Below, piece by piece: positions 1 through 64,000 of a DNA stretch of 64,000 nt; position 1 is the stretch's first letter, and every line of letters begins with the position of its first letter. Origin of the DNA: Methylocapsa sp. S129 (GTDB taxonomy: Bacteria; Pseudomonadota; Alphaproteobacteria; Rhizobiales; Beijerinckiaceae); NCBI RefSeq assembly GCF_009765995.1, contig NZ_LMUI01000059.1, positions 273,048 to 337,047 of the forward strand, read 5' to 3'. The notes beneath the pieces were generated by a model, which ran no database searches, was not told the origin of the DNA, and saw only the letters and a program-made list of their open reading frames with translations. The translations under genes were made by a program, and so were the position numbers.

Positions 1-363
1 TTGCGCGATGAGCTGCGCACGCCGATGCGCCGAGAGGCCTTTGCCGATGCCGTCAAGCCCGAGCCGCGCGACCTCGTAGACCGTGAAGGGAAAGGACAAT
101 TGAGCGGCTTGCGTCATCACCGCGCGCTTGCAAGCGAGCAGCCGTGGCGCCAAGCGCTCGATAGCTACGCCGTCGCAGCAGATCGCGCCGGCGGTCGGCG
201 TCAATTCGCCGCTCAGAATTCGCAAAAGGGTAGATTTCCCAGCCCCGTTGGGGCCGATGACGATCGTGACGCGGCCAGGCGCTATCTCGAGTGAAACCGC
301 GTTGACGAGCGCACGGCGGCGCCAATGATAGCTCGCGCCCCGCGCCGACAGGAACCCGTTCAA
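1..363 (-). CDS. hmuV: Heme ABC transporter ATP-binding protein HmuV (N-terminal part)
   Basis: ATPase that powers heme import through the HmuU permease at the inner membrane. Only the first 121 codons lie in the window; the gene runs off the left edge. The Walker A motif GPNGAGKST is at about residues 37-45, with the usual 'TVYEVARLGL' region of heme/siderophore ATPases near residue 100. The best start is a TTG at 363 whose TTGA overlaps the stop of the upstream permease gene, which implies translational coupling. It is the last visible gene of a leftward hemP-hmuT-hmuU-hmuV operon. The family assignment rests on these motifs plus gene order. Confidence 0.9.
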   Translation of the reverse strand, partial: MNGFLSARGASYHWRRRALVNAVSLEIAPGRVTIVIGPNGAGKSTLLRILSGELTPTAGAICCDGVAIERLAPRLLACKRAVMTQAAQLSFPFTVYEVARLGLDGIGKGLSAHRRAQLIAQ

Positions 364-1457
364 GAGCGAAGGCTCCAGTCGCCGCGCAGCAGCAGCCAGA
401 GAAAAAAGGGCGCTCCGATGGCGGCGGTCAGAATGCCGATCGGCATTTCAGCGGGCGCGACGAGCGTGCGAGCCAAAATATCCGCTCCCGCCATCAGAGT
501 CGCGCCGGCGACGGCGCTGAGCGGCAGCAGCGCGCGATGATCCGGGCCGATCGCCAGGCGCAGAAGATGCGGCGCGACAATGCCGACAAAGCCGATGACG
601 CCCGCGGCCGCGACGCTCGCTCCGACCGCGATCGCGACAAGAAGAATGATCGCGATCTTCAAGCGCTGCACGCGAACGCCGAGATGGAAGGCCTCGGCCT
701 CGCCGAGCGCCATCGCGTTGAGGCCGCGCGATAGAAAGGGGGCGACGGCGACGAGCAAGACGCAGACCGGTGCGAGGACTTCGACTTTCGCCCAAGTCGC
801 TCCGCCGAGCGAGCCCATCGACCAGAAGGTCAGATCGCGCAATTGCCGGTCGTCGCTCACATAGGCCAGCAGCCCGGTGAGCGAACCGGCAAGAGCGGCG
901 AGCGCAACGCCGGCGAGCAACATCGTCGCAATCGAGGTCCGGCCGCCGCGCGTCGTCACCGCATAAAGGAACGCGGTCGAGGCCAGCGCGCCCAGGAAGG
1001 CCGCGGCGGGCAGAAGCGAGAAGGACGAACCGCCGGTCAAGCCCGCGGGCAGCTTTTCGCCCAACACGATTGTCGCCGCGGCGGCAAGACCGGCGCCGGC
1101 CGAGACGCCGACGAGGCCGGGATCGGCGAGCGGATTGCGAAAGAGGCCCTGCATCAGCGCGCCGGAGCCGCCGAGCGCCGAGCCGATCATGGCGCCGAGC
1201 AGCAGGCGGGGCAGCCTGATGTTCAGGACGACGAGCGCGTCTCTGCCGATATCGCCGGCGCCATAGGCGCCCGACCGGAACAGGATATCGAAGACGCGCG
1301 ACGGGGCGACCGACATTGCGCCATGCGTCAGCGACAGGATCGCGATGACGGCGAGCAGCGCGGCCAGCGCCACGCCGACCTGCGCCGTTCGCGGCGGTTC
1401 GTCCATTGTTATACGCGCGCCGGAGCGCGCTTCGTCCCCTTGTTCGCTCACCGCCAC
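360..1457 (-). CDS. hmuU: Heme ABC transporter permease HmuU (FecCD family)
   Basis: Inner-membrane permease for heme or another iron chelate. At about 365 residues with many hydrophobic helices it fits the FecCD/BtuC family. The signature stretch 'RLPRLLLGAMIGSALGGSG' near residue 105 and a 'GFVGIVAPHLLRL' segment near residue 290 are typical. Alternative GTG starts exist: 1457 overlaps hmuT by 10 nt, while a GTG at 1451 gives a GTGA overlap with the hmuT stop. It ends in a TTGA overlap with hmuV. Context (hemP, HmuT, heme receptor) argues for heme rather than a siderophore. Confidence 0.92.
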   Translation of the reverse strand: MAVSEQGDEARSGARITMDEPPRTAQVGVALAALLAVIAILSLTHGAMSVAPSRVFDILFRSGAYGAGDIGRDALVVLNIRLPRLLLGAMIGSALGGSGALMQGLFRNPLADPGLVGVSAGAGLAAAATIVLGEKLPAGLTGGSSFSLLPAAAFLGALASTAFLYAVTTRGGRTSIATMLLAGVALAALAGSLTGLLAYVSDDRQLRDLTFWSMGSLGGATWAKVEVLAPVCVLLVAVAPFLSRGLNAMALGEAEAFHLGVRVQRLKIAIILLVAIAVGASVAAAGVIGFVGIVAPHLLRLAIGPDHRALLPLSAVAGATLMAGADILARTLVAPAEMPIGILTAAIGAPFFLWLLLRGDWSLRS

Positions 1458-2428
1458 GCGGTCGCCTTGGGCAGAGGCGGCAGGGCGAGATCGGGATAGA
1501 GCGCCGTCATCAGATCGCGCGCCGCGTCGGGCGTGCGCGGACCGAATCCGAGAAGATAGAGCCCGTCCATCCCGATCAGCGTCTTCTTTGTCGCGGCCGG
1601 GGTCGCGGCAAAGCTCGGCAGGGCGAACATTTCATCGGCTGCGCCGACAAGATTGCCATTGGTCATTTTCAAAATCGCATCAGGCGCGGCGGCGATCACC
1701 GCTTCGTCGGTCATCGGCTTGTAACCCTCTATGCCTTCGGCCGCGTTCACCGCGCCGGCGAGCTTGATGATCGCATCGGCCGCACTGCCGTGGCCGCCGA
1801 CCATGGGCCTGCCGTTCTGCAACGAAAGCACGAAGAGAACGCGCGCCGGCTTGACGATCTTGGCGCGCATCGCGTCGATGAGCGTAAAGCGCGCGCGCGT
1901 CTCGTCCGCGAGTTTGGCGGCGCGGTCGCTCTCGCCAAGCAGGCGGCCGACGGCCTCAATCTTCTGGGCTACGCCGTCTGCACTCGGCTCGTCATGCACA
2001 TAGGTCAACGGGACGCCCGCATCGGTCACGAGCTTGAGCGCCGCGGGCGGACCCGAGCCGTCGATGACGATCACCGAACGTGGCTTGAGCGAGAGGATTC
2101 CTTCGGCCGATAGCGCCCGCATGTAGCCAACGTTCGGCGCGTTTTTCAGCGCCTCGGTCGGATAGACGCTCGTCGTATCCAGGCCGACGATACGATTCTG
2201 AAGACCCAGCGCATAGACGATCTCGGTGATCGATCCCCCGATCGTCACGACCCGATTGGCGCCGACCGTCTGGGCGCGCGCCGTCTCGACGGGCGCGTTG
2301 ATCACGCCGATCGGTCCCGTCCAGAAAAGACAAGCCGCCAGCACGACCGGAATGGCGCAACATTCAGCGCCCGACAGGATATGAGCAATGCGCGCGCGAC
2401 TTCCAGCTAGCATTTCGAACCTCGTCAT
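1448..2428 (-). CDS. hmuT: Periplasmic heme-binding protein HmuT
   Basis: Periplasmic binding protein that hands heme to HmuU. It belongs to the TroA/BtuF-like class III binding proteins: 'RVVTIGGSITEIVYALG' opens the first lobe and 'VGYMRALSAEGILSLKP' is the second typical block. The N-terminus (from ATG 2428) has a basic stretch and a hydrophobic segment ending near 'TARAQ', consistent with a signal peptide. The open frame reads on to 2620, but the extra codons overlap hemP out of frame. The ATG at 2428 overlaps the hemP stop as ATGA, so it is preferred. Confidence 0.9.
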   Translation of the reverse strand: MTRFEMLAGSRARIAHILSGAECCAIPVVLAACLFWTGPIGVINAPVETARAQTVGANRVVTIGGSITEIVYALGLQNRIVGLDTTSVYPTEALKNAPNVGYMRALSAEGILSLKPRSVIVIDGSGPPAALKLVTDAGVPLTYVHDEPSADGVAQKIEAVGRLLGESDRAAKLADETRARFTLIDAMRAKIVKPARVLFVLSLQNGRPMVGGHGSAADAIIKLAGAVNAAEGIEGYKPMTDEAVIAAAPDAILKMTNGNLVGAADEMFALPSFAATPAATKKTLIGMDGLYLLGFGPRTPDAARDLMTALYPDLALPPLPKATAWR

Positions 2429-2607
2429 TTCGTAAGAATGAGTTTGTCTTTCGCCGTGATGCGCAGTCGATAACGCTCGCCGGCATGGATGATGGTCGCC
2501 TCCCGACCACCGGCGAGGAGATCGCGGACGTCGATGACGGGCGCGCCCGGTCGCTGCGGACTGTTCTGGCTTCCAGCCGCGGGCGGATTTAGCGTCTCGC
2601 CGATCAT
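2425..2607 (-). CDS. hemP: Hemin uptake protein HemP
   Basis: Small 60-residue protein of the HemP family. The diagnostic C-terminal block is visible: 'LLAGGREATIIHAGERYRLR' followed by 'KLILTK' at the very end. HemP homologues are found beside heme uptake genes in proteobacteria; in some rhizobia the homologue (HmuP) activates transcription of the heme receptor operon. Here it is first in the leftward hemP-hmuT-hmuU-hmuV operon, coupled to hmuT by ATGA, and divergent from the receptor gene. An Irr-like ICE box lies about 40 bp upstream. Confidence 0.88.
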   Translation of the reverse strand: MIGETLNPPAAGSQNSPQRPGAPVIDVRDLLAGGREATIIHAGERYRLRITAKDKLILTK

Positions 2608-2647
2608 TGTTGCTTCGCAAGTTTAGAATGTGTCAAAACTACGATTC

Positions 2648-2664
2648 CTTAGAATTTTTCTCAA
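2648..2664. promoter_or_regulatory. Putative Irr iron-control element (ICE box)
   Basis: CTTAGAATTTTTCTCAA matches the reported ICE consensus TTTAGAA-N3-TTCTAAA at 12 of 14 positions. It sits in the divergent region between hemP and the heme receptor gene. Further TTTAGAA half-sites occur at 2622-2628 and 2674-2680. Irr binding is inferred from the match and from the heme-uptake context; no Irr gene is in the window. Confidence 0.55.
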
Positions 2665-2774
2665 CAACGTTCAGTTTAGAATTGAATAAAAGTGGATTTC
2701 GTAAGTCGTGTTGACACGAATATTATGAGTTAGTAAATCCAGTCAAGCCGCATGGATCGTCCAACGCGGCGGCG

Positions 2775-2814
2775 AGCCAGCCAGCGACGCTTTAGAAGCG
2801 TCAAGCCAGCCAGC
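2775..2814. repeat. Direct repeat flanking a short hairpin in the receptor leader
   Basis: The 11-mer AGCCAGCCAGC occurs at 2775-2785 and again at 2804-2814. Between them is an inverted repeat GACGCT-TTAGA-AGCGTC (2786-2802). The element is in the 5' leader, 33 bp before the receptor ATG. It could be a regulator site or an RNA structure; its function is unknown. Confidence 0.4.
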
Positions 2815-2846
2815 AAATATTCAATAAAGCTGGGGGTTTAAGGGCT

Positions 2847-5024
2847 ATGGATTCTGTTCGCCGCGTATCGTTGCTCATGTCTTCATCCGCCGTGTTGGCG
2901 GCGCTCGCGCTTTCCGTCGGGGCGGCGTCAGCGCAACAGGCCGGCAGCTTGGCCGCAAGCGCACCCGCGCAGGGCGGCGTCGACGTCAATCTCGACACGA
3001 TCACCGTGACCGCGACAAAGACGGAAGAATCGGTCGTCGACACGATGGCGGGCGCCAGCGTCGTGACAGGCAAGCAGATCAAGCAGCAGCAGCCGGGTTC
3101 GATTTCCGAGATGCTGCAGAACGTTCCCGGCGTCGCCGCGCAGGTGACGCCAAACGATCCCGGACAGTCGATCAACATCCGCGGCATGCAGGATTTCGGC
3201 CGCGTCAATGTGCTCGTCGATGGCGCGCGGCAGGATTATCAAATCTCCGGCCACAACGCGAACGGCACGTTCTATCTCGATCCGGAATTTGTTGGCCAGG
3301 CCGACGTCGTGCGCGGCCCGGTGTCGAACATTTATGGGTCAGGCGCCATCGGCGGCGTTGTCTCGTTTCGCACCCGCGACATCAACGACCTCCTCAAGCC
3401 AGACGAAAATTATGGCGTGCAAGAGCATGTCGTCGTCGGCACGAACGGCGCTGGCGTCGTCACCTCGACATCAGCCGGCGCCAGAATCGGCACGGCGGCC
3501 GATATTTATGGGCAGCTCATCTACCGCAACGCCGACTCTTTTCAGGACGGCGTGGGAGACACGGCGCCCGATACCGGCAGCCAGTTGCTCGGCGGATTGC
3601 TGAAGCTTAACGTACGGCCCTCCGACGGACAACAGATCTCCGCGACCGCGCTGACGCAGAACAATCGCTTCACGAATGATGGCACGAGCACAGCCGGCCC
3701 CCGCTTCGACAACAACGTCACGACCGGCACTTACACGCTGGGCTACAAGTTCGCGTCGCCAGACACGCCGCTGATCGATTTCGATTCGAAGATCTATTAT
3801 TCGACGACCCAGAACCGCCAGACCTTCGTCGCGCCCGATGCGCTCGGCGTTTATTCGGCGCTCGGCGTCATGCCTGGCGACGCTCTGGACGACAAGGTCG
3901 ACACCTACGGCTTCGACATTCACAACACGTCACGGTTCAGCACGGGCGCGGTCAACCACGCTCTGACGATTGGCGGCGACGGCGTGCTGGACAACGTTCA
4001 TACATTCGACGACGCTGGCGGCTACGTCGCGGCGTTGACGCCTTCGGGGCGGCGCACGCTTTCGGGCGCCTTCATCCAGGACGAGATGAGTTATGGCGGC
4101 TGGCTGCGCGTGCTGGGCGCGATCCGCTATGACGATTATCAATTGCACGGCGGCGATGTGGAATCGAGCGGCGAGCATGTTTCGCCCAAACTGACGATCG
4201 GCGTTACGCCAATCAAGGGCCTGGAGTTCTACGGCACCTATGCGGAAGGCTATCGCGCGCCCTCGGTCACCGAGACCTTGATCGAAGGCGTGCATCCCTT
4301 TCCGGCCTTCGACATCCTGCCCAACTCAACGCTGCGGCCGGAGACGGCGCATAATCTGGAGGCCGGCGTCAACTTAAAGTACGATGACGTGTTCAAGTCC
4401 GGCGACAGCTTTCGGGGCAAGATCACGGCCTTCACCAACCGGGTCGACGATTACATCGACATAGAGCCGGTCGGCTCGCCCTATCTCGTGCCGTTCATCC
4501 CGGGAGCGCCCGCTTCGCTTTGCGGGGCGGAGCCATTTCTCTGTTTTCCCATCACGTCGTATCAATATGTCAACGTCGCCAAGGCGCGGCTTCAGGGCGT
4601 CGAGCTCGAAGGCGCTTACGACTGGGGCCGTGGCTTCCTTTCCGTCGCTGGCTCGGCGATCGACGGCAAGAATCTGGTCGACGGCCTGGCGCTCGCCACC
4701 GTCCCCCCCTATCGAGCCAGCACGACGCTGGGGTTCCGCTTCCTCAACGACAATTCGCTAACCGTCGGCGGTCGCTTCACGCTGGTCGGCGCCAGTGCGA
4801 AAAACGTGCCGATCGCTGCGGACAGCGACGGAACGACACCCCTGCCGAGCGCCGCCTATGGCCTCGTCGACCTCTTCGCGTCCTATGCCTACAACGATCG
4901 GGTCAGCGGCGACCTGAGCATCACCAATCTGTTCAACAAGCAATACACCCAATTTCTCGACGTCGAACCCAACGCCGGCATCACCGTCAAAGCCGGCCTG
5001 ACCATCAAATTCGCTTCGAAATGA
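2847..5024 (+). CDS. hmuR: TonB-dependent heme/hemoglobin receptor
   Basis: Outer-membrane TonB-dependent receptor, 725 residues. It has an N-terminal signal peptide ending near 'GAASAQ', then a plug domain with 'DTITVTATKTEESVVDT', 'VPGV', 'INIRGM' and 'VRGPVSNIYGSGAIGG', then a long beta-barrel. The barrel carries 'YAEGYRAPSVTE' (the FRAP-box position of heme receptors) and 'LRPETAHNLEAG'. The C-terminus reads 'LTIKFASK', three residues past the aromatic residue that usually ends barrels. It heads a rightward heme operon and is divergent from hemP across an ICE-like box, so iron/heme regulation is likely. Confidence 0.9.
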   Translation: MDSVRRVSLLMSSSAVLAALALSVGAASAQQAGSLAASAPAQGGVDVNLDTITVTATKTEESVVDTMAGASVVTGKQIKQQQPGSISEMLQNVPGVAAQVTPNDPGQSINIRGMQDFGRVNVLVDGARQDYQISGHNANGTFYLDPEFVGQADVVRGPVSNIYGSGAIGGVVSFRTRDINDLLKPDENYGVQEHVVVGTNGAGVVTSTSAGARIGTAADIYGQLIYRNADSFQDGVGDTAPDTGSQLLGGLLKLNVRPSDGQQISATALTQNNRFTNDGTSTAGPRFDNNVTTGTYTLGYKFASPDTPLIDFDSKIYYSTTQNRQTFVAPDALGVYSALGVMPGDALDDKVDTYGFDIHNTSRFSTGAVNHALTIGGDGVLDNVHTFDDAGGYVAALTPSGRRTLSGAFIQDEMSYGGWLRVLGAIRYDDYQLHGGDVESSGEHVSPKLTIGVTPIKGLEFYGTYAEGYRAPSVTETLIEGVHPFPAFDILPNSTLRPETAHNLEAGVNLKYDDVFKSGDSFRGKITAFTNRVDDYIDIEPVGSPYLVPFIPGAPASLCGAEPFLCFPITSYQYVNVAKARLQGVELEGAYDWGRGFLSVAGSAIDGKNLVDGLALATVPPYRASTTLGFRFLNDNSLTVGGRFTLVGASAKNVPIAADSDGTTPLPSAAYGLVDLFASYAYNDRVSGDLSITNLFNKQYTQFLDVEPNAGITVKAGLTIKFASK

Positions 5025-5063
5025 TCTGATCCCCAGCGCTATTTTACCTCACGGAGTTGCAAG

Positions 5064-5399
5064 ATGTTTATCGCCATGAATCGGTTCAAGGTCATCAAAG
5101 GCGAAGAGAAGGCCTTCGAGCATCTCTGGCTTTCGCGCGAGACCTATCTCGATCAATTGCCAGGCTTCATCGAATTCCGACTGTTGCGCGGACCCGAGCG
5201 AGACGATCACACGCTCTACTCTTCGCACACGCTCTGGGCTGACAAGGAGATGTTCGCCGCCTGGACGCAATCGGAACAGTTCCGCGCCGCTCACGCCAAA
5301 GCTGGCGGCAATAAACCGCTGCATCTCGGCCATCCCGAATTCGAGGGTTTTGAGACGATCCAGCTCATTAGGAATCCTCGCCTGCAAGATGTCGCCTGA
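5064..5399 (+). CDS. IsdG/HmuD-type heme-degrading monooxygenase (ABM fold)
   Basis: Cytoplasmic heme-degrading enzyme of the antibiotic biosynthesis monooxygenase fold, 111 residues, the normal length. The Asn-Trp-His triad of the IsdG family is present: Asn6 in 'FIAMNRF', Trp67 in 'FAAWTQSEQF' and His77 in 'RAAHAK'. It follows the receptor by 39 bp and precedes HutX by a few bases, so it is probably co-transcribed. It should open the imported heme ring to release iron. Rhizobial relatives are called HmuD/HmuQ. Confidence 0.85.
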   Translation: MFIAMNRFKVIKGEEKAFEHLWLSRETYLDQLPGFIEFRLLRGPERDDHTLYSSHTLWADKEMFAAWTQSEQFRAAHAKAGGNKPLHLGHPEFEGFETIQLIRNPRLQDVA

Positions 5400-5403
5400 G
5401 GAT

Positions 5404-5955
5404 ATGACCATGTTCGCCCTATCCGCCGAAACAGACCAGGCGATTCGCGCGGCGCTGGCGGTCGAGCCCGATGGCGTCCTCGATGAGATCGCGCGCCGCC
5501 ATGGCGCGCCGCTGCGCGCGGTCTTCGATCGTCTGCCGGCTGGCGCGGCGTTCGCCGCGGCCGGCGCGCGATTCGAGGCCGTCTGGCGTGAACTGACGAC
5601 CTGGGGGCCGGTCATGTTCATCGTCCATACCGAGGACGGCGTTTTCGAAACGAAGGCCGAACTGCCGCCGGGAGAGGCGGGGCGAGGCTATTTCAACATT
5701 CATGGCGACAGCCCGCTCGGCGGGCATATCCGCGCCGATCGCTGCGCGGCGATCTATTTCATCGACAGGCCTTTCTTCAAGCGTCGCTCCTGCTCGCTTC
5801 AGTTCATCAACCTGGACGGCGGCGCGATGTTCAAGGTCTTCGTCGCGCGTGACAATAAGCGGGAGCTTCTCGCCGATCAGCTCGATCGCTTTGAGCGTCT
5901 GCGCCAGACCGAGGCGCTGAGCGCGAAGACGATGGAAGAGGCGGCGGACGCGTGA
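5404..5955 (+). CDS. hutX: HutX/HuvX-family cytosolic heme utilization protein
   Basis: About 183 residues, matching the HutX/HuvX heme-carrier family. Recognisable blocks are 'GPVMFIVHTEDGVFETK', 'GYFNIHGDSPLGGHI' and 'CAAIYFIDRPFFKRRSCSLQFI', plus 'DGGAMFKVFVARDNKRELL'. It likely accepts heme in the cytosol and passes it to the neighbouring monooxygenase. An upstream GAGG at 5398 suits the ATG at 5410 better than that at 5404; the open frame also extends back into the previous gene. It stands in place of the HmuS-type protein usual in rhizobia. Confidence 0.85.
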   Translation: MTMFALSAETDQAIRAALAVEPDGVLDEIARRHGAPLRAVFDRLPAGAAFAAAGARFEAVWRELTTWGPVMFIVHTEDGVFETKAELPPGEAGRGYFNIHGDSPLGGHIRADRCAAIYFIDRPFFKRRSCSLQFINLDGGAMFKVFVARDNKRELLADQLDRFERLRQTEALSAKTMEEAADA

Positions 5956-6191
5956 ACGGCGCACGTGCGAGTGGGCGACGGACAAATCCGCTCTGGCGCC
6001 TCGCCGCAGCGTCGTTGAGTTTGCTCGCCCTCGTGATCTCCGAGCGCCTTGTCGCATCATCGGGCGATCCCGCGCTTGACGCGGAGGCTGTCGCGCTGCC
6101 CCGTCGCTGCAGCCCGGTTCCGTTCCCGCCGCCCGAATTTGGTCACGGCCACGTCATTACGCTGACTGTGCCGATCCGGTTCAATCGTTAG
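5952..6191 (+). CDS. Miniature TonB-like protein (TM anchor plus partial TonB C-terminus)
   Basis: A 79-residue ORF starting at a GTG that overlaps the hutX stop (GTGA). Residues 14-30 ('LWRLAAASLSLLALVIS') form a membrane segment. It runs almost directly into a TonB C-terminal-like half: 'SSGDPALDAEAVAL' and 'PFPPPEFGHGHVITLTVPIR' resemble the 'sGnpaLDraAl', 'PFPpPP' and 'ltvPIrF' motifs of TonB. The proline-rich periplasmic linker and much of the C-terminal fold are absent. It could be a decayed tonB or a reduced functional variant. Its position after the receptor operon supports TonB ancestry. Confidence 0.55.
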   Translation: MNGARASGRRTNPLWRLAAASLSLLALVISERLVASSGDPALDAEAVALPRRCSPVPFPPPEFGHGHVITLTVPIRFNR

Positions 6192-6250
6192 AGTGACGCG
6201 CGACGAGGCGGGCTTGGCAGAGAGCGCCTGAGTCGTGCGATTCACGCTCG

Positions 6251-6601
6251 CTATCGTATTTCGTCGAGGACGTCTGAGCCCTTTTTCAAGCTGATCTTCC
6301 GATCAAGTTTTTGTCTGACGGCCTCGTCAAACATCGCTCTCGCAATCGAGAGATCGGAGGCGCTCCCCAGAATTTCCTCAGACTCGCCTTCGGCGTCGGC
6401 GGCAACGATGCGAAACCCATGCTCGACGATCGTTCGCCGCGCCGCCTCATCGCTATCGTAATGGGTATGGATGACGCCAAGCAGAAGCTCGGTCGAATGT
6501 GGCGACAATTGAGCGCCCGCGCCGGCTTGAGCGCATTCCTCAAGCTGATCCGCCAATTTTCGCAGGTCGCTGATTGAGGTCATTGTCGAATCGGCAGTCA
6601 C
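6251..6601 (-). CDS. Hypothetical protein, coupled to the upstream ORF
   Basis: An acidic, soluble 116-residue protein with no family I recognise. The sequence begins with a helical segment ('ISDLRKLADQLEECAQAG') and ends with a Lys/Asp-rich tail; there is no signal peptide or membrane segment. The GTG at 6601 overlaps the stop of the upstream gene (GTGA), a sign of coupling; an internal ATG at 6583 is an alternative start. No regulatory signal or functional context beyond the partner gene is visible. Confidence 0.5.
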   Translation of the reverse strand: MTADSTMTSISDLRKLADQLEECAQAGAGAQLSPHSTELLLGVIHTHYDSDEAARRTIVEHGFRIVAADAEGESEEILGSASDLSIARAMFDEAVRQKLDRKISLKKGSDVLDEIR

Positions 6602-7239
6602 CCGCCGCAGTCCGTCTGCGCCGCGTCGAATATTGCGGCGATGATTCGTTCCCAGCGGCGTTCAGGGTCATAATCTGGAACGAGGTCTCCTGTGCCCAGA
6701 CTTGACATTCCGGCTCCCCCAAGCCGATTGAATGATATGGGCATCGGTTCCGACGCGCTGATGAGCAAGGCGCATTCCCCGCGTAATCCCGGCTCTTGGC
6801 CGCGACCAAATCGCCGTGTCCCGGCGCGCCATGCTTTCGCCCCGCGCCGCAGATAACAATAATGAGTTAAGGCATGAGCTTTCGTATCGGAAGCGATCCA
6901 TTTGAACAGCGACTGTTCAAAAATGTGCATCAATCGCCAACGCCAGTCTTTCACACCCCTCAAAGCGCCAACCGAAACCATCCATCGTGACTTTCGACTG
7001 GCTGCGCTATGCGCGGTGAAGATTGAGAGACGGCCGTGAGCCAGATCGAAACGCCGCACGGCAATGGATCGGAAACTCTGCGAAAACAACTGATCGCGAC
7101 TTGCTAGGAAGCACTCGATTTCCGGCTTGCAAAGCCGGACCACTGTGAAGGTCGCCGCAACCGCCAAAAATGGCATGAGGGCGCCAACGCCCGTCCATCG
7201 GGCGAGCGCCGTGAAATAAATTACTTGTGGATCAAGCAT
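6598..7239 (-). CDS. Hypothetical protein with N-terminal membrane segment
   Basis: A 213-residue ORF of unknown family. The N-terminus is hydrophobic ('ALMPFLAVAATFTVVRLC', about residues 20-37), suggesting a membrane anchor; the rest is basic and soluble. The C-terminal 'DYDPERRWERIIAAIFDA' looks like ordered protein. Composition here is poorer in GC than the neighbours, with an AT-rich promoter-like stretch upstream (7240-7270). The stop overlaps the next gene's start (GTGA), the main argument that it is real. It is divergent from the LysR gene, which may control it. Confidence 0.4.
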   Translation of the reverse strand: MLDPQVIYFTALARWTGVGALMPFLAVAATFTVVRLCKPEIECFLASRDQLFSQSFRSIAVRRFDLAHGRLSIFTAHSAASRKSRWMVSVGALRGVKDWRWRLMHIFEQSLFKWIASDTKAHALTHYCYLRRGAKAWRAGTRRFGRGQEPGLRGECALLISASEPMPISFNRLGGAGMSSLGTGDLVPDYDPERRWERIIAAIFDAAQTDCGG

Positions 7240-7400
7240 TTAATTTGAATTAACCATTTCATTTTCTCGCCGCCAGCATGTGTTCTGTTAGAACGCGTAT
7301 ACTTAATTCGACTGCCAGGAATTCTGCGCAGCGAAGCCGATATTTGGACGTCGCCGCATCGTTCGTCAGCGGCGCCCAACCGATTGCCGGGAACATTGTC

Positions 7401-8420
7401 ATGGACCATCCCTTCAGGACTGGAGCACCGTCCATTAGCAAATTGGCGATCGAAGACGGGAGTCTGCTAAGCGGTCGCTACTGGGGGGAATTGCGCACTT
7501 TTCTTGCGGTGGCGAAGGCCAAGAGCCTGAATCGGGCGGCCGACGAACTAGGCGTCAGCCGGATGACCGCGGGGCGCGAGATCAGGCGGCTGCAGGACGC
7601 GATCGGCGCTCAGCTTGTCGTGTTCAGCAAGACCGGCGCGGCCCTCACCCGAAGAGGCGAGGGATTGGCTCAGGCGCTGCAACGAGTCGACCAGGAAATC
7701 CATACGCTCACCAACGATCTTCGCGCCGAACTCGGCCAGGCGGAAGGCACCGTGCGGCTCAGCGTTACCGATGGGATCGGCGTCATATTCGTTGTTCCTG
7801 GCCTGAGGAGGTTGGCGCTAGACCACCCTCGCATTCGCGTGGAGTTGAAGAGCCCCCAGAACTATCTCAGCCTGGTCGAAAACCAGACCGACCTGATGGT
7901 CGGATTTGCGCGGGAGAGTCATCAGGATTTGACGTCGGTGCGCATGGGGACGTTTCGCTACATGCCGCTCGTCAGCCGATCCTATGTCGAGAGAATGGGT
8001 CTGCCGACGCCCGACAATCTTCAGAATCATCTGTTCATCGATTCTGATCGATATTCGTCGAAGGTGGAGGTTTGGAGCCCGTGGCGAAACCTCGTTGAAC
8101 GCGGGACCGTCTCGCATCGCTGCGATGCTCCGATCACCTACGCCATGATGGTCAAGGCTGGCCTCGGCATCGGCCTGCTCGCCAGCTATAACGTTCAGGA
8201 GCCCGCATTCATTCGGCTCGACCTCGACTGTACGGTCGCGATCCCGCTCTATTTGACGGCCTTGACCGAGCGTCTCCAGGCCAAACCCGTGCAGGTCGTC
8301 TTCGATTTGCTTTTGTCTCTTCTGAGCGCGGACAATCCGTGGTTCGCCAAGCAGATGACTCTCGAAGTGGGCCGCGACTCTCCGTTCAACGAAGGCTACC
8401 AGAGGCTTTTCAATCTTTAG
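7401..8420 (+). CDS. LysR-family transcriptional regulator
   Basis: A DNA-binding regulator of about 339 residues. The winged HTH is near residues 30-80: 'ELRTFLAVAKAKSLNRAADE' followed by 'LGVSRMTAGREIRRLQDAIG' and 'LVVFSKTGAALTRRG'. The remainder is the periplasmic-binding-like effector domain ('VRLSVTDGIGVIFVVPGLRR'). The frame extends upstream to 7278, but the ATG at 7401 gives a normal LysR N-terminus. It is divergent from the coupled hypothetical pair, its most likely target. No effector can be inferred. Confidence 0.85.
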   Translation: MDHPFRTGAPSISKLAIEDGSLLSGRYWGELRTFLAVAKAKSLNRAADELGVSRMTAGREIRRLQDAIGAQLVVFSKTGAALTRRGEGLAQALQRVDQEIHTLTNDLRAELGQAEGTVRLSVTDGIGVIFVVPGLRRLALDHPRIRVELKSPQNYLSLVENQTDLMVGFARESHQDLTSVRMGTFRYMPLVSRSYVERMGLPTPDNLQNHLFIDSDRYSSKVEVWSPWRNLVERGTVSHRCDAPITYAMMVKAGLGIGLLASYNVQEPAFIRLDLDCTVAIPLYLTALTERLQAKPVQVVFDLLLSLLSADNPWFAKQMTLEVGRDSPFNEGYQRLFNL

Positions 8421-8559
8421 CGGCCGGCGCGCGAGCGGTTCATGGTCTTGGCTTGTTATGTCCGGGATCAAGGTGGATGGAGAATTGAAATCCGCCGCCT
8501 CGCCAGCGGATCGGAGCTCGTCTTCGGGGTCCGGAGCCCACGGGCTCCGGCGCAAGGCG

Positions 8560-9132
8560 TCAACCATCACCGCCTTCGAATGCGCTGGGCACATGCCAGG
8601 ATCCCTCCACCCGGAAAAGAACGTTCGGATCGGTATCGATTGAAATTGCGTCGGCGGGCAGCGACAGGTCTTTAACCAATTCGAGAAACGGCTCCCCGTC
8701 TCCCGACAATGTAGGCGGTCGATCCCTGACCTCACGGAATCCGAACATACGAACCCATATCGTCGCATATTTAGGCTTGGCCAGCGTCACCACCTTAGAA
8801 TAGCCCTTGCGGGCGATGTGCGCGAAGATGAAGTCCGTCATCTGCTTGATCACACGCACATTGCGGTAGGCTTGACGGAACCCCGTCCGCTCGACCTTGG
8901 CAAAACCATTGAACCAACGTATTCTGCAGGCTCCGATGGGCTCGTCTTCCGCATAGACGACGATATGCGTCGCCTGAAAATCATTGCCATCGAAAGCTCG
9001 CCGTGCGGCGAGTCCGGTCTCCTCCATAAAGCAGATGCTCCGCACGGCATAGGCATGTAGAAGCTGCTCGTTATTCGTGACGATGACGACGCGGATCGTA
9101 TTGTCGGATTTATGGGCTGCTGGGCCGCTCAT
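8560..9132 (-). CDS. GNAT-like N-acyltransferase family protein
   Basis: About 190 residues. The pattern is that of a GNAT or autoinducer-synthase-like acyltransferase: 'YAVRSICFMEETGLAARRAF' then 'DGNDFQATHIVVY', 'DEPIGACRIRWF', and 'KVERTGFRQAYRN' in the place of the acetyl-CoA loop, then 'YSKVVTLAKPKYATIWVRMF'. The segment 'F-x-E-E-T-G' after an R-x-x-C/V-F is reminiscent of N-acyl amino acid or acyl-homoserine lactone synthases, but the catalytic set is not certain. The frame opens at 9222; the ATG at 9132 gives a compact domain. Confidence 0.6.
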   Translation of the reverse strand: MSGPAAHKSDNTIRVVIVTNNEQLLHAYAVRSICFMEETGLAARRAFDGNDFQATHIVVYAEDEPIGACRIRWFNGFAKVERTGFRQAYRNVRVIKQMTDFIFAHIARKGYSKVVTLAKPKYATIWVRMFGFREVRDRPPTLSGDGEPFLELVKDLSLPADAISIDTDPNVLFRVEGSWHVPSAFEGGDG

Positions 9133-9255
9133 CTTGGCGCTCTGGATTGTCGATTCGCTCCGCCAAACATGGGTGAGTCGGCGGCATACCGGAAGCGATT
9201 GATTTGAACCGCCGTTGTTCATATTTGTGCATCAGCGAGTAAAAGCGGATTCGTC

Positions 9256-9465
9256 ATGCCTCCCGAAGAGATCAAATTGAATTTACTTAATAGGTTTTTC
9301 GAAGAGGCTGTTTGCCTGCACGGAGGCGATTGGAAAAAGGTCCTCGGTTATGTCAAAGGGCGGATAGAGGCCCTGGCCCCCGGAGATCGCGCTGCGATCG
9401 ATGGCGCATTCAAGCGGCTGTCGACGTTCCACGCGCCCGATTTCCGAGGCGGGCCGCCTCACTGA
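9256..9465 (+). CDS. Small hypothetical protein
   Basis: A 69-residue ORF, divergent from the GNAT-like gene. It reads as a compact, charged helical protein ('NLLNRFFEEAVCLHGGDWKK' then 'VLGYVKGRIEALAPGDRAAI') with no membrane segment. No family is recognised. The composition is protein-like and the reading frame ends cleanly before an inverted repeat at 9496-9515, so it is plausibly real; no strong Shine-Dalgarno sequence is seen. Confidence 0.4.
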   Translation: MPPEEIKLNLLNRFFEEAVCLHGGDWKKVLGYVKGRIEALAPGDRAAIDGAFKRLSTFHAPDFRGGPPH

Positions 9466-9495
9466 GCAGCGCATCCTCGACTAGGCCGTCAATCA

Positions 9496-9515
9496 CGGCC
9501 GCCTTGACGCGGCCG
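9496..9515. terminator. GC-rich hairpin downstream of the small ORF
   Basis: CGGCCGC-CTTGAC-GCGGCCG forms a perfect 7-bp stem with a 6-base loop. There is no following T-run, so it is terminator-like at best. It lies between the 69-residue ORF and the flavoprotein gene, both rightward. Confidence 0.35.
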
Positions 9516-9638
9516 GAGCCCCCACCGCCGGAATTTGGCGATCTGCGCTACCGCCGTCGACGATTCTGATATCGTTGTTCATGTCGATGGCGACGGGGTT
9601 CGGATTATCGGCGCGCGCTCAGGAAACCGCGAGACCAC

Positions 9639-10859
9639 TTGCTCATGGACCACTCCCGCAGCGCTCGCACGATCGTCATCGGCGGCGGCCCCGCGGGGCT
9701 GATGGCGGCTGAAGTCATCGCGCGGGCAGGCCGCCGCGTCGCCATATTCGATCAGGCGGCATCGCCCGCGCGCAAGTTTCTGCTGGCGGGACGCGGCGGC
9801 CTCAATCTGACGCATAGCGATCCGCCCGACCACTTTTTGAAGCGCTATGGCGCGGCGGCGCACCATCTTGCGTCCGCCATCGAGGCCTTCCCGCCGGAAG
9901 CTTTACGCGACTGGTGCGCGGCGCTCGGTGAGCCAACCTTCGTTGGCACGAGCGGGCGCATCTTTCCCAAAAGCTTCAAATCCTCGCCGCTGCTGCGCGC
10001 CTGGCTACGTCGGCTTGCAACGCTCGGCGTCGAGCTGCGTCCTCGCTGCCGTTTCCTCGGTTTTGGCGAAGCCAGCAATCCCATTCTGGACGGACCGCAA
10101 GGGCGGCTTGATGAGAGCGCCGATGCGATCGTTCTCGCCTGCGGCGGCGCCTCGTGGCCGCGTCTTGGGTCGGATGGCGCCTGGGTGGAAGGGTTGCAGA
10201 GGGTCGGTGTTGAAACCACGCCGTTGCAGCCGGCCAATTGCGGCCTTGAGGTGGGTTGGTCGGCGCCGTTCAAAGAGCGCTTCGCAGGGACCCCGCTGAA
10301 ATCGATCGCCATGAGCTTTGATGGCGCCCGCGTTCGCGGCGAAGCTGTCGTGACAGCGACGGGGCTGGAAGGCGGCGCCGTTTATGCGCTTTCCGCGCCG
10401 TTGCGCGAGGCGATCAACGCGCATGGCGAGGCGCTGCTGGAAATCGACCTCAAGCCGGATATCGCCATAGACGCGCTGACGCGGCGACTTGAGCAGCCGC
10501 GCGGCGCACAATCCTTTGCGACTTTCCTGCGCAAGGCGGTCGGCCTGGCGCCGATCGCAATAGCGCTTCTTCGCGAAGCGGGCCCTCCGCCCTCGGACGC
10601 CGCCGCGCTGGCGCAGCGTATCAAGCATGCCGGCGTTCGCCTCACCGCCGTCGCGCCGATCGCGCGCGCGATCTCAAGCGCCGGCGGCGTCGCATGGAGC
10701 GAACTCGACGACAATTTCATGTTGCGCCGCCTGCCTGGGGTCTTTGCGGCTGGCGAGATGCTCGATTGGGAAGCGCCGACAGGCGGCTATCTCCTGCAGG
10801 CGTGCTTTGCAACAGGCGCGGCGGCGGGCCGAGGCGCGCTGAAATGGCTGGAAAGGTAA
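9639..10859 (+). CDS. NAD(P)/FAD-dependent oxidoreductase (BaiN/HI0933, TIGR03862-like)
   Basis: A flavoprotein of about 406 residues. The N-terminal FAD-binding motif 'VIGGGPAGLMAAEVIARAG' is at residues 13-31, followed by 'ARKFLLAGRGGLNLTHSDP' (the 'GGGRCNLTN'-like block of the family). The C-terminus 'GVFAAGEMLDWEAPTGGYLL' then 'QACFATGAAAG' is the typical FAD-closing segment. An ATG at 9645 is an alternative start. Family members are widespread, but most have no established substrate. It ends 19 bp from the convergent RND gene. Confidence 0.85.
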   Translation: MLMDHSRSARTIVIGGGPAGLMAAEVIARAGRRVAIFDQAASPARKFLLAGRGGLNLTHSDPPDHFLKRYGAAAHHLASAIEAFPPEALRDWCAALGEPTFVGTSGRIFPKSFKSSPLLRAWLRRLATLGVELRPRCRFLGFGEASNPILDGPQGRLDESADAIVLACGGASWPRLGSDGAWVEGLQRVGVETTPLQPANCGLEVGWSAPFKERFAGTPLKSIAMSFDGARVRGEAVVTATGLEGGAVYALSAPLREAINAHGEALLEIDLKPDIAIDALTRRLEQPRGAQSFATFLRKAVGLAPIAIALLREAGPPPSDAAALAQRIKHAGVRLTAVAPIARAISSAGGVAWSELDDNFMLRRLPGVFAAGEMLDWEAPTGGYLLQACFATGAAAGRGALKWLER

Positions 10860-10878
10860 GCGCCGCGCGACGCGTTCG

Positions 10879-13800
10879 CTATTCCGCCGCTTCCTTCACT
10901 TCGCCAACAGAAGAAGGCCGCAAGGGATGCGGCGCATCGTCGGCTGGCGCGGCGTGAGAGTCCGCCGCGCCATGCCCCAGGCGATGATCGCGCGCGACAA
11001 ATGTGTAGACCGCCGGCGTCACGAACAACGTGAACAGCGTGCCAATGCTCATGCCCGCAAAGATCGTCAGCCCGATCGAAAAGCGGCTGCGGGCCCCCGC
11101 GCCCGCCGCCAGGATCAGCGGCAGCATGCCCACCACCATCGCCGCCGTGGTCATCAGAATCGGGCGCAGCCGCACGCCCGCCGCCCGCTCGATCGCCTCG
11201 CGGCGCGACAAGCCCTGGTCCATCTGCAGGTGATTGGCGAAGTCGACCATCAGAATGCCGTGCTTGGATATCAGGCCGATCAGCGTGACCAGGCCGATCT
11301 GCGTGTAGATATTGATACTGGTCGCGCCCAGGACGCCGCCAATATTGAGCGGCAATAGCGCGCCGAACATCGCCGTCGGCAGCGCGATCAGAATAATGAG
11401 CGGATCCCTGAAACTCTCAAATTGCGCGGCGAGCACGAGATAGATGATGATCAGCGCAAAGATGAAGGTATAGACCAGCGCATTGCCTTCCTGCTCGTAT
11501 TGGCGGGAATCGCCCTGGAAATCATAGGTGTAGCCCTCAGGGAATATTTTCTCGGCCTTCTCCTTGAGGAAATCGAGCGCCTCGCCGAGCGTGCGGCCGG
11601 GGAACGGCACGCCTGAAAGGGTCGCGGAATTCAATTGCTGAAAACTCGTCAGCGCATTGGGTTGCACCGATTGGGTCACGCTCGCCACTGTCGAAAGCGG
11701 CACGAGTTCACCATTGCTGGTGCGCACTTCATAGCGCGTCAGCCAATCGGGCGTCAGCCGGAATTCGCGCGGCGCCTGCGGGATGACCTCGTAGCTGCGC
11801 CCGTAGAGATTGAACCGGTTGACGTAATTGCCGCCCAGAATCGTCGACAAAGCTGTGCCGATGTCCTGCATATTGACGCCGATGCGGTTCGCCTTGTCGA
11901 AATCCACCTTGAATTGATATTGCGGCGTGTCGAATTTCAGATCGGTATCGGTAAACAGGAACAGGCCGCTTTCACGCGCTTCTTTCTGCAATTGGGCGGT
12001 CACGTTGGCCAGAGTCTGAAAGTCGCCGGTCGTGCGAATGACAAACTGCATCGGCGGCCCGCCGGTTGAGCCGGGCAGCGCGGGCGGCGAGAAGGCGAGA
12101 ACTTGCGCGCCGGCGATTTCCAGAAATTTCGGCCCCATCGCGGCGAGCAATTGCTTCGCGCTGCGGACACGCTCGTCCCAGGGCTTGAAGAGAATGCCCG
12201 CAAAGCCGGACCGCACGCCGTTTAGACCATTGATGGTGAAGACATGCGCGACTTCGGGAATGTCGCGCACTTTTTCGTACAGCGTCTGCGTCGCTTGTTC
12301 GAGATAGTCGAGATTGGCGACTTGCGGCGTCTTGACGAGCGCGAGGGCGACGCCTTGATCTTCCTCAGGGGCGAGTTCTTTTGGAGTCGAGATATAGAGG
12401 AGGCCGGTCAGCCCGAGAACGCCGACGAGGATCAGCAAGGTCAGCGCGCGAAAATTCAAGGTGCTGTGCAGCCGGCGCTGATAGACGCGGCGCAAGCCCT
12501 CGAAGCGACGATCAAGAAAACGCGCGAATCCGCCGCTCTCCCCGGTCTGATGCTTCAGCAGCCTCGAACACATCATCGGCGTCAACGTCAGCGCGATAAA
12601 GCCGGAGACCACGACGGCGCCCGCCAGAGTGAAGGCGAATTCGCGAAATAGCGCGCCGGTGACGCCCGAAACGAAGCCGATCGGCGCATAAACCGCCGCC
12701 AGCGTGATCGTCATCGCGATGACAGGCAGTGCAATTTCATGCGCGCCTTTTATCGCCGCATCGAACGGCGTCATGCCGTCTTCGATATGGCGGTGGATGT
12801 TTTCGACCACGACGATCGCGTCGTCGACCACCAGGCCGATGCCCAGCACAAGCGCGAGCAGGGTCAGCAGATTGATGGAATAGCCAAGCGCAAGCAGCGC
12901 AATCATCACGCCGACCAGCGACAGCGGGATCGTCACGATCGGGATGATCGTCGAGCGGAAATTGCCCAAAAACAGGAAGATCACGACAATGACGATGACC
13001 GCGGCTTCGGCGAGCGTCTTGGCGACTTCATAGATCGAGGCGCGAATGAACTGCGTCGAATCATAGGCGATCGCCGATTGCAGTCCGGTGGGCAATTGGC
13101 GCTGGATGTCGGGCATGGCGGCGCGAACGCCATCGATAACCGTTAGCGGATTGGCCTCGGGCGTTCCGTAGATGCCGATAAACACCGCCTTCAGCCCGTC
13201 GAAGACCGACGAGCTGTCGGAATTTTCCGGACCCAATTCGATTTTCGAGATATTGCCGAGGCGGATCAGCGCGTCGCCGCGCGTGGCCACGACGAGCTGC
13301 CCGAAGGCCTGCGCATTGTCGAGCGACGTGAGCGCATTGACGCTGACCTGCGTATAGTCGCTCTTGATCTCTCCCGCCGCCGTCGTGAAATTATTCGCGC
13401 TGAGCGCCCGGCTCACGTCGGCGGGCGTCACGCTGAGCGCGGCCATCTTGGTCGGATCAAGCCAGATGCGCATTGCGAACGTCTGGCCGCCCAAGATCTG
13501 CGCCGTGGCGACGCCGTCGATCGTTTGCAGGCGCGGCTGGACGACGCGCGTCAGATAATCGGTGATTTGCGAAGAATTCATCACCTTGGAGTTGAACGAT
13601 ATATACATCAGGGCGAAGCCTTGGCCCGTCTGCTTGATGACGATCGGGTCGTTGGCGTCGCGCGGCAGAACGCCGCGCACCTGATTGGTCTTGGCGAGCA
13701 CGTCGGCCACGGCGCGGTCCGGATTGGCGTCCAGCCGCAGATTCAAGGTGATCGTCGAGACGTTTTGCTGCGAATTCGAAACGAGGGTGTCGATGCCCTC

Positions 13801-14025
13801 CGCGCTGGCGACGGCCTGCTCAAGCGGCGTCGTGATGAATCCCTTGATCAGATCCGCATTGGCTCCGGGATAGGTCGTCGTGATCGTGATTGTCGTATTC
13901 GACATCTCGGGAAACTGGCGGATCTGCAATTTAAGGCCCGCCATGGCGCCAACCAGCAGAACGAGCAGGCTGACCACGGTGGAGAGAACCGGCCGGCGAA
14001 TGAAAAGATCGGTGAAGCGGTTCAT
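10879..14025 (-). CDS. RND multidrug efflux permease (HAE1 family)
   Basis: Inner-membrane proton-driven efflux pump of about 1048 residues, the standard RND length. The N-terminus 'FIRRPVLSTVVSLLVLLVGA' is the first membrane helix; later 'VLGIGLVVDDAIVVVENIHR' carries the paired Asp residues of the proton relay in TM4. Porter-domain blocks ('TTYPGANADLIKGFITTPLE') are clear. The open frame continues upstream to 14103, inside the adaptor gene's C-terminal coding region, but the ATG at 14025 fits the family. It lies 13 bp after the adaptor gene. No outer-membrane channel gene is nearby, so it probably borrows a TolC from elsewhere. Confidence 0.93.
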   Translation of the reverse strand: MNRFTDLFIRRPVLSTVVSLLVLLVGAMAGLKLQIRQFPEMSNTTITITTTYPGANADLIKGFITTPLEQAVASAEGIDTLVSNSQQNVSTITLNLRLDANPDRAVADVLAKTNQVRGVLPRDANDPIVIKQTGQGFALMYISFNSKVMNSSQITDYLTRVVQPRLQTIDGVATAQILGGQTFAMRIWLDPTKMAALSVTPADVSRALSANNFTTAAGEIKSDYTQVSVNALTSLDNAQAFGQLVVATRGDALIRLGNISKIELGPENSDSSSVFDGLKAVFIGIYGTPEANPLTVIDGVRAAMPDIQRQLPTGLQSAIAYDSTQFIRASIYEVAKTLAEAAVIVIVVIFLFLGNFRSTIIPIVTIPLSLVGVMIALLALGYSINLLTLLALVLGIGLVVDDAIVVVENIHRHIEDGMTPFDAAIKGAHEIALPVIAMTITLAAVYAPIGFVSGVTGALFREFAFTLAGAVVVSGFIALTLTPMMCSRLLKHQTGESGGFARFLDRRFEGLRRVYQRRLHSTLNFRALTLLILVGVLGLTGLLYISTPKELAPEEDQGVALALVKTPQVANLDYLEQATQTLYEKVRDIPEVAHVFTINGLNGVRSGFAGILFKPWDERVRSAKQLLAAMGPKFLEIAGAQVLAFSPPALPGSTGGPPMQFVIRTTGDFQTLANVTAQLQKEARESGLFLFTDTDLKFDTPQYQFKVDFDKANRIGVNMQDIGTALSTILGGNYVNRFNLYGRSYEVIPQAPREFRLTPDWLTRYEVRTSNGELVPLSTVASVTQSVQPNALTSFQQLNSATLSGVPFPGRTLGEALDFLKEKAEKIFPEGYTYDFQGDSRQYEQEGNALVYTFIFALIIIYLVLAAQFESFRDPLIILIALPTAMFGALLPLNIGGVLGATSINIYTQIGLVTLIGLISKHGILMVDFANHLQMDQGLSRREAIERAAGVRLRPILMTTAAMVVGMLPLILAAGAGARSRFSIGLTIFAGMSIGTLFTLFVTPAVYTFVARDHRLGHGAADSHAAPADDAPHPLRPSSVGEVKEAAE

Positions 14026-14038
14026 GATCGCTCGAGGC

Positions 14039-15355
14039 TCACGGCTTGGGCGTTTGCGCCGGCGTCGGCAGGCCGGCCGTGCTGTCGATCGTGACCGGCC
14101 CATTGGGCTGGAGCTTGATCTGGCCGGAGGTGACCACGAGCTCGCCTGCGTTCACGCCTTCGAGGATCGACACGCGCTCGCCGCGGGTGTCGCCGACCCG
14201 CACAAAGCGCCGCTCGGCGATGAGATTGGGTTTGTCGTCTTTCCCCGCCGCCTGCGCTTCGCTAGCCTTAGGCGGCGCCGGCTTGACCACGAAAACATTG
14301 TCGCCGTAGAGGCTGAAGATGATCGCCGTGCGCGGCAAAGTCAGGACATCGGCGGGCGCGCCGGTCGTCACCGCAATATTGGCGAACATGCCAGGCAGAA
14401 GCTTGTGATCGGGATTGGGGAATTCGGCGCGCACCAGCAGGTTGCGGGTGTCCTGGCTGATGCGCGCATCGATCGCGGCGATCTTGCCGGTAAATGTCCG
14501 GTCCGGAAACGCGTCCAGCGTCATCGTCGCCTGTTGGCCGACCGCCAATGTGCGCAACGACTGTTCGGGCGATTGAAAGTCGACATAGATCGGATCGAGT
14601 TGCTGCAGGGTGACGACGCTCGTGCCGACCGCCAAAAACTGCCCGACATCGACTTTGCTGATGCCAAGGCGTCCCGCGAAGGGCGCCGCGAGGGCTTTTT
14701 GGGCGATGATGGCGCGCGTGCGCTCGACGGTCGCGGCGGCCGAATCGCGAGCGGCGACCGCCGAATCGACTTGCGACTTCGCGGTATTGCCGCCTTGCAC
14801 CAGCGTCTGCTGGCGTTCGAGCGTCGCGTCGGCATTCCTGAGCTGCGCCATTCCGTTCTTCAAATCCGCCTGGTCGACAGAATCATCGATTTGAAGAAGG
14901 GGCGCGCCGGCGGCGACATCGTCGCTCGACTTGAAGTGAATCGCGCTGATGACGCCGGCCACCTGCGGCGCGATGTCAATGCCCTGGTATGCGCGCAAGC
15001 TGCCGATGGCCGGCATCTGCGGCGTCCATTTTTCCATTTTCGCGGGCTCGGCCGACACCGCCGACGGCTTGGGCGCGAAGGCGGCGGAGATGAAGCCTTT
15101 GACCATGTCTGGTTTGATGACAAACTGAAAATAATAGAGGCCGCCGCCGAGTCCCGCCAGAATCGCCAAGGTCAGCAGAAAAACCACGGGCCGGCGCACC
15201 CCCAGAGGCAACAGCCTCAAAACCAGGAGCAGCGCCAACACGCCAGCCAGGACAAAAAGAACCGCGGCGGGAAAGGGAAGTTTGAAAAGATTCGAGCTCG
15301 CCGCGCCGCCAACGGCGGCGGCCAACACCACGAGCGCCAAAAGAATTCGATTCAT
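14039..15355 (-). CDS. RND efflux periplasmic adaptor (membrane fusion protein)
   Basis: Membrane-fusion subunit of the efflux pump, 438 residues as annotated. The lipoyl/barrel-sandwich halves are 'GVISAIHFKSSDDVAAGAPL' and 'ALAAPFAGRLGISKVDVGQF', separated by a coiled-coil hairpin; the beta-barrel follows. The N-terminus is unusual: about 85 residues hold three hydrophobic segments where one anchor is usual. A GTG at 15199 would give the normal single-anchor form, so the true start is uncertain. It is first in a two-gene operon with the RND permease. Confidence 0.88.
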   Translation of the reverse strand: MNRILLALVVLAAAVGGAASSNLFKLPFPAAVLFVLAGVLALLLVLRLLPLGVRRPVVFLLTLAILAGLGGGLYYFQFVIKPDMVKGFISAAFAPKPSAVSAEPAKMEKWTPQMPAIGSLRAYQGIDIAPQVAGVISAIHFKSSDDVAAGAPLLQIDDSVDQADLKNGMAQLRNADATLERQQTLVQGGNTAKSQVDSAVAARDSAAATVERTRAIIAQKALAAPFAGRLGISKVDVGQFLAVGTSVVTLQQLDPIYVDFQSPEQSLRTLAVGQQATMTLDAFPDRTFTGKIAAIDARISQDTRNLLVRAEFPNPDHKLLPGMFANIAVTTGAPADVLTLPRTAIIFSLYGDNVFVVKPAPPKASEAQAAGKDDKPNLIAERRFVRVGDTRGERVSILEGVNAGELVVTSGQIKLQPNGPVTIDSTAGLPTPAQTPKP

Positions 15356-15531
15356 GCGGCGGACTGTCCTTCGTGCCGATGACGCGCGCTCTTGGCGTCA
15401 ACTTTTCGTGATTGGAGCGCCCTCATATAGGGAGCCGGTCAAAAGATAAACAAGTCCGAGCCGAGCGAATGTTTCGCTGCGACGATCGCATGTGGCATCC
15501 GTACCGCACGCTCGTTTTCAATGGGCGATTC

Positions 15532-16047
15532 TCATCGCACGCGCATATTCTCGCCGACCGGCTCGGGCGCCGCGCTCCAGTAGCGCAGCGCCAGATTGCC
15601 GTTGCGGCCGATCGACATGCCTGCGAACCATGCCGACAAGGCCGCCGCGAGCAGCTCGATCGGCAAAACCTCGGTCCATCCGGCATGCGACTCAACGCCG
15701 TAATGGAGGACGAATTCGAAGACGAACGCGCCCAGGATGATGGCGAGCATCATGACGTCGCCGGGCGTTGCGATCGTCTGCGCGCTTCTGTCGATCCCGA
15801 TGGCCCAGCGCCCGGCATGGCGCCAGCCGATCGCCAGCCCGATCGCGCCGCCCGCCAACGCCGCCGCGAGATCGGCGAGAACCGGCGCCGGAAACAGGCC
15901 GAAAAACCCTCGCACGCCTAGCACGACCATCAGCGCCGGCAGAATGAGGAGACGTTCGACGCGGATGGTGCGCGGATAACAACGCGCGACGCCCATCCAC
16001 AACAGCGCCAGGAACAGCACATAAACATAAGCGGGAATATGCGACAT
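15532..16047 (-). CDS. Hypothetical integral membrane protein
   Basis: A 171-residue protein with about five hydrophobic helices: 'YVYVLFLALLWMGVARC', 'LLILPALMVVLGVRGFFGLF', 'LAAALAGGAIGLAIGW', 'VMMLAIILGAFVFEFVL' and 'ELLAAALSAWFAGMSIG'. Conserved-looking polar positions lie between helices ('GWRHAGRW'). I recognise it only as a DUF-type membrane protein. It is divergent from the TetR gene across an 86-bp region holding a 13-bp palindrome, so it may be a target of that repressor. Confidence 0.65.
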   Translation of the reverse strand: MSHIPAYVYVLFLALLWMGVARCYPRTIRVERLLILPALMVVLGVRGFFGLFPAPVLADLAAALAGGAIGLAIGWRHAGRWAIGIDRSAQTIATPGDVMMLAIILGAFVFEFVLHYGVESHAGWTEVLPIELLAAALSAWFAGMSIGRNGNLALRYWSAAPEPVGENMRVR

Positions 16048-16085
16048 GGCGGCGTCCCGTGTTTTGTTTGACGAGCGACGGCGCT

Positions 16086-16098
16086 TGATAGACTATCA
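16086..16098. promoter_or_regulatory. Candidate TetR operator
   Basis: TGATAG-A-CTATCA is a perfect 6-1-6 inverted repeat in the short divergent region between the membrane protein and TetR genes, 36 bp before the tetR-type ATG. Position and symmetry suit an autoregulatory operator. Confidence 0.45.
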
Positions 16099-16133
16099 TC
16101 CTAACGATGTAAAGATACGGAGCGCCCCAAGCC

Positions 16134-16730
16134 ATGCCGTCCCCCGCGACGCGCGCTGACGACCGCTATCACCATGGCGATTTGCGCAAGGCGCTCCTTA
16201 ACGCCGCGCGGACGCTGCTGGAGGAGCGCGGGCCGGCGGCGCTGAGCCTGCGCGAACTCGCGCGGCGCGTCGGCGTCTCGGCACCCTCTGTCTACCACCA
16301 TTTCTCCAGCCTCGATGCCATCGCCGTCGCTCTGGCCGAACAAGGATTCACCGAGCTGACTGAGGGGCTTGAAGCCGCTCCGATCCATGCGGAGGGCCAG
16401 CTCGCCCCGACCGGGCACGCCTATATCGCCTTTGCGCGCGCCAACCCCGGGCTCTACCGGCTGATGTTCGGCGAGGGATTTCGCGACGCCTCCAAAGGTA
16501 GCCAGGCCGTTCACGCGCTGCGCGAGCGCGCTTATGAAAAGGTGGTGGCGGGCTTGCGAACGCGCCTGCCGGCCGACGAACTCCCCGTCGCCGCTCTGTT
16601 CCTGTGGTCCCTGGCGCATGGCCTCGCTTTGCTGATGATCGACAGGCAAGTCGACGCTGGCGCGGACGCGGAGGCGGTGATCCGCAGCGTCTTGCGCCTC
16701 GCGGGCGTTGGCCTGCCGCCTTCGGCGTGA
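16134..16730 (+). CDS. TetR/AcrR-family transcriptional regulator
   Basis: A 198-residue repressor. The HTH spans about residues 15-60 with 'YHHGDLRKALLNAARTLLEE' and 'LSLRELARRVGVSAPSVYHH'. The C-terminal part resembles the WHG-type ligand domain ('AYIAFARANPGLYRLMFGEG'). It is divergent from a membrane protein and upstream of an SDR gene 104 bp away. It probably represses one or both through the TGATAGACTATCA palindrome. The ligand is unknown. Confidence 0.88.
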   Translation: MPSPATRADDRYHHGDLRKALLNAARTLLEERGPAALSLRELARRVGVSAPSVYHHFSSLDAIAVALAEQGFTELTEGLEAAPIHAEGQLAPTGHAYIAFARANPGLYRLMFGEGFRDASKGSQAVHALRERAYEKVVAGLRTRLPADELPVAALFLWSLAHGLALLMIDRQVDAGADAEAVIRSVLRLAGVGLPPSA

Positions 16731-16833
16731 AGGGTTCGACGGCCGCGAGGCGTCTCCCGGGCCGGTCGTTTGACGCCAGCGTCCGAAAGAGACAATGACA
16801 TCATACAAACGCTCTCATCGAGGCTCGAAACCT

Positions 16834-17625
16834 ATGGCGCTTTCCGACGCTCCCATACATCCGATCATTCCCGACCTCGCGGGCAAGGTCGTGCTTATTA
16901 CCGGCGCTTCCACCGGCATCGGCGCCGCATTGGCGCGGGGTTTTGGCGCGCAGGGCTCGCGCGTCGCGATCCATTATCATTCCAGCGAGACGCCGGCCAA
17001 AGCGCTCGCGCGGGAGATCGCGAGCGCGGGCGCCGAGGCGCTGCTGGTGCAGGGCGACGTCACCGACGCCGCCGCATGCGCGCGCATCGTCGGCGAGACC
17101 GCCGCTCATTTTGGCCGCATCGACGGCCTCATCAACAATGCCGGCCTGATGCTGGGCCGGCTGCCCTCGCTTGAGGCGAGCGACGAGCATATTCAGGACG
17201 TCATCGATCTCAACGTGCGCTCGATCCTCCGGGTGACTCGCGCGGCGGCGCCCTGGCTGGAACGCCAGGGCGGCTTCATCATCAACACGACCTCCGTCGC
17301 GGCGCGCAACGGCGGGGGCAATGGCGCCGTCATCTACGCAGCGGCCAAGGGCTTCGTCTCAACGCTGACGCGCGGTCACGCCAAGGAATTGATCGGCAGG
17401 AAAATCCGCGTCAACGCGGTCGCGCCCGGCGTGATCGCGACGCCGTTTCACGACCGCTACACGAGCGCCGCGCAGCTCGAGACGCAGCGTCTCACAATAC
17501 CGCTCGGCCGCGTCGGGACGCCGGAAGAATGCGTTGGCGCCTTTCTGTTTCTCGCTTCCGAAATGCTCAGCGGCTATGTCGTCGGCCAGATCATCGAGGT
17601 CAATGGCGGGCAGTTGATGCCTTGA
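16834..17625 (+). CDS. Short-chain dehydrogenase/reductase (SDR)
   Basis: A classical SDR of about 263 residues. It has the nucleotide motif 'TGASTGIG', 'NNAG', and the catalytic Ser-Tyr-Lys in 'TTSVAARNGGG' and 'AVIYAAAKGF', and ends with 'GQIIEVNGGQLM'. The frame opens at 16795, but the ATG at 16834 matches the family. It follows the TetR regulator and may be its target. Substrate is unknown. Confidence 0.88.
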   Translation: MALSDAPIHPIIPDLAGKVVLITGASTGIGAALARGFGAQGSRVAIHYHSSETPAKALAREIASAGAEALLVQGDVTDAAACARIVGETAAHFGRIDGLINNAGLMLGRLPSLEASDEHIQDVIDLNVRSILRVTRAAAPWLERQGGFIINTTSVAARNGGGNGAVIYAAAKGFVSTLTRGHAKELIGRKIRVNAVAPGVIATPFHDRYTSAAQLETQRLTIPLGRVGTPEECVGAFLFLASEMLSGYVVGQIIEVNGGQLMP

Positions 17626-17653
17626 GGCCGGCGCGGCGGCGCTTGCAAGCGCC

Positions 17654-18154
17654 CTATCCCGCCCGCCCCATCTTCTCGAACCGCTTCGCCACGCGATCGC
17701 GCTTCAGCTTCGACAGCCGCTGTATCCAGAACATGCCGTCGAGCTGGTCGATTTCGTGTTGCAAGCAAACCGCCAGCAAGCCGTCGGCCTCCTCGACGCG
17801 CGTCGCGCCGGTCAGGTCCTGATAGCGCAGGCGCACGCGCGCCGGCCGTTCGATCGTCTCGATGACGCCCGGCATCGAGACGCTGCCCTCTTCGTGGCGG
17901 GCGCGCTCGGCGGAAGCCCATTCGATGCACGGATTCGCATAAATCCGAGCGCCGTCGGCGGCGGAAAGTTCGATCACGACGAGCCGCAGCAGAACGCCGA
18001 TATGGGGCGCCGTAATGCCGATCCCCGGCGCGGCGCGCATCGCGGCGAGGAGTTCGTCCGCCAAGGCGGCGAGCGTCTCGTCGAAGGCGACGATCGGCGC
18101 GGCCGCCAACCGCAGCCGGGGATCGGGAAACCGCAGGATCGCGCGGATGGTCAC
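17654..18154 (-). CDS. Peptide deformylase-like protein with altered metal-site residues
   Basis: A 166-residue protein of the peptide deformylase fold, starting at GTG 18154. All three family motifs can be placed but are changed. Motif 1 is 'GIGITAPHIG' instead of GxGxAAxQ. Motif 2 is 'EEGSVSMPG', with Ser where the metal-binding Cys of EGCLS should be. Motif 3 is 'QHEIDQLDG', with Gln replacing the second His of HExDH. The catalytic Glu remains. With two of three metal ligands lost it is unlikely to deformylate normally; a true def gene should be elsewhere. Its 3' end faces the SDR gene. Confidence 0.75.
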   Translation of the reverse strand: MTIRAILRFPDPRLRLAAAPIVAFDETLAALADELLAAMRAAPGIGITAPHIGVLLRLVVIELSAADGARIYANPCIEWASAERARHEEGSVSMPGVIETIERPARVRLRYQDLTGATRVEEADGLLAVCLQHEIDQLDGMFWIQRLSKLKRDRVAKRFEKMGRAG

Positions 18155-18164
18155 GCGCCTCGCC

Positions 18165-18629
18165 CTAGAGATCCTGGCAGACGTCGACCCATTGCGCGCC
18201 GACGAGGTCGGCGAGGCGCAGCGCATCGATGCGCAAGGCGGCGTTCACCGCGCCCGCCGCAGGCACGACCTCGCCAAGATCCCGCAACGAGGAATCGCAA
18301 TAGATCGGCAGCGGCCGCGCCAGGCCGAACGGACAGACGCCGCCGACGGGATGACCAGTGATATCGGCCACCTCGACCGCGTCAAGCATGCGCGGCTTGG
18401 CGCCGAAGGCCGCCTTGAATTTCCGGTTGTCGAGCCGCGCATCGCCCGCCACGACGATCAGCGCAACCTGCTCGCCGATCCGCAGCGACAGCGTCTTGGC
18501 GATCTGGCGCGGCGCGACGCCATGCGCCGCTGCCGCCTGCGCGACCGTCGCGGTGCTCGCATCGCTTTCAATGATGTGAAGGTCGGGCGCATTCTGCACG
18601 AGAAAGGCGCGGACGGACTCAAGGCTCAT
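18165..18629 (-). CDS. YbaK/ProX-type aminoacyl-tRNA editing domain protein
   Basis: A free-standing editing domain of about 154 residues, likely a trans-editing deacylase of mischarged tRNA. Typical blocks are 'QIAKTLSLRIGEQVALIVVA', 'LDNRKFKAAFGAKPRML', 'VTGHPVGGVCPFGL' (here 'ITGHPVGGVCPFGL') and 'PIYCDSSLRDL'. The ATG at 18629 is chosen because upstream codons lie in a repeat-rich intergenic region. It lies 10 bp upstream of the deformylase-like gene, so the two may be co-transcribed. Confidence 0.85.
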   Translation of the reverse strand: MSLESVRAFLVQNAPDLHIIESDASTATVAQAAAAHGVAPRQIAKTLSLRIGEQVALIVVAGDARLDNRKFKAAFGAKPRMLDAVEVADITGHPVGGVCPFGLARPLPIYCDSSLRDLGEVVPAAGAVNAALRIDALRLADLVGAQWVDVCQDL

Positions 18630-18732
18630 GTTGGGGGATCGCTCGGTTTGATGCTGAGTTCTCGGCGGGACGCACGGAGCGCGCAGAAATATAGCACCTT
18701 CTATGGGTCCGCTTATACCGACGCTCCGCCCC

Positions 18733-18815
18733 ACCCCTAACCCCTCCCCGTTGCACGGGGAAATCTTGGCGCCTCCCCTCCCCGCATTTGCGGGGAGGGG
18801 CTGGGGGTGGGGGGA
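18733..18815. repeat. REP-like intergenic palindromic element
   Basis: Two inverted-repeat units rich in CCCCTCCCCG occur in tandem: CCCCGTTGCACGGGG near 18748-18762, and a larger stem CCCCTCCCCGCA...TGCGGGGAGGGG near 18776-18800. This is the look of REP/BIME-type extragenic repeats common in GC-rich proteobacteria. It lies between the glnE and YbaK-type genes. Confidence 0.6.
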
Positions 18816-18829
18816 TTCACAAGACTCGA

Positions 18830-21766
18830 TCATCGCCGCTTCCCCGTCCCCAACACGTCGCGAAAAACCTCCCGCGCCTTCTCGCGCGCCTCGACGATCG
18901 CGCCCGCCAGCGCGTCGAAATCGGGCAATGCGGCGGCGGCGGCGATGCGGCGTTTGACGCCGCCGGCGGCCAAGGCCGGATCGAACGGCCCATCGACGGC
19001 GAGGCGCATGATCTGCGTCGTGTCGGTGAACAGGCGATGCGCATTCGTCAGGGCTTCGGCCTGCGCGGGCGTCAGCAAGCCTGCCGCGCCGGCTTTCACG
19101 AGGACGGCGCGCGTCGAGACGTCGCGAATCGCGGGCCGGTCATACGCGCAGGCCAGCACAAGAAATTGCGCGATGAATTCGATGTCGAGCAGTCCGCCCG
19201 AAACGAGCTTCAAATCCCAGGGGTCGGCATCGCCCTTCTCCCGCGCGATCAGCGCGCGCATGTCGCGCACGTCCTTGGCGAGAGCGGCGCGGGCGCGCCT
19301 CGCGCAGAGTGTCGCGGCGATCGCGCCCTCGATCTCCCCGGCCAATTCCGCGTCCCCAGCGATCACACGGGCGCGCGTCAGCGCCATATGCTCCCACGTC
19401 TCCGCCCCGTCGCGCTGATATTGCACGAAGCCGGCGAATTGCGTCGCCACCGGCCCCTTGCGTCCCGAGGGACGTAGGCGCAAATCGACCTCATAAAGCC
19501 GCCCGGCCTTGGTCGGGGCCGTCAGCGCGGCGAGCAAGCGCTGCGTCAGGCGCGAATAATATTGCCCCGCGCCGAGCCGGCGCGGCCCGTCCGACTCGCC
19601 GTCTTCCGCAAAATCATAGATCAGGATCAGGTCGAGGTCCGAGGCGGCGGTCATCTCGCGCGAGCCGAGCTTGCCCAGCGCGAGCACCGCGACGCGACCG
19701 CCCGGCAAATGGCCATATTCAAGTGCGAAAGCGGCCATGACATGGGTGAGAAGCACGCCCGTTATCCCCTGAGCGAGCGCGCTATAGGCGCGCCCCGTCT
19801 GATCAGGATCGAGCACGCCGGAAAGCAGCCGGACGCCGATCAGAAACATTTCCTCGGCGGCGAAATCGCGCGCCCGGTCCAGCACGCCCTCGATCGTCGC
19901 CGCGCTGGCGACATAGGCGGCGATGCGGCGCGCAACCAAGGATTCATCCAGGCCTTCGGCGATCAGCGTCGCGCGCGCCGGATCGATCGCGCCATCGAGC
20001 ACATGCGGGCGCGTGGCGATGACATTGGCGAGGCGAGGCGCGCTGCCCAGGATGTCGCCGAACAATTCGCGCAACTCGGCGTTGGAGCGCAGGATCGAGA
20101 ATAATTCCACCGCCGCCGTCATCCGGCCGAGCGCGGCGTCAAGCGCCGCCAGCGCGGCGTCGGGATCGCCCGATCGCGAAAAGGCGTCGAGCAAGGCGGG
20201 CGTCAGCTCGGTCAGCACTTCGCGCGCACGCGCGCCGCGAACGGCGAGCCGGCGCCCGAAATGCCAGCCGCGGATCGTCTCGGCGGCTTGCTCGGGTCTT
20301 CGAAAACCAAGGCGCTGCAAAGTCGTCAGCGTCTCGGGATCGTCGACGACGCCGGTGAAGACCAAGCTGCCGGCGCTCACATCGAGGCCCGGCGCATGTT
20401 CGAACAGGCGCGCATAATGGGTCTCGACGTCGCGCAAATGCTTGACGACGTCGTCGCTGAAACGACTGAGGCTGTTATAGCCGCAGAATTTGGCGAAACG
20501 CGTCAGTTCGAGCGCTTCGAACGGCAGGCGCTGCGTCTGTTCGTCGGCGACCATTTGCAGCCGATGTTCGACGCGCCGAAGGAATTCATAAGCCTCCGAC
20601 AATTCCTTCACCGCCTCCGCGCTCACCCAACCGTCGGCGTGCAATTCAGCGAGCATGTCGAGCGTGCGAGCGCCGCGCATGCGCTGCCGGCGCCCGCCAA
20701 AAATGAGCTGCTGCGTCTGCACGAAGAATTCCACTTCGCGAATGCCGCCGCGCCCGAGCTTGATGTCATGGCCAGGCACGGTCACCTGCTCATGCCCGCG
20801 GAAAGCATGGATCTGGCGCTTCATCGCGTGAATGTCGGCGATCGCGGCATAGTCGAAATATTTGCGCCAGATGAACGGCGACAATTCCCGCAGGAAGCGC
20901 TCGCCGATCGCCTTGTCGCCCGCGACCGGCCGCGCCTTGATCATCGCCGCGCGCTCCCAGTTCTGGCCGAGCGTCTCATAGTAGGAATAGGCGCTGGGAA
21001 TCGAGAGCGCGACCGCCGTAGCGGCGGGATCTGGTCGCAGACGCAGGTCGACGCGCAGCACATAACCCTCGCCCGTTCGCTCTTGCAGAAGGCGCGCCAG
21101 CGCTTTGGTGACGCGCACGAACAGCGGCCCCGGTTCGACGCCTTCGGGGATGGCGCGCGCCTGCGGATCGAACAGCACGATCAGATCGACGTCGCTCGAA
21201 TAGTTCAATTCGCGGGCGCCATGCTTGCCCAACGCGAGCACCACGAGCCCCGAGCCGCGCTCGGGATCGGCCTCATCCGCATCGATGGCGAGCCGGGCCG
21301 CGGCGGCGTTCTCGCGCAGCAGAAAACGTAACGCACAGGATACGGCGGCATCGGCGAAGCGCGACAGCGCCTCCGTCACCTCCACAAGATCCCACACGCC
21401 GCCGATATCGGCGAGCGCGATCAGCAGCGCCGATTCGCGCTTGGCCAGACGCAGCGCGCGCATGAGATCGCCTTCGCTTTCGTCGCGCCGCCCGGCCATA
21501 TCAGCGACGAGACGATCAAGCGAAAGCTGCGGCGGCGCGCCAAGCAGACGTGCGAGCCGCGCGGGATCTTCCGTGACAAGGCCCCACAGATAGGGCGAGT
21601 GATCGGCGAGACCCAAAGCGAGATCGCGCAGCAGCGCCCGGGCGAGAAATTCAGCGAGCGGCGCGGCGCCCGCCTCCCGCATGAGGCTGGCGAGGCGACG
21701 CTTGGCCGTCGCAGGACTCGACAGACGCGGCGACGCGCGGATCAGGTCGGCGAGAACGCCGCTCAT
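18830..21766 (-). CDS. glnE: Bifunctional glutamine synthetase adenylyltransferase/deadenylylase
   Basis: Regulates glutamine synthetase by attaching or removing AMP in response to PII proteins. At 978 residues it has the full two-headed GlnE layout. The first nucleotidyltransferase domain carries 'ELNYSSDVDLIVLFDP' near residue 185; the second carries 'MTAASDLDLILIYDFA' near residue 710. 'GRGGIREVEFFVQTQQLIFG' is the typical post-domain block. The ATG at 21766 overlaps the stop of the histidine kinase (ATGA), the kinase-glnE pairing seen in several Hyphomicrobiales. Confidence 0.95.
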   Translation of the reverse strand: MSGVLADLIRASPRLSSPATAKRRLASLMREAGAAPLAEFLARALLRDLALGLADHSPYLWGLVTEDPARLARLLGAPPQLSLDRLVADMAGRRDESEGDLMRALRLAKRESALLIALADIGGVWDLVEVTEALSRFADAAVSCALRFLLRENAAAARLAIDADEADPERGSGLVVLALGKHGARELNYSSDVDLIVLFDPQARAIPEGVEPGPLFVRVTKALARLLQERTGEGYVLRVDLRLRPDPAATAVALSIPSAYSYYETLGQNWERAAMIKARPVAGDKAIGERFLRELSPFIWRKYFDYAAIADIHAMKRQIHAFRGHEQVTVPGHDIKLGRGGIREVEFFVQTQQLIFGGRRQRMRGARTLDMLAELHADGWVSAEAVKELSEAYEFLRRVEHRLQMVADEQTQRLPFEALELTRFAKFCGYNSLSRFSDDVVKHLRDVETHYARLFEHAPGLDVSAGSLVFTGVVDDPETLTTLQRLGFRRPEQAAETIRGWHFGRRLAVRGARAREVLTELTPALLDAFSRSGDPDAALAALDAALGRMTAAVELFSILRSNAELRELFGDILGSAPRLANVIATRPHVLDGAIDPARATLIAEGLDESLVARRIAAYVASAATIEGVLDRARDFAAEEMFLIGVRLLSGVLDPDQTGRAYSALAQGITGVLLTHVMAAFALEYGHLPGGRVAVLALGKLGSREMTAASDLDLILIYDFAEDGESDGPRRLGAGQYYSRLTQRLLAALTAPTKAGRLYEVDLRLRPSGRKGPVATQFAGFVQYQRDGAETWEHMALTRARVIAGDAELAGEIEGAIAATLCARRARAALAKDVRDMRALIAREKGDADPWDLKLVSGGLLDIEFIAQFLVLACAYDRPAIRDVSTRAVLVKAGAAGLLTPAQAEALTNAHRLFTDTTQIMRLAVDGPFDPALAAGGVKRRIAAAAALPDFDALAGAIVEAREKAREVFRDVLGTGKRR

Positions 21767-23265
21767 CGCGGCGGCTCCAGTCTCGCCATCGCAGGTTCGG
21801 GAAGAGCGCGGGGACGCACCGGCAAGGCGAGGATGAAGCGCAGACCCGGCGCATTGTCTTCCAGCCGCACGGCGCCGCCATGCATGCGCGCGACCGCCGC
21901 CGCCAGCGACAGGCCAAGGCCCGAGCCGGGCCGCGAACGGGCGCCCTCGAGCCGAACGAACCGGCCGAGCACGCGCGTGCGGTCCGCCGCCGCGATTCCC
22001 GGTCCATGGTCGGCGACGGCAAGCTCAACCTCAGCGCCGACGCGATGGACGCTGAGAGTCACATCCGTTGGCGAAGCGGGCGCCGCGTCGGGCCTGCTGG
22101 GCCCCTCCCCGACCTCAGAAGCGGGGCCCGGAAGAGAAGGCAGGGCGTGCGGCAGCGCCGGCGCACCGTATTTCAAGGCGTTGTCGAGTAGATTGGCAAT
22201 GGTCTGGCCGATCAGTTCGCGGTTTCCCACGACCGTCAGCCCCGGCTCGACATCGATGCGCAACGCGACGCCCGCTTCCTCGGCGAAAGGCTCGTAAAGC
22301 TCTGCAATGCCGCGCGCCGCCTGGCCGATATCGAATTCGCTCATCCCGGCGCGTTCTGTGCCCGCCTCCGCCCGCGCGATCATTAGCAGCGCGTTGAACA
22401 CTTTGATGAGCCCGTCGGATTCCTCGATCGTCCTCTCGAGTGCGGCGCGATAGTCGGATTTGTCGCCTTCGCGACGAAGCGCCGCTTCGGCGTGGTTGCG
22501 CAACCTCGTCAGCGGGGTGCGCAGATCATGGGCGATATTGTCGGAAACTTCGCGCAGGCCCGCCATCAATTCGTCGATGCGGCCGAGCATTTCATTGAGA
22601 TTGAGCGCAAGCCGGTCGAGTTCATCGCCCGAACCGATGACGGCGAGCCGCTGGCTCATATCGCCCGCCATGATCGCCCGCGCCGATGTGCTCATCGCGT
22701 CGATGCGATGCAGCACCCGGCGCGCAACGAACAGGCCGCCGAGGCCGCCGAGCGCCGTCAGAAAGATCAGCGAGGTCGCCAAGGCGCGAACCATGACGGC
22801 GCCGATGCGGGCGCGATCGCGCAAGTCATGACCGACCAGCAGCCGGAAGCCGCCAGGCAAAAGAAAGATTTTCGCCAAAGCGCGCCGATCGGCCGTCGGC
22901 TGGTCAACCGTTTCATAAGGCGTCTCGACAAATCCCGGCCGGTCCAGCACGCCTTGCGGCAATCGCGCGACATTGCCCGCCAGCGGCTGGCCGGCAAAAT
23001 TGGTCAAGAGATAGACCGAAGATCCCGGCTCGCGCGAGCGCCCATCGATGATAATGCCGAGTTGCCGGATGCCGCCCTGTGCATATTGCTCGGACAGGCC
23101 GGCGGCTTCCGCATCAATCGTGCTCGCCGTCTCCTGGTCGACCAATTCCTGCACCTGCCAGGCGACAACGCTGAGCACCAGTCCGGCGCCGATCGCGCTG
23201 AGGACGAGAAAGGCCAGCGACAGCTTGAAAGCGGTCGTGCGGAAAAGCTTACCGAGCGCTGTCAC
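21763..23265 (-). CDS. HAMP sensor histidine kinase without adjacent response regulator
   Basis: A 500-residue membrane sensor kinase starting at GTG 23265. It has TM1 near residues 13-32, a periplasmic loop, TM2 near residues 160-180, then HAMP ('RIDAMSTSARAIMAGDMSQR'). HisKA follows with the phospho-acceptor His in 'DNIAHDLRTPLTRLRNHAEA', then HATPase_c with 'LLDNALKYG', 'DHGPGI' and 'GSGLGLSLAAAVARM'. It is coupled to glnE by ATGA. Such kinases normally follow an OmpR-type regulator gene; here the upstream side holds only IS debris. Confidence 0.9.
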   Translation of the reverse strand: MTALGKLFRTTAFKLSLAFLVLSAIGAGLVLSVVAWQVQELVDQETASTIDAEAAGLSEQYAQGGIRQLGIIIDGRSREPGSSVYLLTNFAGQPLAGNVARLPQGVLDRPGFVETPYETVDQPTADRRALAKIFLLPGGFRLLVGHDLRDRARIGAVMVRALATSLIFLTALGGLGGLFVARRVLHRIDAMSTSARAIMAGDMSQRLAVIGSGDELDRLALNLNEMLGRIDELMAGLREVSDNIAHDLRTPLTRLRNHAEAALRREGDKSDYRAALERTIEESDGLIKVFNALLMIARAEAGTERAGMSEFDIGQAARGIAELYEPFAEEAGVALRIDVEPGLTVVGNRELIGQTIANLLDNALKYGAPALPHALPSLPGPASEVGEGPSRPDAAPASPTDVTLSVHRVGAEVELAVADHGPGIAAADRTRVLGRFVRLEGARSRPGSGLGLSLAAAVARMHGGAVRLEDNAPGLRFILALPVRPRALPEPAMARLEPPR

Positions 23266-23363
23266 GAATCATATACCGTGACGGCAACCAGGACCGCGGT
23301 CAGATCCCCCGCGATCGCGTGTCCAAGGGCCAGAGTCGCAGGCTCACGATTTGACGCCGCCAT
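23262..23363 (-). CDS. Possible 33-residue leader ORF before the kinase
   Basis: ATG at 23363 opens 'MAASNREPATLALGHAIAGD' and 13 more residues; its TGA overlaps the kinase GTG start (GTGA). The peptide is mildly hydrophobic at its C-terminus. It may be a coupled leader or the tail of a lost upstream gene; no homology is recognised. Confidence 0.25.
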   Translation of the reverse strand: MAASNREPATLALGHAIAGDLTAVLVAVTVYDS

Positions 23364-23739
23364 TCTCCGTTCCTCACCACCCACCGCCGCATCTAGTGAC
23401 TATCGATCACTATAGCCAGACATGACGCGCTTGCGAGCCCTATCTCCCGAAAAAGCCCCTGATCGGAGATTGGCGTTGAGGTGGTTGGCCCACTGGGCCT
23501 TCATTCTGGGGTTGGAGACGAATTGCGACGACCCAAAGCGGCGGCGATAGATCCGCTGCGACAACGCGACGCGCCGCCAGTCTGAACCTCGTTCCGTGCA
23601 CAACATTATGCGAATCGCAGGTGCGGCCCGAGCGTCTTCGGCCGCCGGGCCATATACCTTCGAATGCGAGCCGCTCACCTATGGATCCGTTAGCTCATCC
23701 GCGGAATGCGCAGCACGACGAAACGGAGTGAGGTGGAAG

Positions 23740-23936
23740 GCCTACCTCGTCTCACGCCGAGAGCGAAAGAAGTCGAGATGCTGTTCGCCCACCGTAAATG
23801 CATCCTTGGGCTCGACCGCCTGCGACTGCGAGGTCCCTGCGGCGCCCGCGACGAGTTCCCCCTCGCCTCCATCGCCCAGAACCTGCAGAAACTGGTCAAG
23901 CTGATCCCCGTCGAAGCGTCAATCATGGCGGGGTGA
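23740..23936 (+). pseudogene. IS1182-like transposase C-terminal remnant
   Basis: Two frames together give the end of an IS1182-type DDE transposase: 'AYLVSRRERKK' in one frame (from 23740), then 'VEMLFAHRKCILGLDRLRLR' and 'GARDEFPLASIAQNLQKL' in another, joined across a frameshift near 23768-23775. No N-terminal two thirds and no terminal repeats are visible. It marks past transposition next to the truncated LysR and permease genes. Confidence 0.65.
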
Positions 23937-23999
23937 GGCGCAGAGAGCTTCATCGACCGCGACAAAGGCCATCAATGCAATACGCCGAACTGACCAATG

Positions 24000-24019
24000 A
24001 TAGTGTTTTTCAACACTAT
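24000..24019. terminator. Hairpin at the end of the LysR remnant
   Basis: ATAGTGTT-TTTC-AACACTAT is a perfect 8-bp stem with a 4-base loop. It overlaps the 3' end of the leftward LysR remnant (stop at 24016-24018). It could be an old transcription terminator or an IS-end fragment. Confidence 0.35.
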
Positions 24020-24502
24020 TGACCGATTGATGGCACTGCATGCTTTAGGAGAGTCGATTGCGGAATGAGCTCATTGACCGTCTCCTTGACAGTCTCCACG
24101 AATTCCCTTGCGACGATCGAGAGCGGTCGATTGGGCGGAAACGCGATCCTTGGGCGCAGTTGAACAGCCGGCTTGATGGGGAATGATCATCAGTGACGGA
24201 AACATGTCCGACAGCAACAGAAATGGGTCGATCAGGCTAAGGCCAGCCCCGATCGCAGCAAGCGTACACGCGACGAGCGCTTGATTGGTCGTGATCGAAA
24301 TATTGATCGGCGCATCCAACTGCCTGAGCCGTTCCCGCAACAGGAAGCCAATGACGGTCGTTTCCGCAAAGGTGATCAGAACCTCGCCGCGCAAGTCTTC
24401 CGGCTCGATCGCGACATAGCCAGCGAGACGGTGGTTGCGGGGAACGACGCACCCGATATCGGCCACGCAAAGCTCATGGAAGGCGAGATACCCCTCACCG
24501 AG
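24016..24502 (-). pseudogene. LysR-family regulator, C-terminal fragment with frameshift
   Basis: The effector-domain half of a LysR regulator: 'LGEGYLAFHELCVADIGCVV' followed by 'ALVACTLAAIGAGLSLIDPF'. The N-terminal HTH half is missing: similarity stops at about 24502, where an oppositely oriented permease fragment begins. A second lesion is a frameshift at the G-run 24178-24181; past it the frame 'RPRIAFPPNRPLSIVAREF' continues a normal LysR tail. It is certainly non-functional as a DNA-binding regulator. Confidence 0.75.
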
Positions 24503-24512
24503 CGCCCGAGCC

Positions 24513-25202
24513 GTTCGGGGAATGGTCGGCGAATTTTCTGCTCGGCACGGACCAACTAGGCCGCGACATGCTGAGCCGACTTATCTATGGCGCGCGCAAT
24601 TCGCTGGGGATCGCCCTCGTGACCACCATCGCCGCATTTATCCTCGGCGGGGTGCTCGGAATATTCGCGGCCCTGTCGCGGGGCTGGGTCGATCATCTCC
24701 TGTCACGGGCCATCGGCATACTGATGGCTATCCCGCAACTGATCTTCGCCCTCGTCCTCCTGGCGATCTTTGGGGCGTCGATCCCAAATCTCATCATGAT
24801 CATTACGGTTCTGGACGCGACGCGTGTGTTTCGCCTCTCGCGCGCCGTCGCCATGAACGTGGTCGTCTTGGAATATGTCGAAGCCGCGCAACTGCGCGGC
24901 GAACGACAATGGTGGATCCTCTGCCACGAGGTGCTGCCGAATATTCTTCCGACACTGGTCGCCGAATTTGGGCTGAGGTTCTGCTTTGTCTTTCCGATTT
25001 CGGCCCTGTCGTTTCTGGGCGTCGGCATCCAGCCGCCGACCGCAGACTGGGGCTCAATGGTCCGGGAAAACGCAACACTGATCACCTATGGAGACATTAC
25101 CCCCTACTTCCGGCCGCCGCCATCGCAGTTTTGACGATCAGCGTCAATGTGGTGGTCGACTGGTATCTCCATGTCATAAGTGGACTTCGCGATGAGGCGT
25201 GA
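24513..25202 (+). pseudogene. OppC/DppC-type peptide ABC permease, truncated and frameshifted
   Basis: Fragment of a DppC-type permease. It begins abruptly at 'FGEWSANFLLGTDQLGRDML', the block normally about 90 residues into the protein, so the first membrane helix is lost. The body 'PISALSFLGVGIQPPTADWG' is well conserved. At a run of five C (25100-25104) the frame breaks; one extra C restores 'LLPAAAIAVLTISVNVVVDW' and the expected C-terminus, which ends just past the ATPase start. It would have partnered the downstream ATPase. No DppB or binding-protein gene is present. Confidence 0.8.
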
Positions 25203-26835
25203 GCAATTGGTCGAAGCGCCCCTGCTCTCGATCCGCAACCTAAACGTGACCGGTGAGGTTGACGGCGTTCACCATCCGATCCTGCGCGATATCAGCCTTG
25301 ATCTTCATCATGGCGAGGTTCTGGGCCTGATTGGAGAATCCGGCGCCGGCAAGTCGACGATCGGGCTCGCCGCCACTGGAATCTTTCGGCCCGGCTGTCG
25401 AATCACAGGCGGCAGCATCGAATTCGACGGCGTCGATCTCGTTCGGTCGCCCGACGCGGTCACCCGCAAACTGAGAGAAACGCGGATCGCCTATGTAGCC
25501 CAGAGCGCCGCGGCTTCATTCAACCCTGCCTATCGCCTGCTTGACCAGACCATCGAAACCACAGTGATCAACGCCGTGGCAACACGCGCTGACGCCACCC
25601 GGCGTGCAATCGCGCTCTACCGACAGCTTCAGTTGCCGGACCCGGATAACTTCGGAAAGCGCTTTCCTCACCAGGTCTCAGGCGGCCAGTTGCAGCGAGC
25701 GATTATGGCGATGGCCATGATGTCAGATCCCGACCTCATCGTTTTTGACGAGCCGACGACTGCCCTCGACGTCACGACGCAGATCGAGGTTCTTGTGGCG
25801 ATCCGCGACTTGATCGCCGCACGCAATCTCTCGGCGATCTATATCACGCATGATCTGGCGTTGGTTTCCCAAATCGCGAATCGGATCATGGTTCTCAAGA
25901 ACGGCGAGACGATCGAGGAGGCCCCGACGCGAACGATGCTGGCCGCGCCCCGAGAAGAATACACTAAGTCATTGTGGGCGGTGCGGAATCTGTCGAAAGA
26001 TCCGGTTTCGGAGTCGGCCATCCTCCTGAGAATCGAGAACGTTTCCGCCGGCTACGCGGAGCAGCAGGTCCTTCAGAACGCCACGATCGACGTCCCCAAG
26101 GGACATACGGTCGCCGTCGTCGGTGAGTCCGGCTCTGGCAAATCGACACTGGGCCGGACCATCGCCGGCCTTCTTGCGCCATCCAGCGGAACCATCAAAT
26201 TTGACGGCGAGACCCTGGCCGACGACTACCGAGCACGAGATCGAAGCCTTCTTCGACGCATCCAGATGATCTATCAGTCCGCCGACACAGCGCTCAACCC
26301 TCGCCAAACGGTGAGGAAGATCATCGGGCGGCCGCTCCATATCTATGGCTCATTGAGAGGCGACGCGCTCGAAAGCGAATCGCGGGAACTGCTGCGGCTT
26401 GTCGAGTTGCAGGACAGGCATTTCGACCGCTTCCCCAGCGAACTGTCCGGGGGTGAAAAGCAACGCGTCGCGATCGCGCGCGCGATCGCGGCGAAACCGG
26501 ACCTGATCATCTGCGACGAAGTAACCTCCGCCCTCGATCAAATCGTAAAGCGCGACATTCTCCTGCTCCTGATGCGGCTGCAGCACGAGCTTGGTATCGC
26601 CTACATATTCATCACTCATGACATCGCGACGGTCCGCGCAATCGCGAACGAAGTCGTCGTGATGCACCGGGGCGTTGTTGTTGAACAAGGAAACAAGAAC
26701 TTTATTCTCCAACCACCGCACGCGCCCTACACGGAATTGCTGCTATCGTCCGTTCCGCAGCTGGATGCGGCCTGGTTGACGACCCTGCTAGCCAACCGCA
26801 ACCCAAACAAATCCCAGCCCTTACAACGAATCTGA
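25192..26835 (+). CDS. Fused dipeptide/oligopeptide ABC transporter ATPase (DppD-DppF type)
   Basis: A 547-residue protein with two complete ATPase halves. The first has Walker A 'GESGAGKST', signature 'VSGGQLQRAIMAMAMM' and Walker B 'LIVFDEP'. The second has 'GESGSGKST', 'LSGGEKQRVAIARAIA' and 'LIICDEV'. Both keep the switch His ('ITHDLA', 'ITHDIA'). The ATG at 25192 overlaps the end of the permease fragment. The gene itself looks intact, but its permease partner is broken and no binding protein is encoded, so the importer is probably dead or uses distant subunits. Confidence 0.9.
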   Translation: MRREQLVEAPLLSIRNLNVTGEVDGVHHPILRDISLDLHHGEVLGLIGESGAGKSTIGLAATGIFRPGCRITGGSIEFDGVDLVRSPDAVTRKLRETRIAYVAQSAAASFNPAYRLLDQTIETTVINAVATRADATRRAIALYRQLQLPDPDNFGKRFPHQVSGGQLQRAIMAMAMMSDPDLIVFDEPTTALDVTTQIEVLVAIRDLIAARNLSAIYITHDLALVSQIANRIMVLKNGETIEEAPTRTMLAAPREEYTKSLWAVRNLSKDPVSESAILLRIENVSAGYAEQQVLQNATIDVPKGHTVAVVGESGSGKSTLGRTIAGLLAPSSGTIKFDGETLADDYRARDRSLLRRIQMIYQSADTALNPRQTVRKIIGRPLHIYGSLRGDALESESRELLRLVELQDRHFDRFPSELSGGEKQRVAIARAIAAKPDLIICDEVTSALDQIVKRDILLLLMRLQHELGIAYIFITHDIATVRAIANEVVVMHRGVVVEQGNKNFILQPPHAPYTELLLSSVPQLDAAWLTTLLANRNPNKSQPLQRI

Positions 26836-27264
26836 AGCTGTTTAGCGCGGTGCAACGATGCCCATGGGCCACGACTAGCTTCTATTCTACATAGGCATTA
26901 GATATGTAACATTGACCTAAGTTAGGAAACATCAATTTTTGGTCGAATCAATAGGATACGAAAATAAACTGACCCATGTGGCCACCTCCCGATCGGTGGT
27001 CGGAGTTGAAGTTTAATGAAGGGCCTGGGCGCTATGGTTGGGATGGCCGGCGCGGCCGTGATCTACGCGCGAAGGTTCCCGTTCAACGGGCGCAGGTCAG
27101 AGCTGGACGCGATCTCCTGCGATGGCCCCGCATTAAGCCATCTATTAAGGCGCAAACCATAGAATCTTCGCTTTCGACTTTCGAGCGCGGCTCGCGAACC
27201 CCCAGGACACCGGCATCGAGTTTATCGACGGCGTCTCTGGCGCAAGGCTGAGGAAGACCGAGTG
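26836..27264. other. Region without a convincing gene
   Basis: AT-rich at first (26836-26970), with a small palindrome CCTAAGTTAGG at 26917-26927, then GC-rich. A 48-codon ORF from ATG 27016 ('MKGLGAMVGMAGAAVIYARR') contains a hydrophobic stretch, but no family is recognised. I see no RNA gene or repeat array. Confidence 0.4.
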
Positions 27265-27390
27265 ATGAAGACACGAGCCCAGACCGCTGATGAAAGGAAA
27301 CGAGCGCTGAGCCGCCGCGTTGTGATCGGCTTGAATTGTGTGGGCGCCGTCGTCGTGGGCTTGTTGGCTTGCGATGGGTTCGCACCTTAA
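27265..27390 (+). CDS. Possible small membrane peptide
   Basis: A 41-codon ORF with a GAGGA motif about 11 bp upstream. It has a basic N-terminus ('MKTRAQTADERKRALSRR') followed by one hydrophobic helix ('VVIGLNCVGAVVVGLLAC'), the pattern of small single-pass peptides. The stop lies inside a 14-bp palindrome GCACCTTAAGGTGC (27382-27395). There is no homology evidence, so it is tentative. Confidence 0.3.
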   Translation: MKTRAQTADERKRALSRRVVIGLNCVGAVVVGLLACDGFAP

Positions 27391-27694
27391 GGTGCGGGCA
27401 CGAGGCTTAGGAAGAGGAATTACGATACCGAAGCGGTTTGATTCAGGCGCTTTCGATCCAGAACTCGCCAAGTTGATGAAAGACGCTTTCGCCAATGTAT
27501 GGGCCAGAGTTCATGTCGCGCCGGAGGATAGCGCGGCGGTTAGCCATCATCTCGCTGGCGCCATCGTCGAGATGGTCGGCGCGGGAACGAGGGGTAGCGA
27601 GCAATTGACGGTAAGGGCGCTTGTGGCGCTCGCGTCAGCGAAAGGCATCGCCGGCGAGTGGATGATCAAGCGCGATCTGGATAAAGCGCGGTAA
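27374..27694 (+). CDS. Conserved-looking small hypothetical protein
   Basis: About 106 residues from ATG 27374 (27338 is an alternative). The body 'FDPELAKLMKDAFANVWARV' followed by 'AIVEMVGAGTRGSEQLTVRA' resembles a small helical domain often seen as a stand-alone rhizobial hypothetical of the pattern 'FDPexxxxl...A...I...A..GerD...L...AL'. No function is known. The N-terminal 20 codons are less protein-like and the true start is uncertain. Confidence 0.45.
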   Translation: MGSHLKVRARGLGRGITIPKRFDSGAFDPELAKLMKDAFANVWARVHVAPEDSAAVSHHLAGAIVEMVGAGTRGSEQLTVRALVALASAKGIAGEWMIKRDLDKAR

Positions 27695-27947
27695 CTCGGG
27701 AGCCCCGCCCTCGCCACTCGACCAAGGCCGCCTTCGCATTGATCCCGCCCGACGCCGAATGCTGCTTGCAAGGCTCTATGGGCTAAGGGAGAGGGTGATG
27801 GCGGCTCTACGGGATAGTCCAACTCGAAGCCGCAACACACGCAGTCCCGTTGACCTTGTCGACCCGCAATTAGTTTGTCGCGGCTGGAGGCAGAGACAAG
27901 CGTGGTCCTGCGGGTTAAGGCGAATCGCGATCCCGTCGCGCGACAGA

Positions 27948-29207
27948 TTACTTCGCGATCTTCGCGATCAATCCATTGACGTCTGCGGTACTCATCTCGC
28001 CCGTCGTCGTCACCTTGCCGTCGGCAATCTTCCACAGCCTGAACGGTCCGGTGATGTCGCCGTATTTATCGAACGACACCGGACCGATTACGCCTTCATA
28101 GCGAATCGGCTTACCCTCTTTCAGTAGGCTGAGCGCCCTCTCGAAATCCGCCTTTCCGGCGTGAATAACCGTTCCGTTCGGGTCCTCGATCTTAAAGATG
28201 GCGTCGCGAATGGTGAGCGGTTCCTGTGTGGGGGCGGCGGCGATGGCAAGGCCAACGATCGCACCCGCGTCATAGGAGCGGTCCGCCGCGGGATTGGCGG
28301 GGTCGATGTTGGAGAAGGCCTTGTAGTTGGCGTTGAAATATTCGGTTGAAGCGGTCGGGCTTGTGCCCGAGGACGTGCCGTAGGCCTCGTTGAGATATTT
28401 AGCGCCGACGCTCGTGATGAAGTCCGGGCTGTTCATGCCGTCGTTAAGCAGGAATTTCGCGACGCCGCCCTGGCTGATCCACGCGCGCGCGATGGTTGCG
28501 CCATCGACCGGCGTGCTGATGAGATAGAGCCCGTCAGGATCACCCGACATCGCAGCGGTCGCCTCGGCCTGGTAACTCGATTGCTTCTCGTTGTAGGGCG
28601 TGACAGAGACGATCTCGCCGCCGAGGGCTTTGTAAGCGCGCGCGAATTCCTTGAAGAGATTGGCGCCGAAATCATTGTTGACGTGGATGACGGCGATCCT
28701 CTTGAAGCCTTGATCAAGTGCGTATTTCGCCGCCGCGACGCCTTGCAATGCATCGGAGGTAATGGTGCGGAAAAAGATGCCATTGCTCTTGCCGTCGCGC
28801 CCAAGAGCCGTCAGCGTCGGCGAGGATGACGCAGGCGAGACTTGCACGACCTTCGCCGGCGCCGTCACCGAGGTCAGGATCGGGATCGACACAGAGGAAA
28901 TGATGCCGCCGATAATGACGGGGACCTTCTTGACCTGCACGAGTTGCGTCGCGACATCTACCGCGACGTTGCCCGCGCTCTGCGAATCGCGCGTGTCCGT
29001 GACGAGCTTGCATCCATGCGCACCACCCGCGTCGTTGAGATCGCGGAAGGCCATTTCGACAGACTTCGCGCCCGCCTGACCATATTCGCCCGCAGGGCCG
29101 GTCAGCTCCATAACGACGCCGACCACAATCGAGCAGTCGGCGGCGCGCGCAGGCGCTGCGCCAAGCAGCAAAGCCAAAGCCGCTGTCGTTCCCATCAATT
29201 TCACCAT
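27948..29207 (-). CDS. LIV-type ABC transporter periplasmic binding protein
   Basis: Periplasmic binding protein of the branched-chain amino acid/amide family, about 419 residues. Signal peptide 'TTAALALLLGAAPARAADC' ends near residue 25. Typical blocks are 'VMELTGPAGEYGQAGAKSVE', 'VPVIIGGIISSVSIPILTSV' and 'RIAVIHVNNDFGANLFKEF'. It is the last gene of a leftward run behind GntR, TIGR04076 and AKR genes. It is the only binding protein near the divergent LIV permease/ATPase genes at 31.5-34.8 kb, so it probably serves them. Confidence 0.88.
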   Translation of the reverse strand: MVKLMGTTAALALLLGAAPARAADCSIVVGVVMELTGPAGEYGQAGAKSVEMAFRDLNDAGGAHGCKLVTDTRDSQSAGNVAVDVATQLVQVKKVPVIIGGIISSVSIPILTSVTAPAKVVQVSPASSSPTLTALGRDGKSNGIFFRTITSDALQGVAAAKYALDQGFKRIAVIHVNNDFGANLFKEFARAYKALGGEIVSVTPYNEKQSSYQAEATAAMSGDPDGLYLISTPVDGATIARAWISQGGVAKFLLNDGMNSPDFITSVGAKYLNEAYGTSSGTSPTASTEYFNANYKAFSNIDPANPAADRSYDAGAIVGLAIAAAPTQEPLTIRDAIFKIEDPNGTVIHAGKADFERALSLLKEGKPIRYEGVIGPVSFDKYGDITGPFRLWKIADGKVTTTGEMSTADVNGLIAKIAK

Positions 29208-29220
29208 CACGCCCTCCGTC

Positions 29221-30276
29221 TCATGTCTTCGCATTATTGTTGTAATGCATGATTGAGCCATGCCGCCCGGTCAAATCGCGTTCCAGCTCGTAACAATCGC
29301 CGAGCGGCCCTGTTGCGCGCGCAGTCACCGGCGATATCTCCGCCTCGTCGGCGTCGCTGAGCGCTATGGCCATGATGCGCGCGTTGTCATCGACATGCGC
29401 ACGATTGCGCGCGCCGACGATCACCGCGGCCGCGCGCGGTCTGTCGAGGACATAGCGGCTCGCGATCGTGGCGATATCGACGGCGTGCCGATCCGCGACG
29501 CGGCGCAGAGCGCGCAGCAGCTCCTGAAATAGGTCCCAGCCACCGAAATCGTCGATAATGAGCTTGTATTTGACGAGCGAACGGTTCTCCAAGGGCGTTA
29601 CGGGTTCGGGCGCGCCCAACCAGCGATCACTCAGGAAGCCACCCGCCACCGAGCCGTAACAAAGCAACCAGACGCCATACTCTTCGCATAACGCAGCGAC
29701 GCCGTTCCCCGGCCGCCCATCGAGGACAGAGTATTGCGTTTGCACGCTCAGGATATCGACACCGGACAACAGCACTTCGCGCAGATGCGCTGTGTCGAAA
29801 TTCGTAAGCCCGACATGTCGGATCTTCCCCGCGCGGCGGAATTCATCCAGCCAACCAATGACATCCATCATTCCCGGCGCCGCGTAGCGCCACCAATGAA
29901 ACTGCACAAGATCGAGCCGTTCCATTCGCAGCCGTTTGAGGGCGCGATCGACTATGCGCTCGACATAGGCCTTGTCGATGGATTCCAGCGTGGCGAGATC
30001 GGGCACGAGCTTGGTGTGAATATGGATAGAACGCGCCGCCTGCGTTCCGCGCGTTGTCGCGACGCGGGCGCGAAAGGCGCCGATCAGTTCCTCGACGCCG
30101 GTGTAGATGTCCGCGCAATCGAAGGTGGTCACGCCGGAGTCGAAGGCAGCGACAAGATCGTCGATCGCCGCTTCGCGATCGATCGGGCCATGGCCGCCCG
30201 CCAGTTGCCAACCGCCGCGGATCACGCGCGTTATCTCGTAGTCCGGCCGAAGATTGATCTGCGCGATTGCGCTCAT
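29221..30276 (-). CDS. Aldo/keto reductase
   Basis: A NAD(P)H-dependent oxidoreductase of about 351 residues with the AKR catalytic set visible: Asp and Tyr in 'FDCADIYTG', Lys in 'HIHTKLVPD' and His in 'LVQFHWW'. The C-terminal cofactor block 'AAAVIVGARNRAHVDDNARI' is present. The ATG at 30276 overlaps the TIGR04076 stop (ATGA). It is a paralogue of the AKR half of the fusion protein at 34979: both share 'QFHWW', 'NFDTAHLR' and a 'PL-GDC-E' tail. The pairing suggests linked reductive steps in one pathway. Confidence 0.87.
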   Translation of the reverse strand: MSAIAQINLRPDYEITRVIRGGWQLAGGHGPIDREAAIDDLVAAFDSGVTTFDCADIYTGVEELIGAFRARVATTRGTQAARSIHIHTKLVPDLATLESIDKAYVERIVDRALKRLRMERLDLVQFHWWRYAAPGMMDVIGWLDEFRRAGKIRHVGLTNFDTAHLREVLLSGVDILSVQTQYSVLDGRPGNGVAALCEEYGVWLLCYGSVAGGFLSDRWLGAPEPVTPLENRSLVKYKLIIDDFGGWDLFQELLRALRRVADRHAVDIATIASRYVLDRPRAAAVIVGARNRAHVDDNARIMAIALSDADEAEISPVTARATGPLGDCYELERDLTGRHGSIMHYNNNAKT

Positions 30277-30632
30277 GGGACTTCGGCTCCCAGCATTGGC
30301 GTCGCCGTTGTCTGCGCATGACTGAAGCGTCTGAGACCCATGCGGGTGATCCGCAACCGGCTTGGACAATTCGGGTCTGGACAAGCGATTTCCGCGTCGC
30401 TGGTCATCCAATCGTGCGCATGCGTCGGGCGCTGCTTGGCCGCCAGGAACGGGATGACCGAGGCGATCGAATAGATCGACATGCCTTGACCCGGCGGCAG
30501 CGTCAGCATCTCACCGCGCAATTCGAAATAGTCGCCGGGCGCCGCCCCGCAAAAAAGCTTCGTTCCCGCCGGCGCGACGACTTCGACGCGCAGGTCGTAA
30601 AGTTCGAAATAGTCATCGATCGGCGCGCTCAT
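30273..30632 (-). CDS. TIGR04076-family protein
   Basis: A 119-residue cytoplasmic protein matching the general pattern of the TIGR04076 family, whose function is unknown. Visible features are 'DLRVEVVAPAGTKLFCGAAP', 'GDYFELRGEMLTLPPGQGMS' and a C-terminal Cys pair in 'IACPDPNCPSR' that could bind metal or a cofactor. It is coupled on both sides: its ATG overlaps the GntR stop and its stop overlaps the AKR start. Tight coupling to a regulator and a reductase suggests a metabolic role. Confidence 0.65.
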   Translation of the reverse strand: MSAPIDDYFELYDLRVEVVAPAGTKLFCGAAPGDYFELRGEMLTLPPGQGMSIYSIASVIPFLAAKQRPTHAHDWMTSDAEIACPDPNCPSRLRITRMGLRRFSHAQTTATPMLGAEVP

Positions 30633-31402
30633 CCCGCTGCTCCCGCCTGCGGCGTCTTCACCCCGGCGCCTCGCCGCTTGTCACGCAACAGGTCAAACGC
30701 TCGCCCGATGTCCGAGGCCAATGCAGCCCGAGCGGCGGGAATGTCCTTCGCCCGAAGGGCGCCGACGATTTTGGCATGAAAATGCGAGGTCGATATCTCG
30801 CTATTGGGATCGAACGCCATCGCAGCAGCCCGGATATAGGGACCGGACTGTAGCCAAAGGCTTTCGATGATCGGGATCATCACGGTCGAGCCCGAGGCCT
30901 GATAGATGCGGAAATGGAAGGCCTGATTGAGTTCAAGCTGCAAATCAATCGCCGCAGGCGCCCGCGGCTGCGCGTCGTGCCGACGTACCAGCGATTCGAG
31001 TTCGTCAAGATCCGGAGACGACAATCGGGGCGCGGCCATCGCCAGCGTCGCCCCTTCAATGACAATCCGCGCCTGCAATAGATCTTCCAGCCGCGTCGCG
31101 TCGACCGGGGGCACGCGTACCGAACGGTTCGGCATCGCCTCCAGGCCCTGCTCGGAAATCAACCGACTCAGCGCTTCGCGCACCGGCATCGTGCTCGTTT
31201 CCAGCGTCGTAGCGAGTTCCTGGATCGTGAGCACTTGGCCGGGATCGAACAGACCTTTGATCAGCGCGCGGCGCAATTCGCCATAAACGCGATCGTTGAC
31301 AGTCTCTCGAGGCACGGGCGTGAGCCTCGCCGAGGTCGCGCTGTTCAACCGAGAGGGTTGCCGACCCGATCGCCTCACGCCTGTCCCTCCGTCCGCGAGC
31401 AT
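30629..31402 (-). CDS. GntR-family (FCD) transcriptional regulator
   Basis: A regulator of about 257 residues. The winged HTH is near residues 35-95: 'VYGELRRALIKGLFDPGQVL' then 'TIQELATTLETSTMPVREAL'. The C-terminal all-helical FCD ligand domain follows ('ARIVIEGATLAMAAPRLSSP'). It is first in the leftward run to TIGR04076, AKR and the binding protein, and divergent from the LIV operon. Two palindromes in the shared region are likely operators, so it probably controls both directions and itself. It resembles the GntR at 43824 in HTH ('MPVREALSRL' versus 'MPVRHALSRL'). Confidence 0.88.
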   Translation of the reverse strand: MLADGGTGVRRSGRQPSRLNSATSARLTPVPRETVNDRVYGELRRALIKGLFDPGQVLTIQELATTLETSTMPVREALSRLISEQGLEAMPNRSVRVPPVDATRLEDLLQARIVIEGATLAMAAPRLSSPDLDELESLVRRHDAQPRAPAAIDLQLELNQAFHFRIYQASGSTVMIPIIESLWLQSGPYIRAAAMAFDPNSEISTSHFHAKIVGALRAKDIPAARAALASDIGRAFDLLRDKRRGAGVKTPQAGAAG

Positions 31403-31431
31403 TTTCCCTCTTCCGCCGCGCCACGCGACCT

Positions 31432-31460
31432 GTTATTTGATCATAACAAGTGTGATCACA
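31432..31460. promoter_or_regulatory. Paired TGATCA-centred palindromes, candidate GntR operators
   Basis: Two inverted repeats lie side by side: GTTAT-TTGATC-ATAAC (31432-31447) and TGTGATCACA (31451-31460). They sit between the divergent GntR and LIV ATPase genes. Similar TGATCA-centred sites occur before the second GntR gene at 43.6-43.8 kb. Confidence 0.5.
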
Positions 31461-31507
31461 AAATGTAAGCTGAAAAATTGAGCGAGTCGCCAAAAGCGGA
31501 AGAGGCC

Positions 31508-32272
31508 ATGCCGATCCTGGTGGCGGAGAACCTCGTCAAGCGCTTCGGCGGCTTCGCGGCGGTCGACGGCGTCTCGCTGAGCGTGCGCCCCGGCGAAATC
31601 GCGGGACTGATCGGCCCTAACGGCGCCGGCAAGACGACGATGTTTGACCTGCTCGCGGGCAGCCTAACTGCGAATTCTGGACGCATCCTCATCAAAGGCC
31701 GAGAGGTACAGGCCGCCCCCGCGTATCATCGCATCGCCACGGGGCTGGGGCGTACATTTCAGATCCCCCGGCCCTTCCCTGAGATGACCCTCGTTGAAAA
31801 CGTCATGCTGGGACGTCAGCGACAGATCGGCGAGCGCATCCTCCCTAACTGGCTCGCCCCGCGCCGCGTGGCGCGCGAAGAGCGCGAGACGCGGGACAAA
31901 GCAATGGCTCTGCTTGATTTTATGGCGCTCTCGCGCCTCGCTCGTGAACCCGCGCGCACCCTATCGGGCGGGCAGCGCAAACTGCTGGAACTCGCCCGGG
32001 TGCTTATCGCCGAGCCCTCGATCATCCTTCTCGATGAACCAGCGGCGGGCGTGAATCCGAGCCTACTCGAGACGATCATCGCACGCATTCTCGACATCAA
32101 CCGACGAGGCGTGACGTTCCTCGTTATCGAGCACAATATGGACATGGTCGTCCGACTCTGTGGGCGCGTGATGGTGATGGCGAGCGGCAAGCGGCTCACA
32201 GAAGGCGCGCCGGCCGAGGTCTCGCGCAATCCGGCCGTCATTGAGGCGTATCTAGGCGGGAGCGCCGCGTGA
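31508..32272 (+). CDS. LIV-type ABC transporter ATPase (LivG-like)
   Basis: First ATPase of a branched-chain amino acid/amide-type importer, about 254 residues. It has Walker A 'GPNGAGKTTMFDLLAG', signature 'LSGGQRKLLELARVL' and Walker B 'SIILLDEPAAGVNP', with 'VIEHNMDMV' carrying the switch His, all as in LivG. The frame opens at 31478; ATG 31508 gives 'MPILVAENLVKRFGG'. The stop overlaps the next ATPase start. First gene of the rightward LIV operon, downstream of the palindrome pair. Confidence 0.92.
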   Translation: MPILVAENLVKRFGGFAAVDGVSLSVRPGEIAGLIGPNGAGKTTMFDLLAGSLTANSGRILIKGREVQAAPAYHRIATGLGRTFQIPRPFPEMTLVENVMLGRQRQIGERILPNWLAPRRVAREERETRDKAMALLDFMALSRLAREPARTLSGGQRKLLELARVLIAEPSIILLDEPAAGVNPSLLETIIARILDINRRGVTFLVIEHNMDMVVRLCGRVMVMASGKRLTEGAPAEVSRNPAVIEAYLGGSAA

Positions 32273-32991
32273 GCGCGGCTCTGGCTGTCACGGACCTCGT
32301 CGCGGGCTACGACCCCGGCGTGCCTATCGTCAATGGGGCATCCCTGACGGTCGCAGCTGGCGAAATCGTTGCGGTGCTTGGCCCCAACGGCGCGGGCAAA
32401 TCCACGCTGATCAAAGCTATTGCGGGCGTGACGCCGGTACAATCGGGCAGCGTTTTTCTCGGCGAGGAAGATATCACCCGCCTTCCCGCCCATCGCATGG
32501 TTCGCCACGGCCTCGCGTTCGTGCCGCAGACCGAAAACATCTTCACGGGGCTCTCGGTCGAGGACAATCTGCTGCTGGCGGCTGGCATATTGAAGCCTAC
32601 GGAGCGCGCTGGGCGCATCGCCGAGATCTACCGATTCTTTCCCGATCTGGCGCGCCAGCGGCGCCTTGCGGCAGGGCGTCTTTCTGGCGGTCAGCGTCAG
32701 ATGGCGGCGATCGCTCGCGCGCTGATCGTCGCGCCGCGCGTGCTGATGCTCGACGAACCCTCCGCCGGGCTTTCGCCCAAACTCGTCGAAGGCGTATTCG
32801 CACGACTCGCCGAAATCCGCGCGCACGGCGTCGCGATCGTGCTCGTAGAGCAGAACGCCCGCGCCGCGCTTGCCATCGCCGATCGCGGCTTGATCCTCGT
32901 CGAAGGCCGCGAGCGCCACGAAGGACGGGCGTCGGAGCTGTGGGGCGATCCTCGCGTGGCCGAACTCTATCTCGGAGGCGTTAGGGCGTGA
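32269..32991 (+). CDS. LIV-type ABC transporter ATPase (LivF-like)
   Basis: Second ATPase of the importer, 240 residues. Walker A 'GPNGAGKSTLIKAIAG', signature 'LSGGQRQMAAIARALI', Walker B 'VLMLDEPSAGLSP' and 'LVEQNARAAL' match LivF. The GTG start overlaps the LivG-like stop (GTGA), and the stop overlaps the permease GTG start. The uninterrupted coupling indicates a functional importer. Substrate cannot be inferred from the ATPase. Confidence 0.92.
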   Translation: MSAALAVTDLVAGYDPGVPIVNGASLTVAAGEIVAVLGPNGAGKSTLIKAIAGVTPVQSGSVFLGEEDITRLPAHRMVRHGLAFVPQTENIFTGLSVEDNLLLAAGILKPTERAGRIAEIYRFFPDLARQRRLAAGRLSGGQRQMAAIARALIVAPRVLMLDEPSAGLSPKLVEGVFARLAEIRAHGVAIVLVEQNARAALAIADRGLILVEGRERHEGRASELWGDPRVAELYLGGVRA

Positions 32992-33896
32992 ACCTGCAAT
33001 TCCTTGCCGACGGGATTCTCACGGGCGCGATGATCGGCCTGGGCGCGATCGGCGTGACGCTTACCTATTCAATCCTGCGATTCGCCAATTTCGCACATGG
33101 CGAATTCATCGCCTGGGGCGCCTATCTCGCGCTCGGCGTTGCGAGCGCTTCAGGGTGGCTCGTTGCCGGCGCGGCGATTCCAATTGGACCGCTCTCGTTT
33201 GGTTGGGGGCTTGTCCTGGCGTTGCTCATCGCGATGCCGCTCACCGGGCTGCTCGCGCTCGCGTTGGATTGGGCTTTATTCGCGCGGCTGCGCGACAAGG
33301 CGAGCAGCATCACCGTCGTGATGGCGAGCTTTGGCGCCTCGATGGCGCTGCGAAACCTGCTCGAATTCCTGTTCACCTCGCGCCCCGCATATTTCAGCCG
33401 GGAATTGCAGATCGCGATCCGCTTGGGTTGGGGCGTACGGGTGACGGCGGATCAACTGGCGCTCGTCGCCCTGACGGCGATCCTGGTCATCTCTCTGAAT
33501 CTGGTGCTTTCGCGCACGCAGATCGGGCGCTCGATGCGCGCGGTGAGCGAGAATCGTGCGCTCGCCCGCGTTGCGGGCGTGGATGTAGATCATGTCGTGC
33601 GCGTGACCTGGCTGATCGGCGGCGCGCTCGCCTGCGCGTCCGGTGTGATGATTGGCCTCGTCGTCCAAATCCGGCCGTTCATGGGTTTCGACATGCTGCT
33701 GCCTTTGTTCGCGGCGGCGATCCTGGGCGGCATCGGCAGCATTCCCGGCGCACTGATGGGTGGCCTTGTCGTCGGCATCGCCGAGGCGCTGTCGGCCGCG
33801 ACGGTCGGGGCGGAATGGCGCGCGGCGGCGGCGTTCGTGCTGCTGATCGGCATATTGTTGATCCGCCCAGCCGGCCTGTTTGGGGCGCGCGAATGA
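32988..33896 (+). CDS. LIV-type ABC transporter permease (LivH-like)
   Basis: Inner-membrane permease of 302 residues with about eight hydrophobic helices. 'LTYSILRFANFAHGEFIAWG' near the N-terminus and 'AAILGGIGSIPGALMGGLVV' near residue 245 are LivH family hallmarks. It starts at a GTG in GTGA overlap with the second ATPase and ends in ATGA overlap with the LivM-like gene. Confidence 0.92.
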   Translation: MNLQFLADGILTGAMIGLGAIGVTLTYSILRFANFAHGEFIAWGAYLALGVASASGWLVAGAAIPIGPLSFGWGLVLALLIAMPLTGLLALALDWALFARLRDKASSITVVMASFGASMALRNLLEFLFTSRPAYFSRELQIAIRLGWGVRVTADQLALVALTAILVISLNLVLSRTQIGRSMRAVSENRALARVAGVDVDHVVRVTWLIGGALACASGVMIGLVVQIRPFMGFDMLLPLFAAAILGGIGSIPGALMGGLVVGIAEALSAATVGAEWRAAAAFVLLIGILLIRPAGLFGARE

Positions 33897-34840
33897 TCGG
33901 CTTTGCGAGCTATGCCTTCTTCTTTCTGACGACTGCGCTTTCCTACGCGATCATCTGCCTCGGTCTGAACCTCCAATGGGGGCAGACGGGGCTGTTCAAC
34001 GTCGGCGTCGCGGGCTTCGTCGGCATCGGCGCGTACGCATCAGCGTTGTTGACGACCCCCGCGACGGACGCGCACCTCATGGGATGGGGATTGCCGATCG
34101 CTGCCGGCTGGCTCGGTGCGATGCTCGTATCGGGGACCGCCTCGGCCTTGATCGGCTTCGCGACCCTACGGCTGCGATCCGACTATCTGGCGATCACAAC
34201 CTTCGGCGTTGCGGTGACGATCCATCTCATCGCTCTCAACGCCCAGAGGCTGACCGGCGGTCCCTATGGCATCGCCTTTATTCCGAGGCCCTTCAATGAA
34301 GTCGCGGATCGACCGCTGCTGTTCAACGGCCTCAATCTCGCGTTAGTCGCGGCTTTGACGTTCGTGCTCTACATCGCCAGCGAACGGCTCGTGCGGTCTC
34401 CCTGGGGGCGTGTGCTGCGTGCGATTCGCGAGGACGAACGCGCAGCCGCCTCGCTTGGCAAGAGTCCGAGCCTCTATCGCCTGCAAGCCTTCGCGCTGGG
34501 CGGCGCGGTCATGGGGCTCGGGGGCGCCCTGCAAGCGCATTTCATCGGTTTCATCGCGCCCGACAATTACCTCTCGAGCCTGACGTTTCTGGTCTGGACG
34601 ATGCTGATCATCGGCGGCTCCGGCAACAATCGTGGCGCCATCCTCGGCGGCGTCCTTGTCTGGGCGCTGTGGAGCGCGTCGGGCGTCGCGATAGGCGCGA
34701 TTGTTCCCGCCGAGCAACAGGCCCGTGCGGCGGCCTTGAAGATCGTTGCAGTCGGAGTCTTCCTGGCGCTGGCGTTGCTGTTGCGCCCGCGTGGGTTGAT
34801 TGGAGAGCGGACGGTGGTTTCGCGGCATTTGGATGAATGA
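33893..34840 (+). CDS. LIV-type ABC transporter permease (LivM-like)
   Basis: Second permease, about 315 residues. 'LGLNLQWGQTGLFNVGVAGF' and 'RAIREDERAAASLGKSPSLY' are typical LivM blocks. The open frame extends far back to 33155 inside the LivH-like gene, but that part is out-of-frame shadow; ATG 33893 gives the correct N-terminus and an ATGA overlap. The AKR-RidA fusion gene follows after 138 bp. Confidence 0.9.
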   Translation: MIGFASYAFFFLTTALSYAIICLGLNLQWGQTGLFNVGVAGFVGIGAYASALLTTPATDAHLMGWGLPIAAGWLGAMLVSGTASALIGFATLRLRSDYLAITTFGVAVTIHLIALNAQRLTGGPYGIAFIPRPFNEVADRPLLFNGLNLALVAALTFVLYIASERLVRSPWGRVLRAIREDERAAASLGKSPSLYRLQAFALGGAVMGLGGALQAHFIGFIAPDNYLSSLTFLVWTMLIIGGSGNNRGAILGGVLVWALWSASGVAIGAIVPAEQQARAAALKIVAVGVFLALALLLRPRGLIGERTVVSRHLDE

Positions 34841-34978
34841 GAAACATTGGCGATCCCACTTCGCGACGCTCGACTTTTCTCATCCATCATGCTCTGCGCA
34901 GTACCTTTCTTCGCGCGGCGGCCCGCAGGCGAGAAAGACGCGGGCCAGGTTAGACGATTTGAACAAGGCGAACATGCG

Positions 34979-36487
34979 ATGACCCACCCTTTGCGCTCCC
35001 TGCTCGCTCCCGATTTCGAAATCAGCAGCATCGTCACCGGACTCTGGCAGGTCGCAGACCAGGAGCGCGCAAACGGTCCGCTCGATCCAGAGTCGGCGTC
35101 TTCCACTCTGCTGGACTATGCGCGCGCGGGTTTCGACAGCTTCGACATGGCTGATCACTACGGCAGCGCGGAGATCATCGCCGGACGGTTCCTGCAACGC
35201 GTCGCCTCGGGCGAGCCGGCCGGCGGCGCGCGTCCCGCAGTGTTCACCAAATGGTGCCCCGTCCCGGGATCCATGACGCGCGAGATCGTCCGCGAGGGCG
35301 TTGACCGCGCGAGGAAAAGACTGGGCGTCGAGACGATCGACCTGATGCAATTTCATTGGTGGAGCTTCGATCACCCGGGCTATCTCGACGCGATGAAAGA
35401 ACTCGAGGCGCTTCGGCGGGAAGGCCTCATCCGCCATATCGGCGTCACCAATTTCGACACTGCGCATTTGCGCGTGTTGGTGAAGCATGGGATTCCGGTG
35501 GTCTCCAACCAGATTTCGTTTTCGCTGCTCGATCGTCGCGCCGCCGGCGAGATGAGTGCGTTCTGTTTGGAGCATGGCGTTCGCCTGCTCGCCTACGGAA
35601 CTCTCGCGGGTGGGCTCATCTCCGAGCGTTGGCTCGGCCAGCCCGAACCGGCTCCAAGCGCCATCGCCGATTGGAGTAAGTCAAAATACAAGCGCTTCGT
35701 CGATGCGATCGGTGGTTGGTCCGCGCTTCAGGGTATCCTCGAAGCGCTAGCGAAAATCGCTTTCAAGAACGACGTTTCGCTCGCCAATATCGCCACGCGC
35801 TGGACTCTTGATCACCCTGCCGTCGCCGCGGTCGTTGTCGGGGCGCGGCTGGGCGAGCGCGATCACAGCGCGGACAATGCGAGGGCTTTCGCGTTCACCC
35901 TGGATGCGCGAGACAAGGACGCGATCGCAGCCGCATTGGCCACGACGAGGCCACTTCACGGCGATTGCGGCGACGAATACCGCCGTCCGCCCTTTCTCAC
36001 GGCTTCGGGCGATCTCAGCCATCATCTCGAAACTTTGCCGAAGGTGTACAAAGCCGAACGCGTCGAGGGGCGCGCGGACCGATGGCGCGTCGACTCGGGC
36101 AGCGTTTGGGAGCCCATTGCTGGCTACAGCCGGGCCGTGCGGGTCGGCGAGCGGATATTGGTGAGCGGCACCACGGCGACGAATGGATCGGGAGAAGTTG
36201 TTTGTCCCGGCGACGCCGCCGGACAGACCGTGTTCATTCTCGACAAGATCGCCGCCAGCCTGGCGGCATTGGGCGGTAAGTTGGAGGACGTGATTCGCAC
36301 GCGCGTCTACCTCAAGGATGCCGATCAGTGGGAGCCTGTCTCGCGCGCCCACGGTCGATATTTTGGTCATATTCGCCCGGCCAATACATTGCTCGAAATT
36401 TCCCGGCTCGTCGGTGACTACGAAGTCGAGATAGAGGCGGAAGCCGTTGTCGCGCCGGGACGCCCCATCGAGAACGACCCGCTTTGA
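34979..36487 (+). CDS. Aldo/keto reductase-RidA fusion protein
   Basis: A 502-residue two-domain protein. Residues 1 to about 330 are an aldo/keto reductase with Asp/Tyr in 'FDSFDMADHYGS', Lys in 'AVFTKWCPVPG' and His in 'LMQFHWWSF'. Residues about 355-500 are a RidA/YjgF domain: 'YSRAVRVGERILVSGTTATN', 'LAALGGKLEDVIRTRVYLKD' and 'VGDYEVEIEAEAV'. The RidA active-site Arg (usually in PARS) is replaced: the loop reads 'RPANTLLEIS', so archetypal imine deamination is doubtful. ATG 34979 is chosen over the longer frame from 34847. It ends the LIV operon and may remove an imine or enamine and reduce the carbonyl formed. Confidence 0.85.
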   Translation: MTHPLRSLLAPDFEISSIVTGLWQVADQERANGPLDPESASSTLLDYARAGFDSFDMADHYGSAEIIAGRFLQRVASGEPAGGARPAVFTKWCPVPGSMTREIVREGVDRARKRLGVETIDLMQFHWWSFDHPGYLDAMKELEALRREGLIRHIGVTNFDTAHLRVLVKHGIPVVSNQISFSLLDRRAAGEMSAFCLEHGVRLLAYGTLAGGLISERWLGQPEPAPSAIADWSKSKYKRFVDAIGGWSALQGILEALAKIAFKNDVSLANIATRWTLDHPAVAAVVVGARLGERDHSADNARAFAFTLDARDKDAIAAALATTRPLHGDCGDEYRRPPFLTASGDLSHHLETLPKVYKAERVEGRADRWRVDSGSVWEPIAGYSRAVRVGERILVSGTTATNGSGEVVCPGDAAGQTVFILDKIAASLAALGGKLEDVIRTRVYLKDADQWEPVSRAHGRYFGHIRPANTLLEISRLVGDYEVEIEAEAVVAPGRPIENDPL

Positions 36488-36741
36488 TGAGCTTGTTTTT
36501 CCAGGCCGAATTGCCGTTAGAGTTCGGTCGGAGGTCCTGCGGCTGCGTTATCGCGAATCGGCCTCCAACTGTGACCCCAAGCGCTTCTGAGGAATCCGAA
36601 CGAATTCTTTTCGGTCAAAGCGCCGAGATTGTTCGGCCGCAGGTTTCATAGCGGACCGATCGAAAATATCGCAGCCCGCCGACAGCGCTGCGATCGTTTC
36701 GCATCGCGGGAATTCATCCCGAGCATAGCCGGCCTATGTCC
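36488..36741. other. Convergent intergenic region
   Basis: Between two convergent genes. Short inverted repeats CGCAGC...GCTGCG (36669-36691) and GCGAT...ATCGC (36689-36706) could act as weak terminators; neither has a clear T-run. No ORF is supported. Confidence 0.35.
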
Positions 36742-37020
36742 CTAATCCGCCGCCGCCAAACGCTCGGCGATCACTCGGTCGGTGATCGCAAGAAGAAGCT
36801 GCTTTGACATTTCGGGATCGAGTCCGCTCTCGGCGCAATGGCGAAGGAACCGATCGCGCTGGCTTTGAACCCTGGAGGGATCGACGGGCGGTTGCGCCGC
36901 GCTTTTCTTGATGACGCCGATCCGCCTCGAATGCTCGAAACGCCGCCTCAAAAGCTCAATGAGTTGATCGTCGATCTGATCAATCGCCTGCTGCAGCGCC
37001 AGAACTTCGTTCACTATCAT
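36742..37020 (-). CDS. AroQ-fold chorismate mutase-like protein
   Basis: A 92-residue all-helical protein of the AroQ/chorismate mutase type II family. It keeps 'IDQIDDQLIELLRRRFEHSR', the Lys in 'IGVIKKSA' and the Arg in 'VDPSRVQSQR'. The first catalytic Arg is replaced: 'LALQQAID' stands where 'LRxxID' is usual. It is the last gene of a seven-gene leftward catabolic operon with no aromatic biosynthesis genes nearby, so a role on a pathway intermediate (mutase, lyase or isomerase) is more likely than Phe/Tyr synthesis. The family is clear; the function is inferred. Confidence 0.75.
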   Translation of the reverse strand: MIVNEVLALQQAIDQIDDQLIELLRRRFEHSRRIGVIKKSAAQPPVDPSRVQSQRDRFLRHCAESGLDPEMSKQLLLAITDRVIAERLAAAD

Positions 37021-37070
37021 AGTGCTTCCTCGCGTCCGATCGCACTTTGCTGGCGCTGATAGGTTCGGGA

Positions 37071-38258
37071 TCACCCGACGCCGATGATGTTCCAGCCGCG
37101 TCCGTTGTCGGCGAAGGCTTCGCTGCCATCCGCTGTCACTGCGAGCGTATCCTCCATCTTGATGAAACCTCGCGTCGGGTGGCGGATCGATGTTTCCACG
37201 GACAGCAGCATCCCGACTTCCAGGGGCCGCTCCGCGTCGTCGGCGGGATAGGGCAACGGGCGGCCGCTTGCAAGACGCGGGGCCTCGTGCAGCACAAGTC
37301 CCATGCCGTGGACAGTGAAATCCATTGCCGAACGATGCGGCGAGGATTCGACCGCGGCGTCGCCGGCGGCGATGAGGCTGCCGCCCGCGACCCCGGCGCG
37401 TATTGCGTGGCGTGCGGCCTGTTGGATGATGTCGACCTCCTCCAGCAGATCGATGAGCTCCGCGTCGGGTTCGCCGGCGACGCCCATGCGGCAAAGATCG
37501 CCGGCATAGCCTTTAAAAGTGCCGCCGGCGTCAAGCGAGACGATCTCTCCCTCTTTCAATATCTGGTCGGATGGGACCCTGTTGAAGCTCGACCCGATAG
37601 CTATCTGACAGAAGGCGAAGTCCACGCCGCGAGCGAATTGCTCTGCGCGGACCTGCTCGACGAACTGATGCCCGTTCATGCCGGGACGCGCGGATGCGAA
37701 GGCCGCCAGAACTCCGCCTTCGACGCCCTCGGCGACCTTTTTCAGCAGAGCCAGTTCCTCTGGCGTCTTCATCGCGCGCAGCAGTTCGAGGACTCGCAGC
37801 GCGTCGACGATTTCAGCGCTCGGAAAAGCCGACGTCAGCGCGTCCTTCGAATCCGCGGGCATGAAGCCTGCCTCGACGCCAATACGGTGAGCCGGCAAAC
37901 CTGACGTTTTGATATGGTCGATCGCGGTCGCCATCGCATCGGTGGAACCCCAAGATCCAGCGACGCAATGCGGTGTCCAGAAGGCGCCGATGCTCCAGGC
38001 GTGTTTTTCCATCACGGAACCGACGTAGAGCGCCGCGTCAGGTCGTCCTTTGAAATAGACGACGATCGGCAAATAACGGCTTACCCCAATCGCCGTGATC
38101 GTCTCGAAGAAAAAGAAACGATAGCCGCCCAGCAGATATTGAACGTTGTGCGGGGATGTGGCGAGGATCACATCGATCCCCCTGTCGTCCATCAGCGCGT
38201 CAAGACGCGCGGCGTCAAACGGGACGAGCATGCCGGTCTTCTCGGGATGATCAATCAC
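37071..38258 (-). CDS. M24-family metallohydrolase (Xaa-Pro peptidase/creatinase type)
   Basis: A 395-residue protein with an N-terminal creatinase-like domain and a C-terminal pita-bread domain. All five metal ligands are present: Asp in 'IVSLDAGGT', Asp in 'GYAGDLCRM', His in 'GLVLHEAPRL', Glu in 'LSVETSIRH' and Glu in 'IKMEDTLAV'. It should cleave an Xaa-Pro-like or amidino/amide bond in the cytosol. In this operon it lies between an alpha/beta hydrolase and an AroQ-fold protein, so a pathway-specific amide hydrolysis is plausible. Confidence 0.85.
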   Translation of the reverse strand: MIDHPEKTGMLVPFDAARLDALMDDRGIDVILATSPHNVQYLLGGYRFFFFETITAIGVSRYLPIVVYFKGRPDAALYVGSVMEKHAWSIGAFWTPHCVAGSWGSTDAMATAIDHIKTSGLPAHRIGVEAGFMPADSKDALTSAFPSAEIVDALRVLELLRAMKTPEELALLKKVAEGVEGGVLAAFASARPGMNGHQFVEQVRAEQFARGVDFAFCQIAIGSSFNRVPSDQILKEGEIVSLDAGGTFKGYAGDLCRMGVAGEPDAELIDLLEEVDIIQQAARHAIRAGVAGGSLIAAGDAAVESSPHRSAMDFTVHGMGLVLHEAPRLASGRPLPYPADDAERPLEVGMLLSVETSIRHPTRGFIKMEDTLAVTADGSEAFADNGRGWNIIGVG

Positions 38259-38272
38259 GGGATGTGCCTCCT

Positions 38273-39061
38273 TTATTGAGGTTGATCGAGAAGAAAGCGC
38301 TTCAGTATTTCAGCAACTCGGTCGGGCGCCTGGATGACGCCGACATGGCCGACGCCGTCGAGCAGAGCGAATTGCGTCCGCGGGACGCCTTCGGCGAGCG
38401 CGGCGGTTGCGTCGTGAGGTATGACGCGATCCTCGCTGCCTGATAGCAGCAGCACCGGACGCGGGAACGTCGAGATATCGGCGCTCATTGTTTGTGAAGC
38501 CAAGGCGGCCCGGCGCCCGCGCTTCTGAGGACTACGGCTATTGGAACGGAACATGCCGACGATCGACGGGTTGTCGCGGACGAAGTCCGGCGTAAAGAAC
38601 AATTCGGCAATGTTCTGCGCGTTCGCGTCGAGATCGCCGCGCAACTGCACGAGGCGCGCGACGCCCTCGGGGTTAACCTCCTGCACACTCAGTCCCGCGC
38701 GCCACGTATTGCCCAACACCAGCCGGTCGACGCGGTCAGGAAAGCGCGCGGCGAAGAATTGCGCGACAAGGCCGCCAAAAGAGCTGCCGTAGATATGCGC
38801 CCGGGAAACTCCGAGCGCTGCGACAAGCGCGGCCGCATCATCGGCGAGATCCGCGAGCGTGCAGGGTTCTTCGGGATTTATCGTCGCGCCGCAGTCGCGC
38901 TGATCGTACGCGACGATCGTGAAATCGCCCTCGAGACGTTCGGACAACGCGTCGAACATCGAGTGATCGGCCTCTTGCCCGTGCATGAGGACCAGCGGCG
39001 GCCCTTTGCCACGTCGCGTAAACGCGATCGTGACGCCATTGACTTCAATCGTGTCCACCAT
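38273..39061 (-). CDS. Alpha/beta hydrolase
   Basis: A 262-residue serine hydrolase. The nucleophile elbow 'YGSSFGG' lies near residue 95, the acid in 'SGSEDRVIPHD', and the His in 'DGVGHVGVIQ'. The oxyanion region is 'VLMHGQEADHS'. The frame reads on upstream into the hydroxylase gene; ATG 39061, eight bases after the hydroxylase stop, gives a standard N-terminus. It may hydrolyse an ester, lactone or ring-cleavage product made downstream of the hydroxylase. Confidence 0.87.
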   Translation of the reverse strand: MVDTIEVNGVTIAFTRRGKGPPLVLMHGQEADHSMFDALSERLEGDFTIVAYDQRDCGATINPEEPCTLADLADDAAALVAALGVSRAHIYGSSFGGLVAQFFAARFPDRVDRLVLGNTWRAGLSVQEVNPEGVARLVQLRGDLDANAQNIAELFFTPDFVRDNPSIVGMFRSNSRSPQKRGRRAALASQTMSADISTFPRPVLLLSGSEDRVIPHDATAALAEGVPRTQFALLDGVGHVGVIQAPDRVAEILKRFLLDQPQ

Positions 39062-39068
39062 CGACGCC

Positions 39069-40676
39069 TCAATTAAGCAAGGTTGATAGGGCGCCGGCGA
39101 GTTCCTTGGCGGGATCCGACGGCATCCACGGCATGCGCCAGGCGACATGGCCGTCCGGGCGCACCAACGCGACGCCGCGTTGCCCCATGCGAACGCCATC
39201 GCGATGGTCGGCGCGCGGCAGGGCGCGCAGTCCGAGCGGGACGCCTGTTTTCGCCGAGACGTCGCGCCCCGCCTCCAGCCATCCGGAACCGAGGGGGCCG
39301 GCGACGACGACAAATTCGGTGTCGAACCAATCGAGAGTCGTGCGCTTGCGGCTCGGATCCAGCCACAGATGCGGAAAGCGCGATCCGGCGCGATCGTTGG
39401 GGGTGTAGACGCGGGGGTTGTAGGGGGGCGGAACGGTCCCGTCGCGGATCACGGCGCCCTCCTCGTAGATGACGCCCAGACTCTGGCCCATGCTGTGGGT
39501 GTGATTGTCCATATCGTCGGTCCAGAACTGGATGCGATCTTGGTTGTTCGATCGCACCGCCTCTTCGAGCGCGTTGAAACGTTCGAGATTGCCGAGACTG
39601 AAATTGGCGTTGGATTGGGCGACGGGCTTGCGCTCCGCTGTGTAGGTGTCGAGAAGCCGGTCTGTCGCGAAACCCTTCACCACGAAAGCGAGCTTCCACG
39701 CGAGATTGTGCGCGTCCTGGATGCCCGAATTCATGCCATATCCGCCATTGGGAGGAAAGCGGTGCGCCGCGTCGCCGGCGATGAAGATGCGCCCTTTACG
39801 AAAAGTCGCCGCGACCTGCTTGCTCACGCGCCAGATCGAACGATTGATCATCTCGACGCCGAGATTGGGGAGTCCCACATAGCGGCGCGTCATCGCTACG
39901 AACTCGGCCTCCGTCCACGGCCGCTCGCGCTCGTCTTTGACGTCGCCGATCTTCATGACCGACAACCAACGGTCGCGGCCGTTCGTGTTGAGGATGGTGA
40001 GCCGCGGCTCATTCCTGTCCTCGGGAAACAGCAGCCAACCCGCGCAATCGCTGGAATGGCGGATGCTGGAGAGATCGCCCTTCCAATAGTCGTTTGACAT
40101 CACCGCGAGCGTCGGAGGGCCGCCCATCTCGATGCCCGAGGCGCGCCGCACGCCGCTTCCCGCGCCATCGGCGGCGACGACGTAGGTCGAGCGCCACAAA
40201 GTCTCTTCACCGGATTCCACCGACCGGGTTCGGACGGCGACGCCGGCGCCATCTTCCTCAACGGAGACGACCTCCGTGCTAAAGCGAACGCGGACATGGC
40301 GAGCGTTCTTCAGTTTCTTGAAAAGCTCCTCTTCAACCGCGTCTTGCGCGACGATGCTCTTCCAGGACGGCGTCTGATCGAGGTTGGGCTCGGGTCGCGA
40401 GCGGCCGTATTCCGTTCCCGCAATGCTCGAGGCGACCGAGAAGACATCGGCGTCGCTCGGCAGGCCGCGGTCGCGGATTGCGTCCTCGACCCCCCATTGA
40501 CGGAACAGCTCCATCGTGCGCGCCATGCAACCGCGCGCCTTGGGGTGCTCTGTCGTCGCGGGGCTGCGTTCGGCGACGACACAATCGACGCCGAAGCGAT
40601 CGAGCAGCAGCGCCGTCGAGAGGCCGACCGGGCCGCCGCCGACGATCATCACAGACGTGCGTTCGTTGTTTTTCAT
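39069..40676 (-). CDS. FAD-dependent monooxygenase (aromatic hydroxylase family)
   Basis: A 535-residue flavoprotein hydroxylase of the PheA/TfdB/MhpA type. The FAD motifs are all present: 'IVGGGPVGLSTALLLDRFGV' at residues 11-30, the 'AADGAGSGVRR' DG motif, and 'GRIFIAGDAAHRFPPNGGYG' near residue 290. The C-terminal thioredoxin-like domain is typical for the class. ATG 40676 is chosen over the longer frame to 40805. It probably hydroxylates an aromatic intermediate using NAD(P)H and O2. Confidence 0.88.
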   Translation of the reverse strand: MKNNERTSVMIVGGGPVGLSTALLLDRFGVDCVVAERSPATTEHPKARGCMARTMELFRQWGVEDAIRDRGLPSDADVFSVASSIAGTEYGRSRPEPNLDQTPSWKSIVAQDAVEEELFKKLKNARHVRVRFSTEVVSVEEDGAGVAVRTRSVESGEETLWRSTYVVAADGAGSGVRRASGIEMGGPPTLAVMSNDYWKGDLSSIRHSSDCAGWLLFPEDRNEPRLTILNTNGRDRWLSVMKIGDVKDERERPWTEAEFVAMTRRYVGLPNLGVEMINRSIWRVSKQVAATFRKGRIFIAGDAAHRFPPNGGYGMNSGIQDAHNLAWKLAFVVKGFATDRLLDTYTAERKPVAQSNANFSLGNLERFNALEEAVRSNNQDRIQFWTDDMDNHTHSMGQSLGVIYEEGAVIRDGTVPPPYNPRVYTPNDRAGSRFPHLWLDPSRKRTTLDWFDTEFVVVAGPLGSGWLEAGRDVSAKTGVPLGLRALPRADHRDGVRMGQRGVALVRPDGHVAWRMPWMPSDPAKELAGALSTLLN

Positions 40677-40704
40677 GAGACCTGTTCCGTTGATGAGCGC
40701 AGCT

Positions 40705-41808
40705 CTAAAGCTTGAAAGTCTTGGCCTGCTGGATGATCGCGGCCTTGTCGAAGGCGTTGACCTCCTCGATGAGATCGTTGGTGAAGAGCTTATGCGGATC
40801 GCCAATCTTGGCCGCGAATTGCGGATCGCCCACGGTCTCCGCGGTCATCGCGATCAGCGCATTCCACGCCTCGACATCGGTCGCGCCCATGCGCGGGTCG
40901 GGATTGTCGGGGCTCGGCATCCAGTGATCGATCCGCTTGCTCAGCAAAAACAGCATGTCTGCCTTCGCCTCGGCTTCCGATTTCGATTTTGGCTTGCTTT
41001 CGGGATATTGCTCCCAGTGCATGGAAATGCAGGGTTCTGGGTTTGTGTGCGCGAAGATCGTCGACTTTGCCATCGCGCGCAGAAAGCCGACCATCTGGCG
41101 GCGATGCTCGGCTAGGAAGCTCTTGTTGAAGCCGAGAAATCCGGAGGGCGTCGCCGCGAATTTTGGCGTCAGCGGGAGATAGCGTAGCTTAAAGCCGGCG
41201 ATTTCGACTCGCGCCGCCGAAGTATCGTAGGTCACGATCACGTCGACGCCATCCTTGTAGAGCGCCGCGCCCGCGCCTCCTCCCTCGCCGATCGCGATGT
41301 AATCCGCGCCGCCGTCGTCGAGACCCAATTCGCTCCACATGGTCTTGGCGACGTATCTGCCGATGTCGCCCTGATTGCGCACGCCGATCCGTTTACCGCG
41401 TAGATCGGCGATCGATTGATAGGGCGCATCGGGCTTCACCGCGACGACCGCGACATTTCGCGGTAGCCAGCAATAGGTCGAGATCACCGGGAATGAGGGG
41501 TCTTTGGCGACGACGGGGAGGTAAATGCCGGAGGCCAGCGTCGCCACCGTCGTCTCGCCGGTCGCGACCGATTGCATGCCTTGCGAGGGGTTAGCGACGC
41601 CGACAAATTCAATGTCGACGCCCTCGGCCTGATAATAGCCGAGGCGAGGATGGCGCCCGGCCGTCGCGAAGATTTGCTGCGGGTCGTTGACGCCTGCGGC
41701 GTTGCCGATGCGAAACATCATCGGAGCGTCCGCGCGCGCGCGCCGCGGCGCGGCGGCCGACATCGTCAGTGCGAGCGCCGACAGGCCGAATTCTCTGCGA
41801 TTGATCAT
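40705..41808 (-). CDS. NMT1/SsuA-type ABC transporter substrate-binding protein
   Basis: Periplasmic binding protein of 367 residues with a Tat-like signal ('NRREFGLSALALTMSAA', then 'RRARADA'). The fold is that of the NMT1/TauA/SsuA group: 'YYQAEGVDIEFVGVANPSQG', 'DLRGKRIGVRNQGDI' and 'YKDGVDVIVTYDTSAARVEI'. It lies between its permease gene (upstream) and the FAD hydroxylase gene (downstream), so the imported compound is probably the hydroxylase substrate or its precursor. Confidence 0.88.
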   Translation of the reverse strand: MINRREFGLSALALTMSAAAPRRARADAPMMFRIGNAAGVNDPQQIFATAGRHPRLGYYQAEGVDIEFVGVANPSQGMQSVATGETTVATLASGIYLPVVAKDPSFPVISTYCWLPRNVAVVAVKPDAPYQSIADLRGKRIGVRNQGDIGRYVAKTMWSELGLDDGGADYIAIGEGGGAGAALYKDGVDVIVTYDTSAARVEIAGFKLRYLPLTPKFAATPSGFLGFNKSFLAEHRRQMVGFLRAMAKSTIFAHTNPEPCISMHWEQYPESKPKSKSEAEAKADMLFLLSKRIDHWMPSPDNPDPRMGATDVEAWNALIAMTAETVGDPQFAAKIGDPHKLFTNDLIEEVNAFDKAAIIQQAKTFKL

Positions 41809-41842
41809 ATCACCCTCCTTCAGCGCTCGAACAGATGGGCGT

Positions 41843-42712
41843 TCACAGGTTGATGCTCCGGCGCGCTTGATCCTTCGGCAGCCAGTAGAGGACCCGCGCC
41901 TCGACGACCCGTATGACGGCGCTCAACCCGACGCCGATCAGCGACAGGATGATGAACACCGCGAAGCTGCCGCCGACATCCATCGCGCTGTCCAATTGCA
42001 AGATCAGCACGCCCAGTCCGGACTGCGCGCCGATGAATTCGCCGACGATGGCCCCGACCACGGCGAAAGCGGCGGCCATTTCCAGGCCGGCGAAAATGAA
42101 GGGCAGCGCGGTCCAGAATTTGACCTTCGTGAAAATGTGCCAGCGGCTCGCCGAAAGCGATCGCAGCAGGTCGATCCGCTCCGGCTCGACCGCCTTGAAG
42201 CCGGCGAGGCAGGTGATCAACACGGGAAAGAAGGTGAGCAGCGCGATAATGGCCACTTTCGAGGCCAGACCAAAGCCCAACCAAAGCACGATGATCGGTG
42301 CGACGGCGACCTTGGGCAGGCTTTGAAACGCGACGACATAGGGCCGCAGCACCGCCTCCAGCTTGTCCGTTTGCGAGATCGCGACGCCGAGCGCCAGGCC
42401 GAGCCCGCAGCCGACGAAGTAGCCGAGCACCGTCTCCGAAATAGTCACGAAGCTATGGAGCCAGAACCCGTCGCGCGCCAACGGACTGACCGCAAATCCA
42501 TTCCAGAGCGCCACGACGATGTCGCTCACCGAAGGAATGAGCCAACTCGGCACGTGGAAGAGACGAACGCTCCCCTCCCAAACCGCGATCAGGAGGACGA
42601 GCAGGATCAGAGAATAGACTTTCGCCGGAATCGATCGCCGGCGCCTGCGTTTCGTCGCTATCGCCTGACCCGTGCGCGGGGCGGAAGCGTCGAGCGTCGC
42701 TATCTCGGCCAT
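41843..42712 (-). CDS. ABC transporter permease (SsuC/TauC type)
   Basis: An inner-membrane permease of about 289 residues with six hydrophobic helices. The EAA-loop region is 'LLRSLSASRWHIFTKVKFWT', and 'AAAFAVVGAIVGEFIGAQSG' is characteristic of the nitrate/sulfonate/taurine group. The frame opens at 42796, but ATG 42712 gives the usual N-terminal tail. It follows its ATPase by 25 bp. Confidence 0.9.
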   Translation of the reverse strand: MAEIATLDASAPRTGQAIATKRRRRRSIPAKVYSLILLVLLIAVWEGSVRLFHVPSWLIPSVSDIVVALWNGFAVSPLARDGFWLHSFVTISETVLGYFVGCGLGLALGVAISQTDKLEAVLRPYVVAFQSLPKVAVAPIIVLWLGFGLASKVAIIALLTFFPVLITCLAGFKAVEPERIDLLRSLSASRWHIFTKVKFWTALPFIFAGLEMAAAFAVVGAIVGEFIGAQSGLGVLILQLDSAMDVGGSFAVFIILSLIGVGLSAVIRVVEARVLYWLPKDQARRSINL

Positions 42713-42737
42713 ATTTCGCTCCGTGGAATCGTCGGGG

Positions 42738-43568
42738 TCAGTCAAACGATCCCGCATGGTTGAAGAACGCCCGGATTTCTTGCGCCCTCTCGCCAAATTC
42801 TGGCGTCGCCGTCAGCGCCATCGTGCGGGGTCTGGGTAGATCGATGGGCACGACGCGCCGCAGCGCTCCCGGCCTGGCCGTCATCACGAGAACGACGTCG
42901 CCGAGAAAGACCGCCTCGGGAATCGAATGCGTGATGAGGACGATGGTCTTGCGACTCTCGGTCCAGATGCGTTGCAGTTCGAGGTTCATCTGTTCGCGCG
43001 TCATCGCGTCGAGCGCCCCGAAGGGCTCATCCATGAGCAGGATTCTCGGATCGTGCAGCAACGCGCGCGCGATCGACGCGCGCTGTTGCATGCCGCCGGA
43101 CAATTGGCTCGGCAGCCGGTTCTCGAAACCCTCCAGGCGAACCATCGCCAACAGTGCCCGGGCGCGAACGCGCGCGGCGTTCATGTCGAGGCCGAGCACC
43201 TCGGCGGGCAACAGGACGTTGTCGAGGATCGTGCGCCACGGCAGCAGAACGGGGTTCTGGAACACGACGCCGATGTCTCGGCGAGTCCCCTGCACTGGCG
43301 CGCCGTCGAGGGTGACCGACCCGTCGGAATAATCGAGCAGGCCGGCGAGGATTCGCAGCAGCGTGCTCTTGCCGCATCCGCTCGGCCCGACAATCGACAC
43401 GAAATCGCCCTCCTGGATCGAGCAACTGACGTCGTCCAATGCGAGGAGTTCGTTAGGGGTTCCGTCGCCGAAGACTTTGCGCAGATGGTCGATGCGGATC
43501 AGATCGCGTGGGCTGGGAGAGGGTCCAGGCTGACGACTGTCGTCGCCGTCGGGCGGGCGGCTCGGCAT
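42738..43568 (-). CDS. ABC transporter ATPase (SsuB/TauB type)
   Basis: ATPase of about 276 residues with Walker A 'GPSGCGKSTLLRILAG', signature 'LSGGMQQRASIARALL' and Walker B 'ILLMDEPFGALDAMT', then 'VLITHSIPEAVFLGDVVLVM'. It is first in the leftward seven-gene operon. ATGs at 43568 and 43604 and the frame start at 43619 are all possible; none has a strong Shine-Dalgarno. A TGATCA palindrome lies just upstream. Confidence 0.9.
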   Translation of the reverse strand: MPSRPPDGDDSRQPGPSPSPRDLIRIDHLRKVFGDGTPNELLALDDVSCSIQEGDFVSIVGPSGCGKSTLLRILAGLLDYSDGSVTLDGAPVQGTRRDIGVVFQNPVLLPWRTILDNVLLPAEVLGLDMNAARVRARALLAMVRLEGFENRLPSQLSGGMQQRASIARALLHDPRILLMDEPFGALDAMTREQMNLELQRIWTESRKTIVLITHSIPEAVFLGDVVLVMTARPGALRRVVPIDLPRPRTMALTATPEFGERAQEIRAFFNHAGSFD

Positions 43569-43625
43569 CCTGTCGGAGTATGGAACAGAGGGGGTCAATA
43601 TCATCCCGCCGCACGCCATTTAATT

Positions 43626-43637
43626 CGTGATCACAAG
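43626..43637. promoter_or_regulatory. TGATCA-centred palindrome, candidate GntR operator
   Basis: CGTGATCACAAG, symmetric around TGATCA, lies in the divergent region between the ATPase and GntR genes, close to the ATPase start. It resembles TGTGATCACAAA at 31451-31462. Confidence 0.45.
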
Positions 43638-43750
43638 TTTTGCTCAGCACCGCAATTCTGTCAACAGAATTCTTGAAGAGACCTCATTTTAGAGTATTGT
43701 CGTGATGAATTGCCACGAATTTGTACACCGGCGAGCGGCTTATAGATATT

Positions 43751-43760
43751 TGTGATCAAA
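43751..43760. promoter_or_regulatory. Second TGATCA-centred site before the GntR gene
   Basis: TGTGATCAAA (within TTTGTGATCAAAG, near-symmetric) is 64 bp before the chosen GntR start. Together with 43626-43637 it brackets the divergent promoters, the layout expected for an autoregulated GntR. Confidence 0.45.
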
Positions 43761-43823
43761 GATATCGCTCTGGCGCGCCTAGCCCAAATCGGCGAGGATC
43801 AGTGCGAGCGATCGAGGAGCAAA

Positions 43824-44681
43824 ATGCGGCAAAGTTCAGATAGGCGACGGGGGGCCCTTTCCGAGCCTAATGTCGAAGCGCCGGAGGAATTGGCCTCAGG
43901 CGGCCGCGAACACGGCCCCTTTACCTCGCTGGCGCAGAAGACCTACGAAGCCCTGCGAGCCGCGCTTCTGAACGGAGAATTCCGGGCGGGCCAGACAATC
44001 AGCCTGCGCAGCGCCGCCGAGGCGTTGGGCGTCGGCCAGATGCCGGTTCGGCACGCCTTGAGCCGGCTGCAGGCGGAAGGCATTTTCGTGATGCAGCCGA
44101 ACCGGTCGCTGGCGGTTCCCACCGCCACGCGCACGTCGATCATCGAAATTCGCGACGTGCGCATCGCGTTGGAGGGTCTGGCGGCCGAACAGGCGGCGCA
44201 GCGCGCGACGCAGCGCGAGATCGACGAACTCGCAGGCCATTTCGAAGTCATGAAGCAAGTCGTCCAAAGCTCGGACATCAAGCGATATATCGCTGTCAAT
44301 CTCAAATTCCACATGACGCTCTATCGGGCTGGCCGCTCCGCTACGCTATTCCAGTTGATTGAATCCATCTGGGTGAAATCCAGCGCGAATAGCCGCCTGG
44401 TTGCGGTCGAAGAAGCGGTCGGAACCCTTCCCAATCATGCCCGTGCGTTGGAAGGCGTGCGGAGCCGCGATCCAATCATGGCGCGCGCGGCCATCGTGCA
44501 GGATTGTTGCGCCACTTATGAGATCCAGTTGGCGCTGCTGGCGGCGAGTGACGCGGAAGCCAGCAATGGCTCGCCGAGCAACGTCGCCCATCTCGTACGT
44601 AAACGCACCCTTCCCGCCGGCGCGCTGGGCAGCCTCGTCGGCTCCAAGCGCAGAGGCCGCCCGCCCAAGGCGCAAACCTAA
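43824..44681 (+). CDS. GntR-family (FCD) transcriptional regulator
   Basis: About 285 residues. The HTH reads 'YEALRAALLNGEFRAGQTIS' then 'LRSAAEALGVGQMPVRHALS', followed by an FCD domain ('DVRIALEGLAAEQAAQRATQ'). A basic tail 'SKRRGRPPKAQT' resembles an AT-hook-like element (GRP core), unusual for the family. ATG 43824 has GAGGAG four bases upstream; the frame from 43752 would overlap the candidate operator. It is upstream of the GGT-like gene and divergent from the seven-gene operon. Confidence 0.88.
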   Translation: MRQSSDRRRGALSEPNVEAPEELASGGREHGPFTSLAQKTYEALRAALLNGEFRAGQTISLRSAAEALGVGQMPVRHALSRLQAEGIFVMQPNRSLAVPTATRTSIIEIRDVRIALEGLAAEQAAQRATQREIDELAGHFEVMKQVVQSSDIKRYIAVNLKFHMTLYRAGRSATLFQLIESIWVKSSANSRLVAVEEAVGTLPNHARALEGVRSRDPIMARAAIVQDCCATYEIQLALLAASDAEASNGSPSNVAHLVRKRTLPAGALGSLVGSKRRGRPPKAQT

Positions 44682-44706
44682 GGCCCTTCAGAAAAGAGGA
44701 ATCCCG

Positions 44707-46506
44707 ATGAGCACGGCGAAGCCTGCTTCCTTCACGACTCGCCCCGAGATCGAGGGCACGTTCGGGGTCGTCGCCTCGACGCACTGGATCGCCACGGCGG
44801 TAGGCATGGGCGTGCTCGAGAGAGGCGGCAACGCGTTCGACGCCGGGGTCGCCGCCGCATTCACGCTGCAAGTCGTCGAACCGCACCTGAACGGTCCGGG
44901 CGGCGACGTTCCGATTATTGTCCACGATGTTTCGCGCGGACGCACGGAGGTGATCTGCGGCCAGGGGCCGGCGCCTGCGGGGGCCACGATCGCGCATTAT
45001 CGGCGCGAGGGTCTCGATATGATCCCGGGGACGGGCCTGCTAGCCGCCTGCGTGCCGGGCACGTTCGAAACTTGGATGCTGCTGTTGCGCGACTACGGCT
45101 CGATGTCTCTGCGCCAAGTGCTGGAGCCGGCGATCGGCTACGCCAGAAACGGCCACCCTCTCGTCGAACGCGCGAGCGCGACGATCAGAACCGTCGAAAC
45201 CTTGTTTCGCCAACATTGGACGACGTCGGCCGAAATCTATCTGCCGGGCGGCGAGGTCCCGGCGCCCGGCTCCCTCTTCACTAACGCCAAGCTCGCCGAC
45301 GCCTATGGGCGCATCCTGATCGAAGCCGAGAGCGGCGGCGGGGATCGCGTCGCGCAGATCGAGCGCGCCCGCAAGGCATGGTCGCAAGGCTTCGTCGCCG
45401 AGGCGATCGATCGATTCTGCCGAACCCAAGCTGTCATGGATGTCAGCGGCTCGCCGCATCGGGGCGTGTTGACAGGCGAGGACATGGCGCGCTGGCGGCC
45501 GACGATCGAAGCGCCGCTGACCTACGATTACGGCCGATTCACGGTGTGCAAGGCCGGCGCCTGGAGCCAAGGGCCCGTTATGCTGCAGCAACTGGCGTTG
45601 CTTAAGGGCTTCGAACTCGATGGGCTCGATCCTGCCGGCCCCGAGTTCGTGCATCTGCAAGTCGAATGCGCCAAGCTCGCTTATGCCGATCGCGAGAAGT
45701 TTTACGGCGATCCCGACTTCATTGAGGTTCCGATCGAGGTGTTGCTTACCGATCGCTACAACGACGAGCGGCGCAAACTGATAACGCGCGAAGCATCGCT
45801 GGAGTTTCGCCCCGGCTCTGTCGAGGGCTTCGGCGCGCGCGTCGAGATGCGCGGAACCGGTTTGCAGAGCGGCGCGGGAGGGATGGGCGCGGGCGAGCCG
45901 ACGGTGGGGCGGCTCGGCGAGGTGCGCGGCGACACGGTGCATTTCGACATCATCGATCAAGCCGGCAATATGATTTCTGCGACGCCGTCGGGCGGCTGGC
46001 TGCAGTCTTCGCCGGTGATCCCTGAACTGGGCTTTTGTCTGGGCAGCCGCGCACAGATGTTTTGGCTCGAGGAGAACCACCCGGCAGCTCTGGCGCCCGG
46101 CAAGCGTCCACGCACGACGCTGAGCCCGACCATGGCGCTACGCGACGGCGAGCCCTATCTGGCCTGGGGAACGCCGGGCGGCGACCAGCAGGATCAATGG
46201 ATCACGCAGTTCTTCCTGCGTCACGTCCACGCGGGCATGAATCTCCAGGAAGCGATCGACGCGCCGGCCTGGCACTCCGAGCATTTCCCGATCTCGTTCT
46301 GGCCGCGCACCGCGCGGCCCGGCGTGCTGGTCGCCGAAAATCAATTGCCGAAAACGACCGTCGAGGCGCTGCGGGCCCGCGGCCATATCGTGGAGATCGG
46401 TCCCGATTGGTCGGAGGGCCGGCTGACCGCCGCGTCCAAGGTGGGAGCCCGCCGCCGCGCCGCCGCCAATCCCCGCGGAATGCAAGGCTACGCGATAGGA
46501 CGATAG
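44707..46506 (+). CDS. Gamma-glutamyltransferase-family Ntn hydrolase
   Basis: A 599-residue protein of the GGT/cephalosporin acylase family, made as a precursor that self-cleaves. 'GVLERGGNAFDAGVAAAFTL' and 'PHLNGPGGDVPIIVH' are large-subunit hallmarks. The likely cleavage site and nucleophile Thr is in 'RGDTVHFDIIDQAGN' near residue 411. No signal peptide is visible, so it is probably cytoplasmic, unlike classical GGT. AAGAGGA precedes ATG 44707. It follows the GntR by 25 bp and may deacylate or deglutamylate the compound handled by the divergent operon. Confidence 0.87.
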   Translation: MSTAKPASFTTRPEIEGTFGVVASTHWIATAVGMGVLERGGNAFDAGVAAAFTLQVVEPHLNGPGGDVPIIVHDVSRGRTEVICGQGPAPAGATIAHYRREGLDMIPGTGLLAACVPGTFETWMLLLRDYGSMSLRQVLEPAIGYARNGHPLVERASATIRTVETLFRQHWTTSAEIYLPGGEVPAPGSLFTNAKLADAYGRILIEAESGGGDRVAQIERARKAWSQGFVAEAIDRFCRTQAVMDVSGSPHRGVLTGEDMARWRPTIEAPLTYDYGRFTVCKAGAWSQGPVMLQQLALLKGFELDGLDPAGPEFVHLQVECAKLAYADREKFYGDPDFIEVPIEVLLTDRYNDERRKLITREASLEFRPGSVEGFGARVEMRGTGLQSGAGGMGAGEPTVGRLGEVRGDTVHFDIIDQAGNMISATPSGGWLQSSPVIPELGFCLGSRAQMFWLEENHPAALAPGKRPRTTLSPTMALRDGEPYLAWGTPGGDQQDQWITQFFLRHVHAGMNLQEAIDAPAWHSEHFPISFWPRTARPGVLVAENQLPKTTVEALRARGHIVEIGPDWSEGRLTAASKVGARRRAAANPRGMQGYAIGR

Positions 46507-46519
46507 CGCGGAGCCTCAT

Positions 46520-46855
46520 TCAAAGGGCGATTGGAGACGCTCGAGTTCGAGTCCGTCTATCCAAGGACCGCAAAAGCGCGCCCAGTAAGGACTCTGACGC
46601 ATATGTGGCCCGCAAACGACCCTTGAGGTCGCGCACGCCGTGCTCGACGAACTTGAGGCCGGCGCCTGCGGTCAATTCTGTCGCGATGCGCGAGACCCAG
46701 ACTTCGCCGGGCGATGACTGCGCCATGACGCGGTACGCGGCGTGGACTGCGAGACCGCCGACGTCATCCCAACGTATTTCAATCTCACCGGTGCGCAGGC
46801 CTGCGCGCAGCAAGAGCCCGGTTGGACGTAGCTTCCGCCGGGCAGAAGACCCCAA
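46520..46855 (-). pseudogene. Adenylate/guanylate cyclase C-terminal remnant
   Basis: The minus strand reads 'RAGLRTGEIEIRWDDVGGLA' then 'VHAAYRVMAQSSPGEVWVSR' and 'AGLKFVEHGVRDLKG', the second half of a class III nucleotide cyclase catalytic domain. The metal-binding first half and any sensor domain are missing. After 'DLKG' the frame diverges from the usual 'VPGRWRLY' ending, so a frameshift there is likely. Nothing else in 46507-47137 looks like a gene. Confidence 0.6.
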
Positions 46856-47137
46856 CGGATTACGCGACCTTTCGCCAACGCACCGGCAAATACTTGTACG
46901 ACGGCGCGCCGCTTTGCAGGTCCCGATAGGTCGGCGGACAGTGGTTGTTCGCCTCGGAGCAATGGGCTCCGATCGAACCCCGGGGCGATGTCATGCGCGA
47001 TCGCTGTGAGGCCAATGCGCCTGTGTTCCTGGCCCAGGACGGCGGATGCTATCTCCACCACGTCGCGATGCGCCAGGTTCTGGGCGGACAGATCCTGCTT
47101 GCTGACGCGGATCTCCGATTGACACGTCGATGCACAT

Positions 47138-48169
47138 TTATGCTGACTCTCTCATGATTAGCCGCGCCTCGAGCAGGTCGGTCGAATTTTGATTTGTTCT
47201 GTCGGAAATGCCCTGCATCACGCGCTCCAGGCTTATTGTCGCCAACCGCTCGACGTCTTGTGCGACCGTCGTCAGTGATGGGCATGCGTATTGGCTCAAG
47301 GGGTGGTCATCGTGTCCCGCAATACGCAACTGCAAGCGACGGCCGACAGATATTCCTGACTGACAGGCCGCCGACATGACCCCGAAGGCGACGCGATCAT
47401 TGGCGCAGAGCACCGTCTCCCCCACGGGGGCGCCCGCCTTGAAAAGACGCGTCGCCTCTTCGAAAGCCAGGCGTTCGAAGTCCCAGTCGAGCGAGCGAAC
47501 GGAAAAGATGCGGGGTTCGACGCCGCGCTCCCGCATTGAGGTTACATAGGCCTCGCGTCGCTCACGTGCGTTTTGATTGACATCGGGCATATCGAAGTAA
47601 CTTGGCGGTGCGCCGGATCGCAGGAGATAATCGACCATGAGGCTCATGCTGAGGTAGTTGTTCGTCCCAACGAACGCGCCGTCGGCCTCCGCGCGCGCAT
47701 CGAGGAACACCAACGGCATGGCTGTCGCCATCTGGCGGTAGAGATCCTTGCGTGAAGCTTCTCCGAGGGGAACCACGATGGCTCCGGCGCTCTTGATCGA
47801 CATCAAAGTGGCGACCGCTTCTGCTTCCCGTTCGGGCTCGCCCTGGCTGCTTCGGATGACCGTCCAGTAGCCGGAGGACGAAGCCTGCAATTCGATTCGC
47901 TGCACGAGCGCAGCATAGAACGGGTCCATCAGAGTGGGGACTAGAATGCCAAGCGTTTTCGGATTGCGTCGGTTGAAGTTCACGGCGAGCAGATTCGGGC
48001 GATAGCCCAATCGCTCCATCGCCTCTTCGATCTTTTCGCGAGAGGCCGGCCGCACGCTGGTTGGATCATTGAAGAACCTCGACAAAGTCGGACGTGAGAT
48101 TCCGCTCGCGGCGGAAAATTCCTCCATCGTGCGAATGCGGCCTGAGATGTTGGACTCACCGTCGTGCAT
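47138..48169 (-). CDS. LacI-family transcriptional regulator
   Basis: A 343-residue sugar-responsive repressor. The LacI HTH with hinge is at residues 14-62: 'TMEEFSAASGISRPTLSRFF' and 'REKIEEAMERLGYRPNLLAV'. The periplasmic-binding-like effector domain follows ('LGILVPTLMDPFYAALVQRI'). It is divergent from the polyol-binding protein gene, with two TTACATATG-type sites between them. It likely represses the polyol cluster until the sugar or its derivative binds. Confidence 0.9.
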   Translation of the reverse strand: MHDGESNISGRIRTMEEFSAASGISRPTLSRFFNDPTSVRPASREKIEEAMERLGYRPNLLAVNFNRRNPKTLGILVPTLMDPFYAALVQRIELQASSSGYWTVIRSSQGEPEREAEAVATLMSIKSAGAIVVPLGEASRKDLYRQMATAMPLVFLDARAEADGAFVGTNNYLSMSLMVDYLLRSGAPPSYFDMPDVNQNARERREAYVTSMRERGVEPRIFSVRSLDWDFERLAFEEATRLFKAGAPVGETVLCANDRVAFGVMSAACQSGISVGRRLQLRIAGHDDHPLSQYACPSLTTVAQDVERLATISLERVMQGISDRTNQNSTDLLEARLIMRESA

Positions 48170-48189
48170 AAGTTTCTTTCTCTCACTAA

Positions 48190-48224
48190 TTTTTACATAT
48201 GTAAAAAATATTTGTTACATATGA
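48190..48224. promoter_or_regulatory. LacI-type operator pair
   Basis: TTTTTACATATGTAAAAA (48190-48207) is a perfect 18-bp palindrome; a second copy of the core, TTACATATGA, is at 48215-48224. They lie 21 bp upstream of the LacI gene start and 80-114 bp upstream of the binding-protein gene. AT-rich symmetric sites of this type suit LacI-family regulators of polyol genes. Confidence 0.65.
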
Positions 48225-48303
48225 TTGACGTGGTCGATACGTACTGCCATAGAGGTCACAAGGACTGGAGCGTCGTCAAGTCCGACAACGAGGAGTGAAC
48301 GTC

Positions 48304-49611
48304 ATGGTGGGATTGAAGACCTTTGCGGCTGGTTTAGCCTTGGCCTCGGGTGTTGTTACTGTTGCAAGCGCCGAGAATCTGACAATTGCTACGGTAAACA
48401 ACGAAGACATGATCATCATGCAGAGGCTTTCTTCCAAATGGGAGCAACAGACCGGCAATAAAATTAATTGGGTCATCCTGGAAGAAAACGTTCTTCGTCA
48501 GAAAGTGACCACCGACATTGCGACCAAGGGCGGCTCTTATGACATTATTACCATCGGCGCTTATGAAACGCCGATCTGGGGCAAGAAGGGCTGGCTGACC
48601 GAACTCGACGATTTCAAGGACTATGACTACGACGATCTGCTTGCGCCGGTGAAGGCGGGACTGTCGGTCGACGGGAAGCTCTATGCCGTCCCCTTCTATG
48701 CCGAAAGCTCCTTCACGATGTACCGCAAGGATCTGTTCCAAAATGCCGGCTTCACCATGCCGGAGCACCCGACTTACGACCAGATCAAACAATTCGCCGA
48801 CAAGCTGACCGACAAGGCGAACGGGACCTACGGCATCTGCCTGCGCGGCAAGGCCGGCTGGGGCGAGAATATGGCGTTTCTCGGCACCCTGGTGAACACC
48901 TATGGCGGCCGCTGGTTTGACATGGACTGGAAGCCCCAACTGAATTCCGAGGCCTGGAAGACGGCGATCAGCTTCTATATCGACTTGATGAAGGCTGACG
49001 GACCGCCCGGCGCCGTGGGGAACGGTTTCAATGAAAATCAAGCATTGTTCGCGGGCGGCAAATGCGCGATGTGGATCGACGCGACTTCCGCCGCCGGACG
49101 CGTCTCCAATCCCAAGGAAAGCCACGTCGCCGATAAGATCGGCTTCACTGCATCCCCGACCGCGGTGACGCCGAACGGATCGGCCTGGGCGTGGTCCTGG
49201 GCGTTGGCCATTCCAACCTCCTCGAAAAAGGAGGCGGCCGCCAAGGACTTCGTCCGTTGGGCGACGTCGAAGGATTACATCAAGCTGGTGGGCGAAACGG
49301 AGGGATGGGTCGCCGCGCCACCCGGCACGCGCAAGTCCACCTACGACAACCCGGAATATCAGAAAGCCGCGCCGTTTGCGTCCATCGTGGTGAACGCCAT
49401 CCTGGCCGCCGACCCGACCCACGCAACCAAGGATCCGGTTCCCTACACCGGCGTGCAGTTTGTCGCCATTCCCGAATTTCAGGGCATTGGCACGAGTGTG
49501 GGCCAGAGCATCGCCACCGCGCTGGTCGGCTCGGAAAGCGTCGCGGACGCGCTGCAGAAGTCGCAGGCTTCGACCACGGCGACGATGACGAAAGCTGGCT
49601 ACATCAAATAG
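48304..49611 (+). CDS. Polyol-type ABC transporter substrate-binding protein (SmoE-like)
   Basis: Family 1 extracellular binding protein of 435 residues. Signal peptide 'GLKTFAAGLALASGVVTVAS' leads a mature part with 'LTIATVNNEDMIIMQRLSSK', 'GGSYDIITIGAYETPIWGKK' and 'AVPFYAESSFTMYRKDLF', the pattern of sorbitol/mannitol-binding SmoE proteins. ATG 48304 has AGGAG eight bases upstream. Its usual partners SmoF, SmoG and SmoK are absent; enzymes follow directly instead. Confidence 0.87.
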   Translation: MVGLKTFAAGLALASGVVTVASAENLTIATVNNEDMIIMQRLSSKWEQQTGNKINWVILEENVLRQKVTTDIATKGGSYDIITIGAYETPIWGKKGWLTELDDFKDYDYDDLLAPVKAGLSVDGKLYAVPFYAESSFTMYRKDLFQNAGFTMPEHPTYDQIKQFADKLTDKANGTYGICLRGKAGWGENMAFLGTLVNTYGGRWFDMDWKPQLNSEAWKTAISFYIDLMKADGPPGAVGNGFNENQALFAGGKCAMWIDATSAAGRVSNPKESHVADKIGFTASPTAVTPNGSAWAWSWALAIPTSSKKEAAAKDFVRWATSKDYIKLVGETEGWVAAPPGTRKSTYDNPEYQKAAPFASIVVNAILAADPTHATKDPVPYTGVQFVAIPEFQGIGTSVGQSIATALVGSESVADALQKSQASTTATMTKAGYIK

Positions 49612-49782
49612 CGCCGGCGCGGGTCACGGTCGGCGACGACCGCGACCCGCTCTCAAATCCGAGTTCTCCGCAACCGCCTGGCAAAGTCAGCCGCCGCCGA
49701 ATGGATCGTGGCGTCAAGCATATCGGGGACCATGGCGACAAACAGACCCGGGGTCCAACCGAGAAAAACCGAGGTACGTTAG

Positions 49783-50568
49783 ATGTCTCACGAAAATTTG
49801 GCCGACGAGAGCGCGTTAGAGTTTTCGCGCGTCTTCGACTTCTCAGGCAAGGTCATCGTCGTAACCGGAGCGGCCAGCGGAATCGGAAAGGCGATCGCGG
49901 AATTGTTCAGCGAGCGAGGCGCTCGGCTCGCGCTGATTGACAAGTCGCCGCATATCCAATCAGTCGCAGGCGCGCTAGGCGGCGACGCCCGATCCTGGGA
50001 GGCAGATATCACCGAGGATGCGCAGGTGGCGCGAGTAGTCGGGGAGATCGCCGCGACGTTTGGCCGGATCGACGTGCTCATCAACAATGCTGGCGTCGGA
50101 GGAATCTGGCCGGCCGAAGCGACGCGAAGCGAAGACTGGAATCGGGTCGTCTCGATCAATCTCACCGGCCAATATTTTGTAGCCCGCGAGGTCGCCAAAT
50201 ACATGCTGGAGGCTGGACGCGGGCGTATCGTGATGATGGCGTCCCAGGCGGCGCTCATCGGCCTAGACGGACACGCAGCCTACGCGGCGTCGAAAGCGGG
50301 CCTGCTCGGAATGTTGCGATCCATGGCAGTTGAATGGGGGCCGCGTGGAATGACGGTCAACGCTATCTCCCCAACTGTGGTCGATACGGAAATGACCGCG
50401 ATTTATTGGGGCGGCGAGAAAGGCGAGCGCGCCCGAGCGGAGATCCCGGTCGGTCGCTTCGTCAAACCCAGGGAAATCGCCTACGCTGCGATGCTTCTTT
50501 CGAGCGACGCCGCGGCGATGATCAATGGCGCCAACCTCCCTGTGGATGGCGGAAACACCATTCGCTAA
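49783..50568 (+). CDS. Short-chain dehydrogenase (polyol/sugar type)
   Basis: An SDR of 261 residues. Cofactor motif 'VTGAASGIGKAIAELFSERG', 'NNAGVGG', and catalytic residues in 'MMASQAALIGLDGHAAYAAS' plus Lys in 'ASKAG'; it ends 'NGANLPVDGGNTIR'. GAGG lies about 8 bp upstream of ATG 49783. It is 171 bp after the binding protein and followed by a second SDR with small spacing. It probably oxidises a sugar alcohol or its keto product. Confidence 0.88.
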   Translation: MSHENLADESALEFSRVFDFSGKVIVVTGAASGIGKAIAELFSERGARLALIDKSPHIQSVAGALGGDARSWEADITEDAQVARVVGEIAATFGRIDVLINNAGVGGIWPAEATRSEDWNRVVSINLTGQYFVAREVAKYMLEAGRGRIVMMASQAALIGLDGHAAYAASKAGLLGMLRSMAVEWGPRGMTVNAISPTVVDTEMTAIYWGGEKGERARAEIPVGRFVKPREIAYAAMLLSSDAAAMINGANLPVDGGNTIR

Positions 50569-50608
50569 TTTGACTCGTGTTACCCTGGCCGAACAACAAG
50601 CAACCATC

Positions 50609-51379
50609 ATGAAACTGAACAATAAGGTCGCCATCATCACAGGAGCCGCCCGCGGCATCGGCAAGGCGATCGCGGAACGCTATGTGAGCGAAGGCGCAAA
50701 GGTCGTTGTCGCCGATCTGAACGAACAGGGAGCAGACGCCGTCGCTGTGGCGCTGGGGCCGAACGCTATCGGTCGCAAGCTCGACGTCACCGATCAGACT
50801 TCGATTGACGCTATGGTGGCCGCTACGGTTTCCAAGTTTGGCGGCATCGACATTCTCGTCAACAATGCCGGGCTCTTCGACCTTGCTCCGATCATCGAAA
50901 TCACGCGCGAGAGCTACCATCGCGTCTATGCGGTGAATGTCGAGGGCCTTCTGTTCACGCTGCAGGCGGTCGCGAAACGGATGATCAGCCAAGGCCGCGG
51001 AGGCAAGATCATCAACTTCGCCTCCCAGGCCGGCCGCAGAGGAGAACCGCTCGTCGCGGTTTATTGTTCCTCGAAGGCGGCGGTCATCAGCCTCACCCAG
51101 AGCGCGGGCCTCGATCTTATCAAGCACCGCATCAACGTGAACGGCATCGCACCCGGCGTCGTCGATAACGAACATTGGGATCACGTCGACGCAATGTTCG
51201 CCAAATACGAGAATCTGAAGCCCGGCGAGAAAAGGCATCGGGTCGGGGCATCGGTGCCGTACGGGCGAATGGCGCGCCCCGAAGAGATTGGCGGGCTGGC
51301 GACATTTCTCGCGAGCGAAGACGCCGACTATATCGTCGCGCAAACATACAATATAGACGGCGGCAACTGGATGAACTGA
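50609..51379 (+). CDS. Sorbitol/galactitol dehydrogenase-type SDR (SmoS-like)
   Basis: An SDR of 256 residues with 'KVAIITGAARGIGKAIAERY', 'NNAGLFDLAPIIEIT' and the Ser/Tyr/Lys set in 'INFASQAGRRGEP' and 'VAVYCSSKAAV'. 'ITQSAGLDLIKHRINVNGIA'-like and 'PGVVDNEHWDHVDAMFAKYE' blocks match rhizobial SmoS/galactitol dehydrogenases. In such clusters it converts galactitol to D-tagatose or D-sorbitol to D-fructose. The frame starts earlier at 50525 but ATG 50609 fits the family. Confidence 0.85.
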   Translation: MKLNNKVAIITGAARGIGKAIAERYVSEGAKVVVADLNEQGADAVAVALGPNAIGRKLDVTDQTSIDAMVAATVSKFGGIDILVNNAGLFDLAPIIEITRESYHRVYAVNVEGLLFTLQAVAKRMISQGRGGKIINFASQAGRRGEPLVAVYCSSKAAVISLTQSAGLDLIKHRINVNGIAPGVVDNEHWDHVDAMFAKYENLKPGEKRHRVGASVPYGRMARPEEIGGLATFLASEDADYIVAQTYNIDGGNWMN

Positions 51380-51382
51380 GCG

Positions 51383-52336
51383 ATGAAATCGATCCTCACG
51401 ATCGGCGAGATTCTCGTCGAGATCATGGCGACCGATAAGGGAGACGGCTTCCTTGAGCCGGTCTCGCTGGTTGGCCCCTTCCCGTCCGGAGCGCCGGCGA
51501 TCTTCATCGATCAGGCGGCGCGATTTGGTCAGCCAAGCGCGATCATCAGTTGCGTGGGCGACGATGATTTCGGCCGAGTGAACCTCGATCGTCTGCGTCG
51601 TGACGGCGTCAATGTTGAAGGCGTTCGCATCGATCCCGAGATGGCGACCGGCAGCGCATTCGTGCGATATCGGCCCGATGGCTCGCGCTCATTTGTGTTC
51701 AACATCAAACACAGCGCATCGGGCCAGCTTGCGCTTGATGGGGCGGCCCGCGCGGTTCTAAGCCGCAGCGACCATCTTCATGTGATGGGCACGGCTCTGT
51801 TCTCGCCGCGCATTATCGATATTGTCCTCGACTGCGTTGTGGCCATACGGGCTCGTGGAGGGACGATTTCGTTCGATCCCAATCTTCGCCCGGAGATTTT
51901 GAACCTGCCAGGGCTCCGGCAAGCCTGCGAAACCCTGTTCCGCCGCTGCGACCTCTACTTGCCAAGCGGAACCGAACTCTATCTCTTCACCGACGCCAAG
52001 GAAGAGAAAGCCGCCATAGCAGAAATTCTCGGCCACGGCGTGCAAGCGATCGTCCACAAACGCGGCGCGAACGGCGCCTGCTATTTCGACGCGGCTGCAC
52101 ATTTGCAGCAACCAGGATTTCAGGTCGACGAGGTCGATCCGACCGGCGCCGGCGATTGCTTTGGCGCAACATTCGTCAGTTGCTGGCTTCGCGACATGCC
52201 CCCAAGTCTTTGCCTGGCTTATGCGGCGGCGAGCGGCGCTTTGGCGGTAACTCGGCAAGGCCCCATGGAGGGCGCCGCGAGCCAAGGCGATCTCGACGCC
52301 TTTCTCGCCGCTCATTCTCAGAAGCACCCGTCATGA
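51383..52336 (+). CDS. PfkB-family sugar kinase (tagatose/fructose type)
   Basis: A 317-residue ribokinase-fold kinase. 'GEILVEIMATDKGDGFLEPV' opens the protein, and the C-terminal PfkB signature 'DPTGAGDCFGATFVSCW' holds the catalytic Asp. It starts 3 bp after the SDR stop and ends in ATGA overlap with the GatZ-type gene. It likely phosphorylates D-tagatose or D-fructose produced by the dehydrogenase. Confidence 0.87.
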   Translation: MKSILTIGEILVEIMATDKGDGFLEPVSLVGPFPSGAPAIFIDQAARFGQPSAIISCVGDDDFGRVNLDRLRRDGVNVEGVRIDPEMATGSAFVRYRPDGSRSFVFNIKHSASGQLALDGAARAVLSRSDHLHVMGTALFSPRIIDIVLDCVVAIRARGGTISFDPNLRPEILNLPGLRQACETLFRRCDLYLPSGTELYLFTDAKEEKAAIAEILGHGVQAIVHKRGANGACYFDAAAHLQQPGFQVDEVDPTGAGDCFGATFVSCWLRDMPPSLCLAYAAASGALAVTRQGPMEGAASQGDLDAFLAAHSQKHPS

Positions 52337-53607
52337 GCCGGCCGTTGCCGGCGCTCGTTAGTCAACGCCTGACCGACGGCCATGCCGGCGTTACGTCGGT
52401 CTGTACAGCCCATCCCACGGTTATTGAGGCGGCGCTCTCCCTTGGGCTTCGCAGCGGCCGGCGCGTCCTGATCGAGGCGACCTGCAACCAGGTCAACCAA
52501 CACGGCGGATATACCGGAATGACGCCGGCTGACTTCCGGCGGTTCGTGGAGGCCATCGCAGCACGCGTCGGCTTTGATCCCGCTCGCATCATCCTCGGAG
52601 GCGATCATCTCGGTCCCAACCCGTGGAAACATCTGGCCGCGGCCGATGCCATGGATCGGGCAAGAGCGATGATCGAAGCCTATGCCCAGTCCGGCTTCAC
52701 CAAGTTACATCTCGATACCAGTATGGGGTGCGCAGGCGAACCGGCAGCGCTTGCCGACGAGTTGACCGCCGAGCGCGCCGCTTCATTGGCGAAAGTCGCG
52801 GAAACTGCCGTCGTAGACAGTCCAGCCCCCGTTTATGTCATCGGCACGGAGGTGCCTGTGCCCGGCGGCGCGCAGCACGCATTGGCGTCCGTTGCGGTTA
52901 CGCGGCCGGAAGCAGCGCTGCAGACCGTCGCCGTGCATCGACAAGCCTTCAAAAAGGCCGGGCTGGAGGCGGCTTTTGGCCGGGCCATCGGCGTGGTGGT
53001 GCAACCGGGCGTCGAATTCGCGAGCGCCGAGGTCGTTCCATACCAGCCCGAGAAGGCAAAAAACCTGACGGCGGCTCTGTCCGACCTACCCGGGTTCATA
53101 TTCGAGGCGCATTCCACCGATTATCAACCCACCGACTGCCTCGAAGCTTTGGTCGGAGACGGGTTCTCAATCCTCAAGGTCGGCCCTTGGCTAACGTTTG
53201 CGCTGCGTGAGGCGCTCTACGGACTCGATTGTATCGCGGATGCCCTCAATCCGGCTCCGCGCGAGGACAGCCTACCGGCCGCTATGGAAGCCCTGATGCT
53301 GAAGGAGCCCGAAAACTGGCGCAAATATTATGACGGGAGCGCAGATCAACTCAGGCTTCAGCGTCACTTCAGTTTCAGCGACCGCATTAGATATTATTGG
53401 CCACACCCAGAAGCGCGATCCGCCGTTGAAAGGCTTTTCACCAAGCTTGGCGACGAACGAATTCCTGAGCCGCTAATCAGCCAATATCTAGGCGCCTTGT
53501 ACCCGGAAGTTGTCGACGGATCGTTGACCGCAAGACCCAAAAATCTGGTGGTCGGCGCTATACAACAGGTTCTGATGCGGTACGAGGAAGCTTGCAGTCA
53601 TCGCTAG
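52333..53607 (+). CDS. gatZ: Tagatose-1,6-bisphosphate aldolase accessory subunit (GatZ/KbaZ)
   Basis: A 424-residue GatZ/KbaZ-type protein. Landmarks are 'VCTAHPTVIEAALSLGL', 'VLIEATCNQVNQHGGYTGMT', 'ILGGDHLGPNPWKHL' and 'HLDTSMGCAGEP', with 'PGFIFEAHSTDYQPTDCLEA' later. These are the TIM-barrel blocks of the family. In enterobacteria GatZ stabilises the GatY aldolase; in alphaproteobacteria GatZ-like proteins occur with a kinase and without GatY. It ends the polyol operon and starts inside the kinase stop (ATGA). Confidence 0.88.
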   Translation: MSRPLPALVSQRLTDGHAGVTSVCTAHPTVIEAALSLGLRSGRRVLIEATCNQVNQHGGYTGMTPADFRRFVEAIAARVGFDPARIILGGDHLGPNPWKHLAAADAMDRARAMIEAYAQSGFTKLHLDTSMGCAGEPAALADELTAERAASLAKVAETAVVDSPAPVYVIGTEVPVPGGAQHALASVAVTRPEAALQTVAVHRQAFKKAGLEAAFGRAIGVVVQPGVEFASAEVVPYQPEKAKNLTAALSDLPGFIFEAHSTDYQPTDCLEALVGDGFSILKVGPWLTFALREALYGLDCIADALNPAPREDSLPAAMEALMLKEPENWRKYYDGSADQLRLQRHFSFSDRIRYYWPHPEARSAVERLFTKLGDERIPEPLISQYLGALYPEVVDGSLTARPKNLVVGAIQQVLMRYEEACSHR

Positions 53608-53922
53608 ACTAGATCTCTCACCGGCGATGTCTGCGTCAGATCGCGTACTTGCTCTGCATGGCGATGGCCGCTCTCCCGAGCCAAATCGGCGCGGCAGCGT
53701 CGACAGCGGCCGGGTCAGAGCGAGGAACGAAGGCCAGCTTTCATGTGCGTGGGTCCGAAGCCTGTGACGCCGCCAAATCTTGACCTTCGACTTTGGCGGT
53801 GGGATCGACTCTCCACGTGCCACAAAACAGTGACGCTTGGTTCCATAAGTCTCCTTATCCGAATCTGTTCAGGCCGCCCTCATATGCTTCGTCGCGGCGC
53901 ATAGGATGGAGCGGCGCGGGAT
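53608..53922. other. Region without a recognised gene
   Basis: Follows the polyol operon. No ORF here has protein-like composition or a recognised motif, and no repeat array or RNA gene is apparent. It adjoins the aldehyde dehydrogenase relic and probably is decayed sequence. Confidence 0.35.
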
Positions 53923-54160
53923 TTACGCCTCTGGCAACTCGCCGAGCGTCTCGACATGCTGCTCGATCACGTCGGCGAGCCGGTGCAGGAGCTTGCCGCT
54001 TCGATCGCCCGCGCTGTCTCTGCGTTGCCGCAATCGGGAACGGCTCCCAACCGCTCGCCCGTCGCCGGATTGTCGATGGTCAGCGATTTGCCGCTATCGG
54101 CGGCGATCCACTGGCCCGGACAAAAGCCTCTTCGCGTTTGAATTCGAGCTTCTTCAACAT
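53923..54160 (-). pseudogene. Succinate-semialdehyde dehydrogenase (GabD-like) N-terminal relic
   Basis: Three frame pieces on the minus strand add up to the start of a GabD-type aldehyde dehydrogenase: 'MLKKLEFKREEAF' from ATG 54160, then 'GQWIAADSGKSLTIDNPATG' and 'ERLGAVPDCGNAETARAIEA', then after a deletion 'GKLLHRLADVIEQHVETLGE' up to a stop at 53923. The cofactor-binding and catalytic domains are gone. It carries at least two frame disruptions and a deletion, so it is well decayed. Confidence 0.7.
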
Positions 54161-54194
54161 GGGGCGGCTCTCCTCGTCCCAACTAGGCTGGAGC

Positions 54195-55568
54195 TCACGT
54201 CCGAGCATATACCGCCAACGAATGATATTGGATGTGCCGATTTAGAACTCCAGTGGGATCTAGAGCCTTTCGTATCTTGTTCATGACAGCGATCTCCGAA
54301 GTTGACCGGCTGCGCCAGAGATGATGGGCCTTTTCTTGACCGATGCCGTGCTCCGCCGAAATCGAGGACGGCCAGTAATGCGACAGGGGCCCATAAACGC
54401 ATTCCTCGATCATCGCCGTTGCGTTCGGAACGGTTCTGTCGTGGCCAATCATAAAGTGGACGTTTCCATCAGCGAGGTGCCCGAAGTAGTATGGCGCCGC
54501 GTCTGGTATCCGCCGTTTCAATGCCCTCTCAACCTCCGCAACGTAGGACGAATAGTGTTGCGGCCACATGCCGACATCGAAAGACAAAACAGACGGATGG
54601 CTACGCTCCACAAATTCGGAACCATCTCGAATAGCCCAAAGCACTTTCTCCTGCTCGGTAGTCTGCGCAAGGGCGCTGTCGGCGATGCACTCCGCCCCAA
54701 CCAACGCGTTCACGAGAATTTCCTCGGCTGGCGTTCCTTCTTCACTCTCTTCCACCTGCGCCAGAAGATAGACCGGATATGTATCAGATAGAGGCGGCGG
54801 AGAGCTGTTCATCACGGCCGACCCGGCTGCTCTGAAATATCGATTCCACATGATTTCCAGCGCCAGCAATGAACCGCCGCATTTAGCCTGCAGCATATCC
54901 ATCACCATCAGCGCATCTTCGACAGAGTTCAGGGCCATCAACAGGCTGGCCGTCCCCGCCGTAGCACGAACGAGCTTCAGGAGCGCTCGGGTTACGATTC
55001 CAAGCGTGCCCTCCGATCCTATGAACAGCTCTTTGAGATCGTAACCGACGTTGTTCTTGACCAGTCCGCCGAGGTCCGAAATCACGCTACCGTCGGCAAG
55101 GACAACTTCGAGGCCCGCCACGTTCGCGCGGGTCATCCCGAAACGCACGACGGAATTGCCCCCGGCATTGGTCGCGACGTTGCCGCCTATCGTGCAACTG
55201 CCTCTAGCCCCGAAATCGACCCCATAGCGCAGGCCGCGTTCGGCGACATAACTGTGCACTTCTTGCAATTTGACGCCGGCCCCGACGAGAACCTGCTTTC
55301 TGATTGGATCTAAATTCTCGATTTTGTTGAGGCGCTCGGTCGATAGTCCGATGAAGTCGGGAGAAACATCTGTTCCCCGAACGAGACCGGTCAACCCGCC
55401 AAGGGTGACGACAGGAAGCGATCGTGAATGCAAGATCGACAGACATTGCGCTACTTCCTCTGTCGAACCGGGCCGAACGATCAAGCCCGGCCCCGTGGCC
55501 TTGTTCGTCAGCACGTTTTTGCCGCCGACAATCATCTCAAACTGCCCCTTTACCTCGCCCGAAATCAT
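54195..55568 (-). CDS. FAD-linked oxidase (GlcD/D-lactate dehydrogenase type)
   Basis: A 457-residue flavoprotein of the D-2-hydroxyacid dehydrogenase group. The PCMH-type FAD domain reads 'GPGLIVRPGSTEEVAQCLSI', 'GARGSCTIGGNVATNAGGNS' and 'LFIGSEGTLGIVTRALLKLV'. The C-terminal domain has 'YYFGHLADGNVHFMIGHDR' and 'SAEHGIGQEKAHHL', with the conserved His and Glu. It probably oxidises a D-2-hydroxy acid. Its ATG overlaps the upstream TPP enzyme stop (ATGA). It is the last gene of the long leftward operon. Confidence 0.87.
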   Translation of the reverse strand: MISGEVKGQFEMIVGGKNVLTNKATGPGLIVRPGSTEEVAQCLSILHSRSLPVVTLGGLTGLVRGTDVSPDFIGLSTERLNKIENLDPIRKQVLVGAGVKLQEVHSYVAERGLRYGVDFGARGSCTIGGNVATNAGGNSVVRFGMTRANVAGLEVVLADGSVISDLGGLVKNNVGYDLKELFIGSEGTLGIVTRALLKLVRATAGTASLLMALNSVEDALMVMDMLQAKCGGSLLALEIMWNRYFRAAGSAVMNSSPPPLSDTYPVYLLAQVEESEEGTPAEEILVNALVGAECIADSALAQTTEQEKVLWAIRDGSEFVERSHPSVLSFDVGMWPQHYSSYVAEVERALKRRIPDAAPYYFGHLADGNVHFMIGHDRTVPNATAMIEECVYGPLSHYWPSSISAEHGIGQEKAHHLWRSRSTSEIAVMNKIRKALDPTGVLNRHIQYHSLAVYART

Positions 55569-57214
55569 CCTGCCGGCGCCTCTGAGAACATAGCGGCTCC
55601 GGAGTCGATTTCGATAAGCGTGGGCTTTCGGCGACTAAAGGCGCCGCGCAACTCTGATTCGAGTTGGTGAAAGGACTCGATGTTCACCGCATGGCAACCG
55701 AAGCCCCGCGCAATCATCTGGAAATCCGGCGTGTACAGATCGACGCCGATTGTCGGAATATCGGCCGAGCGCATGGCGTCGCGAATCTCGCCATACGCCC
55801 TATTGTTCCAGAGAATGATAGGTAAGCTCACCTCATTCTCCACGGCTGTCGTCAGCTCTTCGATCGAATATAAGAAGCTGCCGTCGCCCACGATGGCGAT
55901 GACTTGCCTGTCTGGGCAGCCGATTTTCGCTCCGATGGCGGCAGGCACCGCGCTTCCAAGCGTTCCATAGCCATTGGGAAACAGCCACGCGCCGGGTCTG
56001 GCCGAGGGGAAGTAATGATTGCCGGTGTATGCGAGCTGCGTAGAGTCGGCGCAGATCAGAGCGTCCGGCTCGAACACCTTGGCCATAGTCCGTAACACCA
56101 GCTTGTGCTTCGGCGCTTCCGCCGACCAGCCGTGGCACGATTCCAGGCTTGCTCTGACGGCAGCGACGCGTCTTTTCGCATCATTCTCCGCCCGAGGAAG
56201 CTTTTCGTCGCAGGCGAGACAAATCGCTCTGAGCCCTGCGGTCGCGTCCGCCAATATCGCGACCTCGGGAAGATAGTTCATGGTCAATTGTTTTGGGTCG
56301 ATATCGAGCCTGATCAGCACCCCCTCGATCCTGTATCTGTTGCAAGTGTAGAGCAGATCGGTTTCGCTGAGTTCAGTGCCGACGGCAAGCACCACGTCGG
56401 CTTCGGCTATGAACTCGGCGACTGCCTGAAAAGGCAGACTCGACCCGAGAGAAAGCGGATCGGATTCCGGCAAGATTCCCTTGCCGGTGTTTGTCGTGAC
56501 AACCGGTGCGCCTAAGCGTCGAGCTAGACGGCCTACCTCTTCGCTAGCTCCTCGAGCGCCGCCTCCGGCGATAATCAGAGGGCGCCGGGCGGATGTAAGC
56601 AGTTTTGCCGCCTCCAGAACCGCCGCGGGCTGCGGTCCAGGCCGATAGACGACGGGTTTGCGCGCCGCTGGAACGTCGACAGGGGACGCAAGCAGGTTGC
56701 GCGGGACTTCGATGAACGATGGGCGCGGTCGACAGATCTCCATCAACGACATCGCGCGGTGAAAGATTTCCTCGATATTGGATGCTTCGAGCAAGGTGTG
56801 GGAGAAGGCCGCGATCTGTTCTTGGACTGCGGACTGAGACTTCGTCTCGTGAAGTGCGCCGCGTCCGACGCCGATCTCAGCAATCAGATTGTTCGCAACG
56901 ATTACCAGCATCGGAATCGAATCCGAATAGGCTTCCGCGATGCCGGTCGACGCGTTGAGGACGCCAGGGCCGGTAATCAGCATGCAGGCTGCGACACGGC
57001 CCGTGGCGAAAGCGTAGCCGTACGCCATGAACGCTGCGCCCTGTTCGTGACGAGGCGTGATGTGCCTGATCCGACGGTCTGGCAGAGACCGGTAGAAGTC
57101 GACGGTGTGAATGCCCGGGATCGAAAAAATGGTGTCGACCCCATAGACCTCCATCAGCCGAAGGATCGCATCTGCGACGGTCGTTTTCTTTGCCACTGCG
57201 GGGGGCGTAGTCAA
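55565..57214 (-). CDS. Thiamine diphosphate-dependent enzyme (acetolactate synthase-like)
   Basis: A 549-residue ThDP enzyme of the ALS/benzoylformate decarboxylase group. The N-terminal domain carries 'VYGVDTIFSIPGIHTVDFYR' with the catalytic Glu in 'HITPRHEQGAAFMAYGYA'. The ThDP-binding 'IVGDGSFLYSIEELTTAVEN' follows 'GSAVPAAIGAKIG' near residue 410. The start is a TTG at 57214 in TTGA overlap with the amidohydrolase stop; a GTG at 57196 is an alternative. It would decarboxylate or ligate a 2-keto acid made in the pathway. Confidence 0.85.
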   Translation of the reverse strand: MTTPPAVAKKTTVADAILRLMEVYGVDTIFSIPGIHTVDFYRSLPDRRIRHITPRHEQGAAFMAYGYAFATGRVAACMLITGPGVLNASTGIAEAYSDSIPMLVIVANNLIAEIGVGRGALHETKSQSAVQEQIAAFSHTLLEASNIEEIFHRAMSLMEICRPRPSFIEVPRNLLASPVDVPAARKPVVYRPGPQPAAVLEAAKLLTSARRPLIIAGGGARGASEEVGRLARRLGAPVVTTNTGKGILPESDPLSLGSSLPFQAVAEFIAEADVVLAVGTELSETDLLYTCNRYRIEGVLIRLDIDPKQLTMNYLPEVAILADATAGLRAICLACDEKLPRAENDAKRRVAAVRASLESCHGWSAEAPKHKLVLRTMAKVFEPDALICADSTQLAYTGNHYFPSARPGAWLFPNGYGTLGSAVPAAIGAKIGCPDRQVIAIVGDGSFLYSIEELTTAVENEVSLPIILWNNRAYGEIRDAMRSADIPTIGVDLYTPDFQMIARGFGCHAVNIESFHQLESELRGAFSRRKPTLIEIDSGAAMFSEAPAG

Positions 57215-58410
57215 TTGGGCGCCCCACCCTTTGTGACCGCCAGGATCGTGCGCGCGATCTTGCGAGTCGCTTCGATCAGATCGGCTGTCCCGATGTGCTC
57301 TTCGGGCGTATGAGCCCACTTCTCATCGCCCGGCCCGAGCCCAATCGTCGGAATGCCCGCCTCGTTCATAAAGGTGCCGTTGACTCCAAAACGCCATGCC
57401 GAGACTGACGGGCGGGCGCCGTCAACGTCTGCCGCCGCGACGATGGCGGCCTGCGCGACCGCGCTGCTCTCGGGCGTGAACATCAGCGGATAATGGTTCG
57501 TCGCCTCTATGCTCCACCTGGATCCTTCAAGATCTCCGTAGGTGGATCGAAGGATCAACTGAAGCTCACTCAGGCATGTCTGTGGGGTTTCGCCCCTTAC
57601 ATATCGACGATCCACCCGCATCTCGACCAGATCGGGAACAACGGCCGTCCCATTATCTGGATATGAGTGCATCCCTGTGATTGTGACGGTCGCGGGGCCA
57701 AGCAATTCGTCGTTTGCGAGACCTTCGGCATAGCTTTGCAGCCGCTGGATGAATTCGGTAGTCAAATAGATCGCATTGAGCCCGTTCGACGGCTCCGACG
57801 CGTGAGACGTACGGCCAATGAGCTTGACTTTGCATTCGAGCTTTCCGCGATGCCCGAGATAGACCTGCCCTCTCGTCGACTCCACGGAGATACCGAAGTC
57901 GGCTCGGAGTCCGCCTTCGATGACTGACTTAACCCCTTTGGGGGAGTCCGTCTCTTCCTCAACATCTGCAACGACGACCACATTCCCACCGGGCCGCAAA
58001 CCAGCGCGCTTGAGCGCTCCAACTGCATGGACGGCGGCAATGACGTTGCACTTCATATCGCAGGAACCCCGACCGAAGATCGCCTGCCCGCTTTCGCCCC
58101 ACCGGCCAGCATCGACGAGTTCGCCAGAAAACGGAGTCTTCATTGCGCCTACAGGGACGTGATCGATGTGGCCGTTGACCATTACCGACGGACCCGTCCC
58201 GCTGCCAAACAGAGATCCGATCACATTGCCATTTGCATCGATCCTCACGTCATCGAATTGCTGGCTTCGCATCTGTTCTGCGACGAACTGGGCGACACGA
58301 GCCTCCTCTCCGGTAAGGCTCTCGATTTGAACGGCTCTCCGGCAAGCGTCGATCAGCTCAACGGGGTCAATGGCCGCATCGATAGCCGCACCGATAGAGT
58401 TATTAGACAA
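57211..58410 (-). CDS. M20-family amidohydrolase (ArgE/DapE type)
   Basis: A 399-residue zinc hydrolase. Metal sites are visible: His in 'VMVNGHIDHVPVGAM', Asp in 'FGRGSCDMKCNVIAAVHAVG', and Glu pair in 'VVVADVEEETDSPKG'. 'LGHRGKLECKVKLIGRTSHA' opens the lid domain and 'GPGDEKWAHTPEEHI' carries the last His. It likely removes an N-acyl or carbamoyl group from an amino compound. It is coupled to the ThDP enzyme by TTGA. Confidence 0.87.
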   Translation of the reverse strand: MSNNSIGAAIDAAIDPVELIDACRRAVQIESLTGEEARVAQFVAEQMRSQQFDDVRIDANGNVIGSLFGSGTGPSVMVNGHIDHVPVGAMKTPFSGELVDAGRWGESGQAIFGRGSCDMKCNVIAAVHAVGALKRAGLRPGGNVVVVADVEEETDSPKGVKSVIEGGLRADFGISVESTRGQVYLGHRGKLECKVKLIGRTSHASEPSNGLNAIYLTTEFIQRLQSYAEGLANDELLGPATVTITGMHSYPDNGTAVVPDLVEMRVDRRYVRGETPQTCLSELQLILRSTYGDLEGSRWSIEATNHYPLMFTPESSAVAQAAIVAAADVDGARPSVSAWRFGVNGTFMNEAGIPTIGLGPGDEKWAHTPEEHIGTADLIEATRKIARTILAVTKGGAPN

Positions 58411-58496
58411 CTGGTTCTCCTCTTGGTCAGCGCGATGACAGATATGGATTCACGGAAATTGAAGGTGGCGCGATCGCCGAACCGTGTGGCCGCTCG

Positions 58497-59168
58497 TCAT
58501 CTTTGCGAGTACTTCTCCAGCGAGCTCATGATATGTGTGGTCAAGGATCGAGCGGCTTCGTCGGGGTCGCCGGAGGCGATCGCTTCGACGAGGGGTAAGT
58601 GCTCGCGCGCAACATCCGCGAGATTGACATATCCGCCATTGTCCAGGATCAGCGCGAGCCTCATGTGATCGAAGAGCAGGTTGGACATTTTTTCGATGTA
58701 GGGATTTCCCGCCATCCGCCAAAGCGCTTGGTGGAACTCTAGCTCGGCTTCGACGAGGCCGGCTAGGTCGCTGCTCCGGGCCCGGTCCGCCATCTTTTCG
58801 ATCAGTTCTCGGAGTTCGAGGAGATCACGGTTGCTATGGTTGAGAGTCACGGCGCGTATCGCCAACCCCTCAATCGCATTGCGCACGACGTAGAGTTCTC
58901 GGATTCTCTCCAAGTCCATTTGGATGACTGAGGGTCCATAATGAACCCGATTTTCAAGAAGCCCTGCTTCCGTAAGTCTGTTGACTGCCTCACGAACAGG
59001 CGCACGGCTGACCCCGAGCGACTTGGCGATCATCGCCTCAACGATCCGCTCACCCTGCAGGAATTGACCAGTTAGAATCTTGTTTCTGAGGTCGAGATAG
59101 ACCTGGGATGCAACTGATTGTCGTCGAATGACCGAAACGGTCTCGTCGTCTGACTTTAAAGATTTCAT
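58497..59168 (-). CDS. GntR-family (FCD) transcriptional regulator
   Basis: A 223-residue regulator: HTH 'VYLDLRNKILTGQFLQGERI' with 'AMIAKSLGVSRAPVREAVNR', then an FCD domain ('YVVRNAIEGLAIRAVTLNHS') with metal-ligand-like residues ('ELEFHQALWRMAGNPYIEKM'). It lies inside the leftward operon between the aminotransferase and amidohydrolase genes and probably controls the pathway in response to an intermediate. No TGATCA palindrome was found beside it, so it is likely unrelated in specificity to the other two. Confidence 0.87.
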   Translation of the reverse strand: MKSLKSDDETVSVIRRQSVASQVYLDLRNKILTGQFLQGERIVEAMIAKSLGVSRAPVREAVNRLTEAGLLENRVHYGPSVIQMDLERIRELYVVRNAIEGLAIRAVTLNHSNRDLLELRELIEKMADRARSSDLAGLVEAELEFHQALWRMAGNPYIEKMSNLLFDHMRLALILDNGGYVNLADVAREHLPLVEAIASGDPDEAARSLTTHIMSSLEKYSQR

Positions 59169-59216
59169 TGAGCATCCTTGGTTCTTGCCCCAAGGTCCTT
59201 TCTTGGAATTCCGAGA

Positions 59217-60536
59217 TCAGACTGCGTTCATCGCGAGTGGTCGCACAGCGCGGCCAACGCGGTGAGCCGCCCGGTCCAGAGCTTCAGCGATTTCGGTCGC
59301 TTCAGCGTCGCTGAGGATGAGTGGAGGAAAAAGTTTCAGACTGGGCGGATCGATTTCGGCAACGCTGTGGCAGAAAACGCCCTCAGCGAATATCTCTCGA
59401 TAGAGCGCGCGGCCGATCTCGCGACTGGCCACCTCAACTGAAACGGCGAGACCGAACGAGGACACAGCCGTGAGCATGTCCGGGCGCCGCTGGCAGACGG
59501 CCTCGAGTCGTTGCTTAAGCAGAGCGGCGACGCGCCTTACGTTCGCAAGAAGCTCTGGACTCGACGCAACGTCGAGTACCTTCGCCGCGACAATACAGCT
59601 AATTTCATTGCCCCCGAGGCTGGAAATATAGGCGAAGCGATGCTGGTTCATGCACTCTTCGTAGATCGATTCTCGCATGAGAACCGCGCTGGCGGGATAG
59701 AGTCCCCCAGACAGGCCCTTGCCCGTGATCATCATGTCAGGCTCGACGTCGTATTGCTCGGTAGCCCAAAGGGCGCCGGTCCGCCCAAGGCCCGTCCGTG
59801 TTTCGTCTATGATGAACAGAGCGCCACGCTCCGCGCACAGACGCGCCGCGGTTTCGAAGAAGTCCTTAGATGCCGGCCGGAACGTCTCGTAGTCCATGGG
59901 CTCAATGATGAACGCCGCAATTTCACTGGTAAGGAGCCGATCCAACTCGGCAATGCCGCCAAATCGCTCCAGGAACGTGGCGCAACCGGGCAAATTGTAA
60001 TGATCGATGACGCCTTCCTCCGGTGATCCGGTGACGGTCGCCGCGAAACCGGTATGTCCGTGATAGCCGTGCCGATAGGCCAGCATGCGCCGCCGCTTGG
60101 TGACTCGGAAGGCGAACATGGTTGCGAGATCGACCGACAGCGTCGAGCATAGCGTAATGACGCTGCGATTCAGCGAAGGCTTGGGGGCCAGCGCCGCCAG
60201 TTGGTCCTGCAGCTTGAGATACTCGGAATTCGGAACCGACCACAATCCGGTATCGCGTCCGTCATTGAGCGCCTGCTGCAGAGCCTTCAGGACTTCTGGA
60301 TGACGGTGGCCAAGCCCATGCACGCCTCCGCCCACGCCGCAGTCGATCAGCCGGCGTTTCCCCTCGACGTCCCAGATGTAAACGCCTTCTCGCTTGCCGA
60401 TGACGAACTCGGCCCCCTTCGCCCGCTGCCGCTCGGCATTGGATCGCCATGACCGCTCAATGAACGCGTTGAAAATCTCCGCGCTGGTAGCGGCGGGTGA
60501 AATCGGAGGAGTGGTCATGCTGCTGTCCTGTTGCAA
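59217..60536 (-). CDS. Class III PLP-dependent aminotransferase
   Basis: A 439-residue aminotransferase. 'YIWDVEGKRRLIDCGVGGGV' opens the fold, 'YRHGYHGHTGFAATVTG' is the PLP-phosphate region, 'LFIIDETRTGLGRTGALWAT' carries the PLP-ring Asp, and the Schiff-base Lys is in 'DMMITGKGLSGGLYP'. This is the omega-amine/ornithine/glutamate-semialdehyde group. With the upstream ureohydrolase it could transaminate a diamine or amino acid released from a guanidino compound. Confidence 0.88.
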   Translation of the reverse strand: MQQDSSMTTPPISPAATSAEIFNAFIERSWRSNAERQRAKGAEFVIGKREGVYIWDVEGKRRLIDCGVGGGVHGLGHRHPEVLKALQQALNDGRDTGLWSVPNSEYLKLQDQLAALAPKPSLNRSVITLCSTLSVDLATMFAFRVTKRRRMLAYRHGYHGHTGFAATVTGSPEEGVIDHYNLPGCATFLERFGGIAELDRLLTSEIAAFIIEPMDYETFRPASKDFFETAARLCAERGALFIIDETRTGLGRTGALWATEQYDVEPDMMITGKGLSGGLYPASAVLMRESIYEECMNQHRFAYISSLGGNEISCIVAAKVLDVASSPELLANVRRVAALLKQRLEAVCQRRPDMLTAVSSFGLAVSVEVASREIGRALYREIFAEGVFCHSVAEIDPPSLKLFPPLILSDAEATEIAEALDRAAHRVGRAVRPLAMNAV

Positions 60537-60911
60537 TCAAGCCTGCCGGAGCGTGAAGTGCCAAACTTTCGAAACGATCTTCCAACCTTCGGCCGTCTTC
60601 ACGAGGGTCAATTCGTCTGTGAACTGCTTCGGCAAGAAAATCTCACGAACTCGGAGGTGAGCGGTCGTCGGCGTCGGTATTTCGATTGAGACGATCCGGT
60701 CTTCTCGGGGGTCATCACGCGACGCGGGAGAGGCTCGACCTCGAACAATCTCCAAATACCGCTCGACGTTCATAATGACAGGAGTCACTTCGGTGAAGCA
60801 GTACAGCATGGCCGCGGGATGGAATATTTTTTCAAAGAGCATAGCATCGCCCGTGTAGAGCGCATCGAAATATTTGTTCGCGAGATCTCTCAACTCGCTC
60901 TCGTTCGACAT
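60537..60911 (-). CDS. NTF2/SnoaL-like protein
   Basis: A 124-residue alpha+beta protein of the NTF2-like superfamily: 'ELRDLANKYFDALYTGDAML' then 'FEKIFHPAAMLYCFTE', and 'DELTLVKTAEGWKIVSKVWH' at the end, the pattern of nuclear-transport-factor-2-like lumazine-binding relatives. ATG 60911 is used; the frame starts at 60998 in overlap with the ureohydrolase gene. Such proteins act as small isomerases, hydrolases or ligand carriers; its role here is unknown. It abuts the aminotransferase start. Confidence 0.75.
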   Translation of the reverse strand: MSNESELRDLANKYFDALYTGDAMLFEKIFHPAAMLYCFTEVTPVIMNVERYLEIVRGRASPASRDDPREDRIVSIEIPTPTTAHLRVREIFLPKQFTDELTLVKTAEGWKIVSKVWHFTLRQA

Positions 60912-60960
60912 CTCTCTCTCCGTTTGAAAGACTATTTTGGCGTGAAAATCTGGCGGCTCG

Positions 60961-61920
60961 TCACTTCGCCTTGCGGCGGTCATGCGCCACCGCGGCAAGA
61001 CACGTGAGCTCGAACATTAGATTTGCCGCGTTGATACAGGTGATGCCGGTCGGGTCGAGCGAAGGAACCACCTCGCAAATGTCGCCGCCGATAAAGTCGA
61101 TGCCTGTGAGGGCGCGAAGGATCATCTGGGCGTCGCGCATCATGATGCCCCCGGGCTCGGGGACGCCCGTGCCCGGCGCCTCCTTGGGGTCTAGGCCATC
61201 GATGTCGATCGAAACGTATGTTGGCTTGCTGCCGATCGTGCGCTGTATCTCTTCGATGACCCTAGCGCGACCGATCTGCTCGTATTCGTCCATAGTGACC
61301 ATGCGGATGCCCACCTGGGCCCCGTAGTTGATGTCATCGTCACCATAGCGGGTTCCGCGCAGGCCTATTTGGATGATCCTTCTCGGATCGAGTAGTTTTT
61401 CTTCGACGGCGCGCCTTACGAATGTCGCGTGGTTGTACCGCGTTCCCATGAACTCGTCGAACGTGTCGGAGTGGGAATCAATCTGGATGAGCCCGACGGG
61501 GCCGCTCTTCGCAATCGCGCGCAGAATAGGAAGGGGAACAGTATGGTCGCCGCCAACTGAGACGGGCACAGCCCCGGCCGCGTAGATGCGGGAGTAGAAG
61601 GCCTCGATGACTTCCACGCTTTTCTCGACGCTCAAGGGGTGGGTTGGCGCGTCGCCAATGTCAGCGATGTTGGCCAACCGATACGGAGCAACGCCGGTCG
61701 TCGGATTCACCTGTCTTATGAGACGCGAGGCCTCGCGGACGCCCGCAGGCCCTTGGCGCGCCCCCGACCGATAGGTTGCCCCTAGGTCCAACGGCACGCC
61801 CGCCAACGCTATGTCGATCGACGACGTGAGTTCCGCGCGCGCCGCCCGCATGAACGTCGCAATTTCCGCGTATCGCGGTGTCACGGATGAGTCCACCGGT
61901 TGAAATTGCGATTCAGACAT
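60961..61920 (-). CDS. Arginase/agmatinase-family ureohydrolase
   Basis: A 319-residue binuclear metal hydrolase. The metal-binding motifs are 'VSVGGDHTVPLPI', 'LIQIDSHSDTFDEF' (DSHSD in place of the common DAHxD) and 'YVSIDIDGLDPKEAPGTGVP'. The family hydrolyses the guanidino or amidino carbon of agmatine, guanidinobutyrate, guanidinopropionate, formimino-glutamate or guanidine itself. The companion ABC importer of the taurine/nitrate type is a known partner of guanidine-type hydrolases, so guanidine is one option. The exact substrate is not determined by the motifs seen. Confidence 0.88.
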   Translation of the reverse strand: MSESQFQPVDSSVTPRYAEIATFMRAARAELTSSIDIALAGVPLDLGATYRSGARQGPAGVREASRLIRQVNPTTGVAPYRLANIADIGDAPTHPLSVEKSVEVIEAFYSRIYAAGAVPVSVGGDHTVPLPILRAIAKSGPVGLIQIDSHSDTFDEFMGTRYNHATFVRRAVEEKLLDPRRIIQIGLRGTRYGDDDINYGAQVGIRMVTMDEYEQIGRARVIEEIQRTIGSKPTYVSIDIDGLDPKEAPGTGVPEPGGIMMRDAQMILRALTGIDFIGGDICEVVPSLDPTGITCINAANLMFELTCLAAVAHDRRKAK

Positions 61921-61981
61921 TTTGTCCCTTCTCGTCGACTGCCGACAGTTAGCGATGATATTCGAGGATCAGTGTCGGGGT

Positions 61982-62737
61982 TTAATGGCGGAGCAAATGC
62001 AGCATCCGTCTGCGGTACTGAGTGAACTCTTCGCTCGCTACAACTTCCGCAAAGCGAGGACGCGGGAGCTCGATTTTGAAATCTTCGATGATTCTGCCAG
62101 GACGCGTGCTCATGACCAGAACTCGATCAGCCAAATACACGGCCTCCTCAATGTCGTGGGTGACAAAGATCACTGTGTTTCTTTTGCGAGACCAGATGTC
62201 GAGCAGGAGTTCCTGCATGCGAGAGCGTGTCTGCGCGTCGAGCGCGCCGAATGGTTCGTCCATGAGGAGCACATGAGGCTCCATAGCCAAGGCGCGGGCG
62301 ATGGCGACTCGTTGCCGCATACCGCCTGAAAGCACCTTTGGGTATTGGCCCGCATAGTCTTTCAATCCGACGATATCGATCAATTCATCCGTAATGGTCG
62401 CGATCTTCGCAGCCGGCCAATTGTTTAGACGAGGGCCGAATTCGATGTTTCCGCGCACCGTCAGCCACGGATAGAGCGAGTAGTTCTGAAATACCATTCC
62501 GCGATCCGGTCCGGGCTGCGAAACGGATTTTCCGCCCACCGAAATCTTACCCGTCGAGGACGGGAACAGCCCACCCAGGACATTAAGCAGGGTCGACTTA
62601 CCGCAGCCGGACGGGCCGAGCAGGCACACGAATTCGCCTTCTTCAATCGACAAGTTCGTATGGTCTAAAGCGATTTGGGGAGGCTCGCGGTACCTCAAGA
62701 ACTGCACGCTGACGTTTTCTAACAGAACCTGTGTCAT
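61982..62737 (-). CDS. ABC transporter ATPase (TauB/NrtD type)
   Basis: A 251-residue ATPase: Walker A 'GPSGCGKSTLLNVLGG', signature 'LSGGMRQRVAIARALA', Walker B 'VLLMDEPFGALDAQT', and 'VIFVTHDIEEAVYLADRVLV'. It sits 8 bp after the permease gene and 61 bp before the ureohydrolase gene. It energises uptake of the operon's substrate. Confidence 0.92.
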   Translation of the reverse strand: MTQVLLENVSVQFLRYREPPQIALDHTNLSIEEGEFVCLLGPSGCGKSTLLNVLGGLFPSSTGKISVGGKSVSQPGPDRGMVFQNYSLYPWLTVRGNIEFGPRLNNWPAAKIATITDELIDIVGLKDYAGQYPKVLSGGMRQRVAIARALAMEPHVLLMDEPFGALDAQTRSRMQELLLDIWSRKRNTVIFVTHDIEEAVYLADRVLVMSTRPGRIIEDFKIELPRPRFAEVVASEEFTQYRRRMLHLLRH

Positions 62738-62745
62738 AGATCGCC

Positions 62746-63606
62746 TCAGTACATGTATGGGAACAACTTGCGATGGGCGAGTCTGAACAAAAGATCGGTG
62801 ATAACTCCCAGAATGCCAACGGCAGCGATGCCCGCTATGACCTGGTCGGTCAGAAGGAAGCGCTGGGATTGTAGAATCGCGATACCCATGCCTTTGTCGG
62901 CGCCAACCAATTCGGCGACGATGACATAGGTCCAGGCGATACCCGCAGTGATGCGCAGCGCATCGACAATGCTGGGCACGCAGGCAGGCAAGAGCACGCG
63001 GAAGAAGACTTGGCGGGAACTCGCCCCGAGGGTGTAGGCGCTGTTCAAGAGGTCGTTGGAAACGCCTTCAGAGATGTTCGCAATGAAGAGCGCAAGGGGG
63101 AAGAATGTTCCGATGAAGATGACCGCAATTTTCTGCGATTCGTCGATTCCGAGCCAGATGATCATCAACGGCACGAACGCGGTGGCTGGCAGATATCGTG
63201 CGGTGCTGAGCAGGGGTTCAAGCAGCGATCGGAAGAAGGGGAAATTCCCGATGAGAACTCCCGTTGGGATTGCCGCCAGTGCGGCGATTATGAAGCCCCC
63301 AAAAACCCTGTAGACGCTCGCCCAGACGTCGATAAGATACCCTTGGGAGGCAACCATCTCGAAGAGTCGTTTTGTGACGGAAAGCGGACTGGGAAGAAAG
63401 AAGGGTTGTATCCAGCCCGCCTCGGTCACCAGAAACCAGACGCCGAAGAACAGCAGGACTCCGAAAGCCGAAATGGTGAGCCGTTCACCTGATGAAAGCA
63501 GGGCGCGCGGACGCAGGTACGTCACTATGCGCTGGGTCACCAAGTTTTGAGGGCGCCTCTCGGAGGAGCCCTGCATTTTTTCCGCTTCCGACATAGCTAT
63601 CGTCAT
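62746..63606 (-). CDS. ABC transporter permease (TauC/SsuC type)
   Basis: A 286-residue permease with six hydrophobic helices. 'LNSAYTLGASSRQVFFRVLL' is the EAA loop, and 'AWTYVIVAELVGADKGMGIA' is typical for the taurine/nitrate/sulfonate group. It follows the binding-protein gene by 28 bp. A downstream Met at residue 5 is an alternative start. Confidence 0.9.
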   Translation of the reverse strand: MTIAMSEAEKMQGSSERRPQNLVTQRIVTYLRPRALLSSGERLTISAFGVLLFFGVWFLVTEAGWIQPFFLPSPLSVTKRLFEMVASQGYLIDVWASVYRVFGGFIIAALAAIPTGVLIGNFPFFRSLLEPLLSTARYLPATAFVPLMIIWLGIDESQKIAVIFIGTFFPLALFIANISEGVSNDLLNSAYTLGASSRQVFFRVLLPACVPSIVDALRITAGIAWTYVIVAELVGADKGMGIAILQSQRFLLTDQVIAGIAAVGILGVITDLLFRLAHRKLFPYMY

Positions 63607-63634
63607 CGATTTTCTCGCGATCCTCCCTTCGCAT

Positions 63635-64000
63635 TCACTTTGAGAGATCGGGCGCTATCCCAACGACCTTGGCGGGGTCCGCAGTCGCACGCAAGACGCC
63701 GACGCGGTTATAAAATTTACCTGCTTCGGTGACGAGCTTGAGACCCGCGCTTTCGCTGCCCGAGAAGAAGTCAGTATTGTCTCTCTTGGCGAAGAGCCTC
63801 ACGTCCTTGAGGGACGCCTCGACTGACTCTTTGGTCATCTTCAGATTGCGGGCGATGATGTCTTTGGCGGCGTCCGGGTCCTTATTCATAAAATCAACGC
63901 CCTCAAAATAGGCGTCTACGAACGCTTTGAAGTCGGACTGATGCTCCTTCGCGAAATCGCTGCGTGCGGCCAGTGCGTCGACGATGAGGCCGGGCATAGA
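63635..64000 (-). CDS. ABC transporter substrate-binding protein (C-terminal part)
   Basis: The last 121 codons of a periplasmic binding protein that continues past the right edge. 'DFKAFVDAYFEGVDFMNKDP' followed by 'AAKDIIARNLKMTKESVEAS' is the C-terminal lobe pattern of the NMT1/SsuA group. It is first among the visible genes of the leftward import and catabolic operon. Ligand-binding residues of the first lobe are outside the window. Confidence 0.8.
   Translation of the reverse strand, partial: SMPGLIVDALAARSDFAKEHQSDFKAFVDAYFEGVDFMNKDPDAAKDIIARNLKMTKESVEASLKDVRLFAKRDNTDFFSGSESAGLKLVTEAGKFYNRVGVLRATADPAKVVGIAPDLSK

Follow-up and report, generated by a model that had tools for sequence, protein, structure and literature searches.

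A GntR-linked, operon-like gene cluster of Methylocapsa sp. S129 with ring-hydroxylase genes and a predicted LmbA-type GGT-family hydrolase

The ifc isoflavone cluster of Variovorax and the fde naringenin cluster of Herbaspirillum, in the passages of PMC11069340 that describe them, share an FAD-binding ring hydroxylase and an alpha/beta hydrolase with the locus studied here. As described there, the ifc cluster employs an FAD hydroxylase together with a protein of the glyoxalase type, and its induced region also includes an alpha/beta hydrolase gene. IfcB is annotated as a small glyoxalase-fold protein, such as the VOC-type relatives of our locus also encode. The second related system is the 4-alkyl-L-proline pathway of lincomycin and anthramycin (LmbB1, LmbA), in which LmbA acts after a small VOC dioxygenase has cleaved a catechol (relevant parts of PMC5519988, PMC4780272 and PMC12311729). 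According to the same parts, this pathway is biosynthetic, tyrosine-derived and found in Actinobacteria, and its gene set as tabulated in PMC4780272 contains no FAD hydroxylase, alpha/beta hydrolase or M24 protein. LmbA2991 cleaves a C-C bond and thereby frees oxalate from the L-DOPA 2,3-cleavage product, while its own role in the host was called unclear by its authors (PMC5519988, sections on this protein).

A 64-kb stretch of Methylocapsa sp. S129 DNA (the window) was analyzed using an ORF check and Pfam. All nine genes of the original prediction were found near the expected positions and on the expected strands (Table 1). Seven of them run leftward in the order ATPase, permease, NMT1 binding protein, FAD hydroxylase, alpha/beta hydrolase, M24 protein and chorismate mutase-like (CM-like) protein, and the intergenic gaps in this order were −20, 34, 28, 7, 14 and 50 bases, as short as had been claimed. 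The divergent gap between the ATPase and GntR genes was 255 bases and that between the GntR and GGT genes was 25 bases. Since the GGT gene is divergent and lies outside the seven-gene run, its position was counted against the reading preferred below. Compared with ifc and fde, the window additionally carries the M24 protein, the NMT1 transporter, the LmbA-type GGT and the CM-like protein, and no VOC (as IfcB/FdeC) or cupin (as IfcD1/D2) is present among the nine; the likeness to these clusters, FdeE, IfcA and IfcB included, is seen at the level of protein families and annotation.

Table 1. Positions of the genes and candidate operators in the window
Feature	Position	Strand	Basis and remarks
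CM-like (AroQ-fold) protein, 92 aa	36742..37020	-	Pfam CM_2, PheA/TyrA alignment
M24-family metalloprotein, 395 aa	37071..38258	-	Pfam, full D/D/H/E/E metal site
Alpha/beta hydrolase, 262 aa	38273..39061	-	Pfam Abhydrolase_1
Class A FAD aromatic-ring hydroxylase, 535 aa	39069..40676	-	Pfam FAD_binding_3 + Rng_hyd_C
NMT1/SsuA-type substrate-binding protein	40705..41808	-	Pfam NMT1
ABC permease (TauC/SsuC-like)	41843..42757	-	Pfam BPD_transp_1; alternative start 42712
ABC ATPase (TauB-like)	42738..43568	-	Pfam ABC_tran; alternative start 43619
Palindrome AATTCGTGATCACAAGTT, candidate GntR operator 1	43622..43639	.	palindrome scan
Palindrome GATATTTGTGATCAAAGATATC, candidate GntR operator 2	43745..43766	.	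palindrome scan
GntR/FCD regulator, 285 aa	43824..44681	+	Pfam; upstream start 43752 possible
GGT-family Ntn hydrolase, predicted LmbA type, 599 aa	44707..46506	+	Pfam, 6j3a comparison

The regulator matched the Pfam families GntR (53 bits) and FCD (77.6 bits). Two palindromes in the ATPase/GntR divergent gap have TTGTGATCA in common, and the second one overlaps an upstream GTG that could also serve as the start of the GntR gene. Through these two palindromes the regulator probably governs both arms. The sigma-70 scan returned 0 promoters against 1.8 in shuffles, and the terminator scan returned 5 against 8.9, fewer than in shuffles. Together with the subsets of genes that are co-conserved elsewhere, the palindromes support the original proposal of a catabolic, operon-like gene group whose GntR gene is divergent.

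The GGT-family protein scored 388.5 bits against Pfam G_glu_transpept and 265.6 bits against the curated GGT model TIGR00066, below the cut-off of 357.85. In the alignment, the equivalents of the Ntn nucleophile T391 and the oxyanion glycines G483 and G484 are kept. R114, N411, Q430 and D433, which we take to be the gamma-glutamyl pocket of E. coli GGT, are replaced by Q, G, R and M, respectively. The closest solved relative was 6j3a (674.6 bits, 57% identity), followed by the next different protein at 182 bits. From the printed sequence and size, rather than from the entry title, we identify 6j3a as LmbA2991, since TCHLDVVDRW follows GD and the length of 617 equals 420 + 197, matching LmbA2991 as given in the relevant sections of PMC5519988. 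The letters at R114, T409, N411, Q430 and D433 matched those of 6j3a in all nine distinct LmbA-type rows (6j3a, the window protein and seven others), the pocket letters also being those of the GGT homologue in the lincomycin/anthramycin pathway (PMC5519988, PMC4780272 and PMC12311729, in the parts concerned). A gamma-glutamyl substrate was thus rejected, since all four pocket positions carry the residues of a homologue that cleaves C-C bonds, and our best reading is that the protein is a predicted LmbA-type Ntn hydrolase. Several observations limit this reading. At S462, S463 and T409 the window protein has conservative changes only, which was counted against it. The same pocket is also found in GGTs encoded by dipeptide-type ABC operons of Phyllobacterium and Haematobacter, and it is therefore not confined to proteins that handle ring products. 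Moreover, the window protein was 72% identical to a Methylobacterium GGT and 59–60% to those of Phyllobacterium and Haematobacter, closer than to the GGTs of FAD operons (50–54%). No signal peptide was seen in it by eye.

The CM-like protein scored 57.4 bits against Pfam CM_2 (cut-off 27) and fell below the cut-offs of all 15 matching NCBIfam models. The AroQ catalytic set is taken here to be R11, R28, K39, D48, R51, E52 and Q88. Alignment with E. coli PheA and TyrA (EcCM numbering) showed that R28, K39, D48 and R51 are kept, while R11 is changed to Q and E52 to V. Position 88 reads R, where the alignment is unsure; for the same reason, H88 of the beta CM-like proteins is no longer regarded as abnormal. 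With two AroQ catalytic residues lost, an ordinary chorismate mutase was rejected. The protein shares the CM_2 fold and R28, K39 and R51 with AroQ chorismate mutase and PchB isochorismate lyase, and its V52 is the same letter as in PchB and in the host genome's own C26 copy, but R11 and E52 are lost and its gene stands in a catabolic operon. We read it as an altered AroQ protein, perhaps working on a dicarboxylate intermediate rather than on chorismate. No plasmid match was found for it at 1e-6.

The FAD protein scored 294.7 bits (FAD_binding_3) and 42.8 bits (Rng_hyd_C), both above the cut-offs and as expected of a class A hydroxylase, and inspection of its translation by eye showed the GGGPVG, DG and GD motifs. 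The alpha/beta hydrolase scored 86.6 bits (Abhydrolase_1), with GSSFGG, D and GH motifs likewise seen by eye; its nearest curated family was the PcaD enol-lactonase (129.7 bits, below the cut-off of 255.85). The transporter genes scored 85.5 (NMT1), 95.5 (BPD_transp_1) and 123.6 bits (ABC_tran). The binding protein begins with MINRREF, twin-arginine-like by eye, and its homology search yielded no ligand; in an order-wide search it was found in 15 of 297 genomes including its own, the others having 25–32% identity. The M24 protein scored 103.2 bits (Peptidase_M24) and 41 bits (Creatinase_N), and its metal ligands D243, D254, H317, E355 and E369 were conserved without exception across the 25 M24 proteins aligned. 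Twelve NCBIfam models matched it, all far below their cut-offs (best 62.8 against 393 bits). It resembles prolidase, the ectoine hydrolase DoeA and the DMSP lyase DddP in its Creatinase_N and M24 domains and five metal ligands, but differs from known M24 metallohydrolases in these low scores and in its occurrence in ring-hydroxylase operons. Its AlphaFold model from a single sequence had a mean pLDDT of 38.9 and was left unused. The claim that all catalytic motifs are intact thus holds for the M24 metal ligands, the Ntn threonine and oxyanion glycines and the alpha/beta hydrolase motifs, but not for the gamma-glutamyl pocket or the two CM-like residues.

For comparison, 55 loci were collected, 54 of them with the FAD gene (53 distinct FAD loci) and one, L065, with VOC and hydrolase genes alone. 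Of the 54 FAD loci, 53 had the hydrolase gene nearby, the exception being a 3.1-kb contig (L035). FAD-hydrolase-M24 recurred in 21/55 loci and FAD-VOC-hydrolase in 31/55 (30 distinct), with the VOC gene between the FAD and hydrolase genes in most VOC-type relatives. Within two genera, the FAD gene was detected in 42 of 213 and 24 of 101 genomes, respectively. Among the open-licence PMC papers listed by literature searches, there was no assigned pathway for the FAD-hydrolase-M24/VOC module and none with the gene set of the window, as the original prediction had stated.

We give about an even chance to the reading that the cluster is an operon for the catabolism of a ring compound, proceeding by hydroxylation, ring opening and C-C hydrolysis and in kind like the ifc and fde clusters. 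Gene content, conservation, active-site residues and palindromes were computed, and from them we infer the catalytic steps, their order, the substrate and the regulation. The NMT1-type transporter would take up the ring compound and the FAD hydroxylase would put a hydroxyl on the ring. The ring would then be opened, in most VOC-type relatives probably by the small VOC protein; in its stead, the window has the M24 metalloprotein, whose probable target is the same intermediate or the one after it. The alpha/beta hydrolase would hydrolyze the ring-opened product, and the GGT-family protein, as an LmbA-type hydrolase, would attack an alpha-keto-acid end and free oxalate. Pfam recognized no VOC or other known ring-cleavage family among the nine proteins, so that the nine also lack the small VOC extradiol dioxygenase encoded with the GGT in lincomycin-type clusters, and a VOC of this subfamily was absent at E 1e-10 from the host genome and from genome G380. 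Ring opening thus has no assigned enzyme here, which counts against the reading.

The FAD enzyme 2-methyl-3-hydroxypyridine-5-carboxylate oxygenase opens the ring of its substrate. It is possible, though rather unlikely, that the FAD protein of the window likewise performs the opening of a (hetero)aromatic ring, the hydrolase hydrolyzes the resulting enamide or lactone, and VOC or M24 are downstream trimming enzymes. FAD, hydrolase, transporter and M24 genes occur together at the eight M24-type loci whose genes were listed (L101, L106, L111, L112, L115, L118, L056 and L057), where no ring-cleavage dioxygenase was recognized by eye, and the hydrolase matches the alpha-(N-acetylaminomethylene)succinate hydrolase 3kxp (E 3.4e-13), more weakly than esterases and an enol-lactonase. 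However, the closest solved chains of the FAD protein, which include 8fhj and GrhO5, are larger hydroxylases such as RdmE and 2-hydroxybiphenyl 3-monooxygenase, the best 60 of 96 solved matches do not contain the pyridine oxygenase, and a VOC with a complete H/H/E site is present at 30 of the 53 distinct FAD loci.

The remaining genes of the window were distributed differently. Homologues of its binding protein (46–52% identity) were found in 18/55 loci, of its GGT in 5/55 and of its CM-like protein in 3/55 (L033 with three copies, L036, and L176, where the CM-like gene overlaps the hydrolase gene by 4 bases according to a crude gene caller), all VOC-type, and the three genes were absent from all 21 M24-type loci. 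The window, having M24 together with these genes, thus combines both locus types. Its ATPase was 68–72% identical to those of L024, L028, L032 and L065, and the five loci with a GGT, all beta-type, hold GGT and VOC in one cluster. One alternative is a mosaic with little functional unity, in which FAD-hydrolase-M24 forms the true unit and the genes for the ABC transporter, the CM-like protein, GntR and GGT lie beside it by chance. The absence of the binding-protein, GGT and CM-like genes from M24-type loci, the rarity of the CM-like genes and the same-type GGTs in other transporter operons agree with this. We consider it improbable, as homologues of the binding protein, the GGT and the CM-like protein are found repeatedly in the vicinity of the same FAD and hydrolase genes (once, at L065, of VOC and hydrolase alone) and the gene spacing is tight. 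The neighbourhood search found co-conservation in parts, and these subsets in other genomes uphold the conservation expected of the predicted operon.

Returning to the ring-catabolic operon, M24 and VOC were never found together among the 53 distinct FAD loci (30 VOC-only, 21 M24-only, 2 with neither), so M24 might replace VOC, and the window has the otherwise VOC-associated transporter, GGT and CM-like protein yet carries M24. On the FAD tree, both traits change twice; the exclusion amounts to one independent pair on supported branches and two when all branches are counted (sign test p = 1), so that only one or two independent switches back the replacement. Monophyly of the M24-type FAD proteins was not rejected (AU p 0.088), while in the best tree the window protein falls outside the group. 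VOC relatives were also present in the remaining 20 M24-type genomes, in most cases at a different locus, and M24 was absent from eight genomes (seven VOC-type, one with neither) in a search without positive control. H/H/E was kept in 33/33 VOC rows, one locus being counted twice. The VOC structure model (five loci; pLDDT 83.2) matched many single-domain VOC folds, including L-DOPA dioxygenase 6on1 (rank 31, E 2.1e-6), and these matches are unspecific. NicX is an aromatic-ring-opening enzyme with an M29-like fold. In a similar manner, M24 could be a non-orthologous stand-in for the VOC dioxygenase, its pita-bread fold opening the ring or replacing the opener, which we regard as a long shot.

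Also improbable is the original proposal of an N-acyl or gamma-glutamyl aromatic substrate with M24 and GGT as amide hydrolases. Both superfamilies include many such enzymes, and upstream of the FAD gene at L026 there is a gene that by eye is probably an M20-type peptidase. But the GGT pocket is replaced, and amide hydrolysis is not implied by M24 membership, the protein scoring below the cut-off of every curated subfamily. Where the same FAD and hydrolase genes occur in other loci, VOC can be present and M24 absent, and M24 and GGT occur together in 0/55 compared loci outside the window.

In conclusion, the comparison outlines a recurrent ring-catabolic module of an FAD hydroxylase, an alpha/beta hydrolase and M24 or VOC, and it poses the question of what the M24 protein does where relatives have a VOC enzyme. 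A predicted LmbA-type GGT here lies close to ring-hydroxylase genes, outside antibiotic biosynthesis. Proteobacterial 'gamma-glutamyltransferases' without the gamma-glutamyl pocket, namely that of the window and the seven compared with it residue by residue, are candidate C-C hydrolases.

All nine genes of the original prediction were found in the window (seven leftward, two rightward), and the short spacings claimed for the seven-gene run were confirmed by its six gaps, which measured -20, 34, 28, 7, 14 and 50 bases from the ATPase gene to that of the chorismate-mutase-like (CM-like, AroQ-fold) protein. The two arms are 255 bases apart. Three copies of TTGTGATCA occur in the window against 0.37 expected, with at least three in 2 of 100 shuffles, while the 12-mer TTGTGATCACAA, when as many as two mismatches are allowed, has four window sites (one intragenic) against 1.12 expected. 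Since the motif was picked after inspecting the sequence, this excess suggests that the palindromes are candidate operators but falls short of proof.

Coordinates of features in the window
Feature	Position	Description
Leftward arm	from 43568	ABC ATPase, permease, NMT1 binding protein, FAD hydroxylase, alpha/beta hydrolase, M24, CM-like
Rightward arm		GntR/FCD, then GGT-family gene 25 bases on
Palindrome 1	43622-43639	in divergent gap; contains TTGTGATCA
Palindrome 2	43745-43766	in divergent gap; contains TTGTGATCA
Second GntR/FCD gene	30629-31402
Third TTGTGATCA 9-mer copy	31453-31461	between second GntR/FCD gene and the ABC operon, in their divergent gap
Branched-chain-type ABC operon	31478-34840
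Aldo-keto reductase fused to RidA (Ribonuc_L-PSP) domain	34979-36487	downstream of the branched-chain-type ABC operon
Ordinary sugar-alcohol cluster	47138-52336	adjoining; LacI-type regulator, binding-protein-like gene (by eye), two SDR genes (one matching L-iditol 2-dehydrogenase), tagatose kinase

A pattern scan of named genomes gave 27 loci for the FAD protein, 11 at 52-62% identity. At E 1e-110 it was present in at least 2 of 248 genomes of the window's family and at least 2 of 398 of the phylum (own genome included in both), in at least 42 of 213 from the genus to which G171, a genome of the same order, belongs, and, around the Variovorax genome G1397, in at least 3 of 200 at family level (two already known) and at least 24 of 101 at genus level. 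Scoring took in no more than 3 to 14 candidates in each genome, which makes these counts minimum values. The G171 genus was sampled as G171 itself and 20 places from 43 FAD places, and the Variovorax genus as 19 of 31 FAD places with three others, plus one from the family-wide search.

The full comparison comprised 55 loci, 54 with the FAD gene and one (L065) without it, the window being counted separately. Among the 54, 31 carried a small VOC protein without M24 (30 distinct loci, L160 duplicating L030; five, L027, L029, L032, L033 and L036, match by construction of the VOC model), 21 carried M24 without VOC, none carried both, and two carried neither (L026, and L035 on a 3.1-kb contig). The window is one more M24-type case. 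Homologues of its binding protein (46-52%), GGT-family protein (50-54%) and CM-like protein were found in 18, 5 and 3 of the 55 loci (the CM model, built from the window and L033, matches both by construction), all VOC-type and none M24-type; the window therefore joins VOC-type accessory genes to an M24 of the other type. Conservation of the neighbourhood was thus partial: the FAD-hydrolase-M24 core recurs in 21 loci, but these three homologues in none of them.

The order FAD, alpha/beta hydrolase, then M24 was kept in G380, G171 and 19 of 20 further loci of the G171 genus. In the M24-type loci with genes listed, an MFS-type gene lies between FAD-hydrolase and M24, and a divergent LysR-type gene is present except in L056 (both named by eye). 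L176 is arranged as FAD-VOC-hydrolase-CM, where a crude gene caller leaves one gap of 11 bases and gives two overlaps, of 8 and 4. On a Rhodococcus sp. JS3073 plasmid (L025, 10182-13605), a sugar-type ABC transporter (by eye) is followed downstream by two FAD hydroxylases in tandem, which share 46-47% identity with that of the window.

The M24 metal ligands were invariant in 25 of 25 aligned rows, four from other contexts (L113, cut at a contig end, was left out), and the VOC H, H and E in 33 of 33. At E 1e-40 the M24 subfamily was absent from eight genomes (seven VOC-type and that of L026), a set with no positive genome, while the same query hit targets elsewhere. VOC proteins of this subfamily were absent at E 1e-10 from the window's genome and G380. 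By VOC alignment, relatives occurred in 20 of 22 M24-type genomes searched; one in G1374 belongs to L117, that genome's separate VOC-type FAD locus, and none of four inspected (two in G171, one each in G1328 and G1271) adjoins this FAD gene. Many outscore the L117 VOC, so members of the G171 genus could draw for a VOC step on an enzyme encoded at another locus. That M24 is a ring-opening replacement appears improbable. The FAD tree places two changes on each trait, giving one independent comparison on supported branches or two on all, so the M24/VOC exclusion carries no statistical weight by itself. In the M24 tree the window groups with the main clade of FAD-operon proteins (96/92), consistent with the M24-type unit having arisen once; L111, L112 and L114-L116 form another FAD-operon clade, set apart on a weak branch.

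Relatives of both proteins were also seen in other settings. The window's genome holds a 54% identical M24 paralogue (L063, G000:C38:135680-136825), and no homologue of the FAD hydroxylase lies within some 10 kb of it. Plasmids also carry M24 relatives (L066, L067): there are 126 such records, most of them from Sinorhizobium and Rhizobium, with 51-53% identity to the window's protein among the 25 matches listed. A Phyllobacterium M24 gene is preceded by Tm-1-like, phosphoenolpyruvate-hydrolase-family and cupin genes, and a cupin-like gene (by eye) is immediately upstream of M24 in L064. VOC relatives of the G171 genus (L188, L190, L191) recur by a 3-hydroxyisobutyrate-dehydrogenase-like gene (by eye).

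Among solved chains, the window's GGT-family protein matched 6j3a (674 bits) and 6j3i (672 bits), all others scoring at most 182 bits. Alignment with E. coli GGT showed T391, G483 and G484 kept, the gamma-glutamyl pocket residues R114, N411, Q430 and D433 replaced by Q, G, R and M, and T409, S462 and S463 by S, T and T. The predicted intactness of the hydrolase motifs accordingly stands for the M24 ligands and T391, G483 and G484, but not for the four replaced positions R114, N411, Q430 and D433. Those four changes are common to the 6j3a pieces and the FAD-operon GGTs of L028, L032, L158 and L171 (four of five tabulated, L164 left out), and occur in Phyllobacterium, Methylobacterium and Haematobacter proteins. 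Chain 6j3a has 617 residues, and its nucleophile region reads GDTCHLDVVDRW. PMC5519988 gives LmbA2991 two subunits, a large one of 420 residues and a small one of 197 that begins TCHLDVVDRW, and describes cleavage of a C-C bond that releases oxalate and requires the Ntn threonine. Because length and nucleophile sequence fit these subunits, 6j3a is taken to be LmbA2991, by size and subunit N-terminus rather than by an entry title; a literature search on the codes 6j3a and 6j3i found no paper. The Phyllobacterium and Haematobacter LmbA-type genes sit in dipeptide-type ABC operons, which shows that this clade is not confined to one genomic context. GGT-family genes with a replaced gamma-glutamyl pocket (L068, L070), inside dipeptide-type ABC transporter operons, are probably misnamed. 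The window's genome has three further GGT-family genes.

Aligned with E. coli chorismate mutase, the CM-like protein keeps R28, K39, D48 and R51 and has R11 replaced by Q and E52 by V. V at position 52 is also found in PchB and the genome's C26 copy, and E in E. coli PheA and TyrA, 3rmi and the genome's C34 copy. R11 is retained in the three CM-like proteins of L033 and the one of L036, where position 52 reads R, V, Q and Q; that of L176 has Q (by eye). These replacements make a normal chorismate mutase role unlikely, and our guess is that the protein might act on another dicarboxylate. In L033 (Variovorax sp. OV329, 6666-14113) three CM-like genes surround two FAD hydroxylase genes, and the last one lies immediately ahead of an acyl-CoA-synthetase-like gene (by eye).

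The ifc cluster, described in PMC11069340, has a hydroxylase and a glyoxalase-type enzyme of the same kinds, plus an alpha/beta hydrolase gene. Judged from protein families, the window's cluster would import a ring compound, which the FAD enzyme would hydroxylate, and the ring-opened product would be hydrolysed; the LmbA-type protein may release oxalate from the keto-acid end. Taken as a whole, we give this mechanism an even chance of being right.
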